Of a stretch of DNA of 64,000 bases, positions 1 through 64,000 are shown piece after piece. The stretch spans positions 248,001-312,000 of the forward strand of contig JARKRC010000027.1 of NCBI GenBank assembly GCA_029974595.1, given 5' to 3'. Position numbers and translations under genes: made by a program. The notes beneath the pieces are model-generated. The model did not search any database. It saw nothing but the letters and a program-made list of their open reading frames with translations, and was not told the DNA's origin. How positions within the stretch are numbered: the first letter of the stretch is position 1; each line of letters begins with the position of its first letter. The stretch is from Ereboglobus sp. GTDB lineage: Bacteria; Verrucomicrobiota; Verrucomicrobiia; Opitutales; Opitutaceae.

Positions 1-624
1 CTCGATCCCATCACGCCGCAATACATTTCCGACCTGATCTGCTGGTCGGCCATCGGCGCGCGTACGACCGAATCGCAAACCCACCGGCAGATGGCCTCCG
101 GTTTGTCCATGCCCCTCGGTTTCAAAAACGGCACTGACGGCTCGCTCCCCGCCGCCATCAACGCGATCAAGGCCGCCTCGCAGCCGCAGACTTTCCTGGG
201 CATCAACCTCGACGGGCAGGCATCGACGGTTGTCACGCGGGGCAATCCGCATTGCCACATCGTCCTGCGCGGCGGCTCGCACGGTCCGAACTATTCGCCG
301 GAGCACATCGCCGAGGCGGAGCGCGTGCTTGCGAAGGCAAACCTGCCGCGTTCCATCCTGATCGATTGCAACCACGACAACTCCGCGAAGCAGCCCGAGC
401 GCCAGCCCGAGGTGCTGCGCGAAGTGATCAGCCAGATCAACGCCGGCAACACCTCGATCATAGGCGCGATGATCGAAAGCAATCTCCACGCCGGCAACCA
501 GCCCTTCCCGCAACCGCGCGAAAACCTGAAATACGGGGTCTCGATCACCGACGGCTGCATCGGCTGGGAAACGACGGAGTCGCTCGTCCGCGAATTGCAC
601 GCGGCGCTTGCGCCGCGCTTCTGA
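1..624 (+). CDS. aroG: 3-deoxy-7-phosphoheptulonate (DAHP) synthase, class I, 5' truncated by window edge
   Basis: The frame is open from base 1, so only the C-terminal 207 residues are visible. It condenses phosphoenolpyruvate and erythrose 4-phosphate, the first step of the shikimate pathway, in the cytoplasm. Visible class I motifs are [58 protein letters not shown] and [10 protein letters not shown]. These hold the metal-binding His, Glu and Asp and the substrate-binding Arg/Lys residues of the AroF/G/H family. The C-terminus ends normally for the family. Which feedback isozyme it is (Phe, Tyr or Trp sensitive) cannot be told because the N-terminal regulatory part is outside the window. 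Confidence 0.95.
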
Positions 625-636
625 GCGTCATGCGCC

Positions 637-978
637 TCAGCCTGGCGGCCAGCCCATCTGGCGGCTGGCGAGCATGTGCACATGGAGATGCGGGACGGTC
701 TCGCAGGCGTCGGGACCGTTGTTGATCACGAGGCGGAAGCCGCGGTCGAGATTGAGTTTTTTTGCGACAACGCCGGCGGTCGTGATGAGGTGGCCGAGGA
801 GCTGCTCGTCCGACGGCGCGGAATCGGCGGCGCGCGCGATCACGCGCTTTGGCACGATGAGCAGGTGCACGGGGGCCTGCGGCTGGATGTCGTGGAGGAC
901 GATGCACTGATCGTCCTCGTGTTCGATTTTCCCGGGAATCTCGCGGTCGATGATGCGCTGGAAGATGGTTTTGCTCAT
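637..978 (-). CDS. HIT family nucleotide-binding protein (HinT-like)
   Basis: A 113-residue cytoplasmic protein of the histidine triad family, which hydrolyses nucleoside phosphoramidates or similar nucleotide conjugates. The C-terminal catalytic triad HLHVHML is present, as are the N-terminal MSKTIFQRIIDREIP and the central VPKRVI typical of HinT. An in-frame ATG exists 14 codons upstream, but the family N-terminus begins at MSKTIF, so I start at 978. It converges on aroG with a 12-base gap. The exact substrate is unknown, as for most members. Confidence 0.93.
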   Translation of the reverse strand: MSKTIFQRIIDREIPGKIEHEDDQCIVLHDIQPQAPVHLLIVPKRVIARAADSAPSDEQLLGHLITTAGVVAKKLNLDRGFRLVINNGPDACETVPHLHVHMLASRQMGWPPG

Positions 979-1021
979 GGGTGAATAAGGAAACGCCTGA
1001 CGATGCTGGGGGAAAAACAAA

Positions 1022-1522
1022 TCAGAGGAAGAGCAAATGCAGCTTTGCGCTGCGCGGCGTGCGCGCGGCGGCGAGTTCGCGGATGAAGGCGAGCAGCTCC
1101 TCGTAGTCGCGCACGCGCTTCGGCGTGGCGCGCTTGTCGCGAGGCAGGAGCGCGGGGCGGAGGTTGGTGATGAGAAGCGTCGATTCGTCGTAGGGCGCGA
1201 GGTGCTTGAGGCCGGCCATCACCTCGTTGCGCGCGAAAAGCGGCGTGGCAGCTTCGAGCGACTTGGCGGCGTCCCAATGATAAAAACCGTGCTTCTCGTG
1301 CTCGTGGAAAAATTTCTCAAGCAGTTGCGCCGCGGCGGCGGTGAACGCGGCATCGTAGGTCGAGGCCATCTCGGGATGCTCGACGGTTTGCTTTTCAAGT
1401 TCGGCCAGGCTGAAGGCGATGGCGGCCTTTATTTGTTCGGCCAGATAGAGATCGCGCCCGGTGACGTGTGCGAAGAGCGAATTGACAAAGTGGAGGCGGC
1501 GGAGTTCGTCGCGAGTGGACAT
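1022..1522 (-). CDS. conserved-looking hypothetical protein, 166 aa
   Basis: I do not recognise this protein. It is soluble, without signal peptide or membrane segment, and mostly predicted helical in its first half (LRRLHFVNSLFAHVTGRD, then a long amphipathic stretch rich in Ala/Glu). It ends in a basic tail. Codon usage matches the neighbours and the frame is clean, which supports a real gene. It lies 43 bases upstream of the HIT gene on the same strand, so the two may be co-transcribed. No function is assigned. Confidence 0.7.
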   Translation of the reverse strand: MSTRDELRRLHFVNSLFAHVTGRDLYLAEQIKAAIAFSLAELEKQTVEHPEMASTYDAAFTAAAAQLLEKFFHEHEKHGFYHWDAAKSLEAATPLFARNEVMAGLKHLAPYDESTLLITNLRPALLPRDKRATPKRVRDYEELLAFIRELAAARTPRSAKLHLLFL

Positions 1523-1632
1523 GCACCCTGTGTATGTGCAAACGGGCGCGGGCTGCCAAGCTTCCGCAAAAAAACTTATTCACAACATGGACCGCAGGGG
1601 CGGGTGGCGCGCGTTGTCCATGGTGCCGCAGC

Positions 1633-2220
1633 TTAATTCAGCTTCAGGAAATTTTCCAGAATTCTCATGCCGCCCTGGGTGGCGATGGATTCGGGGTGAA
1701 ACTGCACGCCCCAGATCGGAAGTGTTTTGTGGCGCAAGCCCATGATTTCGCCCTGGTCGGTTTCGGCGGTGATTTCGAGGCAATCGGGAAGGGTGGCGCG
1801 CTCGACGAGGAGCGAGTGGTAGCGCGTGGCGTGGAATCCTTGCGGCATGCCGTGAAACACATCGGTGTTTTTGTGGAGGATCGGCGATGTCTTGCCGTGC
1901 ATGAGGCGTTCGGCGCGCACGACGCGGCCTCCAAAAAACTGCCCGATGGACTGATGCCCGAGGCACACGCCGAGCAGGGGGCGCACGCCTGCGAATGCGC
2001 GGATGATTTCAAGCGACACGCCGGCCTCGCCCGGCGAACACGGCCCCGGCGAAATCAGCACGCGGTCGGGCTTGAGCGCGAGGGCGTCGGCGGGCGTGAT
2101 CCCGTCGTTGCGAAACACGCGCTGCTCCACGCCCAGCTGTCCGAAGTATTGGACGAGATTGTAGGTGAATGAGTCGTAGTTATCGATGACGAGTAGCACG
2201 GGAGGAACAAAACACACCAT
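1633..2220 (-). CDS. trpG: anthranilate / aminodeoxychorismate synthase glutamine amidotransferase subunit
   Basis: A class I glutamine amidotransferase of 195 residues that hydrolyses glutamine and passes ammonia to TrpE or PabB. Family motifs are in order: [31 protein letters not shown], the nucleophile loop [16 protein letters not shown] with its Cys, and the QFHPESI His-Glu pair near the C-terminus. The length is normal. The first codons (MVCFVPP) are longer than usual, so a start at GTG just before LLVIDNYD is possible. No trpE or pabB is adjacent, so folate versus tryptophan use cannot be decided and the protein may serve both. Confidence 0.93.
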
Positions 2221-2232
2221 TTGCCGCGCTGG

Positions 2233-3018
2233 TCAAGCGGCTGCGATGAGCGCGCCGCGCATGACAAATTTTTGCCAAATCGCAACCAGCCCGGCAACAA
2301 TCGCCCAGCTCAAAAGCACACCGGCGGCGATGTCCCCCGGCCAGTGCATGCCGAGCGCGAGCCGCGTCGTCCCGACACATGCCGCCCACGCGACCGCCGC
2401 ACCGCAAAACACGCGGCTCGCGATTCCGTTGCGCCACAAAAGCGCGACGCTCAAAAAGGCCCAGACCGCCGCAAACGACATGTGACCCGACGGAAACGAA
2501 AATCCCGTGTCGCGCTTCCAGTGCGCGAGCTGCGCCCGCGGCACGCGCGCATCGTTCCTCATGGCAGCGTCCAGCCAGGCTGCGCGCTCGCTCCGTCTCA
2601 GCGCGTAAAAATTATCGGGGCTGAAATCGTGCTCCCTGCCAGCCCACACAACATACGGACGCGGCGTCTCCACTGTATTTTTGACCAGTGATTTGGCTCC
2701 CTGTCCGAGCAGGATCGCCGCGAGGCAGAGCGCGGAGAGCGCCGCGAGTTGCCGCCAGCCGGAAATCCTTTTGCGCAACAACCACGCCAAGATCGCCGCC
2801 AGCGCGAAACTCGTGCCGACCGCATACGGAAATCCGCCGGTATTTGTAATGAGCAACGCGACCCGCGTCCACGCGCCGCCGTCGTCGGGCAGCCAGCGCC
2901 AGCCCGTGATCCACACCGCGAGCGCCGGCGTGATCAGCGCCGCTGCCGCGACCAAGGTTGGCGCGATAATGCCGCCGTTTGAGTCTTCGGGTGTGTTTGG
3001 AATGGAAGCGGGTCGCAC
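2233..3018 (-). CDS. PAP2 superfamily lipid phosphatase (PgpB-like)
   Basis: A 261-residue polytopic membrane protein with about six hydrophobic segments. The acid phosphatase signature is complete: KNTVETPRP (motif 1), FPSGHMSF (motif 2, catalytic His) and TRLALGMHWPGDIAAG (motif 3, nucleophile His and Asp). Such enzymes dephosphorylate phosphatidylglycerophosphate, undecaprenyl pyrophosphate or lipid A on the periplasmic face. The substrate is not predictable from sequence. It begins a minus-strand pair with trpG (12-base gap) and is divergent from trhP across about 130 bases. Confidence 0.9.
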   Translation of the reverse strand: MRPASIPNTPEDSNGGIIAPTLVAAAALITPALAVWITGWRWLPDDGGAWTRVALLITNTGGFPYAVGTSFALAAILAWLLRKRISGWRQLAALSALCLAAILLGQGAKSLVKNTVETPRPYVVWAGREHDFSPDNFYALRRSERAAWLDAAMRNDARVPRAQLAHWKRDTGFSFPSGHMSFAAVWAFLSVALLWRNGIASRVFCGAAVAWAACVGTTRLALGMHWPGDIAAGVLLSWAIVAGLVAIWQKFVMRGALIAAA

Positions 3019-3147
3019 TCTGGAAAAAAGTTGGAACGGAAAACCACGCTGCCAGCGCGCTCGTCATTTTGAAATGCCAAACGCACGGATTGCCCTTCGC
3101 GGCGTGCGGATTACTGTCCGCGGCATTTCACACATCCTGCATTCGCC

Positions 3148-4506
3148 ATGTCCGCCAGCCACCTGCGCCGCCCCGAACTTCTCAGCCCTGCCGGCTCGCT
3201 CAAGAGCCTGCGTTTTGCGTGCGCCTACGGAGCCGACGCCGTTTACGCCGGCCTGCCGCGCTACAGCCTGCGCGTCCGCAAGAATGATTTTCGCAACGCC
3301 GCCGCCCTCGCCGAAGGCATTGCCGCCGCGCACGCCGCGGGCAAACGGTTTTTCCTCGCCGTCAACCTCGTCCCGCACGATCGCAAAGTGCGCACGTTCA
3401 TCGACGACATGACGCCCATCCTCGAAGCCGCGCACAAACCCGACGCGCTCATCATGGCCGATCCCGGGCTCATCATGCTCGTGCGCGAACGCTGGCCCGG
3501 CATGCCCGTGCACCTCTCCGTGCAAGCGGGCACAATGAACTCCGCCAGCGTTCGTTTCTGGCAAAAACTCGGGCTGTCGCGCATCATTCTCTCCCGCGAA
3601 CTTTCACTCGATGAAATCGCCGGAATCCGCCAGGCCTGCCCCGACATGGAGCTGGAGGTTTTTGTGCACGGCGCGCTCTGCGTCGCGCATTCGGGCCGTT
3701 GCTTGCTGTCGGGTTATTTCAGCAATCGCGACTCCAACCAAGGCGCGTGCACGAATGCATGTCGCTGGAAATACGGCATTATTCCCGATGGATCGAGCGG
3801 TGCGGACAAAATGCCCGCGCGGCACGATTTCGCGCGTGCCTTCGCGCCCGATGCCGCCTACCACCCGCATCCGCTTGCCGCGCAGGACTGGCTCATCGAC
3901 GAAACCGCTCGCCGCGCCGGGGAATACATGGAGATTTCCGAGGACGAAAACGGCACTTACATCATGAACTCGCGCGACCTTCGCGCCATCGCGCATGTGC
4001 GCCGCCTCGTCGAGATCGGTATCGATTCGCTCAAAATCGAAGGTCGCACAAAATCGCATTACTACGTCGCGCGCACCGCGCAACTTTACAGCCGCGCCAT
4101 CGCCGCCGCCGTTGCCGGCCGCCCCTTCGACCCGGTGCTTTCCGTAAAACTCGACGGTCTCGCGAACCGCGGCTACACGGACGGTTTTCTCGGCCGCCAC
4201 GAAGCGCGCGAAACGCAAAACTACGCCACCGGCGAATCGCGGCCCGACACGCAGGAATTTGCCGCCGAAGTGATCGCATATGATGATGCCGCGGGTTGCT
4301 CGACGCTCGACGTGAAAAACCGTTTCGCGGTCGGCGATCGCCTCGAAATCATTTCGCCGGAAGGCAGCCGCGACATCACGCTCGACGCGCTCGAAACCCA
4401 GGACGGCCAATCCGTAACCGAGGCTCCCGGCAACGGCCACATCGTGCGCGCAAAACTCGGCGCAACACGCGCGGGGCTGACGCTGGTGGCCCGGTATTTG
4501 AAGTGA
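3148..4506 (+). CDS. trhP: tRNA uridine-34 5-hydroxylase, U32 peptidase family
   Basis: A 452-residue member of the U32 family closest in pattern to TrhP (YegQ), which makes 5-hydroxyuridine at the wobble position of tRNA with help from prephenate. Visible motifs: RPELLSPAGSLKSLRFACAY near the N-terminus, YGADAVYAG, ALIMADPGLIMLVRE, VHLSVQAGTMN, and the Cys-rich stretch HGALCVAHSGRCLLSG followed by QGACTNACRWKYG, whose cysteines bind the Fe-S cluster. SLKIEGRTKSHYYV follows. A C-terminal small beta domain is present. It stands alone and converges on the adenine methylase gene. Confidence 0.92.
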   Translation: MSASHLRRPELLSPAGSLKSLRFACAYGADAVYAGLPRYSLRVRKNDFRNAAALAEGIAAAHAAGKRFFLAVNLVPHDRKVRTFIDDMTPILEAAHKPDALIMADPGLIMLVRERWPGMPVHLSVQAGTMNSASVRFWQKLGLSRIILSRELSLDEIAGIRQACPDMELEVFVHGALCVAHSGRCLLSGYFSNRDSNQGACTNACRWKYGIIPDGSSGADKMPARHDFARAFAPDAAYHPHPLAAQDWLIDETARRAGEYMEISEDENGTYIMNSRDLRAIAHVRRLVEIGIDSLKIEGRTKSHYYVARTAQLYSRAIAAAVAGRPFDPVLSVKLDGLANRGYTDGFLGRHEARETQNYATGESRPDTQEFAAEVIAYDDAAGCSTLDVKNRFAVGDRLEIISPEGSRDITLDALETQDGQSVTEAPGNGHIVRAKLGATRAGLTLVARYLK

Positions 4507-4539
4507 CCCGCAAGACGGCGCCGGCAGGAATGCGCCGCG

Positions 4540-5664
4540 TTACTTTTTTTCCAGCAAATAGAGAAATTCCTTCACATGGATCGCGCGCTCCCGGAGGTTC
4601 CGGCTGCCGCGGAAGGTATTATATTTTGTTTCGAGAACCGTGAGGCTTCCGCACTTTTTCAATCCTTCGACAAAGGTATCGCGCGCGATAAAACCCTCGG
4701 AATTGTAGGACATCAATATGAACCTGGCCCTGCATTTTTTCACGAGTTCGAGCAGCGCTGTTTCCGCCCCGGTTTTATAATTATAGCGCGAGCGGTTCCA
4801 ATCCGCGGGAATGCCGGAGATTTTGCTGGTTTTCTCCGGGCGTTTGTAATCGACCAGCAGGTTGAGCATGAAATAATTCGAGCCGTAGGGATGCTGGTTA
4901 TACGGCGGGTCGAGATACGCGACATCGACCTCGGGAATCTCATCGACGACCGTGTTTGCGTCGCCTTGCGTCACCGTGTGGTCGCACTCGAAACGCGAAA
5001 AAACCGGCACGTCGATCCCGATGTTTCCGAGGATGCGCGAGAGGGCGTTCCTGCCGTGTCCGCCGAACTGGCCGACGCGTTTTTTGTTTTTATAAAATCC
5101 TTTGAAGACGCCCGAGGTGTTTGCGTGGACGGACGCGCGGGCGAGCAGCGGGGCGAGAAAGAATTTCTGCATGTCCGCCGGGAGCCTGGCGATTTCCTGC
5201 CGCGCGGTGTCGAGAAACTGCGCATTGTGGCGCGTATAGAAGCAGCGGTCGCGGGGCGTTATGTTATTGTCGTCCTCCGGCGCATACATTTCGGCGATGA
5301 AGCCGCTGGAAAGATTTCGCGCCACGGCTTCCGATATGTCCGAGGCAATGGACTGCAGCCCGCCCGGATCGACATTCGATTTGTTTGTGAGATAACACTC
5401 GTTCGTGACGCGACTGTAATTTTCGAGATCGTTCGCGATTATGTATTCCGAGTGCTGTTTCAGATAACGCGCCACGATGCCGGTGCCGGAAAACAAATCG
5501 AGCGAGCGCAGCTTGTTTTTTCCGAGGCGCGTCTTGACGATATCGAGCCCCCTGCCGATGAACGGCAGCAACGCCCGCTTGTTGCCGATGTAGGTGATGA
5601 TTTGCGACTGGAGATAATCGCCGGATTCGACGGTGGTTTGCAGTGTGGCATCCATGCGTCTCAA
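4540..5664 (-). CDS. solitary D12-class N6-adenine DNA methyltransferase
   Basis: A 374-residue SAM-dependent adenine methylase. The N-terminal QIITYIGNKRALLPFI is the D12-class substrate and SAM loop, LRSLDLFSGTGIVARYL is the SAM-binding motif, and AYLDPPYNQHPYGSNYF carries the catalytic DPPY box. The region between them, residues about 130 to 270, is likely the target-recognition part. The gene starts 4 bases inside the 3' end of purU (5661-5664; a second ATG lies at 5655), so it is probably translated from the purU message. No restriction endonuclease, specificity subunit or mobile element lies nearby, so an orphan regulatory or decayed restriction role is possible. Target sequence unknown. 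Confidence 0.9.
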   Translation of the reverse strand: MRRMDATLQTTVESGDYLQSQIITYIGNKRALLPFIGRGLDIVKTRLGKNKLRSLDLFSGTGIVARYLKQHSEYIIANDLENYSRVTNECYLTNKSNVDPGGLQSIASDISEAVARNLSSGFIAEMYAPEDDNNITPRDRCFYTRHNAQFLDTARQEIARLPADMQKFFLAPLLARASVHANTSGVFKGFYKNKKRVGQFGGHGRNALSRILGNIGIDVPVFSRFECDHTVTQGDANTVVDEIPEVDVAYLDPPYNQHPYGSNYFMLNLLVDYKRPEKTSKISGIPADWNRSRYNYKTGAETALLELVKKCRARFILMSYNSEGFIARDTFVEGLKKCGSLTVLETKYNTFRGSRNLRERAIHVKEFLYLLEKK

Positions 5665-6542
5665 TCAAACACCACGGTCTTGTTGCCGTAGATGAGGACG
5701 CGGTGGTCGAGGTGCCAGCGGACGGCTTGGGCGAGGACGATTTTTTCGAGGTCGCGGCCTTTGCGGGCCAGGTCGTCCACACTGTGCCGGTGCGTGACGC
5801 GGGCGACATCCTGCTGGATGATCGGGCCGTCATCGAGCACGGGCGTCGCATAGTGCGCGGTGGCGCCGATGAGTTTCACGCCGCGGTTGTGCGCCTGATG
5901 ATAGGGCTTGCCGCCGGCGAAGGCGGGCAGGAACGAATGATGGATGTTAATCACGGGGAACGTCGCCCGGCCCAAAAAATCGGCGGAGAGCACTTGCATG
6001 TAGCGCGCCATGATCACGAGCTCGATGCCGAGTTTTTTGCAGAGCGCGAGTTGTCCGGCCTCGGCGGCGGCCTTGGTTTCGGCTGTCACGGGAATGTGAT
6101 AATAGGGCAGGCCGTAACCTTTCGCCGCAGTTTCGAGATCGCGGTGATTTGATACCACGGCGGCGATGTCGCACGGGTAATCGCCGGACTTCCAGCGCAG
6201 GACCAGGTCGTGGAAACAGTGGTCGAATTTCGATACAAAGATCGCGACGCGCATCCGGTGCGCGACGTCGGCCACTTGCACGTTCATGCCGAGGCTTTCG
6301 GCGAAACGGCGGAAGAGCGAGCCGTCGGACGCGAGACCATTGGCGGTGGCCGTCCACTCGATGCGTTGGAAAAAAACTTCCGCCTGCATGTCGCGGTGCT
6401 GATCGGCGTGGAGGATGTTGCCGCCGTTTTCGTAAATCCAACCGGAGGTTTTGGCGACGAGTCCGGGCCGGTCGTGGCCGTGAAGGAGCGCGACGAGGGT
6501 TGTTTCGGTGCTGGTGTCTGTGGAATTTGCGGAGTCGGACAT
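5661..6542 (-). CDS. purU: formyltetrahydrofolate deformylase
   Basis: A 293-residue enzyme that hydrolyses 10-formyl-tetrahydrofolate to formate and tetrahydrofolate, balancing one-carbon pools and feeding formate to PurT-type purine synthesis. An N-terminal ACT domain (VALLHGHDRPGLVAKTSGWI, residues about 16-95) is followed by a formyltransferase fold with the catalytic set INIHHSFLPAFAGGKPYHQA and GATAHYATPVLDDGPII (Asn/His/Asp). RMRVAIFVSKFDHCF marks the domain start. The length is typical. The stop overlaps the start of the downstream methylase. Confidence 0.95.
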   Translation of the reverse strand: MSDSANSTDTSTETTLVALLHGHDRPGLVAKTSGWIYENGGNILHADQHRDMQAEVFFQRIEWTATANGLASDGSLFRRFAESLGMNVQVADVAHRMRVAIFVSKFDHCFHDLVLRWKSGDYPCDIAAVVSNHRDLETAAKGYGLPYYHIPVTAETKAAAEAGQLALCKKLGIELVIMARYMQVLSADFLGRATFPVINIHHSFLPAFAGGKPYHQAHNRGVKLIGATAHYATPVLDDGPIIQQDVARVTHRHSVDDLARKGRDLEKIVLAQAVRWHLDHRVLIYGNKTVVFD

Positions 6543-6566
6543 GGGTAATTATTCGAAGGTTTTGTT

Positions 6567-6640
6567 TTGAACAGCGAAGGCGCAAAGGTCGCTAGGTAAT
6601 GAAATGACTTTTTAGCGGCCTTTGCGCCTTTGCTGTTCAA
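6567..6640. repeat. 27-bp near-perfect inverted repeat between purU and sufS
   Basis: Arms at 6567-6593 and 6614-6640 match at 25 of 27 positions as reverse complements, around a 20-base loop. The arms carry the GCGCAAAGG / CCTTTGCGC core that recurs in intergenic DNA of many environmental bacteria. There is no coding potential. It sits just beyond the end of... the purU promoter side and the 3' end of sufS, so it could terminate sufS (no good U-tract) or be a dispersed REP-like element. Confidence 0.8.
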
Positions 6641-6648
6641 TTCATTTG

Positions 6649-7884
6649 TTAACTGCCGAAAAACTTCAGGATTTTGCGGAGGGATTTTATCAGAATGTCG
6701 ATTTCTTCGGGCGTGTTATACACATAGAAACTCGCGCGGGTGGTGCTCGGCAGGCCGAGTTTGCGCATGAGCGGCTGGTTGCAATGGTGACCGCCGCGGA
6801 GGGCGATGCCGTCCTGATCCGCGAAGGTCACGATGTCGTGCGCATGCACGTCCTTGAAGGCGAAGCTCACAAGGCCGCTGCGTTTGCTGTTCTGGAGCGG
6901 GCCGAGGATCCGGATGCCGGGGAGCTCGGCGAGCGCGGCGCGGGCCTGGGCGGCGAGCGCGCTGTCGTGCGCGGCGATGAGGGGGCGTCCGAGGGCGTCG
7001 AGGTAATCCATCGCGGCGTGCAGGCCGATGGCGCCGGAGACGTCGGGCGTGCCGGCTTCGAAGCGTTCGGGCGACGGTTTGTAGGTGGTGTTGAAATATT
7101 CGACGTTGGCGATCATGCCGCCGCCGCTTTGCCACGGGGTCATGGCGTCGAGAAGCTCGCGGCGTCCGTAGAGAACGCCGATGCCGGTGGGGCCGCACAT
7201 TTTGTGCCCGGAGAAAGCGAGGAAATCGCACCCGATGGCGCGGACGTCGAGCGGTTCGTGCCCGATGGATTGCGCGGCGTCGAGGAGCGTGAGCGCGCCG
7301 GCTTTTCTGGCGCGCGCGCAAAGATCGGCGGCGGGGTTGATGGTGCCGAGCGTGTTCGAAATGTGCGTGAATGCGAAAATTTTCACCTCGGGCGTGAGCA
7401 GTTTGTCGAGCGCGTCGAGGTCGAGCCCGTGCTGCGCGTTTTCACCGGCGACGGGGACGTAGCGAAGCGTCGCGCCGGTGCGCTGCGCGATTTGCTGCCA
7501 GGGCACGAGGTTGGAGTGATGCTCCATCTCCGTGATGAGGATCACGTCGCCAGGGCGGAGATTGGCGGCGCCCCAGCTTTGCGCGACGAGGTTGATGGAT
7601 TCGGTCGTGCCGCGCGTGAAGACGATCTCGGCGGGATCGGCGGCGTTGATGAACTTGGCGGCGCGGGCGCGGGCGGCGTCGAAACCGTCGGTCGCGCGCA
7701 TGGAGAGCGCGTGGAGGCCGCGGTGCACATTGCTGTTGTCGCATTCGTAATAGCGCGCGAGCGCGTCGATGACAGCGCGCGGTTTGTGCGAGGTGGCGGC
7801 GTTGTCGAGATAGACAAGCGGATGGGGACCGACGTTTTGGTGAAGCGTTGGAAAATCAGCGCGGGTGCGGGCGAGAGACGACAT
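6649..7884 (-). CDS. sufS: cysteine desulfurase, SufS type
   Basis: A 411-residue PLP enzyme that takes sulfur from cysteine and hands it to an Fe-S scaffold. Visible: YLDNAATSHKPRAV near the N-terminus, EMEHHSNLVPW, DAAQSIGHEPLDV, the PLP lysine in FSGHKMCGPTGIGVLYG, and the persulfide-forming Cys in ALRGGHHCNQPLMRKL. The size fits SufS/CsdA. It lies 58 bases downstream of sufU on the same strand, a typical SufS-SufU pair. No sufBCD is in the window. Confidence 0.95.
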   Translation of the reverse strand: MSSLARTRADFPTLHQNVGPHPLVYLDNAATSHKPRAVIDALARYYECDNSNVHRGLHALSMRATDGFDAARARAAKFINAADPAEIVFTRGTTESINLVAQSWGAANLRPGDVILITEMEHHSNLVPWQQIAQRTGATLRYVPVAGENAQHGLDLDALDKLLTPEVKIFAFTHISNTLGTINPAADLCARARKAGALTLLDAAQSIGHEPLDVRAIGCDFLAFSGHKMCGPTGIGVLYGRRELLDAMTPWQSGGGMIANVEYFNTTYKPSPERFEAGTPDVSGAIGLHAAMDYLDALGRPLIAAHDSALAAQARAALAELPGIRILGPLQNSKRSGLVSFAFKDVHAHDIVTFADQDGIALRGGHHCNQPLMRKLGLPSTTRASFYVYNTPEEIDILIKSLRKILKFFGS

Positions 7885-7889
7885 TGAGA

Positions 7890-7909
7890 GAAGTGTGAAA
7901 AGTGAAAGA
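7890..7909 (+). repeat. 20-bp purine-rich repeat, copy 1
   Basis: GAAGTGTGAAAAGTGAAAGA occurs here, between sufS and sufU, and again exactly at 12924-12943. It is noncoding in both places. It resembles the tail of a dispersed intergenic element, of which little else is kept. Confidence 0.6.
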
Positions 7910-7942
7910 TGAAGAGTGAAATGCGATGCGCGCGCGCAAAAC

Positions 7943-8404
7943 TCAGGCGGCGGATTCGCCGGGCGATTGGTCCGGCTGTTTGAGCGCTTCGAGGGCGGCG
8001 TGCCAGGCGAGGGTGGCGCATTTTATGCGCGCGGGAAATGCGTGTACGCCGGCGAAGGCGGCGAGTTCCGTAAAGTCTTCGGGCGCTTTTCCGGTTTTTA
8101 CGATCTCGGCGAATTCGCTGAACGTCGTCGCGGCTTCCTCGGGGGTTTTCCCCTTGAGCTGCGTGGTCATGAGCGATGCGGAGGCTTGCGAAATCGCGCA
8201 GCCGGAGCCGTCGAACGTGATTTCCGCGATGCGATCCGGCGCGCCGTTTGCGTGTTCCATGCGCAGATACACCGTGCACTGGTCGCCGCAGGTCGGATTA
8301 TCGCCGGTGGCGACGCGCGTGGCGGTCGGCAATTTGCGGCGATTGCGCGGGCGCTTGTTGTGGTCGAGGATGACCGATTGATAAAGATCGTTGAGCTCGC
8401 TCAT
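7943..8404 (-). CDS. sufU: Fe-S cluster assembly sulfur acceptor SufU
   Basis: A 153-residue zinc-binding sulfur acceptor that receives persulfide from SufS. Family cysteines are present in NPTCGDQC, GSGCAISQAS and IKCATLAWHA. The SufU-specific insertion (GKTPEEAATTFSEFAEIV) separates it from IscU. The open frame extends 36 codons further upstream, but family similarity starts at MSELNDLYQSVILDH, so I start at 8404. It is the first gene of the sufU-sufS pair and is divergent from the autotransporter across 145 bases, which must hold both promoters. Confidence 0.94.
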   Translation of the reverse strand: MSELNDLYQSVILDHNKRPRNRRKLPTATRVATGDNPTCGDQCTVYLRMEHANGAPDRIAEITFDGSGCAISQASASLMTTQLKGKTPEEAATTFSEFAEIVKTGKAPEDFTELAAFAGVHAFPARIKCATLAWHAALEALKQPDQSPGESAA

Positions 8405-8549
8405 GACTGTTGAAACGCGCAAATATGCGAAAAACCCACGCCGTAGCAATAGCGTGAAAAAGCCGCGAAAACTTTGACTTGAATGTATCTTGCATCTGGA
8501 TACCCAAGTCACATCCGCCTCAACCGACCCTGTTTGCTTTCACCTCAAT

Positions 8550-11500
8550 ATGCGTTTCAATCACTCTATCCGACCGGCGATCATCGCGGGTGTTTTTATT
8601 GCAAATATTTTTCCTTGTCATCGTGGTCCGCTCAGCGCCGCGCCGATTTTCATAACAACGAGCACAACCTCCGATCCCGCCCCGCGCACGCTCAACATCT
8701 CCGGCACGTATCGCATCGCCGACAGCGCCACGCTCATTTTCGCCAACGGTCTCGGCGCGACCGGCACCGACGGCGGTGTCTTTTTGTATAACACCACGGC
8801 GGCCCTTGCGCTTCATTTCACGCCCGACGGCGCGACCGATCCCGGGACAAATCTCCCCGCGGGCGCCGGCGCGGTCGTTTTCCAAAACAACAGCACCGGC
8901 AAGCAAGGCGGCGCAATCGCCATCACCAACAACAAAGTCCTCCTCACGCTCGTCAACGCCACCTTTGCCGGCAACCGCACCGATACCGGCAACGGCGGCG
9001 CGCTCATCACCAACGGCACCTCGCGCATCCACAATGCCGTCTTCATCTCCAACACCTCCGGAGCCGCTGGCGGCGCTTTCTATAACACCGGCAACTCGGT
9101 CATCACCCGGACGCGCCTTGACGGCAACCGCTCCACAACGACAGGCGGCGCGATCCATCATGCCGGCAACATCCTCGTCTTTACCGGCGGCACGTTTTCC
9201 GGCAACACCGCCGCCACGAACGGCGGCGCGCTTTACAACACCGGCGCGAACACCAGCTCCCTGCTTACCGACGTGCTCTTTTCGCAAAACGAAGCCGCGG
9301 CGGGCGGCGCGGTTTACGCCAACAGCGGCACTGTCTCGATCTTCCTCGCGCGCTTCGAAGGCAATGCCGCCATCTCATCGCACGGCGGCGCAGTCTATTC
9401 CGGCACCGCGGCGACAATTCTCACCGATGCCATCTTTACAGGCAACATTTCCGCCGGCAACGGCGGCGCGATCTATACGAATCGCGGCATTCTCACGATA
9501 CGCGCCACGACATCTGCGACCAACACCGGCAACAAAGCTTCCGGCGCCACAAATGCCACGGGCGGTTTTCTCTACATCACCGGCTCCGGCGCGACCGTGA
9601 ACTTCGACATCACCGGTTCGGCCACGCGCTATGTCATCGGCGATGCCGGCGCCGCCGACCGCACGCTCGACACCATCGCCAGCGGCGGCTCCGGCGCTGC
9701 GGCTACCGGACACACCATCATCAAAACCGGCGACGGCACGCTCGTCCTCAACGCCGACAACTCCGCCTATCGCGGCGCGGTCAATATCTCCGCCGGCGCG
9801 CTCCTCCTCGGCAACGCCGCCGCAAAACTCAACGCCGCCGCTTTCACGCTCACCGGTGGAGCGCTCGGGGGGCAAGGCACGCTCAGCGGCACGTTCGATT
9901 TTCTTACCAGCTCGACACTCTTTGTTGATGCAGGGCTGCTCACTATTACCACCACTGCGACCACCGGCGTCACCCTCTGCGATGACGCGGTCATCGGCGG
10001 CTCCGGCACGCTCGCGCTTACCGGCGCAAACAACATGCTCAATCTCGGCAGCGGAGTCATCGCCGTCGCGGTCGCCGCCAGTGAAACACTCGCCGTCACC
10101 GCCGCGTTTGCCGGTGACGGCGCGCTCGAAAAACGCGATGCAGGGCTGCTTCTTCTAACGAACACCGCCAGCACTTTCACCGGCGGCGTCACCCTCTCGG
10201 GAGGCACGCTCGCCATCGACAATACTGCGCAGCTCGGCCCGGCTTCCGGCGGGCTCCGCTTCGCATCCACCGCCGCAGCGCCGGCAACCCTCCGCATCGA
10301 TGCCGCCGCGCAAACACTCGCGAGCGCCATCATCCTCGCCGCAAGCTCGACCGGGGTAATCGACACGCAAGGCCACACGCTCACGCACACCGGCGCGCTC
10401 GTTTCCGATGCGGCGGGCACGCTCATCAAAACCGGCGCGGGCGCGCTCAACATCGCCGGCGATGCCGCCGCGTTTGCCGGAACGCTTCGTGTTGACCAAG
10501 GCGCGCTCGTTGTAAGCGCCACCCATTTTGCCGGCGGCATTTCGCTCGCGCCGGATACGCATTTTGAAACCGGTAACATGCTCGCCATCGGCGGCACTCT
10601 TGCGTCCGACAACGCCACGCTGTCCTTCACTCTCTACGCTGGTGCTGCATCCGGCGGTTTTCTGAACTCGGACCGCATCTACGCATCCGCGATCACCGCC
10701 ACGGGCAGCAACACAATCGACATCCGCGGTTTCGTCCAAACCGGCACCTACAACCTCGGCAATCTCGCTCCCCTCGCGTCCACCGCCAGGCTTACCGTCG
10801 ATGGCGCGGAGCAACTTTCCGACTTCCGTCGTAAAGCGACCCTGTCCGTCAGCGGCAGCCTGCTCCTCGTCGAGACGCAGGTCGATATGTCGCGTGCCCT
10901 GTATTGGACTGGCGCAACCGGCAACATCTGGACCGGCGCGCTCGCCGGACAATGGACGGACACCGGCACGGTGACCCGTTTTGCGGACGGCGACCGTGTC
11001 ATTTTTCAAAATGCCGCCGTCGTCACGATCGTAAATCCCGTCACTGTTTCCGACATCAGCGTCATCGGTGGCGGTGCGATCACGTTCACCGGCGCGGCCA
11101 TTACTGCCGATGCGACGAGCGTTGTCAGCGGCACGCTCACCGGCGCAATCGGACGCCTCCATAAAACCGGCTCCGGCAGCCTTGTTTTCGAAAACGCTGC
11201 GAACACTTTTCGAGGCGGCATCACGCTCGAAGAAGGCGCGATCACTTTCAGTCGCGCCGCGCAACTCGGCACCGCCGGCCAGCCCATCGCCATCACCGGT
11301 AACGCCACGATCTCACTCGCCGCCGATTCCGGCGAAACCGAACTCGCCGCGCCGATTGTAATATCTCACGCAAAAACCGCCACGCTCCACACAGCAGCCG
11401 GCAGCGCGCTTGTTCTGCGCGGCTTCATGACCGGTTCCGGCGGGCTTGCAAAAACCGGCCCCGGTGCGCTCACCTTTGCGGCTCCTGCCTCCTACACGGG

Positions 11501-12911
11501 CGACACGCGTGTCGAAAGCGGTGTTTTGCGCGCCGCCGCGCCGGATGCTTTTGCGAGCGACTCGCATTTTTCCGTCAGCGCCGGTGGTGTGCTTGATCTC
11601 GCCGGACACAACCAAACCATCGCTTCTCTCACGACGCACGGCCTTGTCGATCTCGGCGCGGCCAGACTCTCCATTGTCGGAAATTACACCGCCGCGAGCG
11701 CAACGCTTCGACTCTCCATTGCCCTCAGCGATACCGCCGCGCCACAAGCCGGCACGCTTGCAATCAGCGGCCCGGCCACGGGAAAAACCGCAATCAGTAT
11801 CCAATTAACCGATACACGCGCCACAGCCGGTCGCTCGCCGCTTCCCGCCGGCATGCCCGCGCTTGTCACCACGGCGGCTGCGAGCCCTGGCGATGCCTTC
11901 GCGCTCGCCGGAAACCAGCGCCTCGTGGTCGGTGCCTACGATTATCTCCTTCTCCCCGTCAGCATAGTTGCTGCGCACGAATGGCGGCTTGTGCTCGACA
12001 ACTTTTCCCCGGAGATCCCCGCCGTTGCGGGCACGGATGCCATCGCCATTCAGTCAGGTCGCGCCGCGTTCGACACGCTGCTTGCGCGCTTCGATGACCT
12101 TCGTGTGTCCTCGCGCGACGACATGTCCGATCGCGCTTTCGATGTATGGGCTGATGTGTTTTACCGGCGCGACCGCATCAACGGGACGGTTTACACCGGC
12201 GCGTCCATTGACATCACCGGTTTGCAGGCGGGCGCGGGTCTCGTTCGCAAAAGCGGCAGCCGCGTTTTCCGGTTCGGTGTTTTTGCCGACATGTCCGGCG
12301 CCAACATGCAGCTTTCACGCGGCGCCAAAACCGAGGCTGTCATTCGTGGCGCGGGTCTCTACGCCACAGCTGCCGGACGCCGCTGGCACATCGACGCCAT
12401 CGTGCGCGGGGCCAAAACCAGCCACGACATTAGCGTTATGTCTGCCGCCGCTTTTTCGGCGGACGGCTCCGGTTTCGGCGCGACACTTCAGACTGGCCGC
12501 GTTTTCGACACGCGCTCCGGCTGGCGCATCGAACCGCTCGCCGCGCTCGCCTGGCAGCGCCATGCCCTTGACGACGCGACCGACAGTTTTGGCCGCATCT
12601 ACAAAGTGGACGATTTCAGCGGCATAGCCGTCCGTGTCGCCGTGGCGTTTGACAGGGCGTATCCACTCAAGCGCGGTTTGCTGATTCCGCGCGTCCGGCT
12701 GGGCGCGTTGCACGAGCTCGACGGCAAAAGTCGCGTGACGGTAGGAGGCGACACAATCGAAGCCGACTTCGGCGGCTTGGGCGCGGAAATCGACGCGGGC
12801 ATCGTGTGGCGCGTCAATAATCACTGGTCGTTTACCGCCGCGACATCGGCCCGCGCTGGCAGCCAATTCGACGGTTATTCACTGCGCCTCGGCGCGTCCT
12901 GCGGATGGTAG
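8550..12911 (+). CDS. autotransporter with chlamydial Pmp-like passenger repeats and PATR strands
   Basis: A 1453-residue outer-membrane protein. A signal peptide runs to about residue 30 (start at MRFNHSIRPAIIAGVF; an upstream in-frame ATG at 8490 gives a poorer leader). Residues about 60-310 hold repeats of the chlamydial polymorphic membrane protein type, FxxN followed by GGA(L/I/F/V), for example FSGNTAATNGGALYN and FTGNISAGNGGAIYT. Then come autotransporter-associated beta-strand repeats of the form L(I/V)KTGxGxLxL (such as LHKTGSGSLVFENAANTF). The last 270 or so residues are the secreting beta-barrel, ending in an aromatic Trp after LGASCG. The passenger should be a long beta-helix displayed on the cell; adhesion is a plausible but unproven role. 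Confidence 0.9.
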   Translation: MRFNHSIRPAIIAGVFIANIFPCHRGPLSAAPIFITTSTTSDPAPRTLNISGTYRIADSATLIFANGLGATGTDGGVFLYNTTAALALHFTPDGATDPGTNLPAGAGAVVFQNNSTGKQGGAIAITNNKVLLTLVNATFAGNRTDTGNGGALITNGTSRIHNAVFISNTSGAAGGAFYNTGNSVITRTRLDGNRSTTTGGAIHHAGNILVFTGGTFSGNTAATNGGALYNTGANTSSLLTDVLFSQNEAAAGGAVYANSGTVSIFLARFEGNAAISSHGGAVYSGTAATILTDAIFTGNISAGNGGAIYTNRGILTIRATTSATNTGNKASGATNATGGFLYITGSGATVNFDITGSATRYVIGDAGAADRTLDTIASGGSGAAATGHTIIKTGDGTLVLNADNSAYRGAVNISAGALLLGNAAAKLNAAAFTLTGGALGGQGTLSGTFDFLTSSTLFVDAGLLTITTTATTGVTLCDDAVIGGSGTLALTGANNMLNLGSGVIAVAVAASETLAVTAAFAGDGALEKRDAGLLLLTNTASTFTGGVTLSGGTLAIDNTAQLGPASGGLRFASTAAAPATLRIDAAAQTLASAIILAASSTGVIDTQGHTLTHTGALVSDAAGTLIKTGAGALNIAGDAAAFAGTLRVDQGALVVSATHFAGGISLAPDTHFETGNMLAIGGTLASDNATLSFTLYAGAASGGFLNSDRIYASAITATGSNTIDIRGFVQTGTYNLGNLAPLASTARLTVDGAEQLSDFRRKATLSVSGSLLLVETQVDMSRALYWTGATGNIWTGALAGQWTDTGTVTRFADGDRVIFQNAAVVTIVNPVTVSDISVIGGGAITFTGAAITADATSVVSGTLTGAIGRLHKTGSGSLVFENAANTFRGGITLEEGAITFSRAAQLGTAGQPIAITGNATISLAADSGETELAAPIVISHAKTATLHTAAGSALVLRGFMTGSGGLAKTGPGALTFAAPASYTGDTRVESGVLRAAAPDAFASDSHFSVSAGGVLDLAGHNQTIASLTTHGLVDLGAARLSIVGNYTAASATLRLSIALSDTAAPQAGTLAISGPATGKTAISIQLTDTRATAGRSPLPAGMPALVTTAAASPGDAFALAGNQRLVVGAYDYLLLPVSIVAAHEWRLVLDNFSPEIPAVAGTDAIAIQSGRAAFDTLLARFDDLRVSSRDDMSDRAFDVWADVFYRRDRINGTVYTGASIDITGLQAGAGLVRKSGSRVFRFGVFADMSGANMQLSRGAKTEAVIRGAGLYATAAGRRWHIDAIVRGAKTSHDISVMSAAAFSADGSGFGATLQTGRVFDTRSGWRIEPLAALAWQRHALDDATDSFGRIYKVDDFSGIAVRVAVAFDRAYPLKRGLLIPRVRLGALHELDGKSRVTVGGDTIEADFGGLGAEIDAGIVWRVNNHWSFTAATSARAGSQFDGYSLRLGASCGW

Positions 12912-12923
12912 GAGAAGAAGGGT

Positions 12924-12943
12924 GAAGTGTGAAAAGTGAAAGA
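12924..12943 (+). repeat. 20-bp purine-rich repeat, copy 2
   Basis: Exact second copy of the 20-mer at 7890-7909, lying 13 bases after the autotransporter stop and 15 bases before a duplicated S4-gene fragment. The two copies flank sufU and the autotransporter in the same orientation. Confidence 0.6.
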
Positions 12944-12958
12944 GGAACGAGCCGTCAG

Positions 12959-13005
12959 AGCCGTCCGAACACGCGATCGAGCGCGCGGCGATCGCGTTTT
13001 GTGGG
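12959..13005 (-). pseudogene. duplicated 3' fragment of the S4-domain protein gene
   Basis: These 47 bases match 26512-26558, the extreme 3' end of the S4-domain RNA-binding gene, at 46 positions. The fragment encodes the basic C-terminal tail (around KRDRRALDRVFGR) on the minus strand but lacks the rest of the gene and its stop context. Similarity ends abruptly on both sides. It looks like a small gene-end duplication or the scar of a mobile-element transposition. Confidence 0.75.
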
Positions 13006-13204
13006 ACGAACTCTGCCATGGGGCGTTTCAACGGCAGCTTTCCGAAAGATGTGAAACAGGCATTGATGGAAATGCCCCGGACATGAAAAAGCGGGTTTCG
13101 TCTTATTATGAAATTTTTTAATTACATTTATTTCTATATCTTATTAGTCGAGATTAGGCAAAGATTAGATTTGTATCTATACTAAGATGGTAGAGTATGC
13201 ATGT

Positions 13205-13367
13205 TGCGAAGAGAAACATCTCTTTCGTGCAGCATGCGACCAGACCTCTGGAGGATGCTTCAGGCCTTTTCCGACAAGGACTCTACTAAGCAAAATGTGA
13301 GTCGAGGCGCTGCTGCTCTGCCAATACCGGTAAACTGCGGGCGGCCACTTGGCGGGGAATGCCGGCA
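13205..13367 (+). promoter_or_regulatory. structured leader RNA upstream of exbB (copy A)
   Basis: The 480-base gap before exbB has an AT-rich promoter-like stretch (about 13120-13190) and then this leader. Hairpin 1 lies at about 13207-13228 (CGAA-GAGA pairing with TCTCTTTCG). Hairpin 2, at 13231-13259, has outer stem AGCAT/ATGCT and inner stem CCAGA/TCTGG, and encloses a strong GGAGG and an ATG. A possible hairpin 3 pairs GACTC (13279) with GAGTC (13299). Hairpin 2 is almost identical to one at 23488-23517 before the TonB-dependent receptor. The leader ends with a GGGAATGCCGGCA stretch that copy B also approximates. It matches no riboswitch I know. Confidence 0.6.
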
Positions 13368-13392
13368 ATAATTTAACCCAGGCATCAAATAA

Positions 13393-14082
13393 ATGAATAC
13401 CAACATCACTTTCGCATTTCTCATGGGGCAGAATCCTCTTGAGCTGTTCAAGCATGGCGGGCCGATCATGTGGCCGATCATCATCGTTTCGTTTCTCGCG
13501 CTTTCCGTGGTCGCGGAGCGCATCCTGTTTCTTCTCCGGGAGAAGGCGTCCCGCGATCCGAAAATCGCCGGCAAAATCTATGAACGGGTGGAAAAGCACG
13601 ACATCGAGGGCGCGATCAACATCGGGCAGAAAAGCAACGACTATATCGCCCGCATCCTCGTATCGGCGCTCACGCACCGGGAGTTTTCACTCGACGACGC
13701 CTTCAACCAGGCGGCCAGCAATGAGCTCGAACGCTACCAGCGCGGCCTTGCCATTCTGGACACCTGCATCACGGCGGCTCCGCTGCTCGGATTGCTCGGC
13801 ACGGTCACGGGCATGATGAACACTTTCGGCGCTCTTGGCGGCGGCGACATTGCCGCAAGCGCCGGCACGATCACCGGCGGCGTGGGCGAGGCGCTCATCG
13901 CCACCGCCTCAGGTCTCGTCATCGCCATCGTCGTGCTCTTCCCCTTCAATCTGCTCAACACCCGCATCGAGCAGGTGCGCCGCGACATCGCCAACGCCGC
14001 CAATGCCCTCAACCTGGTCGGCCAGAAAGCCGGTGGCATCCTCGACATCACCCCGGCCAGCAGCACCGGCGGAGGCATCTGA
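13393..14082 (+). CDS. exbB: MotA/TolQ/ExbB proton channel family protein
   Basis: A 229-residue inner-membrane protein, the proton-channel scaffold of the ExbB-ExbD-TonB energy transducer. Three membrane segments are visible (residues about 24-45, 112-140 and 160-185), separated by a cytoplasmic helical domain. The family signature region is DTCITAAPLLGLLGTVTGMM followed by ITGGVGEALIATASGLVIAI. A short C-terminal tail follows. It is the first gene of a plus-strand operon reaching at least to tonB and probably the TPR and coiled-coil genes. Expression may be governed by the structured leader just upstream. Confidence 0.93.
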   Translation: MNTNITFAFLMGQNPLELFKHGGPIMWPIIIVSFLALSVVAERILFLLREKASRDPKIAGKIYERVEKHDIEGAINIGQKSNDYIARILVSALTHREFSLDDAFNQAASNELERYQRGLAILDTCITAAPLLGLLGTVTGMMNTFGALGGGDIAASAGTITGGVGEALIATASGLVIAIVVLFPFNLLNTRIEQVRRDIANAANALNLVGQKAGGILDITPASSTGGGI

Positions 14083-14210
14083 CAAATGCGAAATGCGGAG
14101 TGCGGAATGACGAACGCCGCCGGCGCTTCCACTTTTGCCAACACCGCCAACGCGATAGCGCCCAAATCGGGAATTCCGCACTGCTCCACATTCTACATCC
14201 CACATTCCTC
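14083..14210. repeat. intergenic palindromic element between exbB and the first exbD
   Basis: The 130-base spacer contains a left arm with AATGCGGAGTGCGGAATG (14092-14109) and a right arm around 14171-14207 (ATTCCGCACTGCTCCACATT and a further CACATTCC). The arms are imperfect reverse complements. The pattern of short AATGCGG units is typical of dispersed noncoding repeats. It is unusual to find it inside an operon where the other spacers are 20-75 bases; it may form an internal mRNA hairpin. Confidence 0.55.
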
Positions 14211-14212
14211 CG

Positions 14213-14650
14213 ATGGCCATCTCCGTCAAAGCCTTCACCGACGAATCCGCCGCCAAAAAGCGCGCCCGCATCGAGATCATTCCGCTCATCGACGTCATCT
14301 TCTTCCTGCTGGCGACCTTCGTCCTCTTCACCCTTTCGCTCAATCAGTCGGGGGGGCTGGCCGTGCTCATGCCCGCGGCCGAGACGAGCCGTCCTCGCGA
14401 TGCCGATGGCGCAGTCACGCTCACCGTCACCGCCGATGGTGCGATTGCCTGGGACAAAACCCTCGTCTCCCTCGATGAATTCATCCCGCGCCTTCAGGCG
14501 TGGAGACAGGCCGAGCCTGATCCCCGTGTTCTCATCAACGGCGACGAAAACGCCCTCTTCTCGCAGGTGCGCTACGTCGTGGATGAAGTCCGCAAGGCCG
14601 GCATCACAAAAATCAACATAGAAACACGCATCCGTTCCACCGCCAGATAA
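14213..14650 (+). CDS. exbD: ExbD/TolR-type biopolymer transport protein, first copy
   Basis: A 145-residue inner-membrane protein with one N-terminal membrane helix and a periplasmic domain. RIEIIPLIDVIFFLLATFVL holds the conserved proton-carrying Asp. The periplasmic part (residues 60-140) ends with VVDEVRKAGITKINIETR, normal for ExbD. It works with ExbB to energise TonB. A second, related exbD follows 45 bases downstream. Confidence 0.93.
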   Translation: MAISVKAFTDESAAKKRARIEIIPLIDVIFFLLATFVLFTLSLNQSGGLAVLMPAAETSRPRDADGAVTLTVTADGAIAWDKTLVSLDEFIPRLQAWRQAEPDPRVLINGDENALFSQVRYVVDEVRKAGITKINIETRIRSTAR

Positions 14651-14695
14651 CCGCCCGTAATCCAAGCGGGCCCCGCCCATCACGTCCGACATCAC

Positions 14696-15130
14696 ATGGC
14701 TTCATCTTCACATTTATCCGCCGTCCGCAAAAAAGCCCGGATCGAGATCATTCCACTCATCGACGTCATCTTTTTCCTGCTGGCGACCTTCGTCCTGTTC
14801 ACCCTTTCGCTGAACAAAATCCAGTCCATCCCGGTGGACTTACCGCAGGCCACGCCAGCCACGGCCGCCGCAAAAAACGATGAGGAGAACCTGGTTATCC
14901 TCCAGCTCTCGGATGCCAGCACGGTTTTCTGGAACAAGGAGCCCATTTCCCTCGGTGAAATCGTTCCGCGTCTGTTTGATTTCAAGGCCGCCCATGCCAC
15001 GCCGCGCGTCCTCGTCACCGGCGACGACCATGCCACCTACGGCGCCGTGGTCCGGGCGCTCGACGAAGTCCGCAAAGCCGGAATCAACGAGGTATCCATC
15101 GAGACCATCTGGCGCGCTTCCGGCCGCTGA
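14696..15130 (+). CDS. exbD: ExbD/TolR-type biopolymer transport protein, second copy
   Basis: A 144-residue paralogue of the preceding gene. The membrane helix is almost identical (KKARIEIIPLIDVIFFLLAT, with the functional Asp), while the periplasmic domain has diverged. Tandem exbD genes are known in Bacteroidetes and other TonB-rich phyla and may form mixed ExbD pairs inside the ExbB pentamer. The next gene is tonB, 52 bases downstream. Confidence 0.93.
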   Translation: MASSSHLSAVRKKARIEIIPLIDVIFFLLATFVLFTLSLNKIQSIPVDLPQATPATAAAKNDEENLVILQLSDASTVFWNKEPISLGEIVPRLFDFKAAHATPRVLVTGDDHATYGAVVRALDEVRKAGINEVSIETIWRASGR

Positions 15131-15182
15131 CCCCGCCGGCTCTCTCTGCACATTGCCTCCTTATTGTCCGATCCTTTTCCTA

Positions 15183-15869
15183 ATGAACCGCGACCAACTC
15201 ATCGGCATCCTCATCGCCTTGCTGATCCACGCAGGATTCGTTTTTGGCCACCATCTTATTCCAGATGGCACTGGCAAAAAAAACGCCGCCGTCGAGGACG
15301 TTCCCACCATCGCCGTGACCCCGATGCCCATCCTGGAGCCGGAGCCGCCCGATCCCAGCGAGGTGGACACGCTCGCCGAGGCCGAGCCGACCGATCTCTC
15401 CGACCTCGCTCCTCCCCCTATGCAAGCGGACACACCCGCCGTCGTCGCTTCCACGGCCTTCCAGCAAAAACTCCAGCCGCCACCGCCGCCGAACTTGGGC
15501 GGGCCCACAGGCGCCATCACCATTCCCAAGGGTAATTTCAGCGCCGCCGCCGGAACCGGGCTCAAGGGCCTTTTTGACCTCGCCGCGCTCGATCAGAAGC
15601 CGGCGCCGCGGTTTATCGCCAAGCCCACCTACCCTTACGAAATGCGCCGCGCCCGCATAAACGGCGAAGTCGTGGTCGGGTTCATTATCGATTCGGAAGG
15701 CAATGTGCTCAACCCCTACATCATCAGTTCCACCAACCCCGCCTTCGAGGCCGAGGCCCTCCGCGCGATCGGCCGCTGGAAATTCCGTCCGGGCAAAAAA
15801 AACGGGGTCAACGTCAGCACCCGCAACGTCCAGGTCCCCTTGGCTTTTAATCTGACCAGCGGCGCCTGA
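15183..15869 (+). CDS. tonB: TonB family energy transducer
   Basis: A 228-residue periplasm-spanning protein. The N-terminal membrane anchor is MNRDQLIGILIALLIHAGFV, with a His where TonB has its SxxxH motif. A Pro/Glu/Asp-rich spacer covers residues about 40-105 (EPEPPDPSEVDTLAEAEP, then QPPPPPNLGG). The C-terminal TonB domain starts at PTYPYEMRRARINGEVVVGF and includes AIGRWKFRPGKKNG. The spacer is short for crossing the periplasm. The start is chosen at the membrane anchor; the frame is open further upstream without homology. It should serve the receptor at 23719 and possibly the pectin-locus receptor. Confidence 0.92.
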   Translation: MNRDQLIGILIALLIHAGFVFGHHLIPDGTGKKNAAVEDVPTIAVTPMPILEPEPPDPSEVDTLAEAEPTDLSDLAPPPMQADTPAVVASTAFQQKLQPPPPPNLGGPTGAITIPKGNFSAAAGTGLKGLFDLAALDQKPAPRFIAKPTYPYEMRRARINGEVVVGFIIDSEGNVLNPYIISSTNPAFEAEALRAIGRWKFRPGKKNGVNVSTRNVQVPLAFNLTSGA

Positions 15870-15896
15870 CTGCCGGCGCGCCTCCTTCTTATATCA

Positions 15897-17267
15897 ATGC
15901 CGCTCTTCCGCAACACCACCTTCGCCGTCCTCCTCGTCCTCGGCCTGCCGACTCTCGCGTCCGGCGGCCCTGATGGAGCCGAGCCGCCAAAACCGCAGCT
16001 CACCGAACGTGTCTCCACCAAGCTCGCGCCACTGAAAGACCTCGTCGACACCAACGACTACGCCCGTGTCCTCCGTCTCGTCGAGGAACTCCTCCCCGGC
16101 ACCGAGTCTGAGAGTTTTGACCGCGCGCTCCTCTCGCAAATCCACGGACAGGTCCTCCTCAACCTCAAGCGCAACGCCGACGCCATCGCGCCCCTCGAGC
16201 TCTCCCTCCAACTCGGCGACGGCCACGCCTATTTCGATACCGAAGCCACCCTCAATACGCTTCACACGCTCAGCCAGATCTACTTCGAAAAAGCCTACGA
16301 CGGCAAGGACCCCGCCGAACGCCGCCGTTACTACGATCTCGCCTACGCACGCATCAAACGCTGGCTTGCGACAACCCCGAAGCCGACGGCCGACGCCCAG
16401 CTTTACGCCGCCACAATCCTGTATTCAGCCGCCACCCTCGACACCGCGCATCCCGATCTCGAAAAAATCCGGCAGGCGAAGGCCGACGCCGAAGCCAGCC
16501 TTCTCCTCCGCGACAAGCCCGATGAACAGGCCCTTGTCCTCATCGTCGCCGCCCAGCAACAACTGGGCCAGCTTCGGGAGTCCGCCGACATCCTGGAATC
16601 TCTCGCTGCGCGCAAACCCACATCCGCCATCTACTGGCAGCAGCTTTTTGCCACCTATTCAGGACTCGCCATCGAACCCGGGCGCCCGCCCAGCGAAATC
16701 CGGCGTTTCCACCTCCGCGCCCTTCTCACGATCGAACGCGCCCGAGCCCACGGATTTCTTTCCACTCCCCAGGACTACTTCAACACCATCGCGCTCCACA
16801 GCGCCTTGGGCCAGCACACCTGCGCCGCGCGCCTGCTTGAACAAGGCCTTGCCGACGGCACCATCGCCAGCAACCGCCGCAATTGGGAGCTCCTATCCAG
16901 CGCATGGCAGCAACAACGCGCCACCGGCCGCGCTATCGAAGCCCTCACGCGCGCGGCGGCCGCGCTTCCCGATGACGGAGAAATCGAATACTCCCTCGCG
17001 CGCCTCTACTACGCCGAGGACAAAACCGCCGAGGCCTACGCCCACCTCCGCGCCGCGGTGGAACGCGGCCAGCTCACCCAACCAGGCCAGACCTGGTTTT
17101 TCCTCACCTATATCGCCTATGAACTCCGGCTCTTCGAGGAAGCCGCCCGTTATGCCGAGACCGCGGCCGCCCACCCCGATGTTTCCCGGGAGGATATCAC
17201 CCGCCTCGCCCAGGCCATCCAGGATGCCTTGGCCGAAAAAAACGCCCCCGCCGGCGCATCAGCTTAA
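15897..17267 (+). CDS. secreted tetratricopeptide-repeat protein
   Basis: A 456-residue protein with a signal peptide (MPLFRNTTFAVLLVLGLPTL, cleavage near ASG). The rest is helical TPR-like repeats, clearest at residues 40-130 (ALLSQIHGQVLLNLKRNADA) and 330-430 (EIEYSLARLYYAEDKTAEAY, then LFFEEAARYAE-like units). It follows tonB by 27 bases and precedes two coiled-coil proteins, so it is probably part of the same transcript. A periplasmic scaffold linking the TonB complex to the envelope is a reasonable guess, but no direct evidence for a partner exists. Confidence 0.75.
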   Translation: MPLFRNTTFAVLLVLGLPTLASGGPDGAEPPKPQLTERVSTKLAPLKDLVDTNDYARVLRLVEELLPGTESESFDRALLSQIHGQVLLNLKRNADAIAPLELSLQLGDGHAYFDTEATLNTLHTLSQIYFEKAYDGKDPAERRRYYDLAYARIKRWLATTPKPTADAQLYAATILYSAATLDTAHPDLEKIRQAKADAEASLLLRDKPDEQALVLIVAAQQQLGQLRESADILESLAARKPTSAIYWQQLFATYSGLAIEPGRPPSEIRRFHLRALLTIERARAHGFLSTPQDYFNTIALHSALGQHTCAARLLEQGLADGTIASNRRNWELLSSAWQQQRATGRAIEALTRAAAALPDDGEIEYSLARLYYAEDKTAEAYAHLRAAVERGQLTQPGQTWFFLTYIAYELRLFEEAARYAETAAAHPDVSREDITRLAQAIQDALAEKNAPAGASA

Positions 17268-17286
17268 ATTTTAAACCTAAACTCGA

Positions 17287-17811
17287 ATGAAATCCTACGT
17301 CCTCCTTCCTCTCGTCGCCGTCATCGTCTTTGGCGCCATTTATTGGAATTTCGAGCGCAACTACGAAGCGCAAGCCGCCGAGGCCCGCCAGCAGGCGCGC
17401 ATCGAAAAAGAAAACAAGCTCAAGGCCGAGGCCGAGGCCCGGACCAAAGGCGTGGAGGAAGCCCTCCAGCTTCAGGCCCGGCGCAAAAAGGCCCACGAGG
17501 AGCGCGACGCCCGCGAAAAATCACAAAAGGAAGCCCGCCAGGCCGCCATCGACGCCCGGGATAAAGTTCACCGCGATGTCGAGAAAACCGCCCGCCAGAT
17601 CGACCGGATCAAAAAGGAGATTGCCGAGGAGAAAAAAGCCCTCGCCGGGATCGAGGCCGGATACAAGGACACCCTGGCCGAGCAGGTTTTCCTGAAAGAT
17701 TATATTGCGCGGGCCCAGGCCAACCTCCGCGACCTCGAAGCGCTCATAACCCGGCTCAACCAAACCCCCGCCGCCGCCGCCGCCGCCGCCACCGTCGCCC
17801 AGAAACAATAA
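17287..17811 (+). CDS. membrane-anchored coiled-coil protein, first of a pair
   Basis: A 174-residue protein with one N-terminal membrane segment (KSYVLLPLVAVIVFGAIYWN) and then a charged coiled coil from about residue 25 to 155, very rich in Ala, Glu, Lys and Arg. It ends in an Ala/Pro-rich tail. It lies 19 bases after the TPR gene. The next gene encodes a protein of the same design. No enzymatic motif is present. It may be a periplasmic spacer or tether in the TonB system. Confidence 0.72.
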   Translation: MKSYVLLPLVAVIVFGAIYWNFERNYEAQAAEARQQARIEKENKLKAEAEARTKGVEEALQLQARRKKAHEERDAREKSQKEARQAAIDARDKVHRDVEKTARQIDRIKKEIAEEKKALAGIEAGYKDTLAEQVFLKDYIARAQANLRDLEALITRLNQTPAAAAAAATVAQKQ

Positions 17812-17885
17812 CATCATCAGCCCGATCGGCCCCACCCGTCAGAGCCGTCCCATCCGTCCCATTTCAAACTCACACCATAATTTTC

Positions 17886-18416
17886 ATGAATCGTTTTTAT
17901 ATAATAGCGCCGCTCATCCTTCTCGCCGTCTTCGGGACCGTTTTCTGGCAGAATAATAAAGCCGCCGGGGCCAGGGCCGCGCAAATCGCCGCCGAGCGCG
18001 CCGTCGTCGAGACGGCCGAACGGCAGAAGAAGGAGGAGGCCGAGCGCAAGGCCCGCGAGGATGCCGAGAAGCGCGCCGCCGCCCGCGAGGCCGAGGAACA
18101 GAAGAAGGAGGAGGAGCGCCAGCTCAAATGGGAGGCCGACCTCGCGCGCATCGCGGCGGAAAACGCGCAATACCAAGCAGAGCTCGCCGCCGGCACCCGG
18201 GAGCTCGCCGGCCTCGAAAAACAGCTCGCCGGGCTTCGCTCCGAACTCGAACGCCGCGGCGGCGAGATCTTTGACGCCGCGCGCGGCACCGAGCTGCTGG
18301 CCGTCGAAAAACGCAACACCGAACTCGAAATCCAGCGCCTCGTGCAAATCGTCGCGGCCCGCGCCGCCATCAACGCCGCCGCCGTCAGCCCGAACCAGAC
18401 CCCCACCATTCCATGA
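17886..18416 (+). CDS. membrane-anchored coiled-coil protein, second of a pair
   Basis: A 176-residue protein of the same architecture as its upstream neighbour: membrane segment YIIAPLILLAVFGTVFWQNN, then a long Glu/Lys/Ala coiled coil (residues about 25-95) and a second heptad-rich part (ELAGLEKQLAGLRSELERRG). The two look like diverged duplicates. Its stop overlaps the start of the binding-protein gene by 4 bases (18413-18416), which ties the TonB part of the locus to the ABC-transporter part. Confidence 0.72.
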   Translation: MNRFYIIAPLILLAVFGTVFWQNNKAAGARAAQIAAERAVVETAERQKKEEAERKAREDAEKRAAAREAEEQKKEEERQLKWEADLARIAAENAQYQAELAAGTRELAGLEKQLAGLRSELERRGGEIFDAARGTELLAVEKRNTELEIQRLVQIVAARAAINAAAVSPNQTPTIP

Positions 18417-19270
18417 GACACCCGAAACCGCTCCTTCCATTTCTGGCTGCCGCCGTTCTTTTCGGCTTCGGCTTATTGGCCATGGTCAATGTCGGCTGCT
18501 CCCGCAGAAACGACGCCGACAGCCTCGCAAAAATCAAAAACCGCGGCAAAGTCGTCGTCGGTGTTTTTGGTGACAAACCGCCCTTTGGTTATATCGACCG
18601 GCAGGGTCGCAACGCCGGTTACGACGTCGTGCTCGCGCGTCGGATCGCTGCGGATCTCCTCGGCGACGAAAACAAAATCGAATTTATCACGCTGGAGGCC
18701 GCCAATCGCGTGGCTTTTCTCCAGTCGAACAAGGTCGATATCATCCTCGCCAATTTTACCCGGACGCCCGAGCGCGCCGAAAAAGTCGATTTTGCAAAAC
18801 CTTATATGAAAGTCGCGCTCGGCATCGTCGCTCCGGATGCGAGCCCCGTCAGCGCGCTTGCCGGGCTCGGCGGCGGCAGGACTCTCATCGTCAACAAAGG
18901 CACCACTGCCGAGGCATATTTTACCAAGAACTATCCCGAAATAAAGCTCCTCAAATTCGACCAGAACACCGAGGCGTTCCAAGCGCTCAAGGATGGCCGG
19001 GGAGACGCCCTGGCGCACGACAACACCCTGCTCTTCGCCTGGGCGCACGAGAACAAGGGTTTCAAGATCGTCGAGTCGAACCTCGGCAATGCCGACGTCA
19101 TCGCCCCTGCCGTGAAAAAAGGCGACACGGTTCTTCGCGCCTGGATCGACGCGAAAATAGACAGACTCGCCGCCGAGCACTTCTTTCTGAATGCCTTCCA
19201 GACCGAGCTTCATCCCTTTTTTGGGGATTCGGTCAGAAACCCCGACGATGTCATCATTGAGGGGAAGTGA
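18413..19270 (+). CDS. periplasmic amino-acid-type substrate-binding protein of an ABC importer
   Basis: A 285-residue SBP_bac_3 family protein. After a hydrophobic leader (LLPFLAAAVLFGFGLLAMV) comes VNVGCSRR, where a Cys could be lipidated although the lipobox is poor. The family core begins KIKNRGKVVVGVFGDKPPFG and continues GYDVVLARRIAADLLG, ILANFTRTPERAEKVDFAKP and LIVNKGTTAEAYF. Proteins of this family bind polar or sulfur amino acids. The cognate permeases and ATPase lie 2 kb downstream. The ligand is unknown; the neighbouring OsmC protein hints at a thiol or sulfur compound. Confidence 0.88.
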   Translation: MRHPKPLLPFLAAAVLFGFGLLAMVNVGCSRRNDADSLAKIKNRGKVVVGVFGDKPPFGYIDRQGRNAGYDVVLARRIAADLLGDENKIEFITLEAANRVAFLQSNKVDIILANFTRTPERAEKVDFAKPYMKVALGIVAPDASPVSALAGLGGGRTLIVNKGTTAEAYFTKNYPEIKLLKFDQNTEAFQALKDGRGDALAHDNTLLFAWAHENKGFKIVESNLGNADVIAPAVKKGDTVLRAWIDAKIDRLAAEHFFLNAFQTELHPFFGDSVRNPDDVIIEGK

Positions 19271-19356
19271 AGGCAGGGCAGGAATGTGCCAGCAACAAAC
19301 ACCATCAACATAAAATCAACTCCGTATTCGTTGGTCGAATACTTGATTCGAAATCC

Positions 19357-20604
19357 ATGAAAAACATACGATTCCTTATCGCAGCCGCCTTCTCCGTGGC
19401 CGGCTTGCAGACACTGATCCACCAGCCGCTCCGCGCGCAGGCGACGCACGCCTCGCAGGACTGGGCGCAATCCCCGGCTGGATACGACGAGAGCCGTTCC
19501 CTGCGGGATTATCAGGCGCGTTTGCGCTCGGCGCTTTTTCTGCTTGAGGGGAACACAGAGCTGGAGCAGCCGCTCAAGCTTTCCGCGCGTGTCACGGCGA
19601 TCGGGCGCACGGGCATCCGCCGCCTGCGCATCCGCAATTTCCAGATTCTCAGCGACGGAGGAAGGGATACCGCCGAATTCAACCTGGGGGCCGGTTCCTG
19701 GCCCAGCGTGGTTGGCGCGCTTGGCAGCGCCGTGGCCGGGGATTACCTGGTCCAAGCCGCGATCAAGGGCATCCCCATCGACGGGTTGGAGGTTGTCTTC
19801 ACCAGCCGCCCCGGCACCGCGCCCTCGCAGACCACCGGCACCCAAGTGACCTATCCCCGCAATCTAGCCTATACGGCCTTCATTGTCTCGCCAGCCTCGG
19901 ACGCCGAACTCGAAGACTTGCGGCAGACTGTCGAGCGTGCTTCCCCGGTAATTCGTCTGGTCCGCGAAGCCCAGCACATCGAACACGGCAAGCTGTTCCT
20001 TACCCAGACTCCCAACAAACGCGACCCCAAGACCCTCGACGGCTTGCGCGAATTTCTGGCTGACAAATACGCCGCCTCCCAAGGCGCGGTTCCCCTCGAG
20101 GGATCGGGTCCGGCTCGCAATCCCAATGATTGGAGACCGCCCCTGCGCGCCCACGTCAAAGTCGAAGGCGGCACCGGCATCCGGCACATCCGCACCGACA
20201 CCAGCAATTTTCAGGTCATTCACGATTATCCGCGCTACCTCGCAGGGCATAACCTCGGCCCGGTGCCCGAAGAGCACATCCTTGGGACGATGATCACCTG
20301 CCTCACCCACATCTATGAAATCGTGGCCTCCCAAAAGCAGGTGCGCCTGGACTCCCTGGAACTGGAGGTCGAAGGCACGCTGAGCACCCGCCTCGGCAAT
20401 GTCGGAAAACCTCCGATCTACAAGGACATCGCCTACCGCGTGTATATCGGCTCTCCCGAGCCCAAGGAAACCATTGAGCAGCTTCAGCGTGCCGTGGAGT
20501 CCATCTGCCCTATTTATAACATGCTGAAAGATTCCCAGCCGGTGAAAGGCACCATCGTCCGCGGCCCCTACACCGAGGAAAAGGAAAGGACGGCTTACCA
20601 ATAA
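19357..20604 (+). CDS. secreted protein with two OsmC-like domains
   Basis: A 415-residue exported protein starting at MKNIRFLIAAAFSVAG with a cleavable leader. The C-terminal half (about 250-410) reads as an OsmC/Ohr domain: GHNLGPVPEEHILGTMITCL carries the first thiol and ESICPIYNMLKDSQPVKG the second, with the usual spacing. The first half (about 60-235) has the same pattern (GSAVAGDYLVQAAIKGIPID, TVERASPVIRLVREAQH) but both cysteines are gone, so it looks like a degenerate duplicate. OsmC proteins normally reduce organic hydroperoxides in the cytoplasm; export and duplication are odd. It lies inside the ABC importer locus. Confidence 0.7.
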   Translation: MKNIRFLIAAAFSVAGLQTLIHQPLRAQATHASQDWAQSPAGYDESRSLRDYQARLRSALFLLEGNTELEQPLKLSARVTAIGRTGIRRLRIRNFQILSDGGRDTAEFNLGAGSWPSVVGALGSAVAGDYLVQAAIKGIPIDGLEVVFTSRPGTAPSQTTGTQVTYPRNLAYTAFIVSPASDAELEDLRQTVERASPVIRLVREAQHIEHGKLFLTQTPNKRDPKTLDGLREFLADKYAASQGAVPLEGSGPARNPNDWRPPLRAHVKVEGGTGIRHIRTDTSNFQVIHDYPRYLAGHNLGPVPEEHILGTMITCLTHIYEIVASQKQVRLDSLELEVEGTLSTRLGNVGKPPIYKDIAYRVYIGSPEPKETIEQLQRAVESICPIYNMLKDSQPVKGTIVRGPYTEEKERTAYQ

Positions 20605-20652
20605 GCCGCGCGTTCTTTGACTCGCTTGGAACAGCATGACAGCATCAAAATC

Positions 20653-21170
20653 ATGACCGGCGGCGAAGACCCATTACCTTCCTGCTCGGATTTCGGCCTC
20701 GTTAACTGCTACAGCCGCGACCGCCGCTTCCCGCCCTTCTGCCAGGGCGAGGCCGCCGATCCTGATCTTGCCGGTACCGTGCTCGACCGTTATCAGGATG
20801 GCGGCCCTGACGCCGTCATGGCGCGCGCCGCCATCGAGGTGGAGGGCACTTATTACGGGCGTCTCACGCGAGTCGAGGAGATCATCGCCTTTGCCAACCG
20901 CATCGGCGTTCCTGAGTCGTTCAAGGTTCGACCGGGAGGCCACGAAGCCTTTGGCAACCCGAGCCTTCGGGTCAACCGCTGGAAACTCCAGCTCAACGTA
21001 ATCGTGGGTCTGTGCGTCGGGCAGAGCCCCTGTTTATCAAGCACTTCGACACGCTCTTCCCTCTCGTCATTGTGGACGAGGCCCATCTTGACTACACCGA
21101 CGACCACGAACGCGCCATTGCCGTCGTCCGGCGGCTGTTTTCCGCGTCCGAGGCGGGGCGGCCGCACAAT
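20653..21170 (+). pseudogene. decayed DUF1847 metal-binding protein gene
   Basis: The N-terminal part resembles DUF1847: CSDFGLVNCYSRDRRFPPFC, then AAIEVEGTYYGRLTRVEEII and AFANRIG. About 55 expected residues are then missing, and the frame resumes with NPSLRVNRWKLQLNVIVGLC. Near 21030 a one-base shift moves the rest (PLFIKHFDTLFPLVIV) into the frame of the downstream permease. Deletion plus frameshift argue for a dead gene, although the 5' frame still encodes a 187-residue product. Intact DUF1847 proteins have Cys clusters suited to a metal or Fe-S centre. It sits between the OsmC gene and the permeases. Confidence 0.65.
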
Positions 21171-21215
21171 TGGCTTTGGGAAAATTGCTGCGTGTCTCCA
21201 CGCTTTCCAACCCTG

Positions 21216-21881
21216 ATGCCCGACATCGACTTTGAATTTATCGTGATCCACCTCCCTCATTACGGGAGGGCGCTGCTGCTCACGCTGGCGCTCGGCCTCG
21301 GGGCCATCCTTGGCTCGCTGCTGGTCGGATTGCCGGGCAGCTTGATTCTTCATTTTCGCGCGCCGGTTCTCCGGCGCGTGGTCGCGGCTTATGTCGAGTT
21401 TTCGCGCAACACCCCTCTTCTCGCCCAGCTTTTCTTTCTTTATTTCGGCCTGCCCGCCGTGGGCATCAAATGGAGCGGCTTCACCTGCGCGCTGACCGGC
21501 CTCACCTTTCTTGGCGGCGGTTACATGATCGAGGCCCTGCGCGCCGGCATCGAAGCGGTGGGCCGCCCGCAGATCGAATCCGCGCTCAGCATCGGGCTCT
21601 CCCGCCCGCAGATCGCGCGTCTCGTCGTGCTTCCGCAGGCGCTGGCCTCCGCCGTGCCCGCGCTCGCCGCCAACTGCATTTTTCTCCTCAAGGAAACCTC
21701 CGTCGTGGGCATCATCGCCGTCGCCGACCTCATGCATCTCACCCAGGGCCTCATCGGGCTTTATTACAAAACCACGGAATCACTCCTGCTCTTGGTGGCG
21801 GGTTACGTGATCCTGATCGTTCCCGTCTCGCTGCTCTTCTCCCGGTTGGAAAAGGCGGTGCGCCGCGCGGAGTTCGGCTGA
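21216..21881 (+). CDS. amino-acid-type ABC transporter permease (HisM/GlnP family), first
   Basis: A 221-residue inner-membrane permease with five or so hydrophobic helices. The cytoplasmic coupling loop (EAA motif) reads EALRAGIEAVGRPQIESALS followed by IGLSRPQIARLVVLPQALAS. The frame is open far upstream through the decayed DUF1847 gene; I start at MPDIDFEFIVIHLPHYG, where family similarity begins. It is followed after 19 bases by a second permease, giving a heterodimeric channel as in the Glt and His systems. Confidence 0.9.
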   Translation: MPDIDFEFIVIHLPHYGRALLLTLALGLGAILGSLLVGLPGSLILHFRAPVLRRVVAAYVEFSRNTPLLAQLFFLYFGLPAVGIKWSGFTCALTGLTFLGGGYMIEALRAGIEAVGRPQIESALSIGLSRPQIARLVVLPQALASAVPALAANCIFLLKETSVVGIIAVADLMHLTQGLIGLYYKTTESLLLLVAGYVILIVPVSLLFSRLEKAVRRAEFG

Positions 21882-21900
21882 CCAACCTCTTTGGACAAAA

Positions 21901-22554
21901 ATGCTCCACGCGCTTGAACTACTCTGGCAGAACGCGCCGCTGTTGCTCGACGGGCTTTGGGCGACGCTCGGCATCGCGGCGGCGGCCACGTTTTTTTCGA
22001 TCATCGGCGGCGCCCTTCTCGGCATGATGCGCGCGTCATGGAATAATGCGATTGTGCAGGCCGCCGCCCGCGCCTACCTCGAACTTTTTCGTGTCATCCC
22101 GATCCTGGTGTGGCTCTTTGTTTTCTTTTTTGCCGTGCCGGCGGCCTCTAGCCTCGACATCTCCGGCACGCTTGCCGCGGTGACCGTGTTTTCGCTTTGG
22201 GGCGCGTCGGAGATGAGCGACATCGTGCGCGGCGCGCTCAAGACCATCCCGCAGGCGCAATACGACGCCGGGCGCGCTATCGGCCTTTCCGGCGCGCAAC
22301 TCCATTTGCGCGTCATCCTTCCGCAGGCCGTGCGGCGCATGCTGCCGGGGGCCATCAACCTTGTCACCCGCATCATAAAAACCACCTCGCTCGTCGTGAT
22401 CGTCGGTGTGGTGGACGTGGTCAAGCGCAGCCAGCAGATCATCGAGCGCACCAAGGAGCCTTTCGTGCTCTACGCCTTCTTGCTGCTCCTGTTTTTCGCC
22501 CTCTGCCATCCGCTTTCCCGTCTCTCGCGCCGGCTCGAAAAGAGATTCAATTAA
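21901..22554 (+). CDS. amino-acid-type ABC transporter permease, second
   Basis: A 217-residue partner permease of the same family. Its EAA loop is [20 protein letters not shown] with [20 protein letters not shown], and the preceding membrane helices are well formed. The end, [15 protein letters not shown], is a normal basic C-terminus. The stop is 4 bases before the ATPase start, so the two are translationally close. Confidence 0.92.
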
Positions 22555-22558
22555 AAAA

Positions 22559-23311
22559 ATGACGACCACAGCCAACGCCCCCGTGCTCATTGACGCTGCC
22601 TGCGTGACGAAATTTTATGACACGCGCAAGGCGCTCGACAATGTCTCGCTCGCGATTCACGCGAAGGAAGTCGTGGTGATCCTCGGGCCGTCGGGTTGCG
22701 GGAAGAGCACCTTCCTGCGCTGCCTGAACGGGCTTGAAACCGTGCAGGCCGGCTCGATCCGGTTTCACGGGCGGGATTTGGCCCGGCCCGGCACCGACTG
22801 GCGTCCGGTGCGCCAGCGCATCGGGATGGTGTTTCAAAGCTACGAGTTGTTTCCCCATCTTTCCGTGCGCGATAATCTGCTGCTCGGCCCCGTGCATGTC
22901 CAAAAGCGGCCTCGCGCGGAAGCGCTCCGCCAGGCTGAGGGTTTGCTCGAACGCGTCGGGCTGGCCGACCGCCTCGACTCCTTCCCCCGCCAGCTTTCCG
23001 GCGGACAAAAACAGCGCATCGCCATCGTGCGCGCGTTGTCCATGAACCCGGAAGTGATGCTTTTCGACGAAGTCACCGCCGCGCTCGATCCTGAGATGGT
23101 GCGCGAAGTGCTCGACGTCATTCTGGGTCTGGCGAGGAACGGGATGACGATGGTGATCGTGACCCACGAGATGGGTTTCGCCCGGGCGGTGGCGGATCGC
23201 ATCGTCTTCATGGACGAAGGCCGTATTTGCGAGACAAATACACCCGTGAAATTCTTCACGGCGCCGGACACCGACCGCGCCAAACGCTTCCTCTCGCGCT
23301 TCCTCTATTAG
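22559..23311 (+). CDS. amino-acid-type ABC transporter ATPase (GlnQ family)
   Basis: A 250-residue ATPase. Walker [11 protein letters not shown]-loop [14 protein letters not shown], signature [15 protein letters not shown], Walker [17 protein letters not shown] and the switch His in [16 protein letters not shown] are all intact. The start is set at [20 protein letters not shown]; an upstream in-frame ATG lies inside the permease gene. It completes a full importer with the binding protein at 18413 and the two permeases. The next gene, 407 bases downstream, is a TonB-dependent receptor. Confidence 0.95.
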
Positions 23312-23464
23312 GCGGGCTTGTCCCTAAATTGCAGACAGTGGATGCAGGCGGGTTCGATTCTCTAAAATTAGAAATTTTAATTTTAATCATGATATTTATT
23401 TATAAATAAACCTCTTCCAAATTTATATTTGTATCTTTGCTTATATACTAAACTATTGGCCTTG

Positions 23465-23604
23465 TTAACAGGAACTCACTTCCGTTAAGCATACGACCAG
23501 ACTTCTGGAGGAATGCTATGGACCTTCCTCCAAGGTGAATTATCCGGTCACCACCAAATCCGGGCCGCCTTAGGCTGCCAATTCAACCGGGAGGGATGCC
23601 GCAT
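23465..23604 (+). promoter_or_regulatory. structured leader RNA upstream of the TonB-dependent receptor (copy B)
   Basis: The 407-base gap before the receptor starts AT-rich (23360-23455, promoter-like) and then holds this leader. Hairpin 1 (about 23464-23487) pairs TTAAC-GGAA with TTCC-GTTAA; its sequence differs from copy A but the fold is the same. Hairpin 2 (23488-23517) differs from copy A by two substitutions and one inserted base, and encloses GGAGG and an ATG. TTCCTCCA at 23525-23532 could alternatively pair with TGGAGGAA at 23506-23513, a possible switch. The frame opened by that ATG would give a 66-residue peptide ending at 23713. The rest of the gap up to 23718 is GC-rich and structured but unassigned. 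Confidence 0.6.
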
Positions 23605-23718
23605 GAACGCAGTCCGGCCACGGCCTGCCACATGGAGGTTCTGTTGGCCGGCCAGCCCTGGGTCCTTCCTCGGGGCTGGTGACTCTTATATCACAAATCA
23701 ACCGAAAATCTGACAACC

Positions 23719-26307
23719 ATGATCAATCCGTCCATACCGCGCTTAATGCCGCGTTTTGCTTCCCTGGCCGCATCCTTGTTGCTGCTGGATCTGCCGCCGC
23801 TCGCAGCGGCGCCCGTAACCACTCAAAATGAAGAGGTCACCGTGCTCGACAAAGTCCTCATCGAGGATGTTGACGTCGAGAAATCCGTCCTGCCGATTCG
23901 CCCGAACAATGCCTTCTACGGCTTTGACGAACTCATCAAGGACACGCCGCGCTCCATCTTTCAGGTGACGAAGGCGCAAATCGACAATGACAACTTCCAC
24001 AACTTTTCCGACTTGGCCCGCTACTCGCCGAGCATCGGCCGCGGAACGGCGTCGAACTTCTCGACCTTCGCCAAAATCCGCGGCGGCTCCGCCGATACCA
24101 CGCGCAACGGCATCCTGCTCCTCAATCCTGCGGTGCGCCCGTTCGACAACAACGCATGGGAATCCGTGGACATCGTCGCAGGCGTGCCCAGTGTCATCCA
24201 AGGCTCCACCACCCGCACGGCCGGCGTCATCAACTATGTCACGAAGCGGCCTCTCTTCGACGGCGAGCATCTGCAACTCACGACGACGCTCGGACGCATC
24301 GGCCTTGATGACCGCACGACCTACGGCCAATTCACCGTGCAGGCCGATTACAACCGTGTCCTCATCAAGGACAAGCTGGCTGCGCGAGTAAGCCTCCAGA
24401 AAACCGACGCCAGGCAATATTGGGGAAACTCCGAAAGCGACTTCGAGGATATCTATGTCGCCACGACTTGGCAGCCCAGCTCGAAGGTGACCGTTGACAC
24501 CAACTTCACTTATACGAGCTCAGGCGGCGCCATGCCCTACGGTATTAACCGCGTCACCCAAAACCTCATCGACAACTGGCTCTACGATTCCGGCCCGATC
24601 GCGCCTGTCGTCTCGTGGGACCACGACGCCAATCCCGCGACGGCGCCCATCGTTTACCGCGGCTCCGCCACTACGGGTGCCTTCACGCCTGTCGCCACCA
24701 CCGCAGTTCCCAATCCGCCGGCGGCGGCGTTCACGCAGAATAATCCTGCGGTCATCACCGGCTGGTGGCGCAATCCCAGTGAGCAGACCGGGGACGTTCC
24801 CATCGACGGCACCCAGACGCTCCACACCAACGACTCGTTCAGCGACACCTACGAGGTTATCGGGCAGAATATCGTCAATGTCCGCTTCAACGAGAACTAC
24901 TCGTTCCGCAACAACACGCTCTATCAATACAGCAAGAGCTATGTTTTTGGCTATGATGGCTACCACAGCTTCATGGTGAACAAGATGTTCACCACGCGTC
25001 TCGAATTTTTGACCGATAATACCTTCAAACTCGGCTCCGGCACGTTGCGCCACCAAAGCAACTCCGGCTTCGAATACCGCTACCTCTGGAACCTGTGCGA
25101 CAACGCCGGCAACTCCGAGCGCATGGTCAACTATGAGGACGCCTCCGATCGGGCCACCGGTGGCGGCAATCTTGGCGCGGGCAACCTTCTGGGCATCGAC
25201 AACATCTACGCGCAAGGCGACAACGGTGTCGGCACGCCCGCCGATTATTATTACCGCAACGACATTCCTTATTTCGCGATCAACAGCCCCTACTACGGCT
25301 GGCTCGCCATCGCGCCCGCCTATAATCGCGGTGACGGACGCTACGCGCAGCTCTCCTTGCGCGCCGCCAGCGGCACCGACGTGCGCCTCAACAAGCTCCA
25401 GCAATTCAACTTCTTCACGGAGCAAAAATTGCAGTGGGGGCAGTTCATCTGGCGTTTTGGCGCCCGCCTGACTGCCATTCGCGACAAGCTGGGCCCGCTC
25501 GATCCGACTTACAAAGCAGTCGCCGCCAACGTCCTGACCGGATACAACTTCGACGACAAGGTGACCGAGACCAACTACGACATCAACAGCAGCCTCACTT
25601 GGCAGCCGAAGAAGTGGCTGAGCGTTTACGGCGCTTTCGACCACGATATCGCCGCCGGCGACTGCGGCTGCTGCTTGACGCAGGGCTTCATGGCATCCAG
25701 CCCGACTGACTCAAAGGACCAGCGCCTTAACCGCGACCACTTCAAGCTCAAAAGCCAGCTGGCCGAGTTTGGCGCCAAGTTCGAAATCATTCCCGGCAAG
25801 CTCTTCGCAAACGCGGCGTGGTTTCACCAAACCCGTCATACGCCGATTTCCGTCACGGTCACCACGCCCTATGGCGGCATGAGCAAGCAGACTTTTGAAG
25901 GCATCGAGCTGTCCGCATCGTATCAACCGACGAGTAACCTCGCGACGGGCGTCAACTACAGCCATATTGCGGTCACCGAAAGCGACGGCTCGTGGGCGAG
26001 GGCCATTCCGCGCAACAGCGGCAACCTTTGGGCGGCCTACACCTTCTCCAACGGTTTCGGCCTGAAGGCGAGCGCTTGGGTCACTTCTGAATGGAAGGTC
26101 GGCACAGGCACATATGTGCCCGCGCAATACAACGTGGATACCGGCGTGTTTTACTCCTATAAGGGCTGGCGCTTCGATGTGGACGTGCTGAACGTCACCA
26201 ACGAGAAGAACTGGACGCCCGCGGGAAACTATGCCGGCGACACCATTGGCTATCTGCTGCCCGCCGAGCGCCTCGGCATGCAATTCAAGGCGACGTATCA
26301 GTTCTGA
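23719..26307 (+). CDS. TonB-dependent outer-membrane receptor (siderophore-receptor-like)
   Basis: An 862-residue receptor. A signal peptide (about 1-30, FASLAASLLLLDLPPLAAAP) is followed by a likely TonB box around NEEVTVLDKVLIED. The plug domain includes DTPRSIFQVTKAQIDNDNFH, YSPSIGRGTASNFSTFAKIR and VIQGSTTRTAGVINYVTKRP. The remaining 650 residues are the 22-strand barrel, ending in LGMQFKATYQF with the C-terminal Phe. A CGCC cluster at about residue 651 and another Cys near 460 are unusual for such barrels. The ligand is not known. Position after a complete ABC importer suggests it passes substrate to that importer. Confidence 0.9.
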   Translation: MINPSIPRLMPRFASLAASLLLLDLPPLAAAPVTTQNEEVTVLDKVLIEDVDVEKSVLPIRPNNAFYGFDELIKDTPRSIFQVTKAQIDNDNFHNFSDLARYSPSIGRGTASNFSTFAKIRGGSADTTRNGILLLNPAVRPFDNNAWESVDIVAGVPSVIQGSTTRTAGVINYVTKRPLFDGEHLQLTTTLGRIGLDDRTTYGQFTVQADYNRVLIKDKLAARVSLQKTDARQYWGNSESDFEDIYVATTWQPSSKVTVDTNFTYTSSGGAMPYGINRVTQNLIDNWLYDSGPIAPVVSWDHDANPATAPIVYRGSATTGAFTPVATTAVPNPPAAAFTQNNPAVITGWWRNPSEQTGDVPIDGTQTLHTNDSFSDTYEVIGQNIVNVRFNENYSFRNNTLYQYSKSYVFGYDGYHSFMVNKMFTTRLEFLTDNTFKLGSGTLRHQSNSGFEYRYLWNLCDNAGNSERMVNYEDASDRATGGGNLGAGNLLGIDNIYAQGDNGVGTPADYYYRNDIPYFAINSPYYGWLAIAPAYNRGDGRYAQLSLRAASGTDVRLNKLQQFNFFTEQKLQWGQFIWRFGARLTAIRDKLGPLDPTYKAVAANVLTGYNFDDKVTETNYDINSSLTWQPKKWLSVYGAFDHDIAAGDCGCCLTQGFMASSPTDSKDQRLNRDHFKLKSQLAEFGAKFEIIPGKLFANAAWFHQTRHTPISVTVTTPYGGMSKQTFEGIELSASYQPTSNLATGVNYSHIAVTESDGSWARAIPRNSGNLWAAYTFSNGFGLKASAWVTSEWKVGTGTYVPAQYNVDTGVFYSYKGWRFDVDVLNVTNEKNWTPAGNYAGDTIGYLLPAERLGMQFKATYQF

Positions 26308-26329
26308 CCGCCCCGTCATCACTCACACT

Positions 26330-26360
26330 GCGAGACTCGGTTTTCCGAGTCTCGCATTTT
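26330..26360. terminator. intrinsic terminator between convergent genes
   Basis: A perfect 11-bp stem GCGAGACTCGG (26330-26340) and CCGAGTCTCGC (26345-26355) with a TTTT loop, followed by ATTTT. It lies 23 bases after the receptor stop and is convergent with the S4-domain gene, so it probably ends the import locus transcript. Confidence 0.85.
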
Positions 26361-26507
26361 CGCCTGCTGGTCGGCTATAATCATATGCCTGCCGGATCCG
26401 AGGTTACAGGCGTCGTTTTTGGCATATTTGTTTCCCCTTTTTTTCGTTTTCCTGCCTCCCCGTCCACAAATCGGGGGTGACCCAAAAAGGGGCACGCCAG
26501 CGCACCA

Positions 26508-26885
26508 TTACAGCCGTCCGAACACGCGATCGAGCGCGCGGCGGTCGCGTTTTGTGGGGCGGCCCGAGCCTTTGGCGCGGGCGAGGGCTTGTTGCACACG
26601 CTGCTCCTTCACTTTTTCGAATTCGGAGGGCGGCGTGAGGTCTTCGCAATAGGCGGCGACGAGTTTGGCGCCCACGCGGTTTTTCGGGATCCCGACCACA
26701 TGCAGCGTGCGCAGGACCAGGCCCTGCCTGACGAGGATCGTTTCGCCTTCGCGGACATCGCGCGCGGGTTTTACGGCGTGGCCGCCGATCTCGACACTGC
26801 CGGCTTTGCATGCGTCGGCGGCAAGCGCGCGGGTCTTGAAAAGCCGCACGGCCCAAAGCCATTTGTCGATGCGATCAGCGCTCAT
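26508..26885 (-). CDS. S4-domain RNA-binding protein (HslR-like)
   Basis: A 125-residue small basic protein. The S4 RNA-binding domain occupies residues about 3-65: RIDKWLWAVRLFKTRALAAD and CKAGSVEIGGHAVKPARDVR. The basic tail GRPTKRDRRALDRVFGRL is typical of HslR, which recycles stalled 50S subunits carrying peptidyl-tRNA. It is 15 bases downstream of the FAD oxidase gene on the same strand. Its last 47 bases are duplicated at 12959-13005. The 200 bases before it on the plus side hold only the terminator. Confidence 0.9.
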   Translation of the reverse strand: MSADRIDKWLWAVRLFKTRALAADACKAGSVEIGGHAVKPARDVREGETILVRQGLVLRTLHVVGIPKNRVGAKLVAAYCEDLTPPSEFEKVKEQRVQQALARAKGSGRPTKRDRRALDRVFGRL

Positions 26886-26900
26886 GCCTCTTCCTCTCTC

Positions 26901-28337
26901 TCACTTGTGATCCCAGGGGAGGTCGATTTTCAGGCGCGGGTGTTCCCAGACTTTGAAGAGCGTGAACATTTTGCCGGGGTTCAGGATGCCGTTCGGGTCG
27001 AGGGCGTCCTTGATGGCGCGCATGGCCTTGATTTGCGCGGGCGAGTGCTGCAAGCGCAGGAAGGGCGTTTTGGCGAGGCCGATGCCGTGCTCGCCGGAAA
27101 TCGCGCCGCCGAGCGCAACGACGCCTTTCATGAGCTCGCCCACGGCTTTTTCCGCCCGCAGATACTCGTCGCGGTTTTCGCGGTGATACATGATGTTCAC
27201 GTGCAGGTTGCCATCGGCGAGATGTCCGAAGGTGGGAATGGGAAGGCGCGATTTTTTGCGCAACTTGTCGAGGAAGACCGCGAACTTTTCATAGTTCGCA
27301 AGCGGCACGACGATGTCTTCGTTGAGCTTGGAGTCGCCGAGCGCGAACATGGCGCCGGAGCATTTGCGGCGCACGGTCCAGAGTTCCGCGGCTTCGTCCC
27401 GGTCGCGCGCTTCGCGAAACGCCTGCGCGTTTGCGGCGGCCCAGGCGAGCACGGTCGTTTTTGTGTCGGCGAGCTCGTTTTCGGAGCCGGCGAGTTCGAT
27501 GAGGATGAGGGGTTTTCCGGCCTGGCCTTCAAAAACGGTTTTGCCGGTTTTGGCCTCGGCGCATTGCACACTGTGGCGGTCGAGAAATTCGCAGATGGCG
27601 GGTTGCACGCGCCGGGCGAAAAGCGTGCGGATGGCGCGAAACGCGGCGACTTCGTCAGAAAACGCGGTGAGGAGCGTCCAGCGCGCGGCGGGTTTGGGGA
27701 TGAGTTTCAGGACGGCCTCGGTGACAACGCCGAGCATGCCCTCCGCGCCGATCCAGAGGTCGCGGAGGTTGAAGCCGGCGGAAAATTTCTTCGTGGGCGT
27801 GCCCCATTCGACGTATTCGCCGGTGGGCAGGTAGCCGCGGAGGGCGAGGACGAAATCGCGCGTCACGCCATAGCGTCCGCCGTGCATGCCGCCGGCGTTG
27901 CAGGATATGTTGCCGCCGATGGTGCAGTATTTTTTGGAGGCGGGATCGGGCGGATAAAACCAGCCGGCGGCCTCGGCTGCGGCCTGGATGTCGGCGATGA
28001 CGGCGCCGGCTTGCACGCGGGCGAGCCCGGCCTCGGGGTCGATGCGGATGCGGTTCCACTTCGAGAGGTTGAGCACCCAGCCGCCGCGCACGGGCGAGCC
28101 GGAGCCGGTGAGCGAGCTGCCCGCGCCGCGCACGGTGACGGGAACGCGGTGCTTGTTGGCGAGAATCAGGGTGGCGGAGATGTCGTCGCCCTTGCGCGGG
28201 AACACGACGGCGTCGGGGAGAAAGGAGAGTTTGCTGCCGTCGAACGAGGCGCGGAAGCGCGCGGTGTCGGAGGTGGCGACGCGGGCGCGTCCGAGTTTGC
28301 GCGCGAGCGCGGCGGTGGCTTTGGGAAAATGTTTCAT
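26901..28337 (-). CDS. FAD-linked oxidase, glycolate oxidase GlcD / D-lactate dehydrogenase family
   Basis: A 478-residue flavoenzyme. The PCMH-type FAD-binding domain covers residues about 38-215 (VTVRGAGSSLTGSGSPVRGG, CTIGGNISCNAGGMHGGRYG), and the FAD-oxidase C domain the rest (IPTFGHLADGNLHVNIMY, ISGEHGIGLAKTPFL). Members oxidise D-2-hydroxy acids such as D-lactate or glycolate. No glcE or glcF is adjacent and no Fe-S domain is fused, so a D-lactate dehydrogenase role is somewhat likelier. It lies 29 bases downstream of a small coiled-coil gene. Confidence 0.9.
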   Translation of the reverse strand: MKHFPKATAALARKLGRARVATSDTARFRASFDGSKLSFLPDAVVFPRKGDDISATLILANKHRVPVTVRGAGSSLTGSGSPVRGGWVLNLSKWNRIRIDPEAGLARVQAGAVIADIQAAAEAAGWFYPPDPASKKYCTIGGNISCNAGGMHGGRYGVTRDFVLALRGYLPTGEYVEWGTPTKKFSAGFNLRDLWIGAEGMLGVVTEAVLKLIPKPAARWTLLTAFSDEVAAFRAIRTLFARRVQPAICEFLDRHSVQCAEAKTGKTVFEGQAGKPLILIELAGSENELADTKTTVLAWAAANAQAFREARDRDEAAELWTVRRKCSGAMFALGDSKLNEDIVVPLANYEKFAVFLDKLRKKSRLPIPTFGHLADGNLHVNIMYHRENRDEYLRAEKAVGELMKGVVALGGAISGEHGIGLAKTPFLRLQHSPAQIKAMRAIKDALDPNGILNPGKMFTLFKVWEHPRLKIDLPWDHK

Positions 28338-28366
28338 GCGGTGGCGCGGCGTTGCGTGATGCGGAA

Positions 28367-28649
<283 letters not shown>

Positions 28650-28666
28650 TTTTGGACAGGATGTTT

Positions 28667-28761
28667 TTGGACAGGATGAATGGGATTTGCAGGATTCGGA
28701 ACTGCGGCTTCGTGAACAATGCGTAAGATTTCATCCTGTAAATTCCGTTCATCCTGTCCAA
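28667..28761. repeat. 29-bp inverted repeat element (GGACAGGATGAA type)
   Basis: Arms 28667-28695 and 28733-28761 match at 26 of 29 positions as reverse complements around a 37-base loop. The outer unit TTTGGACAGGATG is also repeated directly at 28651-28663. The units CAGGATGAA and ATCCTGT resemble intergenic repeats scattered in many Verrucomicrobia and Planctomycetes. It fills the spacer between the cinA-like gene and the coiled-coil gene. Confidence 0.8.
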
Positions 28762-28762
28762 T

Positions 28763-29218
28763 TCAGGTTTGGAGAAAATCGATCAGCGCGTCGAATGCGG
28801 CTTGGGTCACGCGTTGCTGGACGGCGGTACGCGAAAGACCCGGACAGTCGATGCGCGAGGAGACAATCCTGTCCACGGCGGCGATGGCATGCCACGCGTA
28901 GGGAATAGGGGCGTTCGGGGCGGGTTCGGCGTAGCCGGTGGTGGCGACGGCGATGTCGGAACCGAAGAGTTTGCGCGCGCCGTCCGCCATCGCGCGGGCG
29001 ACCGCTTCGGAGACGCAATCGACGGGCCCGGCGAGTTCGCGGGGGACGCCGAGGAGTTTTGTTTTTTGCGCGAGCGTGTAGGCGGTGACGCCGCCGAGAA
29101 AAAAGGCGGATGCCCCGGAGATCGCGCCGATGCGCGCCTGGAGTTGTCCGCAGGTGAGGCTTTCCGCGACGGCGAGCGTGAGCTGCTTTTCGAGCATGAG
29201 GTCTTTCAGGTTTGGCAT
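28763..29218 (-). CDS. CinA C-terminal domain protein (nicotinamide-nucleotide amidase)
   Basis: A 151-residue stand-alone CinA C-terminal domain of the PncC type, which deamidates nicotinamide mononucleotide in pyridine-nucleotide salvage. Key parts: LAVAESLTCGQLQARIGAIS with the catalytic Ser, FFLGGVTAYTLAQKTKLLG with Tyr and Lys, VSEAVARAMADGARKLFGSD and the glycine turn AVATTGYAEP. In the last motif the usual GPGG is replaced by AEPAP, which is a little unusual. The N-terminal CinA domain is absent, as in E. coli YgaD-type proteins. Confidence 0.88.
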   Translation of the reverse strand: MPNLKDLMLEKQLTLAVAESLTCGQLQARIGAISGASAFFLGGVTAYTLAQKTKLLGVPRELAGPVDCVSEAVARAMADGARKLFGSDIAVATTGYAEPAPNAPIPYAWHAIAAVDRIVSSRIDCPGLSRTAVQQRVTQAAFDALIDFLQT

Positions 29219-29262
29219 GACGGGACGCTAACTTGTCCCGGCGGGGACGGGCGCGCAAAAGC

Positions 29263-29296
29263 AAAAACTCGCGCTTTGTGAGGGCGCGAGTTTTTT
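29263..29296 (-). terminator. intrinsic terminator of the tolB-like gene
   Basis: A 12-bp stem AAAAACTCGCGC (29263-29274) and GCGCGAGTTTTT (29284-29295) with a 9-base loop. Read on the minus strand it ends in a T-run, so it terminates the gene whose stop is at 29322. It also shields the downstream cinA-like gene, which therefore needs its own promoter. Confidence 0.8.
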
Positions 29297-29321
29297 GGAG
29301 CAGGGATTTGTCGCGGCTGTT

Positions 29322-30530
29322 TTACGGCTGCGGCAGAACACTGGCCTGCTTGGCGTAGATGCCGCTGATCTGGGTGGCGCGGTTGTCCGATTTTTCGTCG
29401 GTGTCCACGATGTAGAGGAAGCGTTTGTTGGCGGTGCGCTGGGTGCAGACGATGTGGCGTCCGTCGGGGAGCCAGGAGGGTTCGACGAAATCGCCGCCGA
29501 TGGGCTGCCGGGATGCGTTTTTGGGCGTGATGAAACGTGTCTTGCCGGTGGAGAGGTCGTGGATTCCGATGGTCGTCCTGTTGGTGCTGAACACGATGAG
29601 GTTCGGGTTGGCGCGGCTCCAGTCGGGCTCGGCGCTGTAGATGCCGCCGGTGTTGAGACGCTTGGGCGTGCCGCCGGTGGCGGGCATGACGTAGAGTTGC
29701 GGGCCGGGTTCCATCGTGAAGACGATGCGCTGGCCGTCCGGCGAGAAGCAGGGGGAGGCCTTGGCGTCGGGCGAGCTTGTGATTTGCGCGGGCTTGGAGC
29801 GTCCGTCGGGGGTGCCAATGTAGAGGTTTGTGCTTCCTCCGGCGATGCCGATCACGAAGGCGACGCGGGAGCCATCAGGGCTGTAGCGCCCGCCCATGTT
29901 GGTGCCATTATAGCGGGCGTAGTCGGTGATGTTGAGCGTGTTTGTGTCGAGTTGGAAAATATCGGCGGAGTGGGTCTTGTAGAAGCCGGTGAAGATGATT
30001 TTCCGGCCATCGGGCGACCAGCGGGGCGTGAGGACGGTCGCGCGGTTGTTCGTGACCGCGCGGGCTTCGCCGAGGAAAAGGTCGGCCACGTAGATTTCGT
30101 CCTTGCTGGTGGTGTTGCTGACGAAGGCGAGCCTGGAGGTGAAGTAGCCGGGGACGCCGGTGATGTGTTTTACGGCGGCGTCGGCGGCGCGGTAGAGGGC
30201 GTCACGCGCACTGGCTCCGCCGGCGGTGATGTTGGTGACGGTGGGCGCGCCTTTTTTGGCGATGTCAACGCGGACTTGGTTTGCCGACGCGGGCGTGAAG
30301 GTGAGCGTGTAGTCGCCGCCGGCCGTCACGCGCGAAAACGCGCCGTGCGAGGCGAAGGCCCGGTCGGCGTGCGCGGCGAGCTGGGCGTCGCCGGCAATGG
30401 TGATGGCGAGCGTGTTTTTTTGCAGCTTGTCGAGGTCGTAAACGGTGACCGGCTGGTTGTTTGTCTGCGCGGCGGCGGGCGCCGTGGCGGCGATGAGCGC
30501 GAGTAGAAAGAATGTGAAGTTTTGTTTCAT
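29322..30530 (-). CDS. tolB: TolB-like periplasmic beta-propeller protein
   Basis: A 402-residue exported protein (leader KQNFTFFLLALIAATAPAAA). Residues about 25-130 form the TolB N-terminal domain with the feature AADAAVKHITGVPGYFTSRL, and residues 130-390 are WD40-like PD40 repeats, each with the pattern xxPxWSPDGRxIxF (PRWSPDGRKIIFTGF, GRYSPDGSRVAFV, PCFSPDGQRIVFT, PSWLPDGRHIVC). TolB links the Tol-Pal complex to outer-membrane constriction at division. No tolQRA or pal is adjacent. Divergent from mrp. Confidence 0.88.
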   Translation of the reverse strand: MKQNFTFFLLALIAATAPAAAQTNNQPVTVYDLDKLQKNTLAITIAGDAQLAAHADRAFASHGAFSRVTAGGDYTLTFTPASANQVRVDIAKKGAPTVTNITAGGASARDALYRAADAAVKHITGVPGYFTSRLAFVSNTTSKDEIYVADLFLGEARAVTNNRATVLTPRWSPDGRKIIFTGFYKTHSADIFQLDTNTLNITDYARYNGTNMGGRYSPDGSRVAFVIGIAGGSTNLYIGTPDGRSKPAQITSSPDAKASPCFSPDGQRIVFTMEPGPQLYVMPATGGTPKRLNTGGIYSAEPDWSRANPNLIVFSTNRTTIGIHDLSTGKTRFITPKNASRQPIGGDFVEPSWLPDGRHIVCTQRTANKRFLYIVDTDEKSDNRATQISGIYAKQASVLPQP

Positions 30531-30647
30531 GGAGAAATGCGTTGCCTTGGCGAGGCATTGATACAGCCCATTTCTATTTACTGGCTGCGCGGCCTTAACA
30601 ACGTCAAAACAGTCAAAATCGACAAAAAATTATTCACATTTTCCGCC

Positions 30648-31724
30648 GTGACTTCCGACGACATCAAAGAAATTCTCAAACAGGTAAAATATCCCGGTTT
30701 CAGCCGTGACATCGTTTCGTTCGGACTGGTGAAGAGCGCCGGGTTTGCGGACGGTGTCGCGAAGGTGTCGATCGCGCTGACAACGTCGGATGCGAAGATT
30801 CCGCAGTTCATCAAGACCGAGGTGGACAAATGCTTGCGCGCGCAACCGGGCGTGGTGGATACGATCATCGAGCTCACGATCACGCCGGCGAAGACGCCCG
30901 CGGGCGGAAATCTCGCGAGCGGCGGAGCGGCCCCGGCCGGCATCAGGCACTCGGTCGCCATCGCGTCCGGCAAGGGCGGCGTGGGCAAATCGACTTTTTC
31001 CGTCAACCTCGCGTGCGCGCTGGCGCAGATCCTCGGCGCGCAAGGCCGTGAGGGCCGCGTCGGCCTGATGGATTGCGACATTTACGGACCGTCGGTGCCG
31101 TTGATGATGGGGATTTCGGGACGCCCGTATGTGGAGGGCGACAACTTTCTCATCCCCTTGGAAAATCACGGCGTGAAGGTGATGAGCATGGGTTTCCTCG
31201 TGGACGAAAACACACCCGTTGTCTGGCGCGGGCCGATGATCATGAAGGCCGTGCAGCAGTTCGTTCAAAATGTGAAATGGGGCGATCTCGACGTGCTCCT
31301 GATCGACCTGCCGCCTGGCACGGGCGACGCGCAGCTCTCGCTTGTGCAGACATTGCCGCTCGACGGCGCGGTGCTCGTGACGACGCCGCAGCTCGCCGCC
31401 GCGCAAATCGCGCGCAAGGGCGGCCTCATGTTCCAGAAGGTCAACGTGCCGGTGCTCGGCGTGGCGGAAAACATGAGCTGGTTCACCGATCCGGCGGGGA
31501 TCAGGCACGAGCTTTTCGGACGCGGCGGAGGCGCGAAGACGGCGGAGGCGCTCGCCGCGCCTCTGCTCGGCCAGGTGCCGATCCAGCCCGAGATTTGCGA
31601 AGGCGGCGACGCGGGCGCGCCGATTGTCGTGATCGAGCCGGAGAGCGAGGCGGCGGGGAAATTCCGCGAGATCGGCAGGGCGTTGCTCGCGCGGCTGGCG
31701 AAGAAACAAAATCCGGCGGAGTAG
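30648..31724 (+). CDS. mrp: Mrp/ApbC family iron-sulfur cluster carrier ATPase
   Basis: About 358 residues. An N-terminal MIP18/DUF59 domain (SDDIKEILKQVKYPGFSRDI) is followed by a P-loop ATPase: GKGGVGKSTFSVNLACALAQ, LMDCDIYGPSVPLMMGI and LLIDLPPGTGDAQLSLVQTL. It loads [4Fe-4S] clusters onto target enzymes. The usual C-terminal CxxC pair is absent: the position reads ENMSWFTDPAGIRHELFGRG, as in some Bacteroidetes-type homologues. The start is uncertain; I prefer GTG 30648 (VTSDDIKEIL), while an ATG at 30522 would add 42 poorly conserved residues. Confidence 0.9.
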   Translation: MTSDDIKEILKQVKYPGFSRDIVSFGLVKSAGFADGVAKVSIALTTSDAKIPQFIKTEVDKCLRAQPGVVDTIIELTITPAKTPAGGNLASGGAAPAGIRHSVAIASGKGGVGKSTFSVNLACALAQILGAQGREGRVGLMDCDIYGPSVPLMMGISGRPYVEGDNFLIPLENHGVKVMSMGFLVDENTPVVWRGPMIMKAVQQFVQNVKWGDLDVLLIDLPPGTGDAQLSLVQTLPLDGAVLVTTPQLAAAQIARKGGLMFQKVNVPVLGVAENMSWFTDPAGIRHELFGRGGGAKTAEALAAPLLGQVPIQPEICEGGDAGAPIVVIEPESEAAGKFREIGRALLARLAKKQNPAE

Positions 31725-31748
31725 GCAGGCGGCGGGGCGCGGGTTGAT

Positions 31749-31781
31749 CGAGTGGCACGGGCTGCTAGCCTGTGCCACTCG
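31749..31781. repeat. stem-loop CGAGTGGCAC palindrome between convergent genes
   Basis: Perfect 10-bp stem CGAGTGGCAC/GTGCCACTCG, extended by a G-T pair and GGC/GCC to 14 bp around TGCTA. No T-run follows on either side, so it is more like a dispersed palindrome than a classic terminator. It lies between the mrp stop and the end of the DUF3299 gene and may stabilise both 3' ends. Confidence 0.8.
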
Positions 31782-31809
31782 AACCGGCAGGCTGAGGCTG
31801 TGCGCCGGT

Positions 31810-32316
31810 TTATTTCACCGGACGTGCGTTTTCGAGCAGATAGATGCCGCTCATGTAACCGTTTTCCTCGATCGCGCCGACCTTGAGGGAGCCTTCGAAC
31901 GATTTTGGCACGTCCGGCACATACTGCCCCGGCTTCGCCATGCGCACGACAATCCACTCGTTCATTTGCGGCTGCTCGCCGAAACAGCACATCGTCTGGT
32001 CGCGCAGCAGCAGAAATTCCGACACCTGGCCGCCGTTCATTTGCATGGGCAGCATGAAGCCCGTGACGATCACCTTGCTGCCGTTGAGCTTGCGGACTGC
32101 CTGGGGGATTTGTTCGTCCACGCGCGGGGAGACCGGATCATCGGGCTTGGCCGGATCATAAGCCGGCGGAGTGAAGGGAAATCCGCCCAGCACGTCGAAA
32201 CCGACCCTTTTTATATCGGTTTTCGGCGGCGTTTGCGCCACGGCGTTCGTCCCCGCGGCGGCGCCAGCCGGCAGCAGCATGGCGAGGATGAAAAAAACGC
32301 GGACGACAAAATTCAT
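31810..32316 (-). CDS. exported DUF3299 family protein
   Basis: A 168-residue periplasmic protein with a signal peptide (MNFVVRVFFILAMLLPAGAA). The DUF3299 core is visible: KVIVTGFMLPMQMNGGQVSE, FLLLRDQTMCCFGEQPQMNE and the following WIVVRM. The CCFG pair could bind metal or form a disulfide. The frame is open 42 codons further upstream but the signal peptide fixes the start. Homologues often sit near metal-transport or lipoprotein-release genes; none of those is here. Function unknown. Confidence 0.82.
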   Translation of the reverse strand: MNFVVRVFFILAMLLPAGAAAGTNAVAQTPPKTDIKRVGFDVLGGFPFTPPAYDPAKPDDPVSPRVDEQIPQAVRKLNGSKVIVTGFMLPMQMNGGQVSEFLLLRDQTMCCFGEQPQMNEWIVVRMAKPGQYVPDVPKSFEGSLKVGAIEENGYMSGIYLLENARPVK

Positions 32317-32401
32317 GGCCGGTAAAAATTGGGCCGCCGCCCCTGAACGGTCAACAATCGGCTTTCCAGTGCGCCATGCTTCAATCAACCTCTGCGCCTT
32401 T

Positions 32402-33226
32402 GTGAGCCAGCACGACGATAACAACGACGACGATGACGACATCTATGACGACGACGGCAATTTGCCGGAGGACGCCATAGATCCGAGCGAGAAACCCATG
32501 GGCTTCTTCGATCACCTCGAAGAGCTGCGCTGGGTCATACTCAAATGCATCATCGTTTACGTGCTCTTTGCGGTCGTGATCGGCATTTTCCTGAAGGAAT
32601 TCAACCACTGGCTGAAGTGGCCGCTCGAGGCGGCGGGGCAGAACATCACGCTCAATACGATGGCGGTCACCGAATCGTTCACCATCGTCATCCAGCTTTG
32701 CTGCCTTGGCGCGTTCGTGCCGGCGATGCCGTTTTTCTTTTTCTTTGCCGGGCAGTTCATCGCGCCCGCGCTCACGGCGCGCGAAAAACACATGGTGCTG
32801 CCGGTGTGTTTTTCATCGCTGATCCTGTTCCTGACGGGCTCGGCGTTCAGTTTCTTTTTCCTCGTGCCGAGCACGCTGCGCATTTCCGCCGAGCTGAACA
32901 CGATGTTCGAATTCAACACGCTCTGGACTCCCGGCAGTTATTACGGGACGCTCTCGTGGCTGACGATCGGCGTGGGCATTTCGTTTGAGTTCCCGCTGGT
33001 GATCGTGCTGCTGGTTTACCTCGGCATGTTGCGCGTGGAGACGCTTCGCAAATACCGCCGCCACGCGATCGTCGGGATATTTGTGGTCGCGGCCATCGTG
33101 ACGCCGACGCCCGATCCGTTCACGCAGACAATCTTTGCGCTGCCGCTCTACGCGCTGTTTGAGGCGGCGATTTTCATCGGCGGGCGCGTGCAGAAGAAAC
33201 GCGAGGCCGCCGCGCTGGGCTCATAA
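32402..33226 (+). CDS. tatC: Sec-independent protein translocase TatC, with acidic N-terminal tail
   Basis: A 274-residue, six-helix inner-membrane protein that recognises twin-arginine signal peptides. Family landmarks: MGFFDHLEELRWVILKCIIV, FVPAMPFFFFFAGQFIAPAL, GVGISFEFPLVIVLLVYLGM with the conserved Glu, and YRRHAIVGIFVVAAIVTPTP. The first 30 residues are strikingly acidic (HDDNNDDDDDIYDDD), absent from most TatC. I start at GTG 32402; other in-frame starts upstream overlap the divergent DUF3299 gene. No tatA or tatB is in the window. Its end overlaps the convergent small Cys-rich gene by 6 bases. Confidence 0.92.
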   Translation: MSQHDDNNDDDDDIYDDDGNLPEDAIDPSEKPMGFFDHLEELRWVILKCIIVYVLFAVVIGIFLKEFNHWLKWPLEAAGQNITLNTMAVTESFTIVIQLCCLGAFVPAMPFFFFFAGQFIAPALTAREKHMVLPVCFSSLILFLTGSAFSFFFLVPSTLRISAELNTMFEFNTLWTPGSYYGTLSWLTIGVGISFEFPLVIVLLVYLGMLRVETLRKYRRHAIVGIFVVAAIVTPTPDPFTQTIFALPLYALFEAAIFIGGRVQKKREAAALGS

Positions 33227-33436
33227 GCGGCGAGGCCTTTTTTTCCCGGGCTTTCTCGTCTGCGTTTGCGCGGGATCGAAACGCTTTTCCTCCTCGCGCT
33301 CGCGCAGGCGATCCATCACGGGCACGGCGAACGAGGAGCCTTTCAAAACGCAACCGGGCCGGCCCGGAACGCAATCGGTTTTGAGCCGGTAACAGGCGTC
33401 GCGGTTGATGTCGTAGTGCGGGCAGGAAAAGCTCAT
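33221..33436 (-). CDS. small cysteine-rich protein, 71 aa
   Basis: An unrecognised 71-residue protein with four cysteines in the first 30 residues (FSCPHYDINRDACYRLKTDC, then PGRPGC) and a basic Arg/Lys tail. The cysteine spacing could bind Zn or an Fe-S cluster. The start ATG overlaps the stop of the MIP18 gene by 4 bases, so it is probably translationally coupled to it. It is last in a run of four overlapping minus-strand genes. Confidence 0.75.
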   Translation of the reverse strand: MSFSCPHYDINRDACYRLKTDCVPGRPGCVLKGSSFAVPVMDRLREREEEKRFDPAQTQTRKPGKKRPRRL

Positions 33437-33765
33437 GACTCGTCCTCCCCGTATTGGAGGGCGCGGCGGGCTTCGGCGCTCAACATGCCCGTGTTCCACG
33501 GCGGCTCGAAGACGAGCTCGACCTTGGCGTTTTTCACGCCCGGCGTCTGGCGCAAAGCCGTGTTCACACCCTCGTAGATCCATCCGCCCGAAGGGCAGGT
33601 GGGCGTCGTCAATGTCATGACCACGGCAACGTCGCCGTCCTCGCTGCACGTGACGCTGTAAATGAGGCCCATGTCCACGATGTTGATTCCGAACTCGGGA
33701 TCGGGAATTGCGGTCAGCGCCTCCCAGATTTGGGCGGCGGTGGGCGGCGTGTCATTTTTGTTCAT
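33433..33765 (-). CDS. MIP18/SufT-like metal-sulfur cluster assembly protein (DUF59)
   Basis: A 110-residue protein of the DUF59/PaaD family: IWEALTAIPDPEFGINIVDM, GLIYSVTCSEDGDVAVVMTL and TTPTCPSGGWIYEGV with the conserved Cys. These help insert Fe-S clusters. The frame is open far upstream inside the membrane-protein gene, but similarity begins at MNKNDTPPTAAQIW. It overlaps that gene by 4 bases at 33762 and the Cys-rich gene by 4 bases at 33433. Confidence 0.9.
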   Translation of the reverse strand: MNKNDTPPTAAQIWEALTAIPDPEFGINIVDMGLIYSVTCSEDGDVAVVMTLTTPTCPSGGWIYEGVNTALRQTPGVKNAKVELVFEPPWNTGMLSAEARRALQYGEDES

Positions 33766-35180
33766 GATGCGTTTTTCACCGGGATTTTTTTCGCGGGTGC
33801 CACGACTGTGACAGGCCGCCAAAGATGGCGCATGACACCGGCCATGTCGCCCAAAAACAGGAGCACGCCGGCAAAAAGAATCCACGCGCCGACGCCAAGC
33901 CAGACGGGATGCAACAGCCACGTGCCGATGAGCAGGGGAACAAGCGCCGCGATCTGGAGCGCGAAGGCCGCCGCTTCGAGTCGCGGCTGTGTCAACGCTC
34001 CCGCCGCCGGCGTCGGCCCGCGTCCGACCTTCGGCCCGTAGGCGCGCATCCAGGTGAGAAACGGCACGATCTTGCACAGCATGCCCGCGATGCACGGCAG
34101 CAATCCGCCGCCGAGCACAAGCACCGCGTAGGTCATCGCGCCAAAGCCTCCCGGCGCGGAGCCCCACGGCGTCCCGGGCGCGAGGAGCGCGAGACCCGCA
34201 ACCGCCGCGATGCACAGCACGATTGCGCCGAGCAAAAACACGCGTACGCCCGGATCGAGCCTGCGCTTTTTGCGCGTGTCGAGCGCGCGGGCGAGGCCCC
34301 ACGCCGAGCTGAAAACGCCCGCGACAATCGCCGCCGCCCCCGCAAAGGCAAGGAACGCCAGATGCCACGCGAGCGCGGGCGCGAGCACGAGCAAGCCGCC
34401 TTGAGCAAGCCACAAGCCGGCCTTGGCCCGGCGCCAGTCGCGCACGTCGCCGAGCGTGAACATCGGCACGAGCTGGAACGCTACGCCTTGCAGCAGCGTC
34501 AGGAAAAATCCCGCCAGCCCGATGTGCGCGTGCGCGCGGAGCAGCGCCACGGGATCGAGCGGGATAAAGCCCCAAAAACGATTGGCCGCGAGCAGCAATC
34601 CGAGCAGCACCGCCAGCAGAAGCCATCCGGCGGAGAGTATCAGCGACGTGGCGACGACGCCGCTCCGTCCGGCGCGGCGCACCGTGCGCCAGACGTTTAT
34701 GCTGAAGAGCACGACGCCAACCGCCACGGCGGTGCCGAAGTGCCCAAGCTGTTCGAGGTCCCAAACCCAGAATGAATACACCATGCCGGGCACGCCGATC
34801 GCGTGCAGCCAGAAATGCCACCACCCGGAACGCTCGCCGACGAGCGTCGTGCCGAGCGCGACGGGCGCGAGTTGATACGTCGCGCCGCAGGCAACCGTCA
34901 CAAAAAAACCGAGCACCCACGCGTGCGTGAGCGCGACGACGTGCGGATGCGTGTGCGGCAGCGCGAGCAGGCCGGGCGCGAGCGCGAGCATCAGCGCCGC
35001 CGCCGCGAGCCACACGAGCGCGAGGCCCATGAACGCGAGCGGAAGCCGGCCCTGCGCTGCGAGCCAGCTTCCGGACATCGGCGGGCGCGCGGGCGGCACG
35101 GAGGCGGGGCGCGGTGTCTTGGGATCAGGCGCGTTCAAGGAGTGTGACCCAACTGCCGTCGGGCTGTTCTTTGCAGTCAT
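33762..35180 (-). CDS. His-rich polytopic membrane protein (heme-copper-oxidase-I/NnrS-like)
   Basis: A 472-residue inner-membrane protein with about 12 hydrophobic helices. Histidines sit in helices in the manner of heme-binding subunits: LPHTHPHVVALTHAWVLGFF, VALLRAHAHIGLAGFFLTLL, and CGATYQLAPVALG. The overall look is that of NnrS-like or truncated cytochrome-oxidase-I-like proteins often found with DUF2249 and DUF59 genes. A role in nitric-oxide or other small-gas redox chemistry is inferred from this context only. Its start overlaps the end of the DUF2249 gene by 56 bases. Confidence 0.75.
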   Translation of the reverse strand: MTAKNSPTAVGSHSLNAPDPKTPRPASVPPARPPMSGSWLAAQGRLPLAFMGLALVWLAAAALMLALAPGLLALPHTHPHVVALTHAWVLGFFVTVACGATYQLAPVALGTTLVGERSGWWHFWLHAIGVPGMVYSFWVWDLEQLGHFGTAVAVGVVLFSINVWRTVRRAGRSGVVATSLILSAGWLLLAVLLGLLLAANRFWGFIPLDPVALLRAHAHIGLAGFFLTLLQGVAFQLVPMFTLGDVRDWRRAKAGLWLAQGGLLVLAPALAWHLAFLAFAGAAAIVAGVFSSAWGLARALDTRKKRRLDPGVRVFLLGAIVLCIAAVAGLALLAPGTPWGSAPGGFGAMTYAVLVLGGGLLPCIAGMLCKIVPFLTWMRAYGPKVGRGPTPAAGALTQPRLEAAAFALQIAALVPLLIGTWLLHPVWLGVGAWILFAGVLLFLGDMAGVMRHLWRPVTVVAPAKKIPVKNAS

Positions 35181-35934
35181 GGCGGAAACCGCGCTGCGTC
35201 GCCTCGCCGAAAAGGTGGCAGGGTTCGCGATCCGTGATGGCGCGCAGGCGCAGGCCCGCGGGCAGCGATTCGAGCGCGTCGAGGATGCGGATCAACGGCT
35301 CGGGCGGCTCAAGTCCGCGCGCGTCGATTTCACGCACATCGCCCGTCGTGACGATGGCTTGGGCAGCGGGCGCGGCGGCGGCCGTTTTTGGCGCGGGTTC
35401 GCCGAGGTCGCGGAGCTTGGTGATTTTCACGCGAAATTCCTCCGGGCCCGTTTCGAGGTAATCCCACGAAAACGCGCCGGGAAACTCGGCGGAGAATTGA
35501 TAACGAAGCGGCACCGGGTCGTGGTCGTTGAGCAGCACGAAATAATCGCCGGTAGGAAGATCGAGCCAGCGCTGGAAAATCTGCGCGTGTTTTACGCGGC
35601 CGGGAATCGGGCGCACGTCGAAGACTTTTTCAGGGCTCACGGCCTGCGGTGTCGCGGTTGGCTGCGCCGCGGCGGCTCCGGACTGCGCGGTGCGGGTGAT
35701 TTTTACCTGGAACACCTCGGGGCCGCGCATGAGATATTCCCAGTTGAAGGCGCCGGGGAATTGTCCGGCGAACTGGTGGTAGAGCGGAACGGGATCGTGG
35801 TCGTTCACGAGAACGAAATGGCCGCCCACGGGCACCGCGGCCCAGCGTTGGAAGATCAGGCTGTGCTTTATGCTGCATGGAATTTCCCGCACGTCGAAAT
35901 GCGTGAGGTCGGTGGATTCAGGATTCTGGTTCAT
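35125..35934 (-). CDS. three-domain DUF2249 / TusA-like protein
   Basis: A 269-residue soluble protein. Residues about 10-78 and 102-170 are two close copies of one domain: FVLVNDHDPVPLYHQFAGQF and FVLLNDHDPVPLRYQFSAEF, each preceded by (K)HxxIFQRW. A third, more distant TusA/SirA-like domain follows at about 195-268 (IDARGLEPPEPLIRILDALE). Ala/Pro linkers separate them. DUF2249 proteins accompany hemerythrins and NO-related genes; the exact role is unknown. It is the first gene of the four-gene overlapping cluster. Confidence 0.85.
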   Translation of the reverse strand: MNQNPESTDLTHFDVREIPCSIKHSLIFQRWAAVPVGGHFVLVNDHDPVPLYHQFAGQFPGAFNWEYLMRGPEVFQVKITRTAQSGAAAAQPTATPQAVSPEKVFDVRPIPGRVKHAQIFQRWLDLPTGDYFVLLNDHDPVPLRYQFSAEFPGAFSWDYLETGPEEFRVKITKLRDLGEPAPKTAAAAPAAQAIVTTGDVREIDARGLEPPEPLIRILDALESLPAGLRLRAITDREPCHLFGEATQRGFRHDCKEQPDGSWVTLLERA

Positions 35935-36015
35935 ATCGGTGACGGCATTCTAGCGCCGTCCGCGCCCGCGCGCATTGACTTGCATCAGGCCCGAGCAAAA
36001 TTGCGCGCGGGCCGG

Positions 36016-38130
36016 TCACAGGCCGAGTTCTTTTGCGAGGAACGTGAACGACAGCGCCCACATGTTGGCGCGCTGCTCGGCGTTGGCCGCGCCGCCGTGG
36101 CCGCCCTCGATATTTTCGTAGTAAAGCACGTCGTGTCCCTGCGCCTCCATGAGCGCGACCATCTTGCGGGCGTGCGCGGGGTGCACGCGGTCGTCGCGCG
36201 TCGAGGTCGTGAAAAACACGCGCGGATATTTCATGCCGGGTTTCACGTTCTGATACGGGGAATATTTTTGGATGAACGCCCAGTCTTCGGGCACGTCGGG
36301 ATTGCCGTATTCGGCCATCCAGCTCGCGCCGGCGAGGAGCTTGTTGTAGCGTTTCATGTCAAGGAGCGGCACCTGGCAGACGACGGCGCGGTAGAGATCG
36401 GGGCGCTGCGTGAACGCCGCGCCGACGAGCAGGCCGCCGTTTGAGCCGCCCATGATGCCGAGGCGCGCGGGCGAGGTGATTTTGCGCGCGATGATATCCG
36501 CCGCGACGGCCGCGAAATCGTCGTAGGTGCGCTGGCGTTTTTCGCGGAGCGCGGCCTGATGCCACGCAGGGCCGAACTCGCCGCCGCCGCGCAGGTTTGC
36601 GAGCACATAGACGCCGCCGCGCTCGATCCACGCCTTGCCGAAATGCGGTTTGTAATCGGGGAGCATCGAAATCTGAAATCCGCCGTAACCGTAGAGCAGG
36701 GCGGGGGCGCTGCCATCGGCGCGAAAGTTTTTCGGCGTGACCACAAAATACGGAATCTTCACGCCGTCGGCGGAGGCGGCTTCGTATTGCGAGACCGCCA
36801 TGTCTGTGGCGTCGAAGAATGCAGGCAGGCGTTTCAGCGTTTCGCGTTCGGTTTTGCCGATTGTGCCGAGCACGAGGCTGGGCGGGGTGAGGAAACTTTG
36901 CGTCTGGAGAAACACGTCGTCGGATTCATCCTCGTCGATCGCGCCGATGCTGGTGACGCCGAAGTCGGGCGCGGGGACGGGCTGGCGCGTCCACTTGCCC
37001 CTGGCGTTGTCGAGGCTCCATGCGAAGAGTTTGTTGCGCACGTTTTCGAGCTCGTTGACGACGAGATAATTTTTTGTGCCGGTGACGCCGGCGAGTGCTT
37101 TGCGCGGGCCCGGTTCGAAGAGCACGGTGAAGTCGCGCGCGCCGGCGAGGTATTTTTTCAGGTCGGCGGCGAGGAGCGCGCCGGAGGGGTAGGTGCGGCC
37201 GCCGGCAGTCCAATCCTTGCGCAGCGTGAGCAGGATTTGTCCGCGATGGATGCCGACGGTCACGTCGTCGGGCTTGTCGATTTTCACCCACGCGGCGTTT
37301 GCGTCGCGGAGGTAGGTTTCGTTGGTGAAGAAGCCGACCTGCCGCCACAGCAGGTCGTAATGCGCGCCGTGGTCGTGCAGGCGAGCGGCGGACACGGACA
37401 TATCGGTTTGTTGCGCTTCGAAAACGACGGGCGCGCCGGCGAGCGGCGTGCCGCGTTTCCATTCGCGGATGGTGCGCGGGTAGCCGGAGTCGGTCATGGA
37501 GCCGGGGCCGGTGTCGGTGCCGACGTAGAGTGTGTCGCAGTCGCGCCAGCTCACGCGGCTCTTGGCCTCGGGAAGCGTGAAACCGCCCGCTTCGGGGGCG
37601 ACGAAGGTTTTTGTTTTCAGGTCGAATTCGCGGAGCACATCGGCATCGGCTCCGCCGCGCGAGAGCCTGACGAGCGCGCGGTCGCGGTCGGGATAGAGAA
37701 CGTCCGCGCCGTGCCAGACCCAGTTTTCGTTTTCGGAGGCGCCGAGCGCGTCGAGGTCGAGGACGGTTTCCCACGCGGGCGCGGCCTTCCGGTATTCGGC
37801 GAACGTGGCGCGCCGCCAGATGCCGCGAACGTGTTTTTCGTCCTGCCAGAAGTTGTAATAAAATTCGCCGTGCTTCGCGACGTAGGGGATTTTTTCCCGC
37901 GAGTTGTAGATGGCGAGGAGCGCGTCGCGTGTTTCCTTGAAGCCGGGCGCGGCTTCGAGTTCGCCGGTGCTGGCGGTGTTGCGCTCGCGCGCCCAGGCGA
38001 GCTGTCTGCCGCCGGTCACGTCTTCGAGCCATTGGTGGGGATCGTCCGCGGAGGCGGATTGGGCGTGCATGATTGGGAGAGGCGCGAGCGCGAATGCGGC
38101 GAGGGCGAGACAACGGGCAGGGAGTTTCAT
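36016..38130 (-). CDS. exported prolyl oligopeptidase family serine peptidase (S9A)
   Basis: A 704-residue periplasmic peptidase with a signal peptide (MKLPARCLALAAFALAPLPI). The N-terminal half is a seven-bladed propeller; the C-terminal half is the alpha/beta hydrolase with catalytic Ser in LGIMGGSNGGLLVGAAF, Asp in FTTSTRDDRVHPAHARKM and His in NIEGGHGGAANAEQ. It cuts after proline in short peptides. The length is normal for the family. It stands alone with short gaps on both sides. Confidence 0.93.
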   Translation of the reverse strand: MKLPARCLALAAFALAPLPIMHAQSASADDPHQWLEDVTGGRQLAWARERNTASTGELEAAPGFKETRDALLAIYNSREKIPYVAKHGEFYYNFWQDEKHVRGIWRRATFAEYRKAAPAWETVLDLDALGASENENWVWHGADVLYPDRDRALVRLSRGGADADVLREFDLKTKTFVAPEAGGFTLPEAKSRVSWRDCDTLYVGTDTGPGSMTDSGYPRTIREWKRGTPLAGAPVVFEAQQTDMSVSAARLHDHGAHYDLLWRQVGFFTNETYLRDANAAWVKIDKPDDVTVGIHRGQILLTLRKDWTAGGRTYPSGALLAADLKKYLAGARDFTVLFEPGPRKALAGVTGTKNYLVVNELENVRNKLFAWSLDNARGKWTRQPVPAPDFGVTSIGAIDEDESDDVFLQTQSFLTPPSLVLGTIGKTERETLKRLPAFFDATDMAVSQYEAASADGVKIPYFVVTPKNFRADGSAPALLYGYGGFQISMLPDYKPHFGKAWIERGGVYVLANLRGGGEFGPAWHQAALREKRQRTYDDFAAVAADIIARKITSPARLGIMGGSNGGLLVGAAFTQRPDLYRAVVCQVPLLDMKRYNKLLAGASWMAEYGNPDVPEDWAFIQKYSPYQNVKPGMKYPRVFFTTSTRDDRVHPAHARKMVALMEAQGHDVLYYENIEGGHGGAANAEQRANMWALSFTFLAKELGL

Positions 38131-38197
38131 GCCATTCAGGTTGGGCGGGAATCCGCCGCCTTGGCAAGGTGGCAGAGGCGCGGAAAAGCGCGCCGCG

Positions 38198-39184
38198 TCA
38201 GCTCGGTCTCGCGGGCGGTTTCAATTGCAGCAGGATGTTCGCCGCGGTGATCAGGGCGCCGCCGGTGAGGAGCGTCCATGTGGCGGTTTCATTGGGATAG
38301 TTTATGCCGAACGCGGCGGAGAAGATCCCGGGCAAAAAGAGCGCGAGCAGCGTGCCGAAGATCGGCTCGAAGCAATACACGAGGCCGGCCTCGGTAGCGG
38401 TGATCTTGGGCTGCCAGGTGTTCATCAGCAAAAACGCGCCGAGCGTGCAGAAGACCGTGAGCAGGAGCACGAGAATGACAAAGGCGGGCGAAGCCCACGG
38501 CACGAGGAGCGCGGCGGGCGAGGGCGCGGTGAAGGTTGCGATGCCGGCATGAATCACCGCTTCCGTCGCGAACATGATGAGCGTGATGCGCATGGCGCGG
38601 TTCGCGGCGAATTCGGGGCGGTCGAGCGTGAGGATTTGCCCGGCGAAGAAAAACGCGCTGAGCAGGGTTTCGATTTCGCCGCGGCCAAGGTGAAGCGCGC
38701 GCCAGTCGAAACGCCCGAGGATCGCGACCCCGGCCATGACGAGCACGCAGCAGAGCCAGACGAGCCAGCCGGGATTGCGCCGGGCGCGCAGGGCCACAAA
38801 AATCGGGATGATGATGGCGGTGAGCTGGGTGAGAAACGCGGACGTGGAGGCCTCGGTGAATTGCAGGCCGTCGCCTTGGAGCACCATGCCGATCGAGGCG
38901 AAGAGGCCGAGCAGGATACCCTGCTTCCATTCGGCGCGCGTGGTCGCGCGCCGGGCGTCGCCGCGGGCGAAGAGCAGTTGGAAAACGAGGAGCACGAGCG
39001 CGCCGATGACAAAGCGCGGGCCGACGGTGGCGGCGGTCGTGAACCAATTGCTGCAGCCGGGCTGGATGCCTTGGTGGACGGCGGCGAGGGCTTTTACCGC
39101 CGGAAAACTCAGCCCCCAAAACGCCGTCGTGAGGACGAGCATGCCGATGGCGCGCCAGTGGCGGGCGGTTTGCGAAGGGTGCAT
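38198..39184 (-). CDS. EamA/DMT family drug or metabolite transporter
   Basis: A 328-residue inner-membrane protein with ten predicted helices in two EamA repeats. The first repeat starts at MLVLTTAFWGLSFPAVKALA and the second ends near FEPIFGTLLALFLPGIFSAA, the classic EamA signature. Likely exports amino acids or other small metabolites. The substrate cannot be told. Confidence 0.9.
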   Translation of the reverse strand: MHPSQTARHWRAIGMLVLTTAFWGLSFPAVKALAAVHQGIQPGCSNWFTTAATVGPRFVIGALVLLVFQLLFARGDARRATTRAEWKQGILLGLFASIGMVLQGDGLQFTEASTSAFLTQLTAIIIPIFVALRARRNPGWLVWLCCVLVMAGVAILGRFDWRALHLGRGEIETLLSAFFFAGQILTLDRPEFAANRAMRITLIMFATEAVIHAGIATFTAPSPAALLVPWASPAFVILVLLLTVFCTLGAFLLMNTWQPKITATEAGLVYCFEPIFGTLLALFLPGIFSAAFGINYPNETATWTLLTGGALITAANILLQLKPPARPS

Positions 39185-39261
39185 GATGGACGGAGGGCGG
39201 GCGGCGCGAGGCCGCTTGTGTTTAACCCCGGGACGGTGCGGCGGGAAGCGCCGCCTCCGTT

Positions 39262-39540
39262 TTACCGCGTCACGCCGGTGGTGGCGTCGGGCTGTTGCGC
39301 GGCCGTCGTCGCGGCGAACTTTTGCTTGAACTCGTCGGTTGCGATGCGGCGTGCCTCGCGCGCATCGGCGGCCTGCTTGGTCGCCTGCAAATCGGCCATG
39401 CGCTTGGCGATCCAGCGTTGCTTGAAGTTTTCTTCAACCTCGGTCGCGATAAAGGGCGTGGGCTTGGGTTTGCTGGAGCAGCCCGTGACGGAAATGATCG
39501 CGGCGGCGGGCAGAAGGCAGATGAGCACAAGTCGTTTCAT
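39262..39540 (-). CDS. small lipoprotein, 92 aa
   Basis: A 92-residue exported protein. The lipobox SVTGCSSKPKP after a short hydrophobic leader marks lipid attachment at Cys20. The mature part is a charged helix (EENFKQRWIAKRMADLQATK). Its ATG overlaps the stop of the alginate-lyase-fold gene by 4 bases, so the two are probably coupled. Unrecognised beyond that. Confidence 0.75.
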   Translation of the reverse strand: MKRLVLICLLPAAAIISVTGCSSKPKPTPFIATEVEENFKQRWIAKRMADLQATKQAADAREARRIATDEFKQKFAATTAAQQPDATTGVTR

Positions 39541-40862
39541 TGAAAATATGTGATGGGTAATAGCGGCGGGTGTTCCGTTGTCAAAGAGCGTTTATCGGAG
39601 TGTTTGCCGGCGCCGCCGCCAACCCGCGCCTGCGGGAGCGGCGGCAGCAGGAGCTGCCAGCGTTCTTTCGCCAGATCGGGCGAGGCGGCGGAAAACTTTT
39701 CGTAGAGCGCGCGGAATGACGCGTCGTTTTGGCGCGCGAGGTAGGCGCGGAGCAGAGGGAGGATGCGATCCGTTTTTGCGGCGGTGATGTCTTTTTTCGG
39801 CCATGTTTTCGCGGGATCGGCATAGGGGGCCACATAGGCGAGCGCGGCGCGCAGGCTGCGTCCGTCCGCCGTGGCATGCGTCCAGCCTTGGGAATAGCCG
39901 GCGCGTTCGCCGAGCTGCGCGAGTTTGAAGAGAGGGTCCAAATTGAAGAGCGAGTAATGGAGGGAATTGGTGCGGGCGAGTTCGTGCGGCTGGCGTCCGT
40001 CGGGCTCGATTTGCGTGGCGATGCGGCGGGTGAGTTCTTTTTCGATGCGGCGTCGGGCGGCGTCGGTTTTGCCGAGCGTGAGTTCGAGGTGCGCGGCTTG
40101 CACGGCATACCAGGTGCCGTGGTTGTTGGCCGCGGCGGCTTCGGCGAGTCCGTTTTTGCTTGTGGTGAGCCAGAGATAATATTTTTCGAGCCAGGCGCGC
40201 ATGGCGGTTTGTTTTTCCGCCGGCCACGCGGGCGAGCCGGCGATGAGGGCGAGTCCGTCGGTGAGCGCGTTGATGTGGCGGCCTTCGAGGACGCCGGCGG
40301 CGCGCCCGGCGTTTTTGCCCCGGATGCCTTGCGCGAAATTAAGGTTGGGGTTCATGCGCGTGGCTTCGTCGAGAAACCAGACGCTGGCGAGCAGAGCGGC
40401 TTTTTCCGCGTAGACTTCCCTGTCGGTGAAATAATAGGCGAGGCCGAGGGTGTTGACGGCGTTGCAAACCGCCGGGAACTTGAGCGCGTCGTTGTCGCGT
40501 TTGCTTTCGGGGTTGGTCTGTCCGTCACGGCGGATGTAGGGCAGGCCGTCGGGTTTCGCCGGGTCGGGCCAATAATAGGGGGCGAGCGAGAGGTAATCGT
40601 GTTTGTCGCCGGAGTCGGGCGTGATTTTTTTATCCACGACCGAGAGCGGCGCAAGGCTGAGGGCCTTGTCGGCGTCACGCAGCACGCGGTCATACGCGGG
40701 GCGGTATGCGGGATCGTTTGCCTGGGCGCGTGCGCGTGCGTTCGCCAGCACGCCGGGATCGCAACCGAAGACGGCGGGCGCCGCGCCGGCGCCTGCGGCG
40801 GCAGGGAGAAGCAGCGCGAGGAAAACAAGGATGAGACGAGGCAGGCGGACAACGGTGTTCAT
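39537..40862 (-). CDS. alginate lyase-domain polysaccharide lyase (PL38-like)
   Basis: A 441-residue secreted protein with a signal peptide (MNTVVRLPRLILVFLALLLP). The alginate-lyase (alpha/alpha toroid) fold is indicated by LSLAPYYWPDPAKPDGLPYI, NLNFAQGIRGKNAGRAAGVL, AAAANNHGTWYAVQAAHLEL with the catalytic Asn/His pair, and TNSLHYSLFNLDPLFKLAQL. The substrate may be a polyuronate other than alginate (glucuronan or similar). The start is set at the signal peptide; an upstream ATG exists 14 codons earlier. It lies beside the pectin locus but is separated by a 203-base spacer. Confidence 0.85.
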   Translation of the reverse strand: MNTVVRLPRLILVFLALLLPAAAGAGAAPAVFGCDPGVLANARARAQANDPAYRPAYDRVLRDADKALSLAPLSVVDKKITPDSGDKHDYLSLAPYYWPDPAKPDGLPYIRRDGQTNPESKRDNDALKFPAVCNAVNTLGLAYYFTDREVYAEKAALLASVWFLDEATRMNPNLNFAQGIRGKNAGRAAGVLEGRHINALTDGLALIAGSPAWPAEKQTAMRAWLEKYYLWLTTSKNGLAEAAAANNHGTWYAVQAAHLELTLGKTDAARRRIEKELTRRIATQIEPDGRQPHELARTNSLHYSLFNLDPLFKLAQLGERAGYSQGWTHATADGRSLRAALAYVAPYADPAKTWPKKDITAAKTDRILPLLRAYLARQNDASFRALYEKFSAASPDLAKERWQLLLPPLPQARVGGGAGKHSDKRSLTTEHPPLLPITYFQ

Positions 40863-41065
40863 AGAGTGTTTGGCTGGGTTTGCTTGAGACGCTTTTCGCT
40901 CCATCAAGATTCATGATCTTGCATTCCCCTCGGCAAGTCATTAAATGTTTGAATGCAATTTGATATTAGCTGCGGGACGGAGCTAATGCGTTCTCCATGC
41001 TATTTATTATTTCGTTTTAACGGAATTATTTCCTGTATTAGTCGGCAGGAACGAATCGGACGCAA
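40863..41065. other. 203-base intergenic spacer
   Basis: AT-richer than its surroundings, it must hold the promoter of the minus-strand lyase gene. I see no operator of the pectin type, no clear hairpin and no small gene here. Confidence 0.5.
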
Positions 41066-42370
41066 TTAATGCGTGATCGCTTTCGGAGTTGAAAGAATAG
41101 TCGTCTCTGTTGTCTCCGGGAGACCTTCTATCTTTGCATTATAGGTATGAAGCGCAGGAGGGGTATCACAAATCAGTCTTATATTATACAATGCAATTCT
41201 TTCCGCATTATTGATGATCGCTCCTTTTTTGGCGCGGAACGTTGCATTGCGAATAGTGACATCGGCAATCGGTATTTCAGGCAGTCCCCAGAGAATGATT
41301 GAGTTTTGCGAGTCTGTGACGGTGAGGTTTTCAATGAGAATGTTTTTCCAGCGTGGCTTGGTGTCAGCAGGCGCGGATGTGCCTTTGTCGAGCGATGGTT
41401 TCTTTGGCTCTTTTGGATAATAACTGGATATGAACAACGGATAACGTGCGCCCTTTACGGTGATGTTTTTATATACAAGGTTTTCGACCAGCCCGCCGTT
41501 GTCGCGGTAGGATTTCATGCGGATTGCCGCCGTTGTGCGGTCGAAGGTGCAATTTTCCACGAGCAGGCCGCGTATGCCGCCGCCCGTGTGGCTGCCAATC
41601 GACATGCCGTGGCCTTCGCCAAATGTGCAATCGCGCACTTCGAAGTTTTCGCACACGGGAGATTCCCAGTCCTTGGCGGAGTGTGTGAGGATTACAATAT
41701 TGTCGTCGCCGGTGCTGATGTCGCAGTTGGCGATGAGATAATTTTTGCCGGAAATGTTGATGCCATCGGTGTTGCGCGAATTGCCGGGGGCGCGGAGCGT
41801 AAGGCCGCGCATGGTCACGTTTTGGCAGAGGCGTAGCGCGAAGTGTGTGTTGGGCGGGTTTAGCGTGGTGAAGTTTTCCAAGGCGACCCGTTCGCAGCTT
41901 TCGAGCGCGATCAACTGCGGGCGGCGTAGCGCCAGTTCCTTTGCCGTGAATGCAGTCCACCACGGCGCGCCTTGGCCGTCGATGACTCCTTCGCCCGAGA
42001 TTTTGATGTCGGTGCAGTTCTTGGCGGAAATGAAATTGAGATAGCGCCCGTTCGCGGACGGAAATGTCTCCGAATATGGCAACAGTTTTAGGGTCGCGCC
42101 TTTTTCGATGCGCAACTCAACACGGCTCGCGAGCGTGAGCGGGCCGCAGAGATAAACGCCTTCAGGAATCGTGACGATGCCGCCTTTTTTTGCTGCAATG
42201 TCGATGGCCTTTTGGATGGCCTTGGTGTTGTCGGTGATCGCATCACCGTGTGCGCCGTGATCGGTTACGGAGACGGTGTTTGCCGGGATCTTGGGCAACT
42301 GCGGCGCACCGAGGCACGCCTGGCAGGACAACGCGAACGATAGGACCAAAAGGCTAAGGCGCATTTTCAT
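41066..42370 (-). CDS. glycoside hydrolase family 28 polygalacturonase
   Basis: A 434-residue secreted enzyme with a leader ending near SCQACLGAP. The right-handed beta-helix carries all GH28 catalytic motifs: NTDGINISG, STGDDNIVI, EGHGMSIGSHTGGGIRG and AIRMKSYRDNGG. It hydrolyses alpha-1,4-linked galacturonic acid in pectin or rhamnogalacturonan. The start is chosen at MKMRLSLLVL; ATGs at 42385 and 42364 are alternatives. It is divergent from the GH95 gene and shares with it a region holding a large inverted repeat. Confidence 0.93.
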   Translation of the reverse strand: MKMRLSLLVLSFALSCQACLGAPQLPKIPANTVSVTDHGAHGDAITDNTKAIQKAIDIAAKKGGIVTIPEGVYLCGPLTLASRVELRIEKGATLKLLPYSETFPSANGRYLNFISAKNCTDIKISGEGVIDGQGAPWWTAFTAKELALRRPQLIALESCERVALENFTTLNPPNTHFALRLCQNVTMRGLTLRAPGNSRNTDGINISGKNYLIANCDISTGDDNIVILTHSAKDWESPVCENFEVRDCTFGEGHGMSIGSHTGGGIRGLLVENCTFDRTTAAIRMKSYRDNGGLVENLVYKNITVKGARYPLFISSYYPKEPKKPSLDKGTSAPADTKPRWKNILIENLTVTDSQNSIILWGLPEIPIADVTIRNATFRAKKGAIINNAERIALYNIRLICDTPPALHTYNAKIEGLPETTETTILSTPKAITH

Positions 42371-42413
42371 GGGATTGACTGACACTATTTTTGCTTGATC
42401 GCTGTGTTACAAA

Positions 42414-42512
42414 CCCGCTGAGGTGCGCATTGTCGCATTTCCATAACCGTAATTTTTCCTAAAAATAACGAATGAAACCCCACCGCAATGCGACAATGCG
42501 CGCTTCAGCGGG
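42414..42512. promoter_or_regulatory. 26-bp inverted repeat, candidate operator between GH28 and GH95
   Basis: Arms 42414-42439 and 42487-42512 match at 24 of 26 positions as reverse complements. Each holds the core TGCGACAATGCGC (42489-42501 on plus; 42425-42437 on minus). An extra partial site, ACATTGCGCATT, follows at 42518-42529. The arms are 73 bases apart centre to centre, so two regulator dimers could loop the shared promoter region and control both divergent genes. Confidence 0.65.
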
Positions 42513-42564
42513 CTTAACATTGCGCATTTTTTCGTACATCAGACTGGAATACCCGTAATCCAAT

Positions 42565-45489
42565 ATGAAATCCCTCCGCCTCGCCCTGCTGTCCGTATTT
42601 CTTTTGGCCTCGTCATTCGGCATCGCCGCCATCGCAGCGGTTCCGATTTACGAAGTGAATTCCGCCGATCTCGGCGTTTCGAGCAATCTCTCGATGGAGC
42701 TTTGGCTTCGCCCTGATGGCCATTGCCCCGAGGGCGCGCTCATCGTTGACCGTTTCAGTCCGGCGGAGCTGCGCGGCGTGCGGTTGAAGATGGGGCCGCG
42801 CGGTGGATTGCGCTTTGAATCGACCACGCCTGTGCCGTGCGTTTACGACACGGCGTTACCGACAAATAAACTTTCCCATGTCGTTGTCGCATTCGATTCG
42901 CGCGAAAAAATCGCGAAGATTTATGTGGATGGAAAATGTGTTTCACAATTTGAGGCTGATCCTCGCAGGCGAATCGACGCTTTTGGTGGCGATGTGCCTT
43001 TCCGTCTCGGGGCGGACTTGAATGGCGAAAATCGCTTTCTCGGCGAAATCGCATATTTTGCCGTGTATAAACGCGCGCTGGCCGACGACGATGTTGCGAA
43101 GCTCTATGCGAGCAGCGCGACGGATGTTTCCAACAAAGTTGGCGCATGGAAAATCACTCCGACCGCCGGGCGCAGCATCGCTCCCGTCACGGGAAAATTC
43201 CCGCTCGTTGCGCCGCTCGAAATCACACCCACCCCACGCGGTCCGTCCGGCGCGAGTCCGTATGTGCTCTGGTATGCCCGTCCCGCGCGCGAATGGCTGG
43301 AGTCGATGGCGTTCGGCAACGGGCGGCTCGGCGGCACGGTTTACGGCGGCATTGAACGCGAACGCATCCAACTCAACGAAGACACGATTTGGGCTGGTGC
43401 TCCCTACGATCCGGCCAACCCTGCCGCGCCCGATGCGATCAAGAAAGCGCGCGAACTTATCTTTGCCGGAAAACAAAAAGAGGCGGAGGATCTCATAGCC
43501 AAAAACGCGCTCGGGCTTCCACCGCGCCAGGTGTCGTATCAGACGCTCGGCAGTGTTGTGCTCGATCTTCCCGATACTGCAAAAAACGCTGCTCCTGTGA
43601 GCGGTTACTGCCGTTCGCTTGATCTCGACACCGCCATCGCCACGACGACCTACACTCGCGACGGTGTCACCTATACGCGCGAGGTGTTTTCGAGCGCGCC
43701 CGATCAAGTTGTTGCCATCCGCATCACTGCGAACAAGCCGGGCAGCATCAGTTTCAAGGCCGGCTGGCAAACGCCCTTCCGCGATGCGAAAGCCTCCGCG
43801 CAGAAAAATCGCCTCGTCCTCACCGGACAGGGCGGTGAATTCAACAACAAGCCTGGTGCGATCCGTTTCATGTCCGTGGTGGAGGCTCGCAACGAAGGCG
43901 GCTCCGTCACCGCGCGCGGCGATTCGCTCGAAATCTCGAAGGCCGATGCCGTCACACTGCTCGTTTCGTGCGGCACGAATTTCAAAAAATACAATGATGT
44001 GAGCGGCGATCCACAAGCGCGTGCCGAGCGCGATTTGCAGGCGGCCCTCACGCGCAGTTACGCCGACCTTCGCGCGCGGCATCTCGAATCGCACCAGGCA
44101 CTTTTCCGCCGTGTATCCCTGGACCTCGCCATGACTTCCGATTCCGCAATGCCAACAGATGAGCGCGTGCGGCGGTTCACCGGCGCCAACGACCCCGCAC
44201 TCGCCGCGCTCTATTTCCAGTTTGGCCGTTACCTGCTCATTTCCTGTTCACGTCCCGGCACGCAGCCCGCAAATCTGCAAGGTCTGTGGAACAATGCCCT
44301 CACTGCCGCGTGGGGCGGCAAATACACGATCAACATCAACACCGAGATGAACTACTGGCCCGCCGAGACGACCAATCTCAGCGAATGCGCCGAGCCGCTT
44401 TTTCAATTGGTGCGGGACATATCCGTGACCGGCGCGCACACGGCAAAAGTCATGTATGGCGCGCGCGGCTGGGTCTGCCATCACAACACCGATCTGTGGC
44501 GCGCCACCGCTCCCGTTGATTCCGCCGGAACGGGGCTTTGGCCGACTGGCGGGGCGTGGCTGAGCACGCACCTTTGGGAACATTACCTGTTCACTGGCGA
44601 CAAAGAATTTCTTGCCGGGGCATATCCGGTCTTCAAGGGCGCGGCGGAGTTTTTTCTCGATACGCTCGTGGAGGAGCCAACTCACAAGTGGCTCGTCACG
44701 AATCCGTCGCACTCCCCCGAACACGGAGGGTTGGTTCCCGGTCCGACGATGGATCTCGGCATCGTGCGCGATGTATTCAACCAACTGATACAATCGAGCG
44801 AAACGCTCGGCGTTGACTCCGGGTTGCGTGATACTGTGCGCGCTTCGCTCGCCCGTCTCGCTCCGTATCAAATCGGCAAATACGGACAGCTTCAGGAGTG
44901 GCTCACAGACGTGGATCGCGAAAAGGATCCCCATCGTCACTCGTCGCATCTCTATCCGCTTTTCCCAAGCGCGCAAATCACGCGCGACGGTGATGCAAAG
45001 CTATTCGCCGCGGCAAAAAAATCGCTCGACGGGCGGGGTGAGCTCAGCACCGGCTGGGGCATGGCGTGGAAAGTCAACCTGTGGGCCAGGGCGGGAGATG
45101 GCGACCGTGCGCATAGGATCCTTGTGTTGCTGCTCACGCCTCCGAAGGGCGGTTCGCAAGGCGGCGGCGCGTTCCCGAATCTCTTCGACGCGCATCCGCC
45201 TTTCCAGATTGACGGCAACTTTGGCGGCACGTCCGGCATCGCCGAAATGCTGCTCCAGTCGCACGCTGGCAGCGTCGACCTGCTTCCCGCGCTTCCGTCT
45301 GCGTGGGCCGACGGCGCCGTGCACGGTTTGCGCGCCCGGGGCGGTTTCGAGGTCGATATCGAATGGCGCGCCGGAAAACTTACCCGTGCCATCGTGCGTT
45401 CGCTCCTCGGCAATCCGCTGCGCGTGCGCTACGGTGAAACGACGCGTGAGGTTTCCCTGAAGAAAGGAGAAGTTTATACATGGAGGTAA
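42565..45489 (+). CDS. glycoside hydrolase family 95 with N-terminal LamG-like domain
   Basis: A 974-residue secreted enzyme. After the signal peptide comes a laminin-G/concanavalin-like domain (about 30-200; [20 protein letters not shown]). Residues 240-974 are GH95: [52 protein letters not shown]-like [37 protein letters not shown] and [20 protein letters not shown], which hold the catalytic Asn, Asp and Glu. The family removes alpha-1,2-fucose or alpha-L-galactose from plant glycans, including rhamnogalacturonan side chains. First gene of a plus-strand series running into the regulator. Confidence 0.92.
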
Positions 45490-45491
45490 GA

Positions 45492-45589
45492 CGAGAAGCG
45501 TGCGACTCCAGCTCTGCGAGCAGAACGCCAATCTCCTGATTGCCCGGTGAATATTCCATAGAGCCGGAGCCCCACGCTTCTCGCACGCT
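45492..45589. promoter_or_regulatory. nested inverted repeats before the LacI-type regulator
   Basis: CGAGAAGCGT (45492-45501) is reverse-complementary to ACGCTTCTCG (45574-45583), and AGCGTGCGA (45497-45505) to TCGCACGCT (45581-45589). The overlapping arms straddle the region before the regulator start. Possible autoregulatory site or mRNA fold; low confidence. Confidence 0.35.
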
Positions 45590-45644
45590 CCTTGCTTGCG
45601 CTGAACGCTTCACGCAAATAGTTTTTTCAGACAAATACAAACGC

Positions 45645-46673
45645 GTGCACTCAAAAGTTACCCTCCAAGACATCGCTGACAAAGCCGGCGTCCATCGCGC
45701 CACGGTGGCGCGTGCGTTACGTGATCATCCGCGCATCTCGAAGGAAGTTCGCGAGCGTGTTCAGAAACTCGCATCGGACATGGGTTACCGGATCAATCCG
45801 CTTGTGGCCGCGCTTATGCAGTCGCGACGCAGCACACGGATTTCCAAAGCCACTGTCATTGCCTACGTCACACGATACTCGACGCGCTATGGCTGGCGTC
45901 CGCCGCATCATGATCGCCCCGATTATTTTCCCGGCGCGCAGGCCCGTGCGAGCGAGCTTGGCTACAAACTGGAACACTTCTGGCTCACCGAACCTGGAAT
46001 GACGCCCGGACGCTTTTCGAATGTGCTTTCAACGCGCAGCATCAGCGGCGTGCTCATGGGCCGCCTTCCGCCGGGTGAGGAAGCCGCGGAAATGGCATGG
46101 GAGCGTTTTTCATGCGTCGCGCTCGGACGCACGCTGCGCACGCCGCGCTTGCATTACGTGACAGAGGATCATTACGCAGGCGCCGCGCTTGCGGTGCGCC
46201 AAATGATCGCGCGCGGTTTCAGGCGCATAGGTTTTGTATCCACGGACCGCGATGACAGCCCCGGGGTGCTGAATCGCTGGCTGGGCGGTTTTCTGCGCGA
46301 GCAGCTGAAACTTCAGGAGCGCGATCACCTGCCGCCTTACCTTTTTCAAAACGGGCCCGGCGCGGACAATGCCGCCCAGTTTGCGCGCTGGCATGCACGA
46401 TGGAAACCCGACGCGGTACTGGTCACGGAAATGCAGCCGCTTCTCGGCTGGCTGAAGGCCCTGAAAATCCCGTCCCAAAACCTGCCGATCGCCACGCTTG
46501 TGAGACATCCTGCCGATAACAGGTGGACTGGCATTTACTGCGATCCGGCAAAACTCGGCGCGCTGGCGGTCGAGACGCTTGTCGGCCTGATGGTGCGCAG
46601 TGAAATGGGCATTCCCAAGGATCCGCATGAAGTGCTTTTGAGCGGAAGCTGGGTCGAAGGGGAAACGCTGTAA
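45645..46673 (+). CDS. LacI family transcriptional regulator
   Basis: A 342-residue repressor or activator. The N-terminal helix-turn-helix is VTLQDIADKAGVHRATVARA followed by the hinge VQKLASDMGYRINPL; the rest is a periplasmic-binding-protein-like ligand domain with SISGVLMGRLP, RRIGFVSTDRDDSPGVLNRW and a normal C-terminus. The start is GTG 45645, four codons before the HTH; an ATG at 45540 would add 35 unlikely residues. Its place inside the pectin locus makes it the likely regulator of these genes through the TGCGACAATGCGC sites. Confidence 0.9.
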   Translation: MHSKVTLQDIADKAGVHRATVARALRDHPRISKEVRERVQKLASDMGYRINPLVAALMQSRRSTRISKATVIAYVTRYSTRYGWRPPHHDRPDYFPGAQARASELGYKLEHFWLTEPGMTPGRFSNVLSTRSISGVLMGRLPPGEEAAEMAWERFSCVALGRTLRTPRLHYVTEDHYAGAALAVRQMIARGFRRIGFVSTDRDDSPGVLNRWLGGFLREQLKLQERDHLPPYLFQNGPGADNAAQFARWHARWKPDAVLVTEMQPLLGWLKALKIPSQNLPIATLVRHPADNRWTGIYCDPAKLGALAVETLVGLMVRSEMGIPKDPHEVLLSGSWVEGETL

Positions 46674-46716
46674 GCATAAGGGCGGGGCTCCCCTCATCCG
46701 GGAAAACATGCAGGTG

Positions 46717-46732
46717 TGCGACGATGTGCGCA
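46717..46732 (+). promoter_or_regulatory. weak copy of the pectin-locus operator
   Basis: TGCGACGATGTGCGCA, 48 bases before the double-esterase start. It keeps the TGCGAC and ATG blocks of TGCGACAATGCGC but has one substitution and one inserted base. It supports, but does not prove, shared control. Confidence 0.35.
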
Positions 46733-46780
46733 TCAAGACGCTTTTCATCAGTCATGCGACTTGTTATCCCACGGTCTCAT

Positions 46781-48490
46781 ATGTCCTTCGTGCGTCCCCA
46801 TGCCCTCGCCCGCCTGCTTGTTTTCGTGACGGTCGCCTTCGCGCTTAACGCCGCTTTTGGCCAAGCGCTGGCCAGGCGGAAAAGCGAACCTGCGTTTTCG
46901 AACGATGCCAAGGTCCGCATCGTCCTCGTCGGCGATTCCACCGTCACCGACAACGCGGGATGGGGCGCTGGTTTCGCGCAATTTCTCGATAATGGAGTCG
47001 AATGCATCAACACCTCGCAAGGTGGCCGGAGCTCGATGAGTTTCATAAAGGAAGGCCGCTGGGAGAAAGCCCTCGGGCTCAAGGCCGATTATTACCTCGT
47101 CCAATTCGGCCACAACGACGAACCGGGCAAGCCCGGACGTTCCACCACAATGGACGAATACCGCATGTATATGACTCGCTACGTTGATGAAGCGTGCGCC
47201 GCCGGCGCCACGCCCGTGCTCGTCACCTCTCTTGCCCGCCGCCAGTTCGATAAAAAAGACCCGCATAAAATCAACTCGTCGCTCGAAACGCGTGTCGCGG
47301 TTGTCCGTGAAATCGCCCGGGAAAAACACGTGCCGCTCGTCGAGCTCCACGATCTGAGCAAAGCCTTTTGTGAAAAACTCAGCAGGGAAGGCTGCCTCGT
47401 ATTTTCGCCGAAAAAGGAAAATGGCGGTTATGATGGCACGCACCTTAGCGCCGGGGGCCATGTGCTCTTTGGACGCATTGTTGCCGGAGAGTTGAAGCGC
47501 GCCGTTCCCGCTCTTGCGCCTTATATCCGTGACGAGCCAAAGGCTGCAAAGCCCGCTGCGTGCGAATCGAGCTACGACGCCGTTGTCGCCTTCGATGGAT
47601 CGGGAACGCACACCACTGTGCAGGCCGCCATTGCCGCCGCGCCTGCGAACGCCACAAAGCCGCACATCATCCTCATCAAGCCGGGCATCTATCAGGGCCA
47701 GATTCTCATTCCCAAGGACAAGCCATTCATTCACCTCGTCGGCGAGCCTGCCGAGACGAAAAACACAGTCCTCACATATGCGCTCAATGTCAGGGAGACC
47801 GATGCCGGCACCATCGAGAAGCACAAGGGCACGGGAGTGATCGTGCATGCGGACGATTTTCGCGCCGGGAACATCACCTTTGAAAACACCTCTGGCGATC
47901 ACGGCCAGGCGCTCGCGCTCCGGGTCGATGGAGACCGCGTCGTGTTTGAAAACTGTCGCATGCTCGGCTGGCAGGACACGCTTATGGCAAACAAAGGCCG
48001 CCAATATTATAAAGACTGTTACATTGAGGGGCGCGTTGATTTTATATTCGGCGATGCCATCGCAGTTTTCGAGAATTGCGTGATACACAGCAAAAACGGC
48101 GGTTACGTGACGGCTGCGAGCACGCCGCAGGACAGGCCTTTTGGTTATGTTTTCCTCCGCTGCAAACTTACCGGCGACCCGGCGCCGTGGGATGCCGGCA
48201 AACCCGCGCCCAAGAATCCGCCACAGGCTTTTTTGGGTCGTCCTTGGCGTCCTTATGCAAATGTGGCCTTCATCGAATGCGAAATGGGGCAGCACATAAA
48301 GCCCGAGGGCTGGAATAACTGGCGCAGACCCGAAAATGAAAAAACCGCGCGTTATTCTGAATACAAAAGCACCGGCCCCGGCGCGAATCCGGAGGCGCGC
48401 GTGCCGTGGTCGAAGCAACTGACCGACGACGAATCGAAACAATACACAATCAAAAATATTTTTGGCGGATGGAGGCCATGCCGCGATTGA
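46781..48490 (+). CDS. bifunctional CE12 rhamnogalacturonan acetylesterase - CE8 pectin methylesterase
   Basis: A 569-residue secreted fusion. After the signal peptide (HALARLLVFVTVAFALNAAF), residues about 40-250 are an SGNH esterase of family CE12: VLVGDSTVTDNAGWG (Ser), NTSQGGRSSMSF (Gly), VQFGHNDEPGKPGR (Asn) and YDGTHLSAGGH (Asp-His). Residues about 265-565 are a CE8 beta-helix: DHGQALALRV, LGWQDTLMANKGRQYY, EGRVDFIFGDA and FLGRPWRPYANVAF, with both Gln, both Asp and the Arg present. It would deacetylate and demethylate pectin for GH28. An earlier ATG at 46754 is possible. Confidence 0.92.
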   Translation: MSFVRPHALARLLVFVTVAFALNAAFGQALARRKSEPAFSNDAKVRIVLVGDSTVTDNAGWGAGFAQFLDNGVECINTSQGGRSSMSFIKEGRWEKALGLKADYYLVQFGHNDEPGKPGRSTTMDEYRMYMTRYVDEACAAGATPVLVTSLARRQFDKKDPHKINSSLETRVAVVREIAREKHVPLVELHDLSKAFCEKLSREGCLVFSPKKENGGYDGTHLSAGGHVLFGRIVAGELKRAVPALAPYIRDEPKAAKPAACESSYDAVVAFDGSGTHTTVQAAIAAAPANATKPHIILIKPGIYQGQILIPKDKPFIHLVGEPAETKNTVLTYALNVRETDAGTIEKHKGTGVIVHADDFRAGNITFENTSGDHGQALALRVDGDRVVFENCRMLGWQDTLMANKGRQYYKDCYIEGRVDFIFGDAIAVFENCVIHSKNGGYVTAASTPQDRPFGYVFLRCKLTGDPAPWDAGKPAPKNPPQAFLGRPWRPYANVAFIECEMGQHIKPEGWNNWRRPENEKTARYSEYKSTGPGANPEARVPWSKQLTDDESKQYTIKNIFGGWRPCRD

Positions 48491-48626
48491 GTCCGACCAT
48501 TGTCCGCTGGTAGTTATTTATATTTAATAAGCTGTTTATTAGTAACTTGACGATTATGCTCCAATGTTTCGTAAACGCGTTTTTTGTTGATCCGGCTTTA
48601 TGTGATTTCGACAAGGTCTAAGTGTG

Positions 48627-48640
48627 TGCGACAATGCGCG
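48627..48640 (+). promoter_or_regulatory. pectin-locus operator before the TonB-dependent receptor
   Basis: TGCGACAATGCGCG is identical over 14 bases to the site at 42489-42502, and is followed by CTTTGGGAGCG. It lies 103 bases before the receptor start in a 252-base spacer that is otherwise AT-rich and featureless. Confidence 0.6.
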
Positions 48641-48742
48641 CTTTGGGAGCGTTGTTTTTTTTCAGCGGACTTGGAAACTAGAACCATCACATCCCGCATT
48701 TCCCCCTCATCTTTTTTTACAACCACCTCAACTTCTCGTCCC

Positions 48743-51700
48743 ATGAAACATCCCCGTTTCGTCCTCGTGGCGCTCCTCACCATTGCCTGCCTGTTAATTC
48801 CCGCGCGTGCCCTCGCGCAGTCGGCCGCCACCGGCACCGTGACCGGCCGCGTGTCCAATGCCGGCACCGGCAAATATCTGGTGAGCGCTGAAGTCATCGA
48901 CAAGGAGACCAAGCGCAGCGTTTACACCGATGACGCTGGTTCCTATGCGCTTGTTTTACCGGAAGGCGAACGCGTGCTGGTCATTAATTACGGCGGCCTC
49001 GACAGCAAGGAAGTCGCTGTGACCGTGACGACCGGGCAGGTTGTCACGACGGACATTGCTCTTACGGGCGCTGACTATGATGCGGACATAGTGAAACTCG
49101 AAAAGTTTGTTGTATCCGGCGAACGCGAAGGCCGCATGGCTGCGGTAGCCCAGCAAAAAGCGGCGGATTATATGGTCACTATCGTAGCGACGGATGAGTA
49201 TTCCGGCGTTACCAGTGGCAATATAGGCGATTTTCTCCGCAATATTGCGGGACTCGACATTGATTACAGCGGCGATGATCCGCGGTCGGTCAGCATGCGC
49301 GGCATGGACTCCGCCAGCAGCATGGTAACGATGAACGGAGTGGGCATGGCGAGTGCCGCCAGTGGCGGCACAGGCCGTCAGTTCGAATTCGACGTCGCTT
49401 CGCTGCGGGATGTTGAGTTCATCGAAATCTTCAAGACCCCGACTGCCGCGCATTCGGCAAGTTCGGGTGGCGGATTGATAAACATGAAAAGCAGCAGCGC
49501 GTTCATGCTCAAGAACAGGCGCATCGATTTTATGGCAGGCGTGAATTTTAATTCCGGCGAACCTTATTACCCAAAAACAGCGACCTCATGGGGTGACATT
49601 TATACCGTCAGGCCGACAATGTCTGTTGCGTATGCCGATTCGTTTTTCCGCAATCGGCTCGGCATCTCGGTTACGGCAGGCATGAATGATTGGTACCGCC
49701 GTTCTTACCGCACGACCGCCAACCACAGGGCCGCGTTTCAGGTGTCGGATATATTTGGATACCTGCACCCGCTGGGAAATTCCAGAAATGACGGTGTGTT
49801 GCTCGACAGCGTGGGCTACGGCACCAATACCAGCTTTACCCGGCGTTCATCTGTGTCGGTCACTGTGGACTATCGCCTTACCAGAAATTGGTCGATTACC
49901 GGCCGGGCGCAGGTCAACACGAGCCTCATCAAGGAGGGTGGTCAGGGAATGACTATCGCGGGGGCCGTTACTGACAATGACACTGTCGCCATGGGCGGTG
50001 CGGTGAGCGGCATGCTGCCGGGATGGACGCCCTACGATGCGACCTTTATTACCGGTGGCAACGACATCCGCGCAAACACGCTGGATGATGCGGCAAGGAG
50101 CAAGAGCGCCACCCGTGCCGAGACGGGCATCGAGGTGCTTAACAAGGTGACAAACGGCACCCTGTTTTCCCTGAGCACGGAGTATAAGCAGCCGGGCGGC
50201 TGGACGCTCACTGCGGACGCCGGCATTTCGCGATCCACAAACCGCTATGGCACGCCAAACGACATGCGACTAAACAACTTTACCGCTTATCTAAGGGGCA
50301 TCGATTATCGGATGCAAAATTCGCGTGGCAGCAATTACCCGTCGATCACCCAGCTCAACGGCCCGGATATTTATGATTTGGCAAATTATGTGAGCCCTGC
50401 GAATACGAGCAACCCTTCAACCGTGGGCGGCACGAGTCGCTCGACATACGACGCGGATAAAAACCTGATACTGATTCCGGGCGTAAGCACCAATGTGACA
50501 TACCCCAGGGTTCAAATGGCGAACGCGCTGAGGTATCCCGTTCAAGTGTCCAACGGGCGCCAATCAAACGGCTCGGATCAAATAAGCACATTAAAGGCGG
50601 ATGCGAAGAGATCCTTTGTGTTATTCAACAAAATCCCCATGCAATTTCACATAGGCGGATTGTTCGGCGAGCAAATCCGCAAAACAAACAATACCGGGAG
50701 GGCGCGCTGGGTGTTTAACGGCACCACGGATGAGGCCGTGGCCATGCTGAACGGCGTCAAGTCCACCAGCCTGAAAACGACGGTGGGCGACTATCCGTTG
50801 ATTCCCTATGTGAGCATGCCAAAACTGAATGACTACTTCGATGCGCATCCCGAAAAGTTCACGGAGGATGTTGTCTGGCGCACGGAGCAGGAGGCCAACG
50901 CAAACAAATACATTCGCGAGCGCACTTACGCCGGCTACTCCCAGCTCAATGTAAAGTTGAGTCGTTTCACGATGCTTCTCGGCGTCAGGTACGAGAAGTT
51001 CGCCAACTCCGGCAACGCGCCGACGGTTGATAATGAAGCCACGACCCAGCGGGCCATGGAAATGTTCATGGACTATGTGCGGGGCTATGGTTATGCCGAC
51101 ATCACAGCCGCCTACAACGACACCACGGTCAACCCGATGTCGGGTCTGACGGGCCGGGCCATGGTGGACGGCTATACAGTCACCCAGGACCAGGCGCTTG
51201 AGCTTACACGACTCCGCTATGTAAGAAACACGGTGGACAGGACTGATGAGGACATTTTTCCCAACATCCAGCTCAGATACGACCTGACCACGAATATCCT
51301 GCTGCGTGCCAGCTATAACAAGTCCATCACCCGGCAGCCTTTTGACCGGCTGCTGCCCGGTTATACCGTAAACGTCAACTCCAACACGGAATACGACATC
51401 AGGATGAATAACCCGTGGCTCAAACCCATATACTATGACAATTATGACTTTGGGGTGGATTTATACACAAAGGGCGGCGGAAATTTTTATGTGGGTTACT
51501 TCTATAAAGATGTGACAAATTACACCATGGATATGTCCGCTGATTTGCTGCCGGGCGTCGATTATGGTTACGATTTCAGCGCCTATGCCACCCCGGGCAG
51601 CACTATCCGCCGTCCGGAAAATGTCGGGGGTGCCAAGCACTGGGGCATTGAATTCCAGCTCGTGCAGCGTTTGAATATCATAAGCGAGTCCCTGAAAGAT

Positions 51701-52141
51701 TTCACATTCCGCGCCAGCTATACCTACATGGACGGCAAGGCATCGAGCGCGTATGGCAGCACTACTACGGAGGCGGACCGCAAAAACCTGCCGGTGTGGA
51801 TGCCCGTGGGCAATCTTGTTCCCAATAAATACATGATTAGCCTTAACTACAATAGTAGAAAATTTCCGATCAATATTACGGTGAAGTATAATTGGTCGGA
51901 CACCAAATTCAACGGTGGCATGGCCCAAAGGGGAGCCCAATACGCGCTGCAATATACCAATGCAGTCGGCAGGCTGGACATAGACGCCTCTTGGAAATTC
52001 CTCAAAAAATACGAATTATTCGTGAACGCCCAAAACGTCACCAATGAGCGCTCGCGAACCTATTTCTATAATGACGCTTATATGAGAAACGACAACCTGT
52101 ATGGGGCGGTCATATTTGTCGGCATCAAGGGGAAGCTCTGA
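48743..52141 (+). CDS. large TonB-dependent receptor with carboxypeptidase-regulatory-like N-domain
   Basis: A 1132-residue outer-membrane importer. Signal peptide (HPRFVLVALLTIACLLIPAR), then a CarboxypepD-reg-like domain (about 30-115; GTVTGRVSNAGTGKYLVSAE, VYTDDAGSYALVLPEGE), a TonB-box-like VKLEKFVVSGERE, a plug (GNIGDFLRNIAGLDIDYSGD, ASLRDVEFIEIFKTPTAAHS), and a long barrel ending FVGIKGKL. It resembles SusC-type receptors in layout, but no susD follows. It should import pectin-derived oligosaccharides; the start is set at the signal peptide. The giant surface-protein gene begins 62 bases later. Confidence 0.88.
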   Translation: MKHPRFVLVALLTIACLLIPARALAQSAATGTVTGRVSNAGTGKYLVSAEVIDKETKRSVYTDDAGSYALVLPEGERVLVINYGGLDSKEVAVTVTTGQVVTTDIALTGADYDADIVKLEKFVVSGEREGRMAAVAQQKAADYMVTIVATDEYSGVTSGNIGDFLRNIAGLDIDYSGDDPRSVSMRGMDSASSMVTMNGVGMASAASGGTGRQFEFDVASLRDVEFIEIFKTPTAAHSASSGGGLINMKSSSAFMLKNRRIDFMAGVNFNSGEPYYPKTATSWGDIYTVRPTMSVAYADSFFRNRLGISVTAGMNDWYRRSYRTTANHRAAFQVSDIFGYLHPLGNSRNDGVLLDSVGYGTNTSFTRRSSVSVTVDYRLTRNWSITGRAQVNTSLIKEGGQGMTIAGAVTDNDTVAMGGAVSGMLPGWTPYDATFITGGNDIRANTLDDAARSKSATRAETGIEVLNKVTNGTLFSLSTEYKQPGGWTLTADAGISRSTNRYGTPNDMRLNNFTAYLRGIDYRMQNSRGSNYPSITQLNGPDIYDLANYVSPANTSNPSTVGGTSRSTYDADKNLILIPGVSTNVTYPRVQMANALRYPVQVSNGRQSNGSDQISTLKADAKRSFVLFNKIPMQFHIGGLFGEQIRKTNNTGRARWVFNGTTDEAVAMLNGVKSTSLKTTVGDYPLIPYVSMPKLNDYFDAHPEKFTEDVVWRTEQEANANKYIRERTYAGYSQLNVKLSRFTMLLGVRYEKFANSGNAPTVDNEATTQRAMEMFMDYVRGYGYADITAAYNDTTVNPMSGLTGRAMVDGYTVTQDQALELTRLRYVRNTVDRTDEDIFPNIQLRYDLTTNILLRASYNKSITRQPFDRLLPGYTVNVNSNTEYDIRMNNPWLKPIYYDNYDFGVDLYTKGGGNFYVGYFYKDVTNYTMDMSADLLPGVDYGYDFSAYATPGSTIRRPENVGGAKHWGIEFQLVQRLNIISESLKDFTFRASYTYMDGKASSAYGSTTTEADRKNLPVWMPVGNLVPNKYMISLNYNSRKFPINITVKYNWSDTKFNGGMAQRGAQYALQYTNAVGRLDIDASWKFLKKYELFVNAQNVTNERSRTYFYNDAYMRNDNLYGAVIFVGIKGKL

Positions 52142-52203
52142 TGCGTCATGAATTTATATAACAATCACCAAGTATTATAAATAACAACGAAAGCGCAATA
52201 TTC

Positions 52204-55200
52204 ATGAAAACCTTAACCAAAACAATGCGCGTCCGATTCACCTGCTTTCTTGCGGCAGCCATGCTTCTTGGCAGCCCGGGCTTGCGCGCCGCCGACGGAC
52301 CCTCGGTCTTCCTGAAACTGACGCGTGAAAACAGGGTGTACCCTCCAACCATAACAATTGATGTGCCGGGAAAGGGTTGGAATTACGGCGCGGCTGCGCC
52401 CGTTTCCGGCACGATATGGAACTACATGACCCGTACGCCGGATGCCGAAACCGTGCTCAACAACACTGTTCCCGGCGCCTATGTGTGGAGCACGGGAAGC
52501 AACCGCGAGCTCTACGGGCCCGACGGCACCCTCTCCGGCGTCATCCTCAATGCCACGCATATCGTCACAACCGCCACTACCGCCGGCGCCGAGCCGGGTT
52601 ACGGCTCGCCTACCATAACAAGCCCCGTGCTTGGCCCCGAGGGTCTCATGCAGCGGAACGGCACCTGGCGGCTGGGGCACCTCGGCAATTTCGGAGAGTG
52701 GGAGTTTTCCGGCCTACCCGTCGGAGCCGACTATCTGATTTACTGCTATGGCGGCATCGACAATGCAAACAGGGGCTCCAAGTTTATTATCCAGGCGGAA
52801 TATAGTCCAGATGGAGTGGAGACTTGGATGGAAACGCGCGGAGGCGGCAACGCCCCTTGCGATCTGTTTGCCGAAATCGACGGCGTCATCGCGCCACGTA
52901 TTCCCGTACGACATGAGATTTTGTCCAATGCCGCGGGTGCTGTTGGCACAATATGGGGCGTCATGCACACCAAGGTGAGTGCCGCCGGCAAAGTGGCCGT
53001 GCGCGCAGGCATGATGAGCGGTGGCTATAACTACATCACCGGCTTCCAAGTCGTTCCATATCCGAAACCGCTCGTCGTGACACATCCGGAACCTACGACA
53101 ACGGCGGTGCTGGACTTTGAGAGCCGGATCAAAGTGGTGGCGAAAGACACGACATATCTATACGAGGCCGGCGAGATCCCCTTCGCGTTCACGTGGCAGG
53201 TCTCGCGCGACGATGGACAAAACTGGACGGATATCGAGGAACCCGATCCGACAGGTATTTATAAAACGGAAATCGAAGCGCCCGGGGATTCCAAAGACAT
53301 CACCAGCGCGCTCATAATAATCAAATCGCAATACACTGATGCGGGATGGTACCGCGCAAAGATCACCAATGGCGTCGGTGGAGTCACTTATTCCAATCAC
53401 AGCATCGTGACGGTCATCGACACGCCCGAGCCGTTTTATATCACACAACAACCCGGGCCGGTCACGGTTGTGGCGGGCGGCAATGCCAGCCTGTCGGTCT
53501 CTGTCGCGGGCACGCCCCCGTTCAAATTCTTTTGGGAAAAAAGTGACACTCCCGACTTTGCCAGTTCCGAAAGAATACAGACCAGTGCGTTGGGCAACGC
53601 GGCAAGCAACACGCTAAACCTCACGGCCATGAGCAAATTGAACGTGGGTTATTACAGGGCGAGAATCACCGATGCGAGGCAGGAGACGGTGACTCCGGAG
53701 AACCCAATCTATAGTGATGTAGTTTCCGTATACGTCGAGTATGCAAAGCCGGCCATTACGCCTCCCGGCCCGCAGACTGTTGTACCGGGAAAAACGGTCA
53801 GTTTTTACGGCAATGTGGTCAATGATGCCGAGAGTTACTCTCCGATAACTTCATACCAATGGCAGGTCTCGCACGACAATGGCGTCACGTGGACCAATGT
53901 CACCGATGGCGGCGCGTATTCCGGCGCAACCACGGGCACGCTGACGATCACTGGCGCGACCGATGCACAGGCGGGACTGTATCGTCTCGCTGTCGATAAT
54001 TCCATAACAACGGCCTACGGCCCGGAAGGCGGCATCAATTATAGCGATGCGTTTTCGCTGCGTGTGGGCGAAGCGCTTGTCGCGCATCCGGTTTCAGTCG
54101 CAGCTGACAAGGCCGGGCGTCTCTATGTGAGCGACGACACCAAGAACGTACTGTATCAATTCTCACTGACGAGCGGCACCGCGGTGCTCTTCGCGGGGCA
54201 ATCCGGCGTGGCTGGCAGCGCGGACGGATATTATGCGCAGGCGAGTTTCAACGGCCTTTCGGGTGCTGTCGCAGGCGCGGCCAACACCATATATATTGCG
54301 GATACGCTCAATCACACGATCCGCGCGGTGCAATCTACTGGCGAGGTAAAGACCATCGCCGGTTCGCCCTCGGTTAGCGGCAACCTCGATGCGACAGGCG
54401 TCGCCGCCGCGTTCACGGCTCCCGTCAGCGTATCGTATGATGCCGCGGGCAATGCCTATGTGGCCGACAATGTGGCGCACACCATCCGCCGCATCTCGCC
54501 GGTAAACTACGACGTCACCACGCTTGCCGGCTCGGCGGGCAATCCGGGTTTTGTCAGCGGCACGACAACAGAAAGCAGTCTGAATTCCATTGCACGCTTC
54601 ACATCACCCGGAGCGATCGTGGTGTCTCCCGTCAACCTCACCGTCAGCGGAACGACTGTGACATCCGGCACCGAAGGACCGACCACCACCATTTACGTTG
54701 CCGACACGGGCAACAACGTGATCCGCCGCATCCTGCTCACATGGTATCTCGACCGCGATCCCCTCACCAACACGCAGACGCGCACGCGAATCCAGCGAAA
54801 TGAAGTCAGCACATTTGCCGGCATAAGTGGAGTTGGCGGATTTGAGGATGGCCTGGCAACAGCGGCGAAATTCAACCAGCCATCCGGCATCGCAACGTAC
54901 GGAAACAGGCTTTATGTTGCCGACACGGGCAACAACGCCATCCGCGTGATCTACTATGATTCCGGCACGCTCAAAGTCGGTACGGTCTCGGGACTGCCAA
55001 CCATTTCCGGGTATCAGGATGGCCCCGAGGGCAACAACTTGTTCAACCAGCCGCGCGACATCTCCATTGATGGCGAAGGCAATATCTACGTGGCCGACAC
55101 GGGCAATGCCGCCGTGCGCAAACTCAGTCCGGTTGTTAGCTCGGTCGCAAGTGGCACCACTGCAACATATACTTATTCGGCCGCCACCATGGTCTTCTCT

Positions 55201-58200
55201 CAAGGCACAACACCCACGCATTCAGGCACAGATTCGAGCGGCTCCGGCTCAAACGTTCCGCCCCTTCCGCCCGCCGGTTACGGTGACGGCGGCGGCGCGC
55301 CTTCGCTCTGGTTCCTCGGCGCGCTCGCCGCGCTCGCGCTGAGCCGAGTCCCGGGTATGCGCAAACGATTCATGAAAATTAAAGCCCTCTTCTGTCTCGG
55401 CATCGCCGGCGTGCTCGGCGTCGCCGTAGCTCCGGCTCCCACAGCACGCGCGGCCGATGCGCCCGCAGTGTTTCTGAAACTCAGCGGGCAAGGCGGAACT
55501 GCCGGTGACGCGCCGACCACGGCGGACACGACCACGATTGCCGCGCCCGGCAATGGTTGGACCTACGGTGCCGCCGCGAAATATCCCGGCACGACATGGA
55601 ACGTCTTCAAAATGCCGGCAACAGCCGATTGCGAAAACTTCAGCACCGTCATTGGCGTAAACGCATATATATCGATCAACAATATCGCGCTCACTGCACC
55701 CGATGGCACGGCTTCCCCCGTGAGACTCACCGCCTCGTTGGACTCCACGGCGGTCAACAACAAACGCGGAGAGCCGGGCTACAACAACGTCACTTCCGAC
55801 ACGGTGCTCGGCCCTGCCGCGCTGATGGCAACCGGCCGCGCCTGGAACATCTATTACGGAAGCAATCGCACCGTATGGGAGCTTACCGGGTTGGCCCAGA
55901 ACACTCATTACCTCGCCTATTGCTACGGCGCCACGCACGACACCAAGGGCGCCCGCTATATTATTCCGGCAGAGTATAATCCCGTGACCAGCGGCTCCGC
56001 ATGGTTTGATACTCATGGAGGCGACGGCACCGTTGCCAATGTGTTTGTCAATATCGGCGGTGTCATCGCGCCGCGCGATCCCGCGCCGCTGTCTGTTCCA
56101 GCAAACACAGCTCCGAACATCGGCACAACCTGGGGTGTGCTCCATGCCAAAACGGACGCCACTGGCAAACTTGTCGTGCGCACGAGCCCCAATGCCCAAA
56201 ATAAACAAGCGATCAACGCCTTCCAAATCGTCCCCTATCCGAAAGCCACCATCATAACGCAACCGGCGGCTCCCGCTCCGGTCGCGATCGGCGGCGGTGT
56301 CACGTTCACCGTCACGGCAACCGGCTTCGATGCCGCCGACCTGCTCACTTATCAATGGCGCAAAAACGGCACGGACATCGCCCCTGCCACCAATGCCACC
56401 GCCATCACCGCTTCGCTTTCGCTCACCGCTTTGCAGCTCGTGGACAACGACGACAACTACGATGTCGTCGTCACGAATTACGGCGGCTCAGTCACCAGCT
56501 CGCAGGTGGCGCCCTCGGTCGTTGCGGGCAACGTCGCACCGAGCATCAGTGCGCTGACGTCCTCGCAAGCCGCCTTCGCCGGCGCTTCCCTCACGCTTTC
56601 CGTGACAGCGAGCGGATTTCCATTGCCATCTTATCAATGGTACAAAGACGGGGTCGCGATTCCTGGTGCTACTTCCTCCACCTACACCATTGACAATATC
56701 GATGGCGCAGATGCCGGCGACTACACGGTCGTCATCGACAACGGCATCGGCTCCCCCGTCACCAGCAATCCCGTTACCATCACCATCGCGACACCTCCCG
56801 CCGTCTTCGTAAAACTGCACTACGATCAATCCAGTTCGCCCGGCGTCATGCTCACGACGCCCTCCACCATCACCATCAATGAGCAAGGCAGCGGCTGGCC
56901 TTACAGCGGCGCGGCGCCTTATCCGGGCACCACGTGGAATAAAATTCTCAGGCCGAACAGCGCCGATATGATTCCCGCCAGCGTACCCACGGGCGCCTAT
57001 CCCGGCACCATTGGCGCGGTATCCACACTTATCACAGCCAACAACATCGCCCTCTTCTCGCCGGACGGCACCGCCTCCGGCGTCAAGTTCACCGCCCAAG
57101 TTCACATCAACGGTCTCGAAGGCGACCGTCAGGAGCCCAATTCCGGCTACATCAGCGGCTACAACGAAACCCTCATGCCCGCTGCCGTTGTCAACAGTCT
57201 CTGGCGCCTGATAATCGGCACCAACACCTTTACTTTCACCTTCTCCGATTTGCCCCCTCAAAGAAATTACCTGATCTACTTCTACGGCGCACTCAACAAT
57301 GGCAACGCCCGCTTCGATCTCGCTCCGGCCAACGTCCTCGACACAGGAGCTACCTGGGTCGGCCTCAAGGCTCTCGATACCGCCGGCACGCATGTATTCG
57401 CCGTTGATGCGGGCACCGGCAACATCGCTCCCGTACCCGCCGCCATCCCCAATGATGAGACAAAAAACTACAACAAACCTTGGGGCCTCCTCCCCGTCAA
57501 AACCGACGCCTCCGGTCAGCTCGCCATAAGCGCCGCCCGCTTTGACGGCAACACCTACGTCGGCGGCTTCCAGCTCATCCCCTATCCCAATGCGACAATC
57601 ATCACGCAGCCCCCGGCCGCTGCGACTGTCACCAAGGACAACGACATCACCCTTACCGTCATCGCCGCCGGCTTCGACGCATCCGACCCGCTCATCTACC
57701 AATGGCGCAAGGACGGCGTCGCCATCGATACGACCGCCAATTCCACCGCCGCCACCCCGGCCCTGACCCTGTATTCGGTTCCCCTTGCCGACGATGGCAG
57801 CATCTATGATGTCGTTATTACCAATCGCGGCGGGAAAACCACCAGTGGCGTCACTGTGCTTACCGTTTCCGAGTCCAACATCGCCCCCGTCATTATCATC
57901 CAGCCCGTGCAACAAACCGCCACAACCACAGGCTCTGCGAGCTTCACCGTGTCCGCCAACGGCACCAGCCCGCTCACCTACACATGGCAAAAGAGCACCA
58001 CCGGGATAGCCGACGCCGACTTCAGTAATATCGACAGCGCGGCGAATCCCACCGCCGCCACACCTACGCTTTCCCTCGCTGGCATCACCACAGCCGATGC
58101 CGCCTACTACCGTGTGAAAATCTCCAACGGCACACTCCCCGACGCCATTAGTGACGCCATGCCGCTCATCGTGACACCTGTCATCACCACCGCGCCCGTG

Positions 58201-61200
58201 GCAGGCATCGTTTCTGCCGGCGCGGCCACCACGCTCACAGTTGTTGCCGACATCGGCGTCATCACCGCCGCTCCCTTCACGCCCACCTACGTGTGGAAAC
58301 GCAACGGCACTGTTGTCACCGACGACGCCGGCGCGGGCATCAGTGGCGCGACCACCGCCACGCTCTCGTTCACAAACTTCGCCGCCGCCAGTTCCGATTA
58401 CTACACCGTCACCGTTTACAACGACGCCGGCTCGGTCACCACCGCTGCCGTATATCTCGGCATTCCGAGCACCCAAAGCATCACTCGCGCGCCTGCGACC
58501 GCATCCACCGGCATCGCCATCGACCAGCAACTGCGCCTCGTTTTCCCTAGCATGCCCAAGATCGGCAGGACGGGTAAAATTACCATCCACGATGCGGACG
58601 GCGACGCGGTCGTCGCCACCATCGATGTCAGCCAATTCACCACCTTCACCTTGTGGTCGGCCACGATCAAAAACGCCGCCGCGCGCACTGTCCAAGGCCG
58701 TGATTACGCCTACATGCCGGTCGCCGTTTATGGCAACGAAATCTGGATCACGCTCAGCCCGACCCAACGCCTCTCCTATGGAAAAACGTATTACGTGAAC
58801 ATGGAGGCCGGCACACTGCTCGACTCCACGGGCGCCGCCGTTCCCGCCATCACCGGCACGACTGCCTGGAGTTTCAGCACCAAGGCCTCCGGCCCCGCGA
58901 CACCGACCGCCACCACCGGCCCGACAACAATCACCGTCGGTCTCGACGGCACCGGTGATTTCGCCACCATCCAAGGTGCCTCCGATTGGATACCGCAAAG
59001 CAACACCCTTCCGCGCACCATCCTCGTCAAACCCGGCGTGTATCACGACGCGGTCGTCATCGCCCAGAACCGCAACTTCGTCACCCTTCGCGGTGACGGC
59101 GCGAGCCGCATCGACACCGTTATCAGCTACCCATACGCAGCCGAGGCCTCAAACGGGATGGGGAGCAACGAACGCAGCGTCGGCACCCTCCGTGTTGATT
59201 GCGACGACGTCAACGTCCGCAACCTCACCGTTGACTGCGAAGCGCACCTCGCCCGCGCCGAAAACGGTGCCCCCGCCTATCCCGGCCCCATCAACGCCGT
59301 CCACAACACCGCCAAGCGCCTCGTCTACGAAAACGTGCTCATCAAAGGCGGCCAGGACAGCCTCTATGCCAACGCCGGCATCGCCCACTTCCGCGATTGC
59401 GAAATCTGGGGCACCACCGACTTTATCTACGGCAGCGCCATGAGTGTTTTCGACCAATGCGATATCGTTTCGCTTGGCGGCGGCTGGGTCACCGCGCCCG
59501 CCACCGCCTACGACAACCCCTACGGTTACGTCTTCCTCAACTGCCGCTTTATCAAAGGCCGCATTTCCACCGGTCATCCCAGCGACGTCCCCGCTGCCAG
59601 CATCCGCTTCCAGCGCCCGTGGCGACAGGACGGAATGACCGCCGTCATCAACTGCCAGCTCGACGACCACATCTCCGTCAAGGGCTGGGACGATTGGGGC
59701 AACGGCTCCGGCAACACCTGCCGCGCCCGTGAATACGGCAGCACACTCATCGCCGGAGGCGACGCGCCCACCATCGCTCAGCGTCAGGCCGCAGGCGCTT
59801 ACTGGCTGAACACCATCGACCCCGACTACACCAACGGCATGGAAGGCACCAACCCGCTCATCGACGGAGCCGGCCAAGCCAACCGCATCCCCGCCAACGT
59901 CGATCCCGCCGATTACACACTCGATGCCATCTACGGACACGCCTACTATAACCTTGGCACGTGGCGTCCATCCATCACGCCGCGCATCGACACCCAGCCT
60001 GTGGAGCAAAACATCACAGCTGGCGATACACTCACCCTGACCGTCGGAGTCGCGGACGTTTATCCTGCGCCCACGATCCAGTGGTATCGTGATGATGTTG
60101 CCATCGACGGCGCCACTTCCGCCACCTTGAATCTAACGAATGCGCAAGCTGCAAACGGCGGCTCCTACTATGCCATCCTCACCAACTCCGCCGGAAGCGT
60201 CCGCACCACCCCCGTCACCGTAACAGTGACCGGCGGCGGCACGGACACCGCCCCAAGCATCACCACGCAACCCGCACAGCAAACCGCGCTCGCCACTGGC
60301 AACGCCACCTTCACCGTCGCCGCCGCCGGCACACCGCCGCTCGTCTATTCGTGGCAGTTCAGCAACACCGGCACCAACGCCGCCGACTTCGCGCCCATCG
60401 CCAGCAGCAACACCAACGCGCTCACACTCACCGGCGTCACCACGGCCGATGCCGGCTACTACCGCGTGACCGTTTCCAATGGCACCCCGCCCGCCGTCAC
60501 CAGCGACGGCGCTCCGCTCATTATCGCACCCGTCATTACCACGCAACCCACCGGCGGCGAATACACCACCGGCACGAACATCACGCTCACCGTTGCAGCC
60601 GACACCGGCCTCACCGTCGCGCCATTCGCCCCCGGCTATCTGTGGTATAAAGGCACGCAGGCAATCGCCACCGCCACAAACGCCAGCTACACAATCACCG
60701 GTGTGCAGGAAACCGATTCCGGCAACTACCACGTCGTCGTGAGCAACATCGCCGGCAGCGGCACCAGCGCTATCGCCGCGCTCACCGTGACCAACGGCGG
60801 CACGCCTTCGACCGAAACCCCCGTCATCGCCTCGCAACCTGTCTCGCAAATCACCGCCGCTGGCGCGCCCGTCACACTCTCCGTCAACGCCACGGGCGGC
60901 GCGCTCTCCTACCAGTGGTTCAAGGATGGCGCGCTCCTCGCCGGTGAAACCGGCTCCACGCTTACTATCGCAAGCCCCACCGCTGCCAACGCCGGCAGCT
61001 ATTACGTCGAAATCACCAACGCCAGCGGCACCGCCGCCAGCACCACGGTCACGCTTACCGTCGAGACCGGTGCCGCCGCGCCGGCGGTGTTCCTAAACAT
61101 GACCACCGACCGGGCCGCAAACGGCGCCGCCGCGCTCACTGCCGCCGCTACCATGTCCATTGCTGCGCCCGGAAGCGGCTGGAATTACAGTGCTGCCGCA

Positions 61201-64000
61201 CCTTGCGAGGGCACGACATGGAACAAAATCATCCTTCCGGGTGATAACGACCGCCCCATCGGCACAGAGCTTGGCATCTATCAGTTCAACACCACCAAAA
61301 ACATCACCCTGACCACGTCCGGCGGCGCGGCATCCGGTGTGCGCATGACCATGTCGCTCGTTTGCACGGCTACCAATAGCCGCCCTGAACCCAGCCGCAT
61401 TAATCCGACGATAGCGACCCCAATCCTGGGTCCCTCCGATTTGATGAGCAGCACCTGGCGCATCTACGATGGCGGTAACGCGACCCTCCTTGAATTCACC
61501 GGCCTGCCCCCCGCCGCGCACTATCTCGTGTATGGCTACGGTTCCACCAACAACACGGGAGAAGGCGTGCGTGTTAACATTCCGGCTGCCAACAGCCCGA
61601 GTTCCATCATGACATGGTTCGAGACATCCGCCAACGCCGACGCCTCTGTGTTTGTCCAAACCGGCGACACCATTTCGCCCCGCAATCCCGCGCCGGTGGA
61701 AGTGTTGTCCAAGAACGCCTCCAACGTAGGCACAACATGGGGCCTCGTGCACGTTGTCGTTGACAGCACCGGCAACCTCACCGTCAGCACCGGCCTGAAC
61801 GAAAACAACAAACAATACGTCACCGGCTTCCAAGTCATCCCCTACCCGAAAGCCGCCATCACCACGCAACCCGACGCGACAACCTTCGCCGTCGTTGGCG
61901 AAACCGCCACGCTCGAAGTCATCGCGCGCAGTGTCGTTACGGGTGCAAGCGACAACATCACCTACCAATGGCGCAAAGGCGGCGTTCCTATCAACACCGC
62001 CGAAAGTCCCAGCGCCAACACCGACGCCCTCATCATCGCCGACGCGCAACTCGCGGATAGCGGCAGCTACGACGTCGTCATCACCAACCATGGCGGCAGC
62101 GTCATCAGCGACGCCTGCCAGCTCACGGTCAGCGGTGCCGCCGCCGACTCAGAGCCCGCCATCACCGCCCAACCCGTCTCGACGATTACCAATGCCGGCG
62201 ACTCCATCACGCTTTCCGTGACCGCCACCGGCGGTGCACTTTCCTACCAATGGTATAAGGACGGCGTGCTCCTCAGCGGCGAAACCGGTGCCACCCTCAC
62301 TATCGCGAATCCGATGGCAGCCGACGCCGGCAGCTACCACGTCGTCGTCACCAACTCGCTCGGCGAGGCGACCAGCACCACGGTCACCGTGACGGTTGAA
62401 AGCAGCACGCCAGCCGGGGCGGTGTTCATAAAAATGTCGCGCGACAGCTCGACGCAACCGGGCGTGACACTGACGACATCGGACACGATGAGCATCGCCG
62501 TCCAAGGCAGCGGCTGGAATTACAGCGCCGCCGCACGCTACGACGGCACTGTTTGGAACAAAATCCTGATGCCCAACTCCGCCGATTCGATTAACTCCAA
62601 CTCCACTGGTGTAAACGGGACCTTCCGTGTGAAAACAGCCGACGGCATCAGCTTGTTCACACCTTCTGGCGCAGCAACGGCTGCCACGCTCTCCATCGAC
62701 ATCGTCATCGCCGACCGCGATGGCAATACCACGCGCATGGAACCCAACTACTGCACAGGGGCCACCACGGCGCTCGCGCCAAAAGGCCTCATGGAAAATG
62801 GCTGGCGCATTTATCGCGGCGGCAACTCGGCCATCTACACGTTGAACGGCCTTGCTCACAACACCCACTACATCGCCTATTTTTACGGTGCGGCTGGAGC
62901 AAACCAAGGCAGTCGCTATGTTCTTGATACTGCCAACACCGCAGTCTCCACCGCTGCCTGGGTTGAAACAATCGGTCCGGCTAACACGGAAATCTTCGCC
63001 AGCGACGGCACCAACATTGCCCCCAAGCCAGCTTCCCCCCAAGCCACCGCTGTCGTTGCCGACGAGGACAAACCATGGGGACTCTTGCATGCGATCACCG
63101 ATGCCACTGGCAAGCTGGTTTTCACCACGACAAGATCTGCCGCAGCCGGACAATATTATCAAGGCTTCCAGCTCATCCCCTATCCGAAAGCCGTCATCGA
63201 CGTTGACGTGCCATCGACACTATCCACCCCCACCGGCGGCACGACCACCATCACAATCACCGCGCTCGGCTTCGATGCCGGTGACCACCTCAGCTACCAA
63301 TGGCGCAAGGACGGCGTCGCCATCAACACCGCTGACAACCCCACCGCCAACACCGCCTCGCTCGTCATCACGGACACGCAAGACACCGACGAAGGTGATT
63401 ACGACGTCGTCATCACCAACTACGGCGGCAGCATCACCAGCGGCATTTGCACGGTTGAAACACTCGCGGGTGCCGGTGCCCCCACCATCTTCACGCAACC
63501 GGTCAACCAAACCGGCGTTGTAAACGGCACTGTTACTCTCAGCGTCGCCGCAGGCGGACAACCCCCGCTCACCTACGTCTGGCAAAAGAGCGCCAACGGC
63601 ACCGACTTCACAGACCTCGCAGACAGCAACAGCTCCTCGCGCGTCCTCGCCGGCATCGCCACCGCCGACGCTGGCTACTACCGCGTGAAAATCACCAACC
63701 CGCAGGATAGCGCCGGAGTTCTCAGCACCGCCATCACCCTCATCGTAAAACCTGTCATCATCACGCAACCCGGGAGCGCGGTCATTGCAATCGGCTCGCC
63801 CGCCACCCTCACCGTCGTGGCCGACGCTGGTCTCGCCACCGCGCCCTTCGCGCCCACCTATCAATGGCAACTCGACGGCACCGACATCCCCGGAGCCACC
63901 AGCGCGAGCTACACCATCCCCTCCTTCGCCGCTGGCGATGCCGGCGCCTACACCGTCACCGTTACCAACGCCGCTGGCGCCACCACCAGCGAGGCCGCCA
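52204..64000 (+). CDS. giant multidomain surface protein with pectin methylesterase domain, 3' end beyond window
   Basis: One frame stays open from ATG 52204 to the window edge, at least 3932 residues. Order: signal peptide (1-31); module M1; three Ig-like domains; NHL-type propeller (about 625-980); hydrophobic anchor APSLWFLGALAALALSRV with MRKRF; a second signal peptide (1057-1086); M2; two Ig; M3; three Ig; SbsA-like Ig (about 2090-2230); CE8 pectin methylesterase (2243-2596); four Ig; M4; two Ig; M5; at least three Ig. The esterase keeps GGQDSLYAN, TTDFIYG (Asp 2406) and RFQRPWRQ, but the first catalytic Gln region reads INAVHN. An in-frame fusion of two genes is likely. Follows the receptor gene by 62 bases, with no clear ribosome site. 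Confidence 0.85.
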   Translation, partial: MKTLTKTMRVRFTCFLAAAMLLGSPGLRAADGPSVFLKLTRENRVYPPTITIDVPGKGWNYGAAAPVSGTIWNYMTRTPDAETVLNNTVPGAYVWSTGSNRELYGPDGTLSGVILNATHIVTTATTAGAEPGYGSPTITSPVLGPEGLMQRNGTWRLGHLGNFGEWEFSGLPVGADYLIYCYGGIDNANRGSKFIIQAEYSPDGVETWMETRGGGNAPCDLFAEIDGVIAPRIPVRHEILSNAAGAVGTIWGVMHTKVSAAGKVAVRAGMMSGGYNYITGFQVVPYPKPLVVTHPEPTTTAVLDFESRIKVVAKDTTYLYEAGEIPFAFTWQVSRDDGQNWTDIEEPDPTGIYKTEIEAPGDSKDITSALIIIKSQYTDAGWYRAKITNGVGGVTYSNHSIVTVIDTPEPFYITQQPGPVTVVAGGNASLSVSVAGTPPFKFFWEKSDTPDFASSERIQTSALGNAASNTLNLTAMSKLNVGYYRARITDARQETVTPENPIYSDVVSVYVEYAKPAITPPGPQTVVPGKTVSFYGNVVNDAESYSPITSYQWQVSHDNGVTWTNVTDGGAYSGATTGTLTITGATDAQAGLYRLAVDNSITTAYGPEGGINYSDAFSLRVGEALVAHPVSVAADKAGRLYVSDDTKNVLYQFSLTSGTAVLFAGQSGVAGSADGYYAQASFNGLSGAVAGAANTIYIADTLNHTIRAVQSTGEVKTIAGSPSVSGNLDATGVAAAFTAPVSVSYDAAGNAYVADNVAHTIRRISPVNYDVTTLAGSAGNPGFVSGTTTESSLNSIARFTSPGAIVVSPVNLTVSGTTVTSGTEGPTTTIYVADTGNNVIRRILLTWYLDRDPLTNTQTRTRIQRNEVSTFAGISGVGGFEDGLATAAKFNQPSGIATYGNRLYVADTGNNAIRVIYYDSGTLKVGTVSGLPTISGYQDGPEGNNLFNQPRDISIDGEGNIYVADTGNAAVRKLSPVVSSVASGTTATYTYSAATMVFSQGTTPTHSGTDSSGSGSNVPPLPPAGYGDGGGAPSLWFLGALAALALSRVPGMRKRFMKIKALFCLGIAGVLGVAVAPAPTARAADAPAVFLKLSGQGGTAGDAPTTADTTTIAAPGNGWTYGAAAKYPGTTWNVFKMPATADCENFSTVIGVNAYISINNIALTAPDGTASPVRLTASLDSTAVNNKRGEPGYNNVTSDTVLGPAALMATGRAWNIYYGSNRTVWELTGLAQNTHYLAYCYGATHDTKGARYIIPAEYNPVTSGSAWFDTHGGDGTVANVFVNIGGVIAPRDPAPLSVPANTAPNIGTTWGVLHAKTDATGKLVVRTSPNAQNKQAINAFQIVPYPKATIITQPAAPAPVAIGGGVTFTVTATGFDAADLLTYQWRKNGTDIAPATNATAITASLSLTALQLVDNDDNYDVVVTNYGGSVTSSQVAPSVVAGNVAPSISALTSSQAAFAGASLTLSVTASGFPLPSYQWYKDGVAIPGATSSTYTIDNIDGADAGDYTVVIDNGIGSPVTSNPVTITIATPPAVFVKLHYDQSSSPGVMLTTPSTITINEQGSGWPYSGAAPYPGTTWNKILRPNSADMIPASVPTGAYPGTIGAVSTLITANNIALFSPDGTASGVKFTAQVHINGLEGDRQEPNSGYISGYNETLMPAAVVNSLWRLIIGTNTFTFTFSDLPPQRNYLIYFYGALNNGNARFDLAPANVLDTGATWVGLKALDTAGTHVFAVDAGTGNIAPVPAAIPNDETKNYNKPWGLLPVKTDASGQLAISAARFDGNTYVGGFQLIPYPNATIITQPPAAATVTKDNDITLTVIAAGFDASDPLIYQWRKDGVAIDTTANSTAATPALTLYSVPLADDGSIYDVVITNRGGKTTSGVTVLTVSESNIAPVIIIQPVQQTATTTGSASFTVSANGTSPLTYTWQKSTTGIADADFSNIDSAANPTAATPTLSLAGITTADAAYYRVKISNGTLPDAISDAMPLIVTPVITTAPVAGIVSAGAATTLTVVADIGVITAAPFTPTYVWKRNGTVVTDDAGAGISGATTATLSFTNFAAASSDYYTVTVYNDAGSVTTAAVYLGIPSTQSITRAPATASTGIAIDQQLRLVFPSMPKIGRTGKITIHDADGDAVVATIDVSQFTTFTLWSATIKNAAARTVQGRDYAYMPVAVYGNEIWITLSPTQRLSYGKTYYVNMEAGTLLDSTGAAVPAITGTTAWSFSTKASGPATPTATTGPTTITVGLDGTGDFATIQGASDWIPQSNTLPRTILVKPGVYHDAVVIAQNRNFVTLRGDGASRIDTVISYPYAAEASNGMGSNERSVGTLRVDCDDVNVRNLTVDCEAHLARAENGAPAYPGPINAVHNTAKRLVYENVLIKGGQDSLYANAGIAHFRDCEIWGTTDFIYGSAMSVFDQCDIVSLGGGWVTAPATAYDNPYGYVFLNCRFIKGRISTGHPSDVPAASIRFQRPWRQDGMTAVINCQLDDHISVKGWDDWGNGSGNTCRAREYGSTLIAGGDAPTIAQRQAAGAYWLNTIDPDYTNGMEGTNPLIDGAGQANRIPANVDPADYTLDAIYGHAYYNLGTWRPSITPRIDTQPVEQNITAGDTLTLTVGVADVYPAPTIQWYRDDVAIDGATSATLNLTNAQAANGGSYYAILTNSAGSVRTTPVTVTVTGGGTDTAPSITTQPAQQTALATGNATFTVAAAGTPPLVYSWQFSNTGTNAADFAPIASSNTNALTLTGVTTADAGYYRVTVSNGTPPAVTSDGAPLIIAPVITTQPTGGEYTTGTNITLTVAADTGLTVAPFAPGYLWYKGTQAIATATNASYTITGVQETDSGNYHVVVSNIAGSGTSAIAALTVTNGGTPSTETPVIASQPVSQITAAGAPVTLSVNATGGALSYQWFKDGALLAGETGSTLTIASPTAANAGSYYVEITNASGTAASTTVTLTVETGAAAPAVFLNMTTDRAANGAAALTAAATMSIAAPGSGWNYSAAAPCEGTTWNKIILPGDNDRPIGTELGIYQFNTTKNITLTTSGGAASGVRMTMSLVCTATNSRPEPSRINPTIATPILGPSDLMSSTWRIYDGGNATLLEFTGLPPAAHYLVYGYGSTNNTGEGVRVNIPAANSPSSIMTWFETSANADASVFVQTGDTISPRNPAPVEVLSKNASNVGTTWGLVHVVVDSTGNLTVSTGLNENNKQYVTGFQVIPYPKAAITTQPDATTFAVVGETATLEVIARSVVTGASDNITYQWRKGGVPINTAESPSANTDALIIADAQLADSGSYDVVITNHGGSVISDACQLTVSGAAADSEPAITAQPVSTITNAGDSITLSVTATGGALSYQWYKDGVLLSGETGATLTIANPMAADAGSYHVVVTNSLGEATSTTVTVTVESSTPAGAVFIKMSRDSSTQPGVTLTTSDTMSIAVQGSGWNYSAAARYDGTVWNKILMPNSADSINSNSTGVNGTFRVKTADGISLFTPSGAATAATLSIDIVIADRDGNTTRMEPNYCTGATTALAPKGLMENGWRIYRGGNSAIYTLNGLAHNTHYIAYFYGAAGANQGSRYVLDTANTAVSTAAWVETIGPANTEIFASDGTNIAPKPASPQATAVVADEDKPWGLLHAITDATGKLVFTTTRSAAAGQYYQGFQLIPYPKAVIDVDVPSTLSTPTGGTTTITITALGFDAGDHLSYQWRKDGVAINTADNPTANTASLVITDTQDTDEGDYDVVITNYGGSITSGICTVETLAGAGAPTIFTQPVNQTGVVNGTVTLSVAAGGQPPLTYVWQKSANGTDFTDLADSNSSSRVLAGIATADAGYYRVKITNPQDSAGVLSTAITLIVKPVIITQPGSAVIAIGSPATLTVVADAGLATAPFAPTYQWQLDGTDIPGATSASYTIPSFAAGDAGAYTVTVTNAAGATTSEAA
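52300..53070 (+). repeat. unrecognised ~260-residue module, copy M1 of the giant protein
   Basis: Opens with PSVFLKL, contains GKGWNYGAAAPVSGTIWN, an EPGYGSP block, LGPEGLMQRNGTWRL, YLIYCYGGIDN, GTIWGVMHTKVSAAGKVAV and closes with GFQVVPYPK. All these blocks recur in M2-M5. Probably a beta-rich binding or spacer domain; no known family recognised. Confidence 0.8.
54076..55140 (+). other. NHL-type beta-propeller region of the giant protein
   Basis: Repeated units with IYVADTGNNVIRRI, LYVADTGNNAIRVIYY, IYVADTGNAAVRKLS and intervening AGSxGxxGFxDG phrases, as in NHL repeats that form propellers and often bind ligands or partners. At least five blades are visible. Confidence 0.8.
55261..55461 (+). 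other. in-frame junction: C-terminal anchor followed by a second signal peptide
   Basis: Residues encoded at 55279-55371 read as a tripartite sorting tail: GYGDGGGAPS, a hydrophobic stretch WFLGALAALAL, then basic VPGMRKRF. The next codon, ATG 55372, opens a typical signal peptide (KIKALFCLGIAGVLGVAVAP, cleavage near ARAAD). No stop codon separates them. Confidence 0.7.
55462..56244 (+). repeat. unrecognised module, copy M2
   Basis: Same block order as M1: APAVFLKL, GNGWTYGAAAKYPGTTWN, GEPGYNN, LGPAALM with WNIYYGSN, YLAYCYGATHDTKGARYI, IAPRDPAP, GTTWGVLHAKTDATGKLVV, FQIVPYPK. Directly follows the second signal peptide. Confidence 0.8.
56794..57591 (+). repeat. unrecognised module, copy M3
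   Basis: PPAVFVKL, GSGWPYSGAAPYPGTTWNKI, ALFSPDGTASGVKFTAQV, QEPNSGY, WRLIIGTN, YLIYFYGALNNGNARF, WGLLPVKTDASGQLAI, GFQLIPYPN. Slightly longer than the other copies. Confidence 0.8.
58930..59990 (+). other. CE8 pectin methylesterase domain of the giant protein
   Basis: Starts ITVGLDGTGDFATIQGASDW, the usual CE8 opening, and runs through ILVKPGVYHDAVVI, NVLIKGGQDSLYANAG, FRDCEIWGTTDFIYGSA and RFQRPWRQDGMTAVI. The catalytic Asp (TTDFIYG) and Arg are kept. The segment where CE8 enzymes have HQAVAL reads GPINAVHNTA, so one catalytic Gln may be replaced by Asn. Confidence 0.85.
61081..61851 (+). repeat. unrecognised module, copy M4
   Basis: PAVFLNM, GSGWNYSAAAPCEGTTWNKI, SRPEPSRI, LGPSDLMSSTWRIYDGGN, YLVYGYGSTNNTGEGVRV, ISPRNPAP, GTTWGLVHVVVDSTGNLTV, GFQVIPYPK. 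Confidence 0.8.
62410..63189 (+). repeat. unrecognised module, copy M5
   Basis: GAVFIKM, GSGWNYSAAARYDGTVWNKI, SLFTPSGAATAATLSI, MEPNYC, PKGLMENGWRIYRGGN, YIAYFYGAAGANQGSRYV, WGLLHAITDATGKLVF, GFQLIPYPK. Confidence 0.8.

Follow-up and report, generated by a model that had tools for sequence, protein, structure and literature searches.

A short hairpin that stands twice in the TonB-ABC locus of the window (the whole 64,000-nucleotide stretch of Ereboglobus sp. DNA analysed here) appears, on comparative sequence grounds, to be a conserved leader RNA element that acts in cis within a sulfur-acquisition regulon in the Opitutaceae and their relatives; we put the probability of this reading at about 0.7. 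The hairpin has a covarying structure, keeps the same orientation and lies upstream of functionally related, sulfur-associated genes, which supports a cis-regulatory RNA. The original prediction saw it as coordinating the TonB machinery with its receptor; however, the associated genes point to sulfur acquisition and not only to TonB import, and the window's locus appears to be one branch of that regulon. The features are listed below, with matches to a covariance model, R1.

13170..13195, + strand: promoter/operator-like block A (TTTGTATC, then ACTAAGATGGTAGAG), a candidate promoter upstream of leader A, from alignment with other TBDR/exbB-type leaders
13207..13227, + strand: H1, 5' hairpin of leader A
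13231..13259, + strand: conserved hairpin, copy A; core CGACCAGACCTCTGGAGGA at 13237-13255, R1 match at 13233-13257
13393..14082, + strand: exbB, first gene after leader A (Pfam MotA_ExbB, 1.5e-28)
18413..19270, + strand: amino-acid-type solute-binding protein (SBP_bac_3, 1.1e-26)
23428..23456, + strand: promoter/operator-like block B (TTTGTATC, then ACTAAACTAT), a candidate promoter/operator upstream of leader B, from alignment with related leaders
23465..23488, + strand: H1, 5' hairpin of leader B, near-identical in the G046 orthologue
23488..23517, + strand: conserved hairpin, copy B; core CGACCAGACTTCTGGAGGA at 23494-23512, R1 match at 23490-23514
23719..26307, + strand: TonB-dependent receptor, gene after leader B (Pfam Plug, 9.9e-8)

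The recurrence of the hairpin before exbB and the receptor was confirmed at both places, far above chance. Its 19-base core is CGACCAG-N4-CTGGAGGA. With up to three mismatches allowed, CGACCAGACNTCTGGAGGA has two matches in the window, both exact, compared with 0.02 expected from shuffles. The longest match between leaders A and B with at most one mismatch is 19 nt, whereas 40 shuffles reach 13 and 40 other pieces of the window reach 14. R1 scores the two copies, both of which are in its training set, at 30.4 and 29.0 bits and the rest of the window at no more than 14.2 bits. A BLAST-type search of the window's own genome with the whole of leader A gave nothing above noise besides itself, and a scan of named genomes with promoter plus core, which may omit the records of this genome or of very close ones, matched only Geminisphaera colitermitum TAV2, in three stretches.

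Other details of the original prediction fared unevenly. Both of the second, 5' hairpins are present, but two sequences are insufficient to establish the compensatory change read into them; the G046 exbB orthologue keeps the fold of H1 with changed letters. A shared GCCAAT block is kept in neither G046 orthologue, whereas the block given as GGGA(A)TGCCG is kept in both as GGG(G)ATGCCG and may be real, if only within this subgroup. The hairpin does literally bury an ATG, but the genes start at 13393 and 23719, which lie 137 nt (exbB) and 206 nt (receptor) from the core. A long-range closing stem, P0, drawn by eye around H1 and the core from leader A and from the leader B pair, gave a mean z of -0.38 in 24 leaders, which is not significant.

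The proposed covariance-model search found further homologues across the Opitutaceae, upstream of transport genes and with covarying pairs, consistent with the predicted cis-acting structured leader, and covariance models also detect the element outside the family, in further families of the same order and class. The exact core occurs at 21 places in 12 of 252 family genomes, with none for the reversed-pattern control. Upstream of Sbp, in regions from 60 genomes, the core with up to two mismatches was found in 12/60 in the sense direction (three of them, in G149, G122 and G013, already known as motif matches) and 0/60 antisense, and a relaxed core in 50 porin leaders gave 69 sense matches compared with 3 antisense and 3.3 in shuffles. 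Besides the two copies of the window, the 24-member set contains 22 further members, of which some have one or two core mismatches and one (L067) an uncertain gene; it omits hits judged coding (L057, L061 and L068) and most two-mismatch hits. R1 finds 72 family places at E <=0.005, where ~1.3 are expected, and 27 of the 72 are non-members of its training set. Across the class 46/384 genomes have a match at E <=0.01 (~4 expected), 37 of the 46 outside the family. Among the 38 of 51 outside-family places that were listed, 22 were read: 11 were judged leaders (L229, L230, L232, L233, L234, L235, L240, L243, L246, L248 and L249), two are unclear (L236 and L241), eight were put down to chance or coding sequence, and the site of L237 was not found. 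A chance match or the end of a mobile repeat is very hard to credit for the strong set. The core is indeed short and some hits fall, by reading, in coding DNA (L075, L076 and L079, and the eight class loci), but the controls with reversed pattern, antisense strand and shuffles give next to nothing, and the copies share little outside the leader and precede related genes.

The hairpin comprises an outer stem, an asymmetric GA/A internal loop, a four-pair CCNG:CNGG stem and a 4-nt loop, usually NCCN. It is single at both window loci and in a third copy in the window's genome (G000), and stands in tandem (P1-P2) in 25 of the 50 sulfate-operon leaders read. The stem pairs change in step, with a covariation score of 0.337 against 0.148 when shuffled and at most 0.098 when slid in 60 rows (alignment A3, from 62 hairpins without L121, which is not motif-like, and L176, with the same letters as L122). 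The 23-row tandem alignment (A4, from 25 leaders without L127 and L143, on account of length) scored 0.287 against 0.104 and at most 0.082. In the 60 rows neither pairs with both sides changed (5 against 4.9 in shuffles) nor further pair types (16 against 16.5) were above shuffles, and in the 23 rows further pair types were not clearly so (13 against 11.3). The inner C-C:G-G pairs never vary and are therefore uninformative for or against the fold; of the outer pairs, 3-23 fails to form in 31/59 rows and 2-24 in 37/59. Since the sulfate hairpins had first been picked with pairing required, the free-pair test was rerun with the third pair left free of that condition; in the 50 porin leaders the free pair is complementary in 56/69 relaxed cores, against 29% in shuffles.

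DNA palindromes likewise retain complementarity, and the main rival is that CCNG-N4-CNGG is a DNA operator that is not read as RNA, for example for an Rrf2-family regulator beside the sulfate operon. The leader is preceded by an Rrf2 gene in 6/6 loci checked (L066, L235, L261, L262, L264 and L267; Pfam Rrf2 <=9e-26), and the best named relative of the L235 protein is the cysteine regulator CymR, though under cut-off. We nevertheless consider an operator unlikely, because the flanks are asymmetric (GA versus A), with the closing pair 5-21 covarying across the asymmetry, the P1 loop varies in length (4, 5 and 6 nt in 7, 10 and 11 of 28, within a search range of 4-6 only) and the orientation of the hairpin relative to the gene is fixed. 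Against it also stand the mixture of CCAG:CTGG and CCGG:CCGG within one genome (G000, G005) and the position of the hairpin in exbB/TBDR leaders, ~60 nt past the promoter-like block.

In relatives the hairpin most prominently precedes porin-Sbp-sulfate ABC operons, where the window's genome also has its third copy, and it stands as well before exbB and before the genes of TonB-dependent receptors and sulfonate-type binding proteins. Family searches back the porin, Rrf2, exbB and receptor identities first assigned by reading. Of the 72 R1 places, 42 have a typed Sbp place no more than 3.5 kb downstream on the same strand and none has one on the opposite strand, as counted with 48 of the listed Sbp places, typed in genomes with R1 hits; 31 of the 42 are training members or identical to one. 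In the window, the receptor shares 90% identity with its G046 counterpart, which follows the same leader, and the solute-binding protein best matches NCBIfam lysine/arginine/ornithine (1.9e-33) and next cystine (1.6e-25), both under cut-off. Judged from gene content, these associations support a regulon for sulfur acquisition that would take in the sulfate porin and ABC transporter, sulfonate-type uptake, cysteine/methionine enzymes and TonB parts.

The spacing between hairpin and start codon, 26-66 nt in porin leaders and often >100 nt in exbB/TBDR leaders, as in the window, means that no single geometry of translational control fits. Porin starts were assigned for 50 of the 60 Sbp upstream regions, some by hand, and 10 of these 50 leaders have neither hairpin, some perhaps from wrongly chosen starts. 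T runs follow some P1 copies on the 3' side, and P1 could be partly a terminator of the upstream Rrf2 gene. Attenuation by a leader peptide, with GGAGGA as the ribosome-binding site of a short ORF, is improbable: an ATG or GTG follows GGAGG in the window copies, L053, L066, L159 and L168, but by reading many members have no start codon at a kept distance (L054, L055, L059, L065, L133 and L136), and type-2 leaders have GGGAAG instead of GGAGG.

We know of no riboswitch for cysteine, O-acetylserine or sulfate. That the hairpins, single or paired, bind such a sulfur metabolite is a possibility we hold doubtful, and somewhat more doubtful is that the paired GA/A-loop hairpins form a new riboswitch class governing the whole Opitutales sulfur-import programme. 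The logic of the regulon, the recurrence with covariation and the lack of a matching Rfam class are in favour of a metabolite ligand, and a further hairpin with GGAAAG before the AUG in three order-level leaders could be an expression platform. Against it, the conserved part is only about 15 bases, the distance to the gene varies widely and general alternative pairing is absent. The TTCCTCCA predicted to compete for GGAGG in copy B is present, but its pairing has p 0.12 against shuffles (0.93 in copy A), and as a general switch the competition is not supported, falling below p 0.1 in 6/24 non-porin, 1/36 porin and 0/3 order-level leaders.

As predicted, the element matches no recognised class: Rfam 15 models at the gathering threshold gave no match in the window or in 17 related loci, relaxing the E-value brought up nothing but low scores to unrelated families, and topical literature searches found no description of the hairpin. 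The guanidine-II riboswitch (mini-ykkC) is likewise a pair of short hairpins with 4-nt loops, but its ACGR tetraloops are not seen in the Opitutales hairpins. CsrA/RsmA leader sites also have a GGA adjoining a hairpin upstream of genes, whereas here the GG lies inside an invariant stem; CsrA was rejected as the binder, since tests of 14 genomes found it in 8 but in neither five others nor G000, which is 96% complete and carries three copies of the element. ANTAR-target RNAs (EutV, NasR and AmiR leaders) likewise are two small tandem hairpins in the mRNA leaders of nutrient-related genes and are bound by a protein dimer, but their loops are hexanucleotides whose first base is A and whose fourth is G (PMC3369931). 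The Opitutales loops are of 4 nt and mostly NCCN, also in P2; read as six, all 62 hairpins have G at position 1, with C at position 4 in 45 and G in 4, which does not fit that rule. An ANTAR domain search had no match in 14 genomes and was equally silent on control genomes. The STAS-associated sulfate riboswitch candidate of Streptomyces is also a proposed RNA control tied to sulfate, but is set apart by its description as a three-stem junction including a putative ribosome-binding site (PMC11109978).

For the cis-acting leader RNA, binding by a protein is at least as likely as a riboswitch. The hairpin would be transcribed as part of the leader, and a sulfur-status signal would act through it on expression after initiation. 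The likeliest mechanism is that an RNA-binding factor acting in trans, probably a dimer given that the hairpins are often paired, recognises the internal loop and stem, and its binding would alter translation, stability or read-through of the leader.

Literature searches turned up little about RNA regulation in the Verrucomicrobiota, and the element offers a testable, uncatalogued RNA control of sulfur supply in this phylum. A metabolite ligand would make it a new riboswitch class, and a protein ligand would point to a new RNA-binding regulator. Porin, sulfate, sulfonate and TonB-dependent uptake come together through it in one regulon, and receptors of unassigned role, such as that of the window, can tentatively be placed in sulfur nutrition.

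The 30-base hairpin that the original prediction placed before exbB, and again before the TonB-dependent receptor, each time with a second hairpin on its 5' side, proved to be real, with a core match beyond that of controls. The core CGACCAGAC[C/T]TCTGGAGGA has two exact occurrences in the window, where 0.02 are expected at up to three mismatches, and leader A (before exbB, core 13237-13255) and leader B (before the receptor, core 23494-23512) share a 19-nt match with one mismatch, compared with the 13-14 nt reached by controls. When 15 bases of the core were searched for in the organism's own genome, allowing two mismatches, the search returned the two window copies and one two-mismatch place, a yield not above the reversed-pattern control at the same looseness (3 and 6). 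A copy with a CCGG:CCGG stem, C52, is present at the sulfate operon of this genome; it scores 23.8 bits (E 0.027) with R1, our single-hairpin covariance model, of whose training set it is a member.

About 60 nt ahead of each core lies a block TTTGTATC followed by ACTA-like repeats (13170-13195 and 23428-23456), which also recurs in relatives. This block could combine a promoter and an operator of the Rrf2 type, to which it bears a resemblance. A large ORF (8490-12911), autotransporter-like by reading, ends around 300 nt before leader A. Elsewhere in the window a permease ORF (21012-21881) is overlapped at its start by another ORF (20617-21216) that partly matches DUF1847, possibly owing to a frameshift or a wrong start.

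In the family genome set, taken as Opitutaceae, the core pattern with up to two mismatches was present in 38 of 200 genomes, with many chance matches among them. An exact match to all 15 specified bases was found 21 times, in 12 of 252 genomes, and the reversed pattern gave none; three of the 21 (L075, L076 and L079) were judged to be coding DNA. Several genomes carry multiple exact cores, with three in each of G005, G053 and G107 and two in each of G000 (the window's own genome), G046 and G029.

A complementary search started from the sulfate-binding protein (Sbp) instead of the motif. The query, an Sbp from a locus with the leader, matched 120 of the 252 genomes searched at E 1e-40 or less, and around 3.6 kb upstream of Sbp was taken for 60 of these, some regions being shorter where a contig ended. 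A core match with two mismatches or fewer occurs in 12 of the 60 regions in sense and none in antisense, and one with three or fewer in 20 and 5, respectively; three of the 12 (G149, G122 and G013) were already known from the pattern search. The good matches lie some 1.5-1.65 kb upstream of Sbp, directly before the first gene of the operon, which encodes a Porin_O_P porin in all three family loci tested (L129, L133 and L155). For the porins of L129, L133 and L261 the best named relative is ExtI, a selenite/tellurite-operon porin, below its cut-off, which fits an oxyanion channel. Among 50 leaders of such porins, the second hairpin of the tandem pair (P2) was found in 37, the first (P1) in 28, both in 25 and neither in 10, and the end of P2 lies 33 nt from the AUG in 14 of the 37.

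The pattern ACC-N-G-N(4-6)-C-N-GG matches these 50 leaders 69 times in sense and 3 times in antisense (shuffle average 3.3), and the two free letters can pair in 56 of the 69 matches (C-G 24, G-C 17, A-T 15), compared with 29% in shuffles. In A3, an alignment of 60 hairpins (59 distinct), pair 10-17 is A-U in 37, C-G in 18, G-C in 3 and U-G in 1; pair 5-21, which spans the GA/A internal loop, is C-G in 41, U-A in 16 and other in 2. Since pairing was a condition for picking part of A3, pair 10-17 is tested more cleanly by the porin-leader pattern; pairing at 5-21 was no requirement for the porin rows. Covariation in A3 is 0.337 (shuffles 0.148; slid at most 0.098), with no excess over shuffles in double-change pairs (5 vs 4.9) or further pair types (16 vs 16.5). 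For 23 tandem leaders covariation is 0.287 (shuffles 0.104; slid at most 0.082), with 7 double-change pairs vs 4.5 in shuffles, a number reached by 3 of 500, and 13 further pair types vs 11.3, reached by 95 of 500.

Covariation, recurrence and orientation favour the cis-regulatory RNA that had been proposed, while its main rival, that the palindrome is a DNA operator, stays at a low probability. The asymmetric GA/A loop argues against an operator, for which the main point is the Rrf2 gene nearby (the best named relative of one Rrf2 protein is CymR, below cut-off), as do the differing lengths of the P1 loop (4, 5 and 6 nt in 7, 10 and 11 of 28, lengths 4-6 being examined), the mixed stem sequences within one genome and the fixed orientation relative to the gene. 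Because of these features an RNA is favoured, judging from the sequences.

Covariance models, whose E-values the tool itself describes as rough, found further copies of the element upstream of transport genes in the family, order and class. R1 (25 positions) gave 72 places in the family at E 0.005 or less (around 1.3 expected), 45 of which belong to the training set or duplicate a member of it, leaving 27 that do not; at E 0.5 matches extended to 170 of 252 genomes, a number largely expected by chance. A typed Sbp (48 places in all) follows within 3.5 kb on the same strand for 42 of the 72, and on the other strand for none; by our count the 42 comprise 31 training members and 11 others. In the class-wide search, 46 of 384 genomes matched at E 0.01 or less, where around 4 would be expected; 37 of the 46 lie outside the family. 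Among the 38 non-family places listed, 22 were examined by reading and 11 judged leaders, three of which (L243, L246 and L249) show tandem hairpins by eye. Three of four genes tested there encode Porin_O_P or OprB porins (L232, L243 and L249), the fourth being an Rrf2 gene upstream of L235; the remainder are porin-like by reading only.

The tandem-hairpin model R2 matched 23 of 387 phylum genomes at E 0.01 or less, with no match in the organism's own genome. Thirteen reached E 3e-4 or less, comprising 11 of the family (three training rows) and two of the same order, G299 and G404. In both of these, and in the weaker match G444, Pfam identifies an Rrf2 gene upstream, and the element is followed by a Porin_O_P porin in G299, by a sulfate-binding protein in G444 (TIGR00971, 448 bits) and, as judged by reading, by a porin-like gene in G404. 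Several other weak matches look like chance. A further weak match (L268 in G703, of another class; E 0.004) carries, by reading, a P1-like hairpin ahead of genes for an uncharacterised secreted protein and a ModA-like binding protein.

Rfam 15 gave no match in the window or in 17 related loci, loose scans returning low unrelated scores only. The hairpins do not follow the loop rule for ANTAR-target RNA (PMC3369931), and CsrA was not found in the organism's own genome, which carries the element. A sulfate-linked RNA candidate in Streptomyces is described in PMC11109978. We found no description of the element in the literature searched on the topic, most subscription papers and preprints being outside our scope, so that its unpublished status is unproven.

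Competition between GGAGG and CCTCC, originally suggested for copy B, was not borne out as a general switch, with p < 0.1 in 6 of 24 non-porin, 1 of 36 porin and 0 of 3 order-level leaders. Nor was a long-range closing stem a general feature of the leaders. Directly before the start codon, the order-level leaders L261, L262 and L267 have a third hairpin, GUUUCGUUCC..GGAAAGAAAC (GGAAAGAACC in L267), that holds a Shine-Dalgarno-like GGAAAG, which would fit translational control there. Because hairpins of one design come in pairs, the binder might be dimeric.

The genes after the leaders are largely sulfur genes. In relatives they include exbB (L050, L051 and L056; Pfam MotA_ExbB), TonB-dependent receptors (L052, L054 and L065), sulfonate-type binding proteins (L053 and L055; SsuA_fam, below cut-off) and a sulfate-binding protein (L066; TIGR00971, 487 bits, cut-off 155.5). 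The L069 leader comes after a PLP enzyme gene reading as cysK (Pfam PALP, 2.8e-68) and is followed by a DUF3034 gene and by one for a Cys/Met-metabolism PLP enzyme. HGD-D/BadF proteins of the 2-hydroxyglutaryl-CoA dehydratase type, with no evident link to sulfur uptake, follow the leader in L059, L060 and L062 (the last by reading), and in L060 the gene adjoins an NMT1 binding protein. The protein encoded after the L217 leader shares 81% identity with the solute-binding protein of the window. We infer a sulfur role for the window transporter, to which family searches assign no definite substrate, because its leader is common to sulfur loci.
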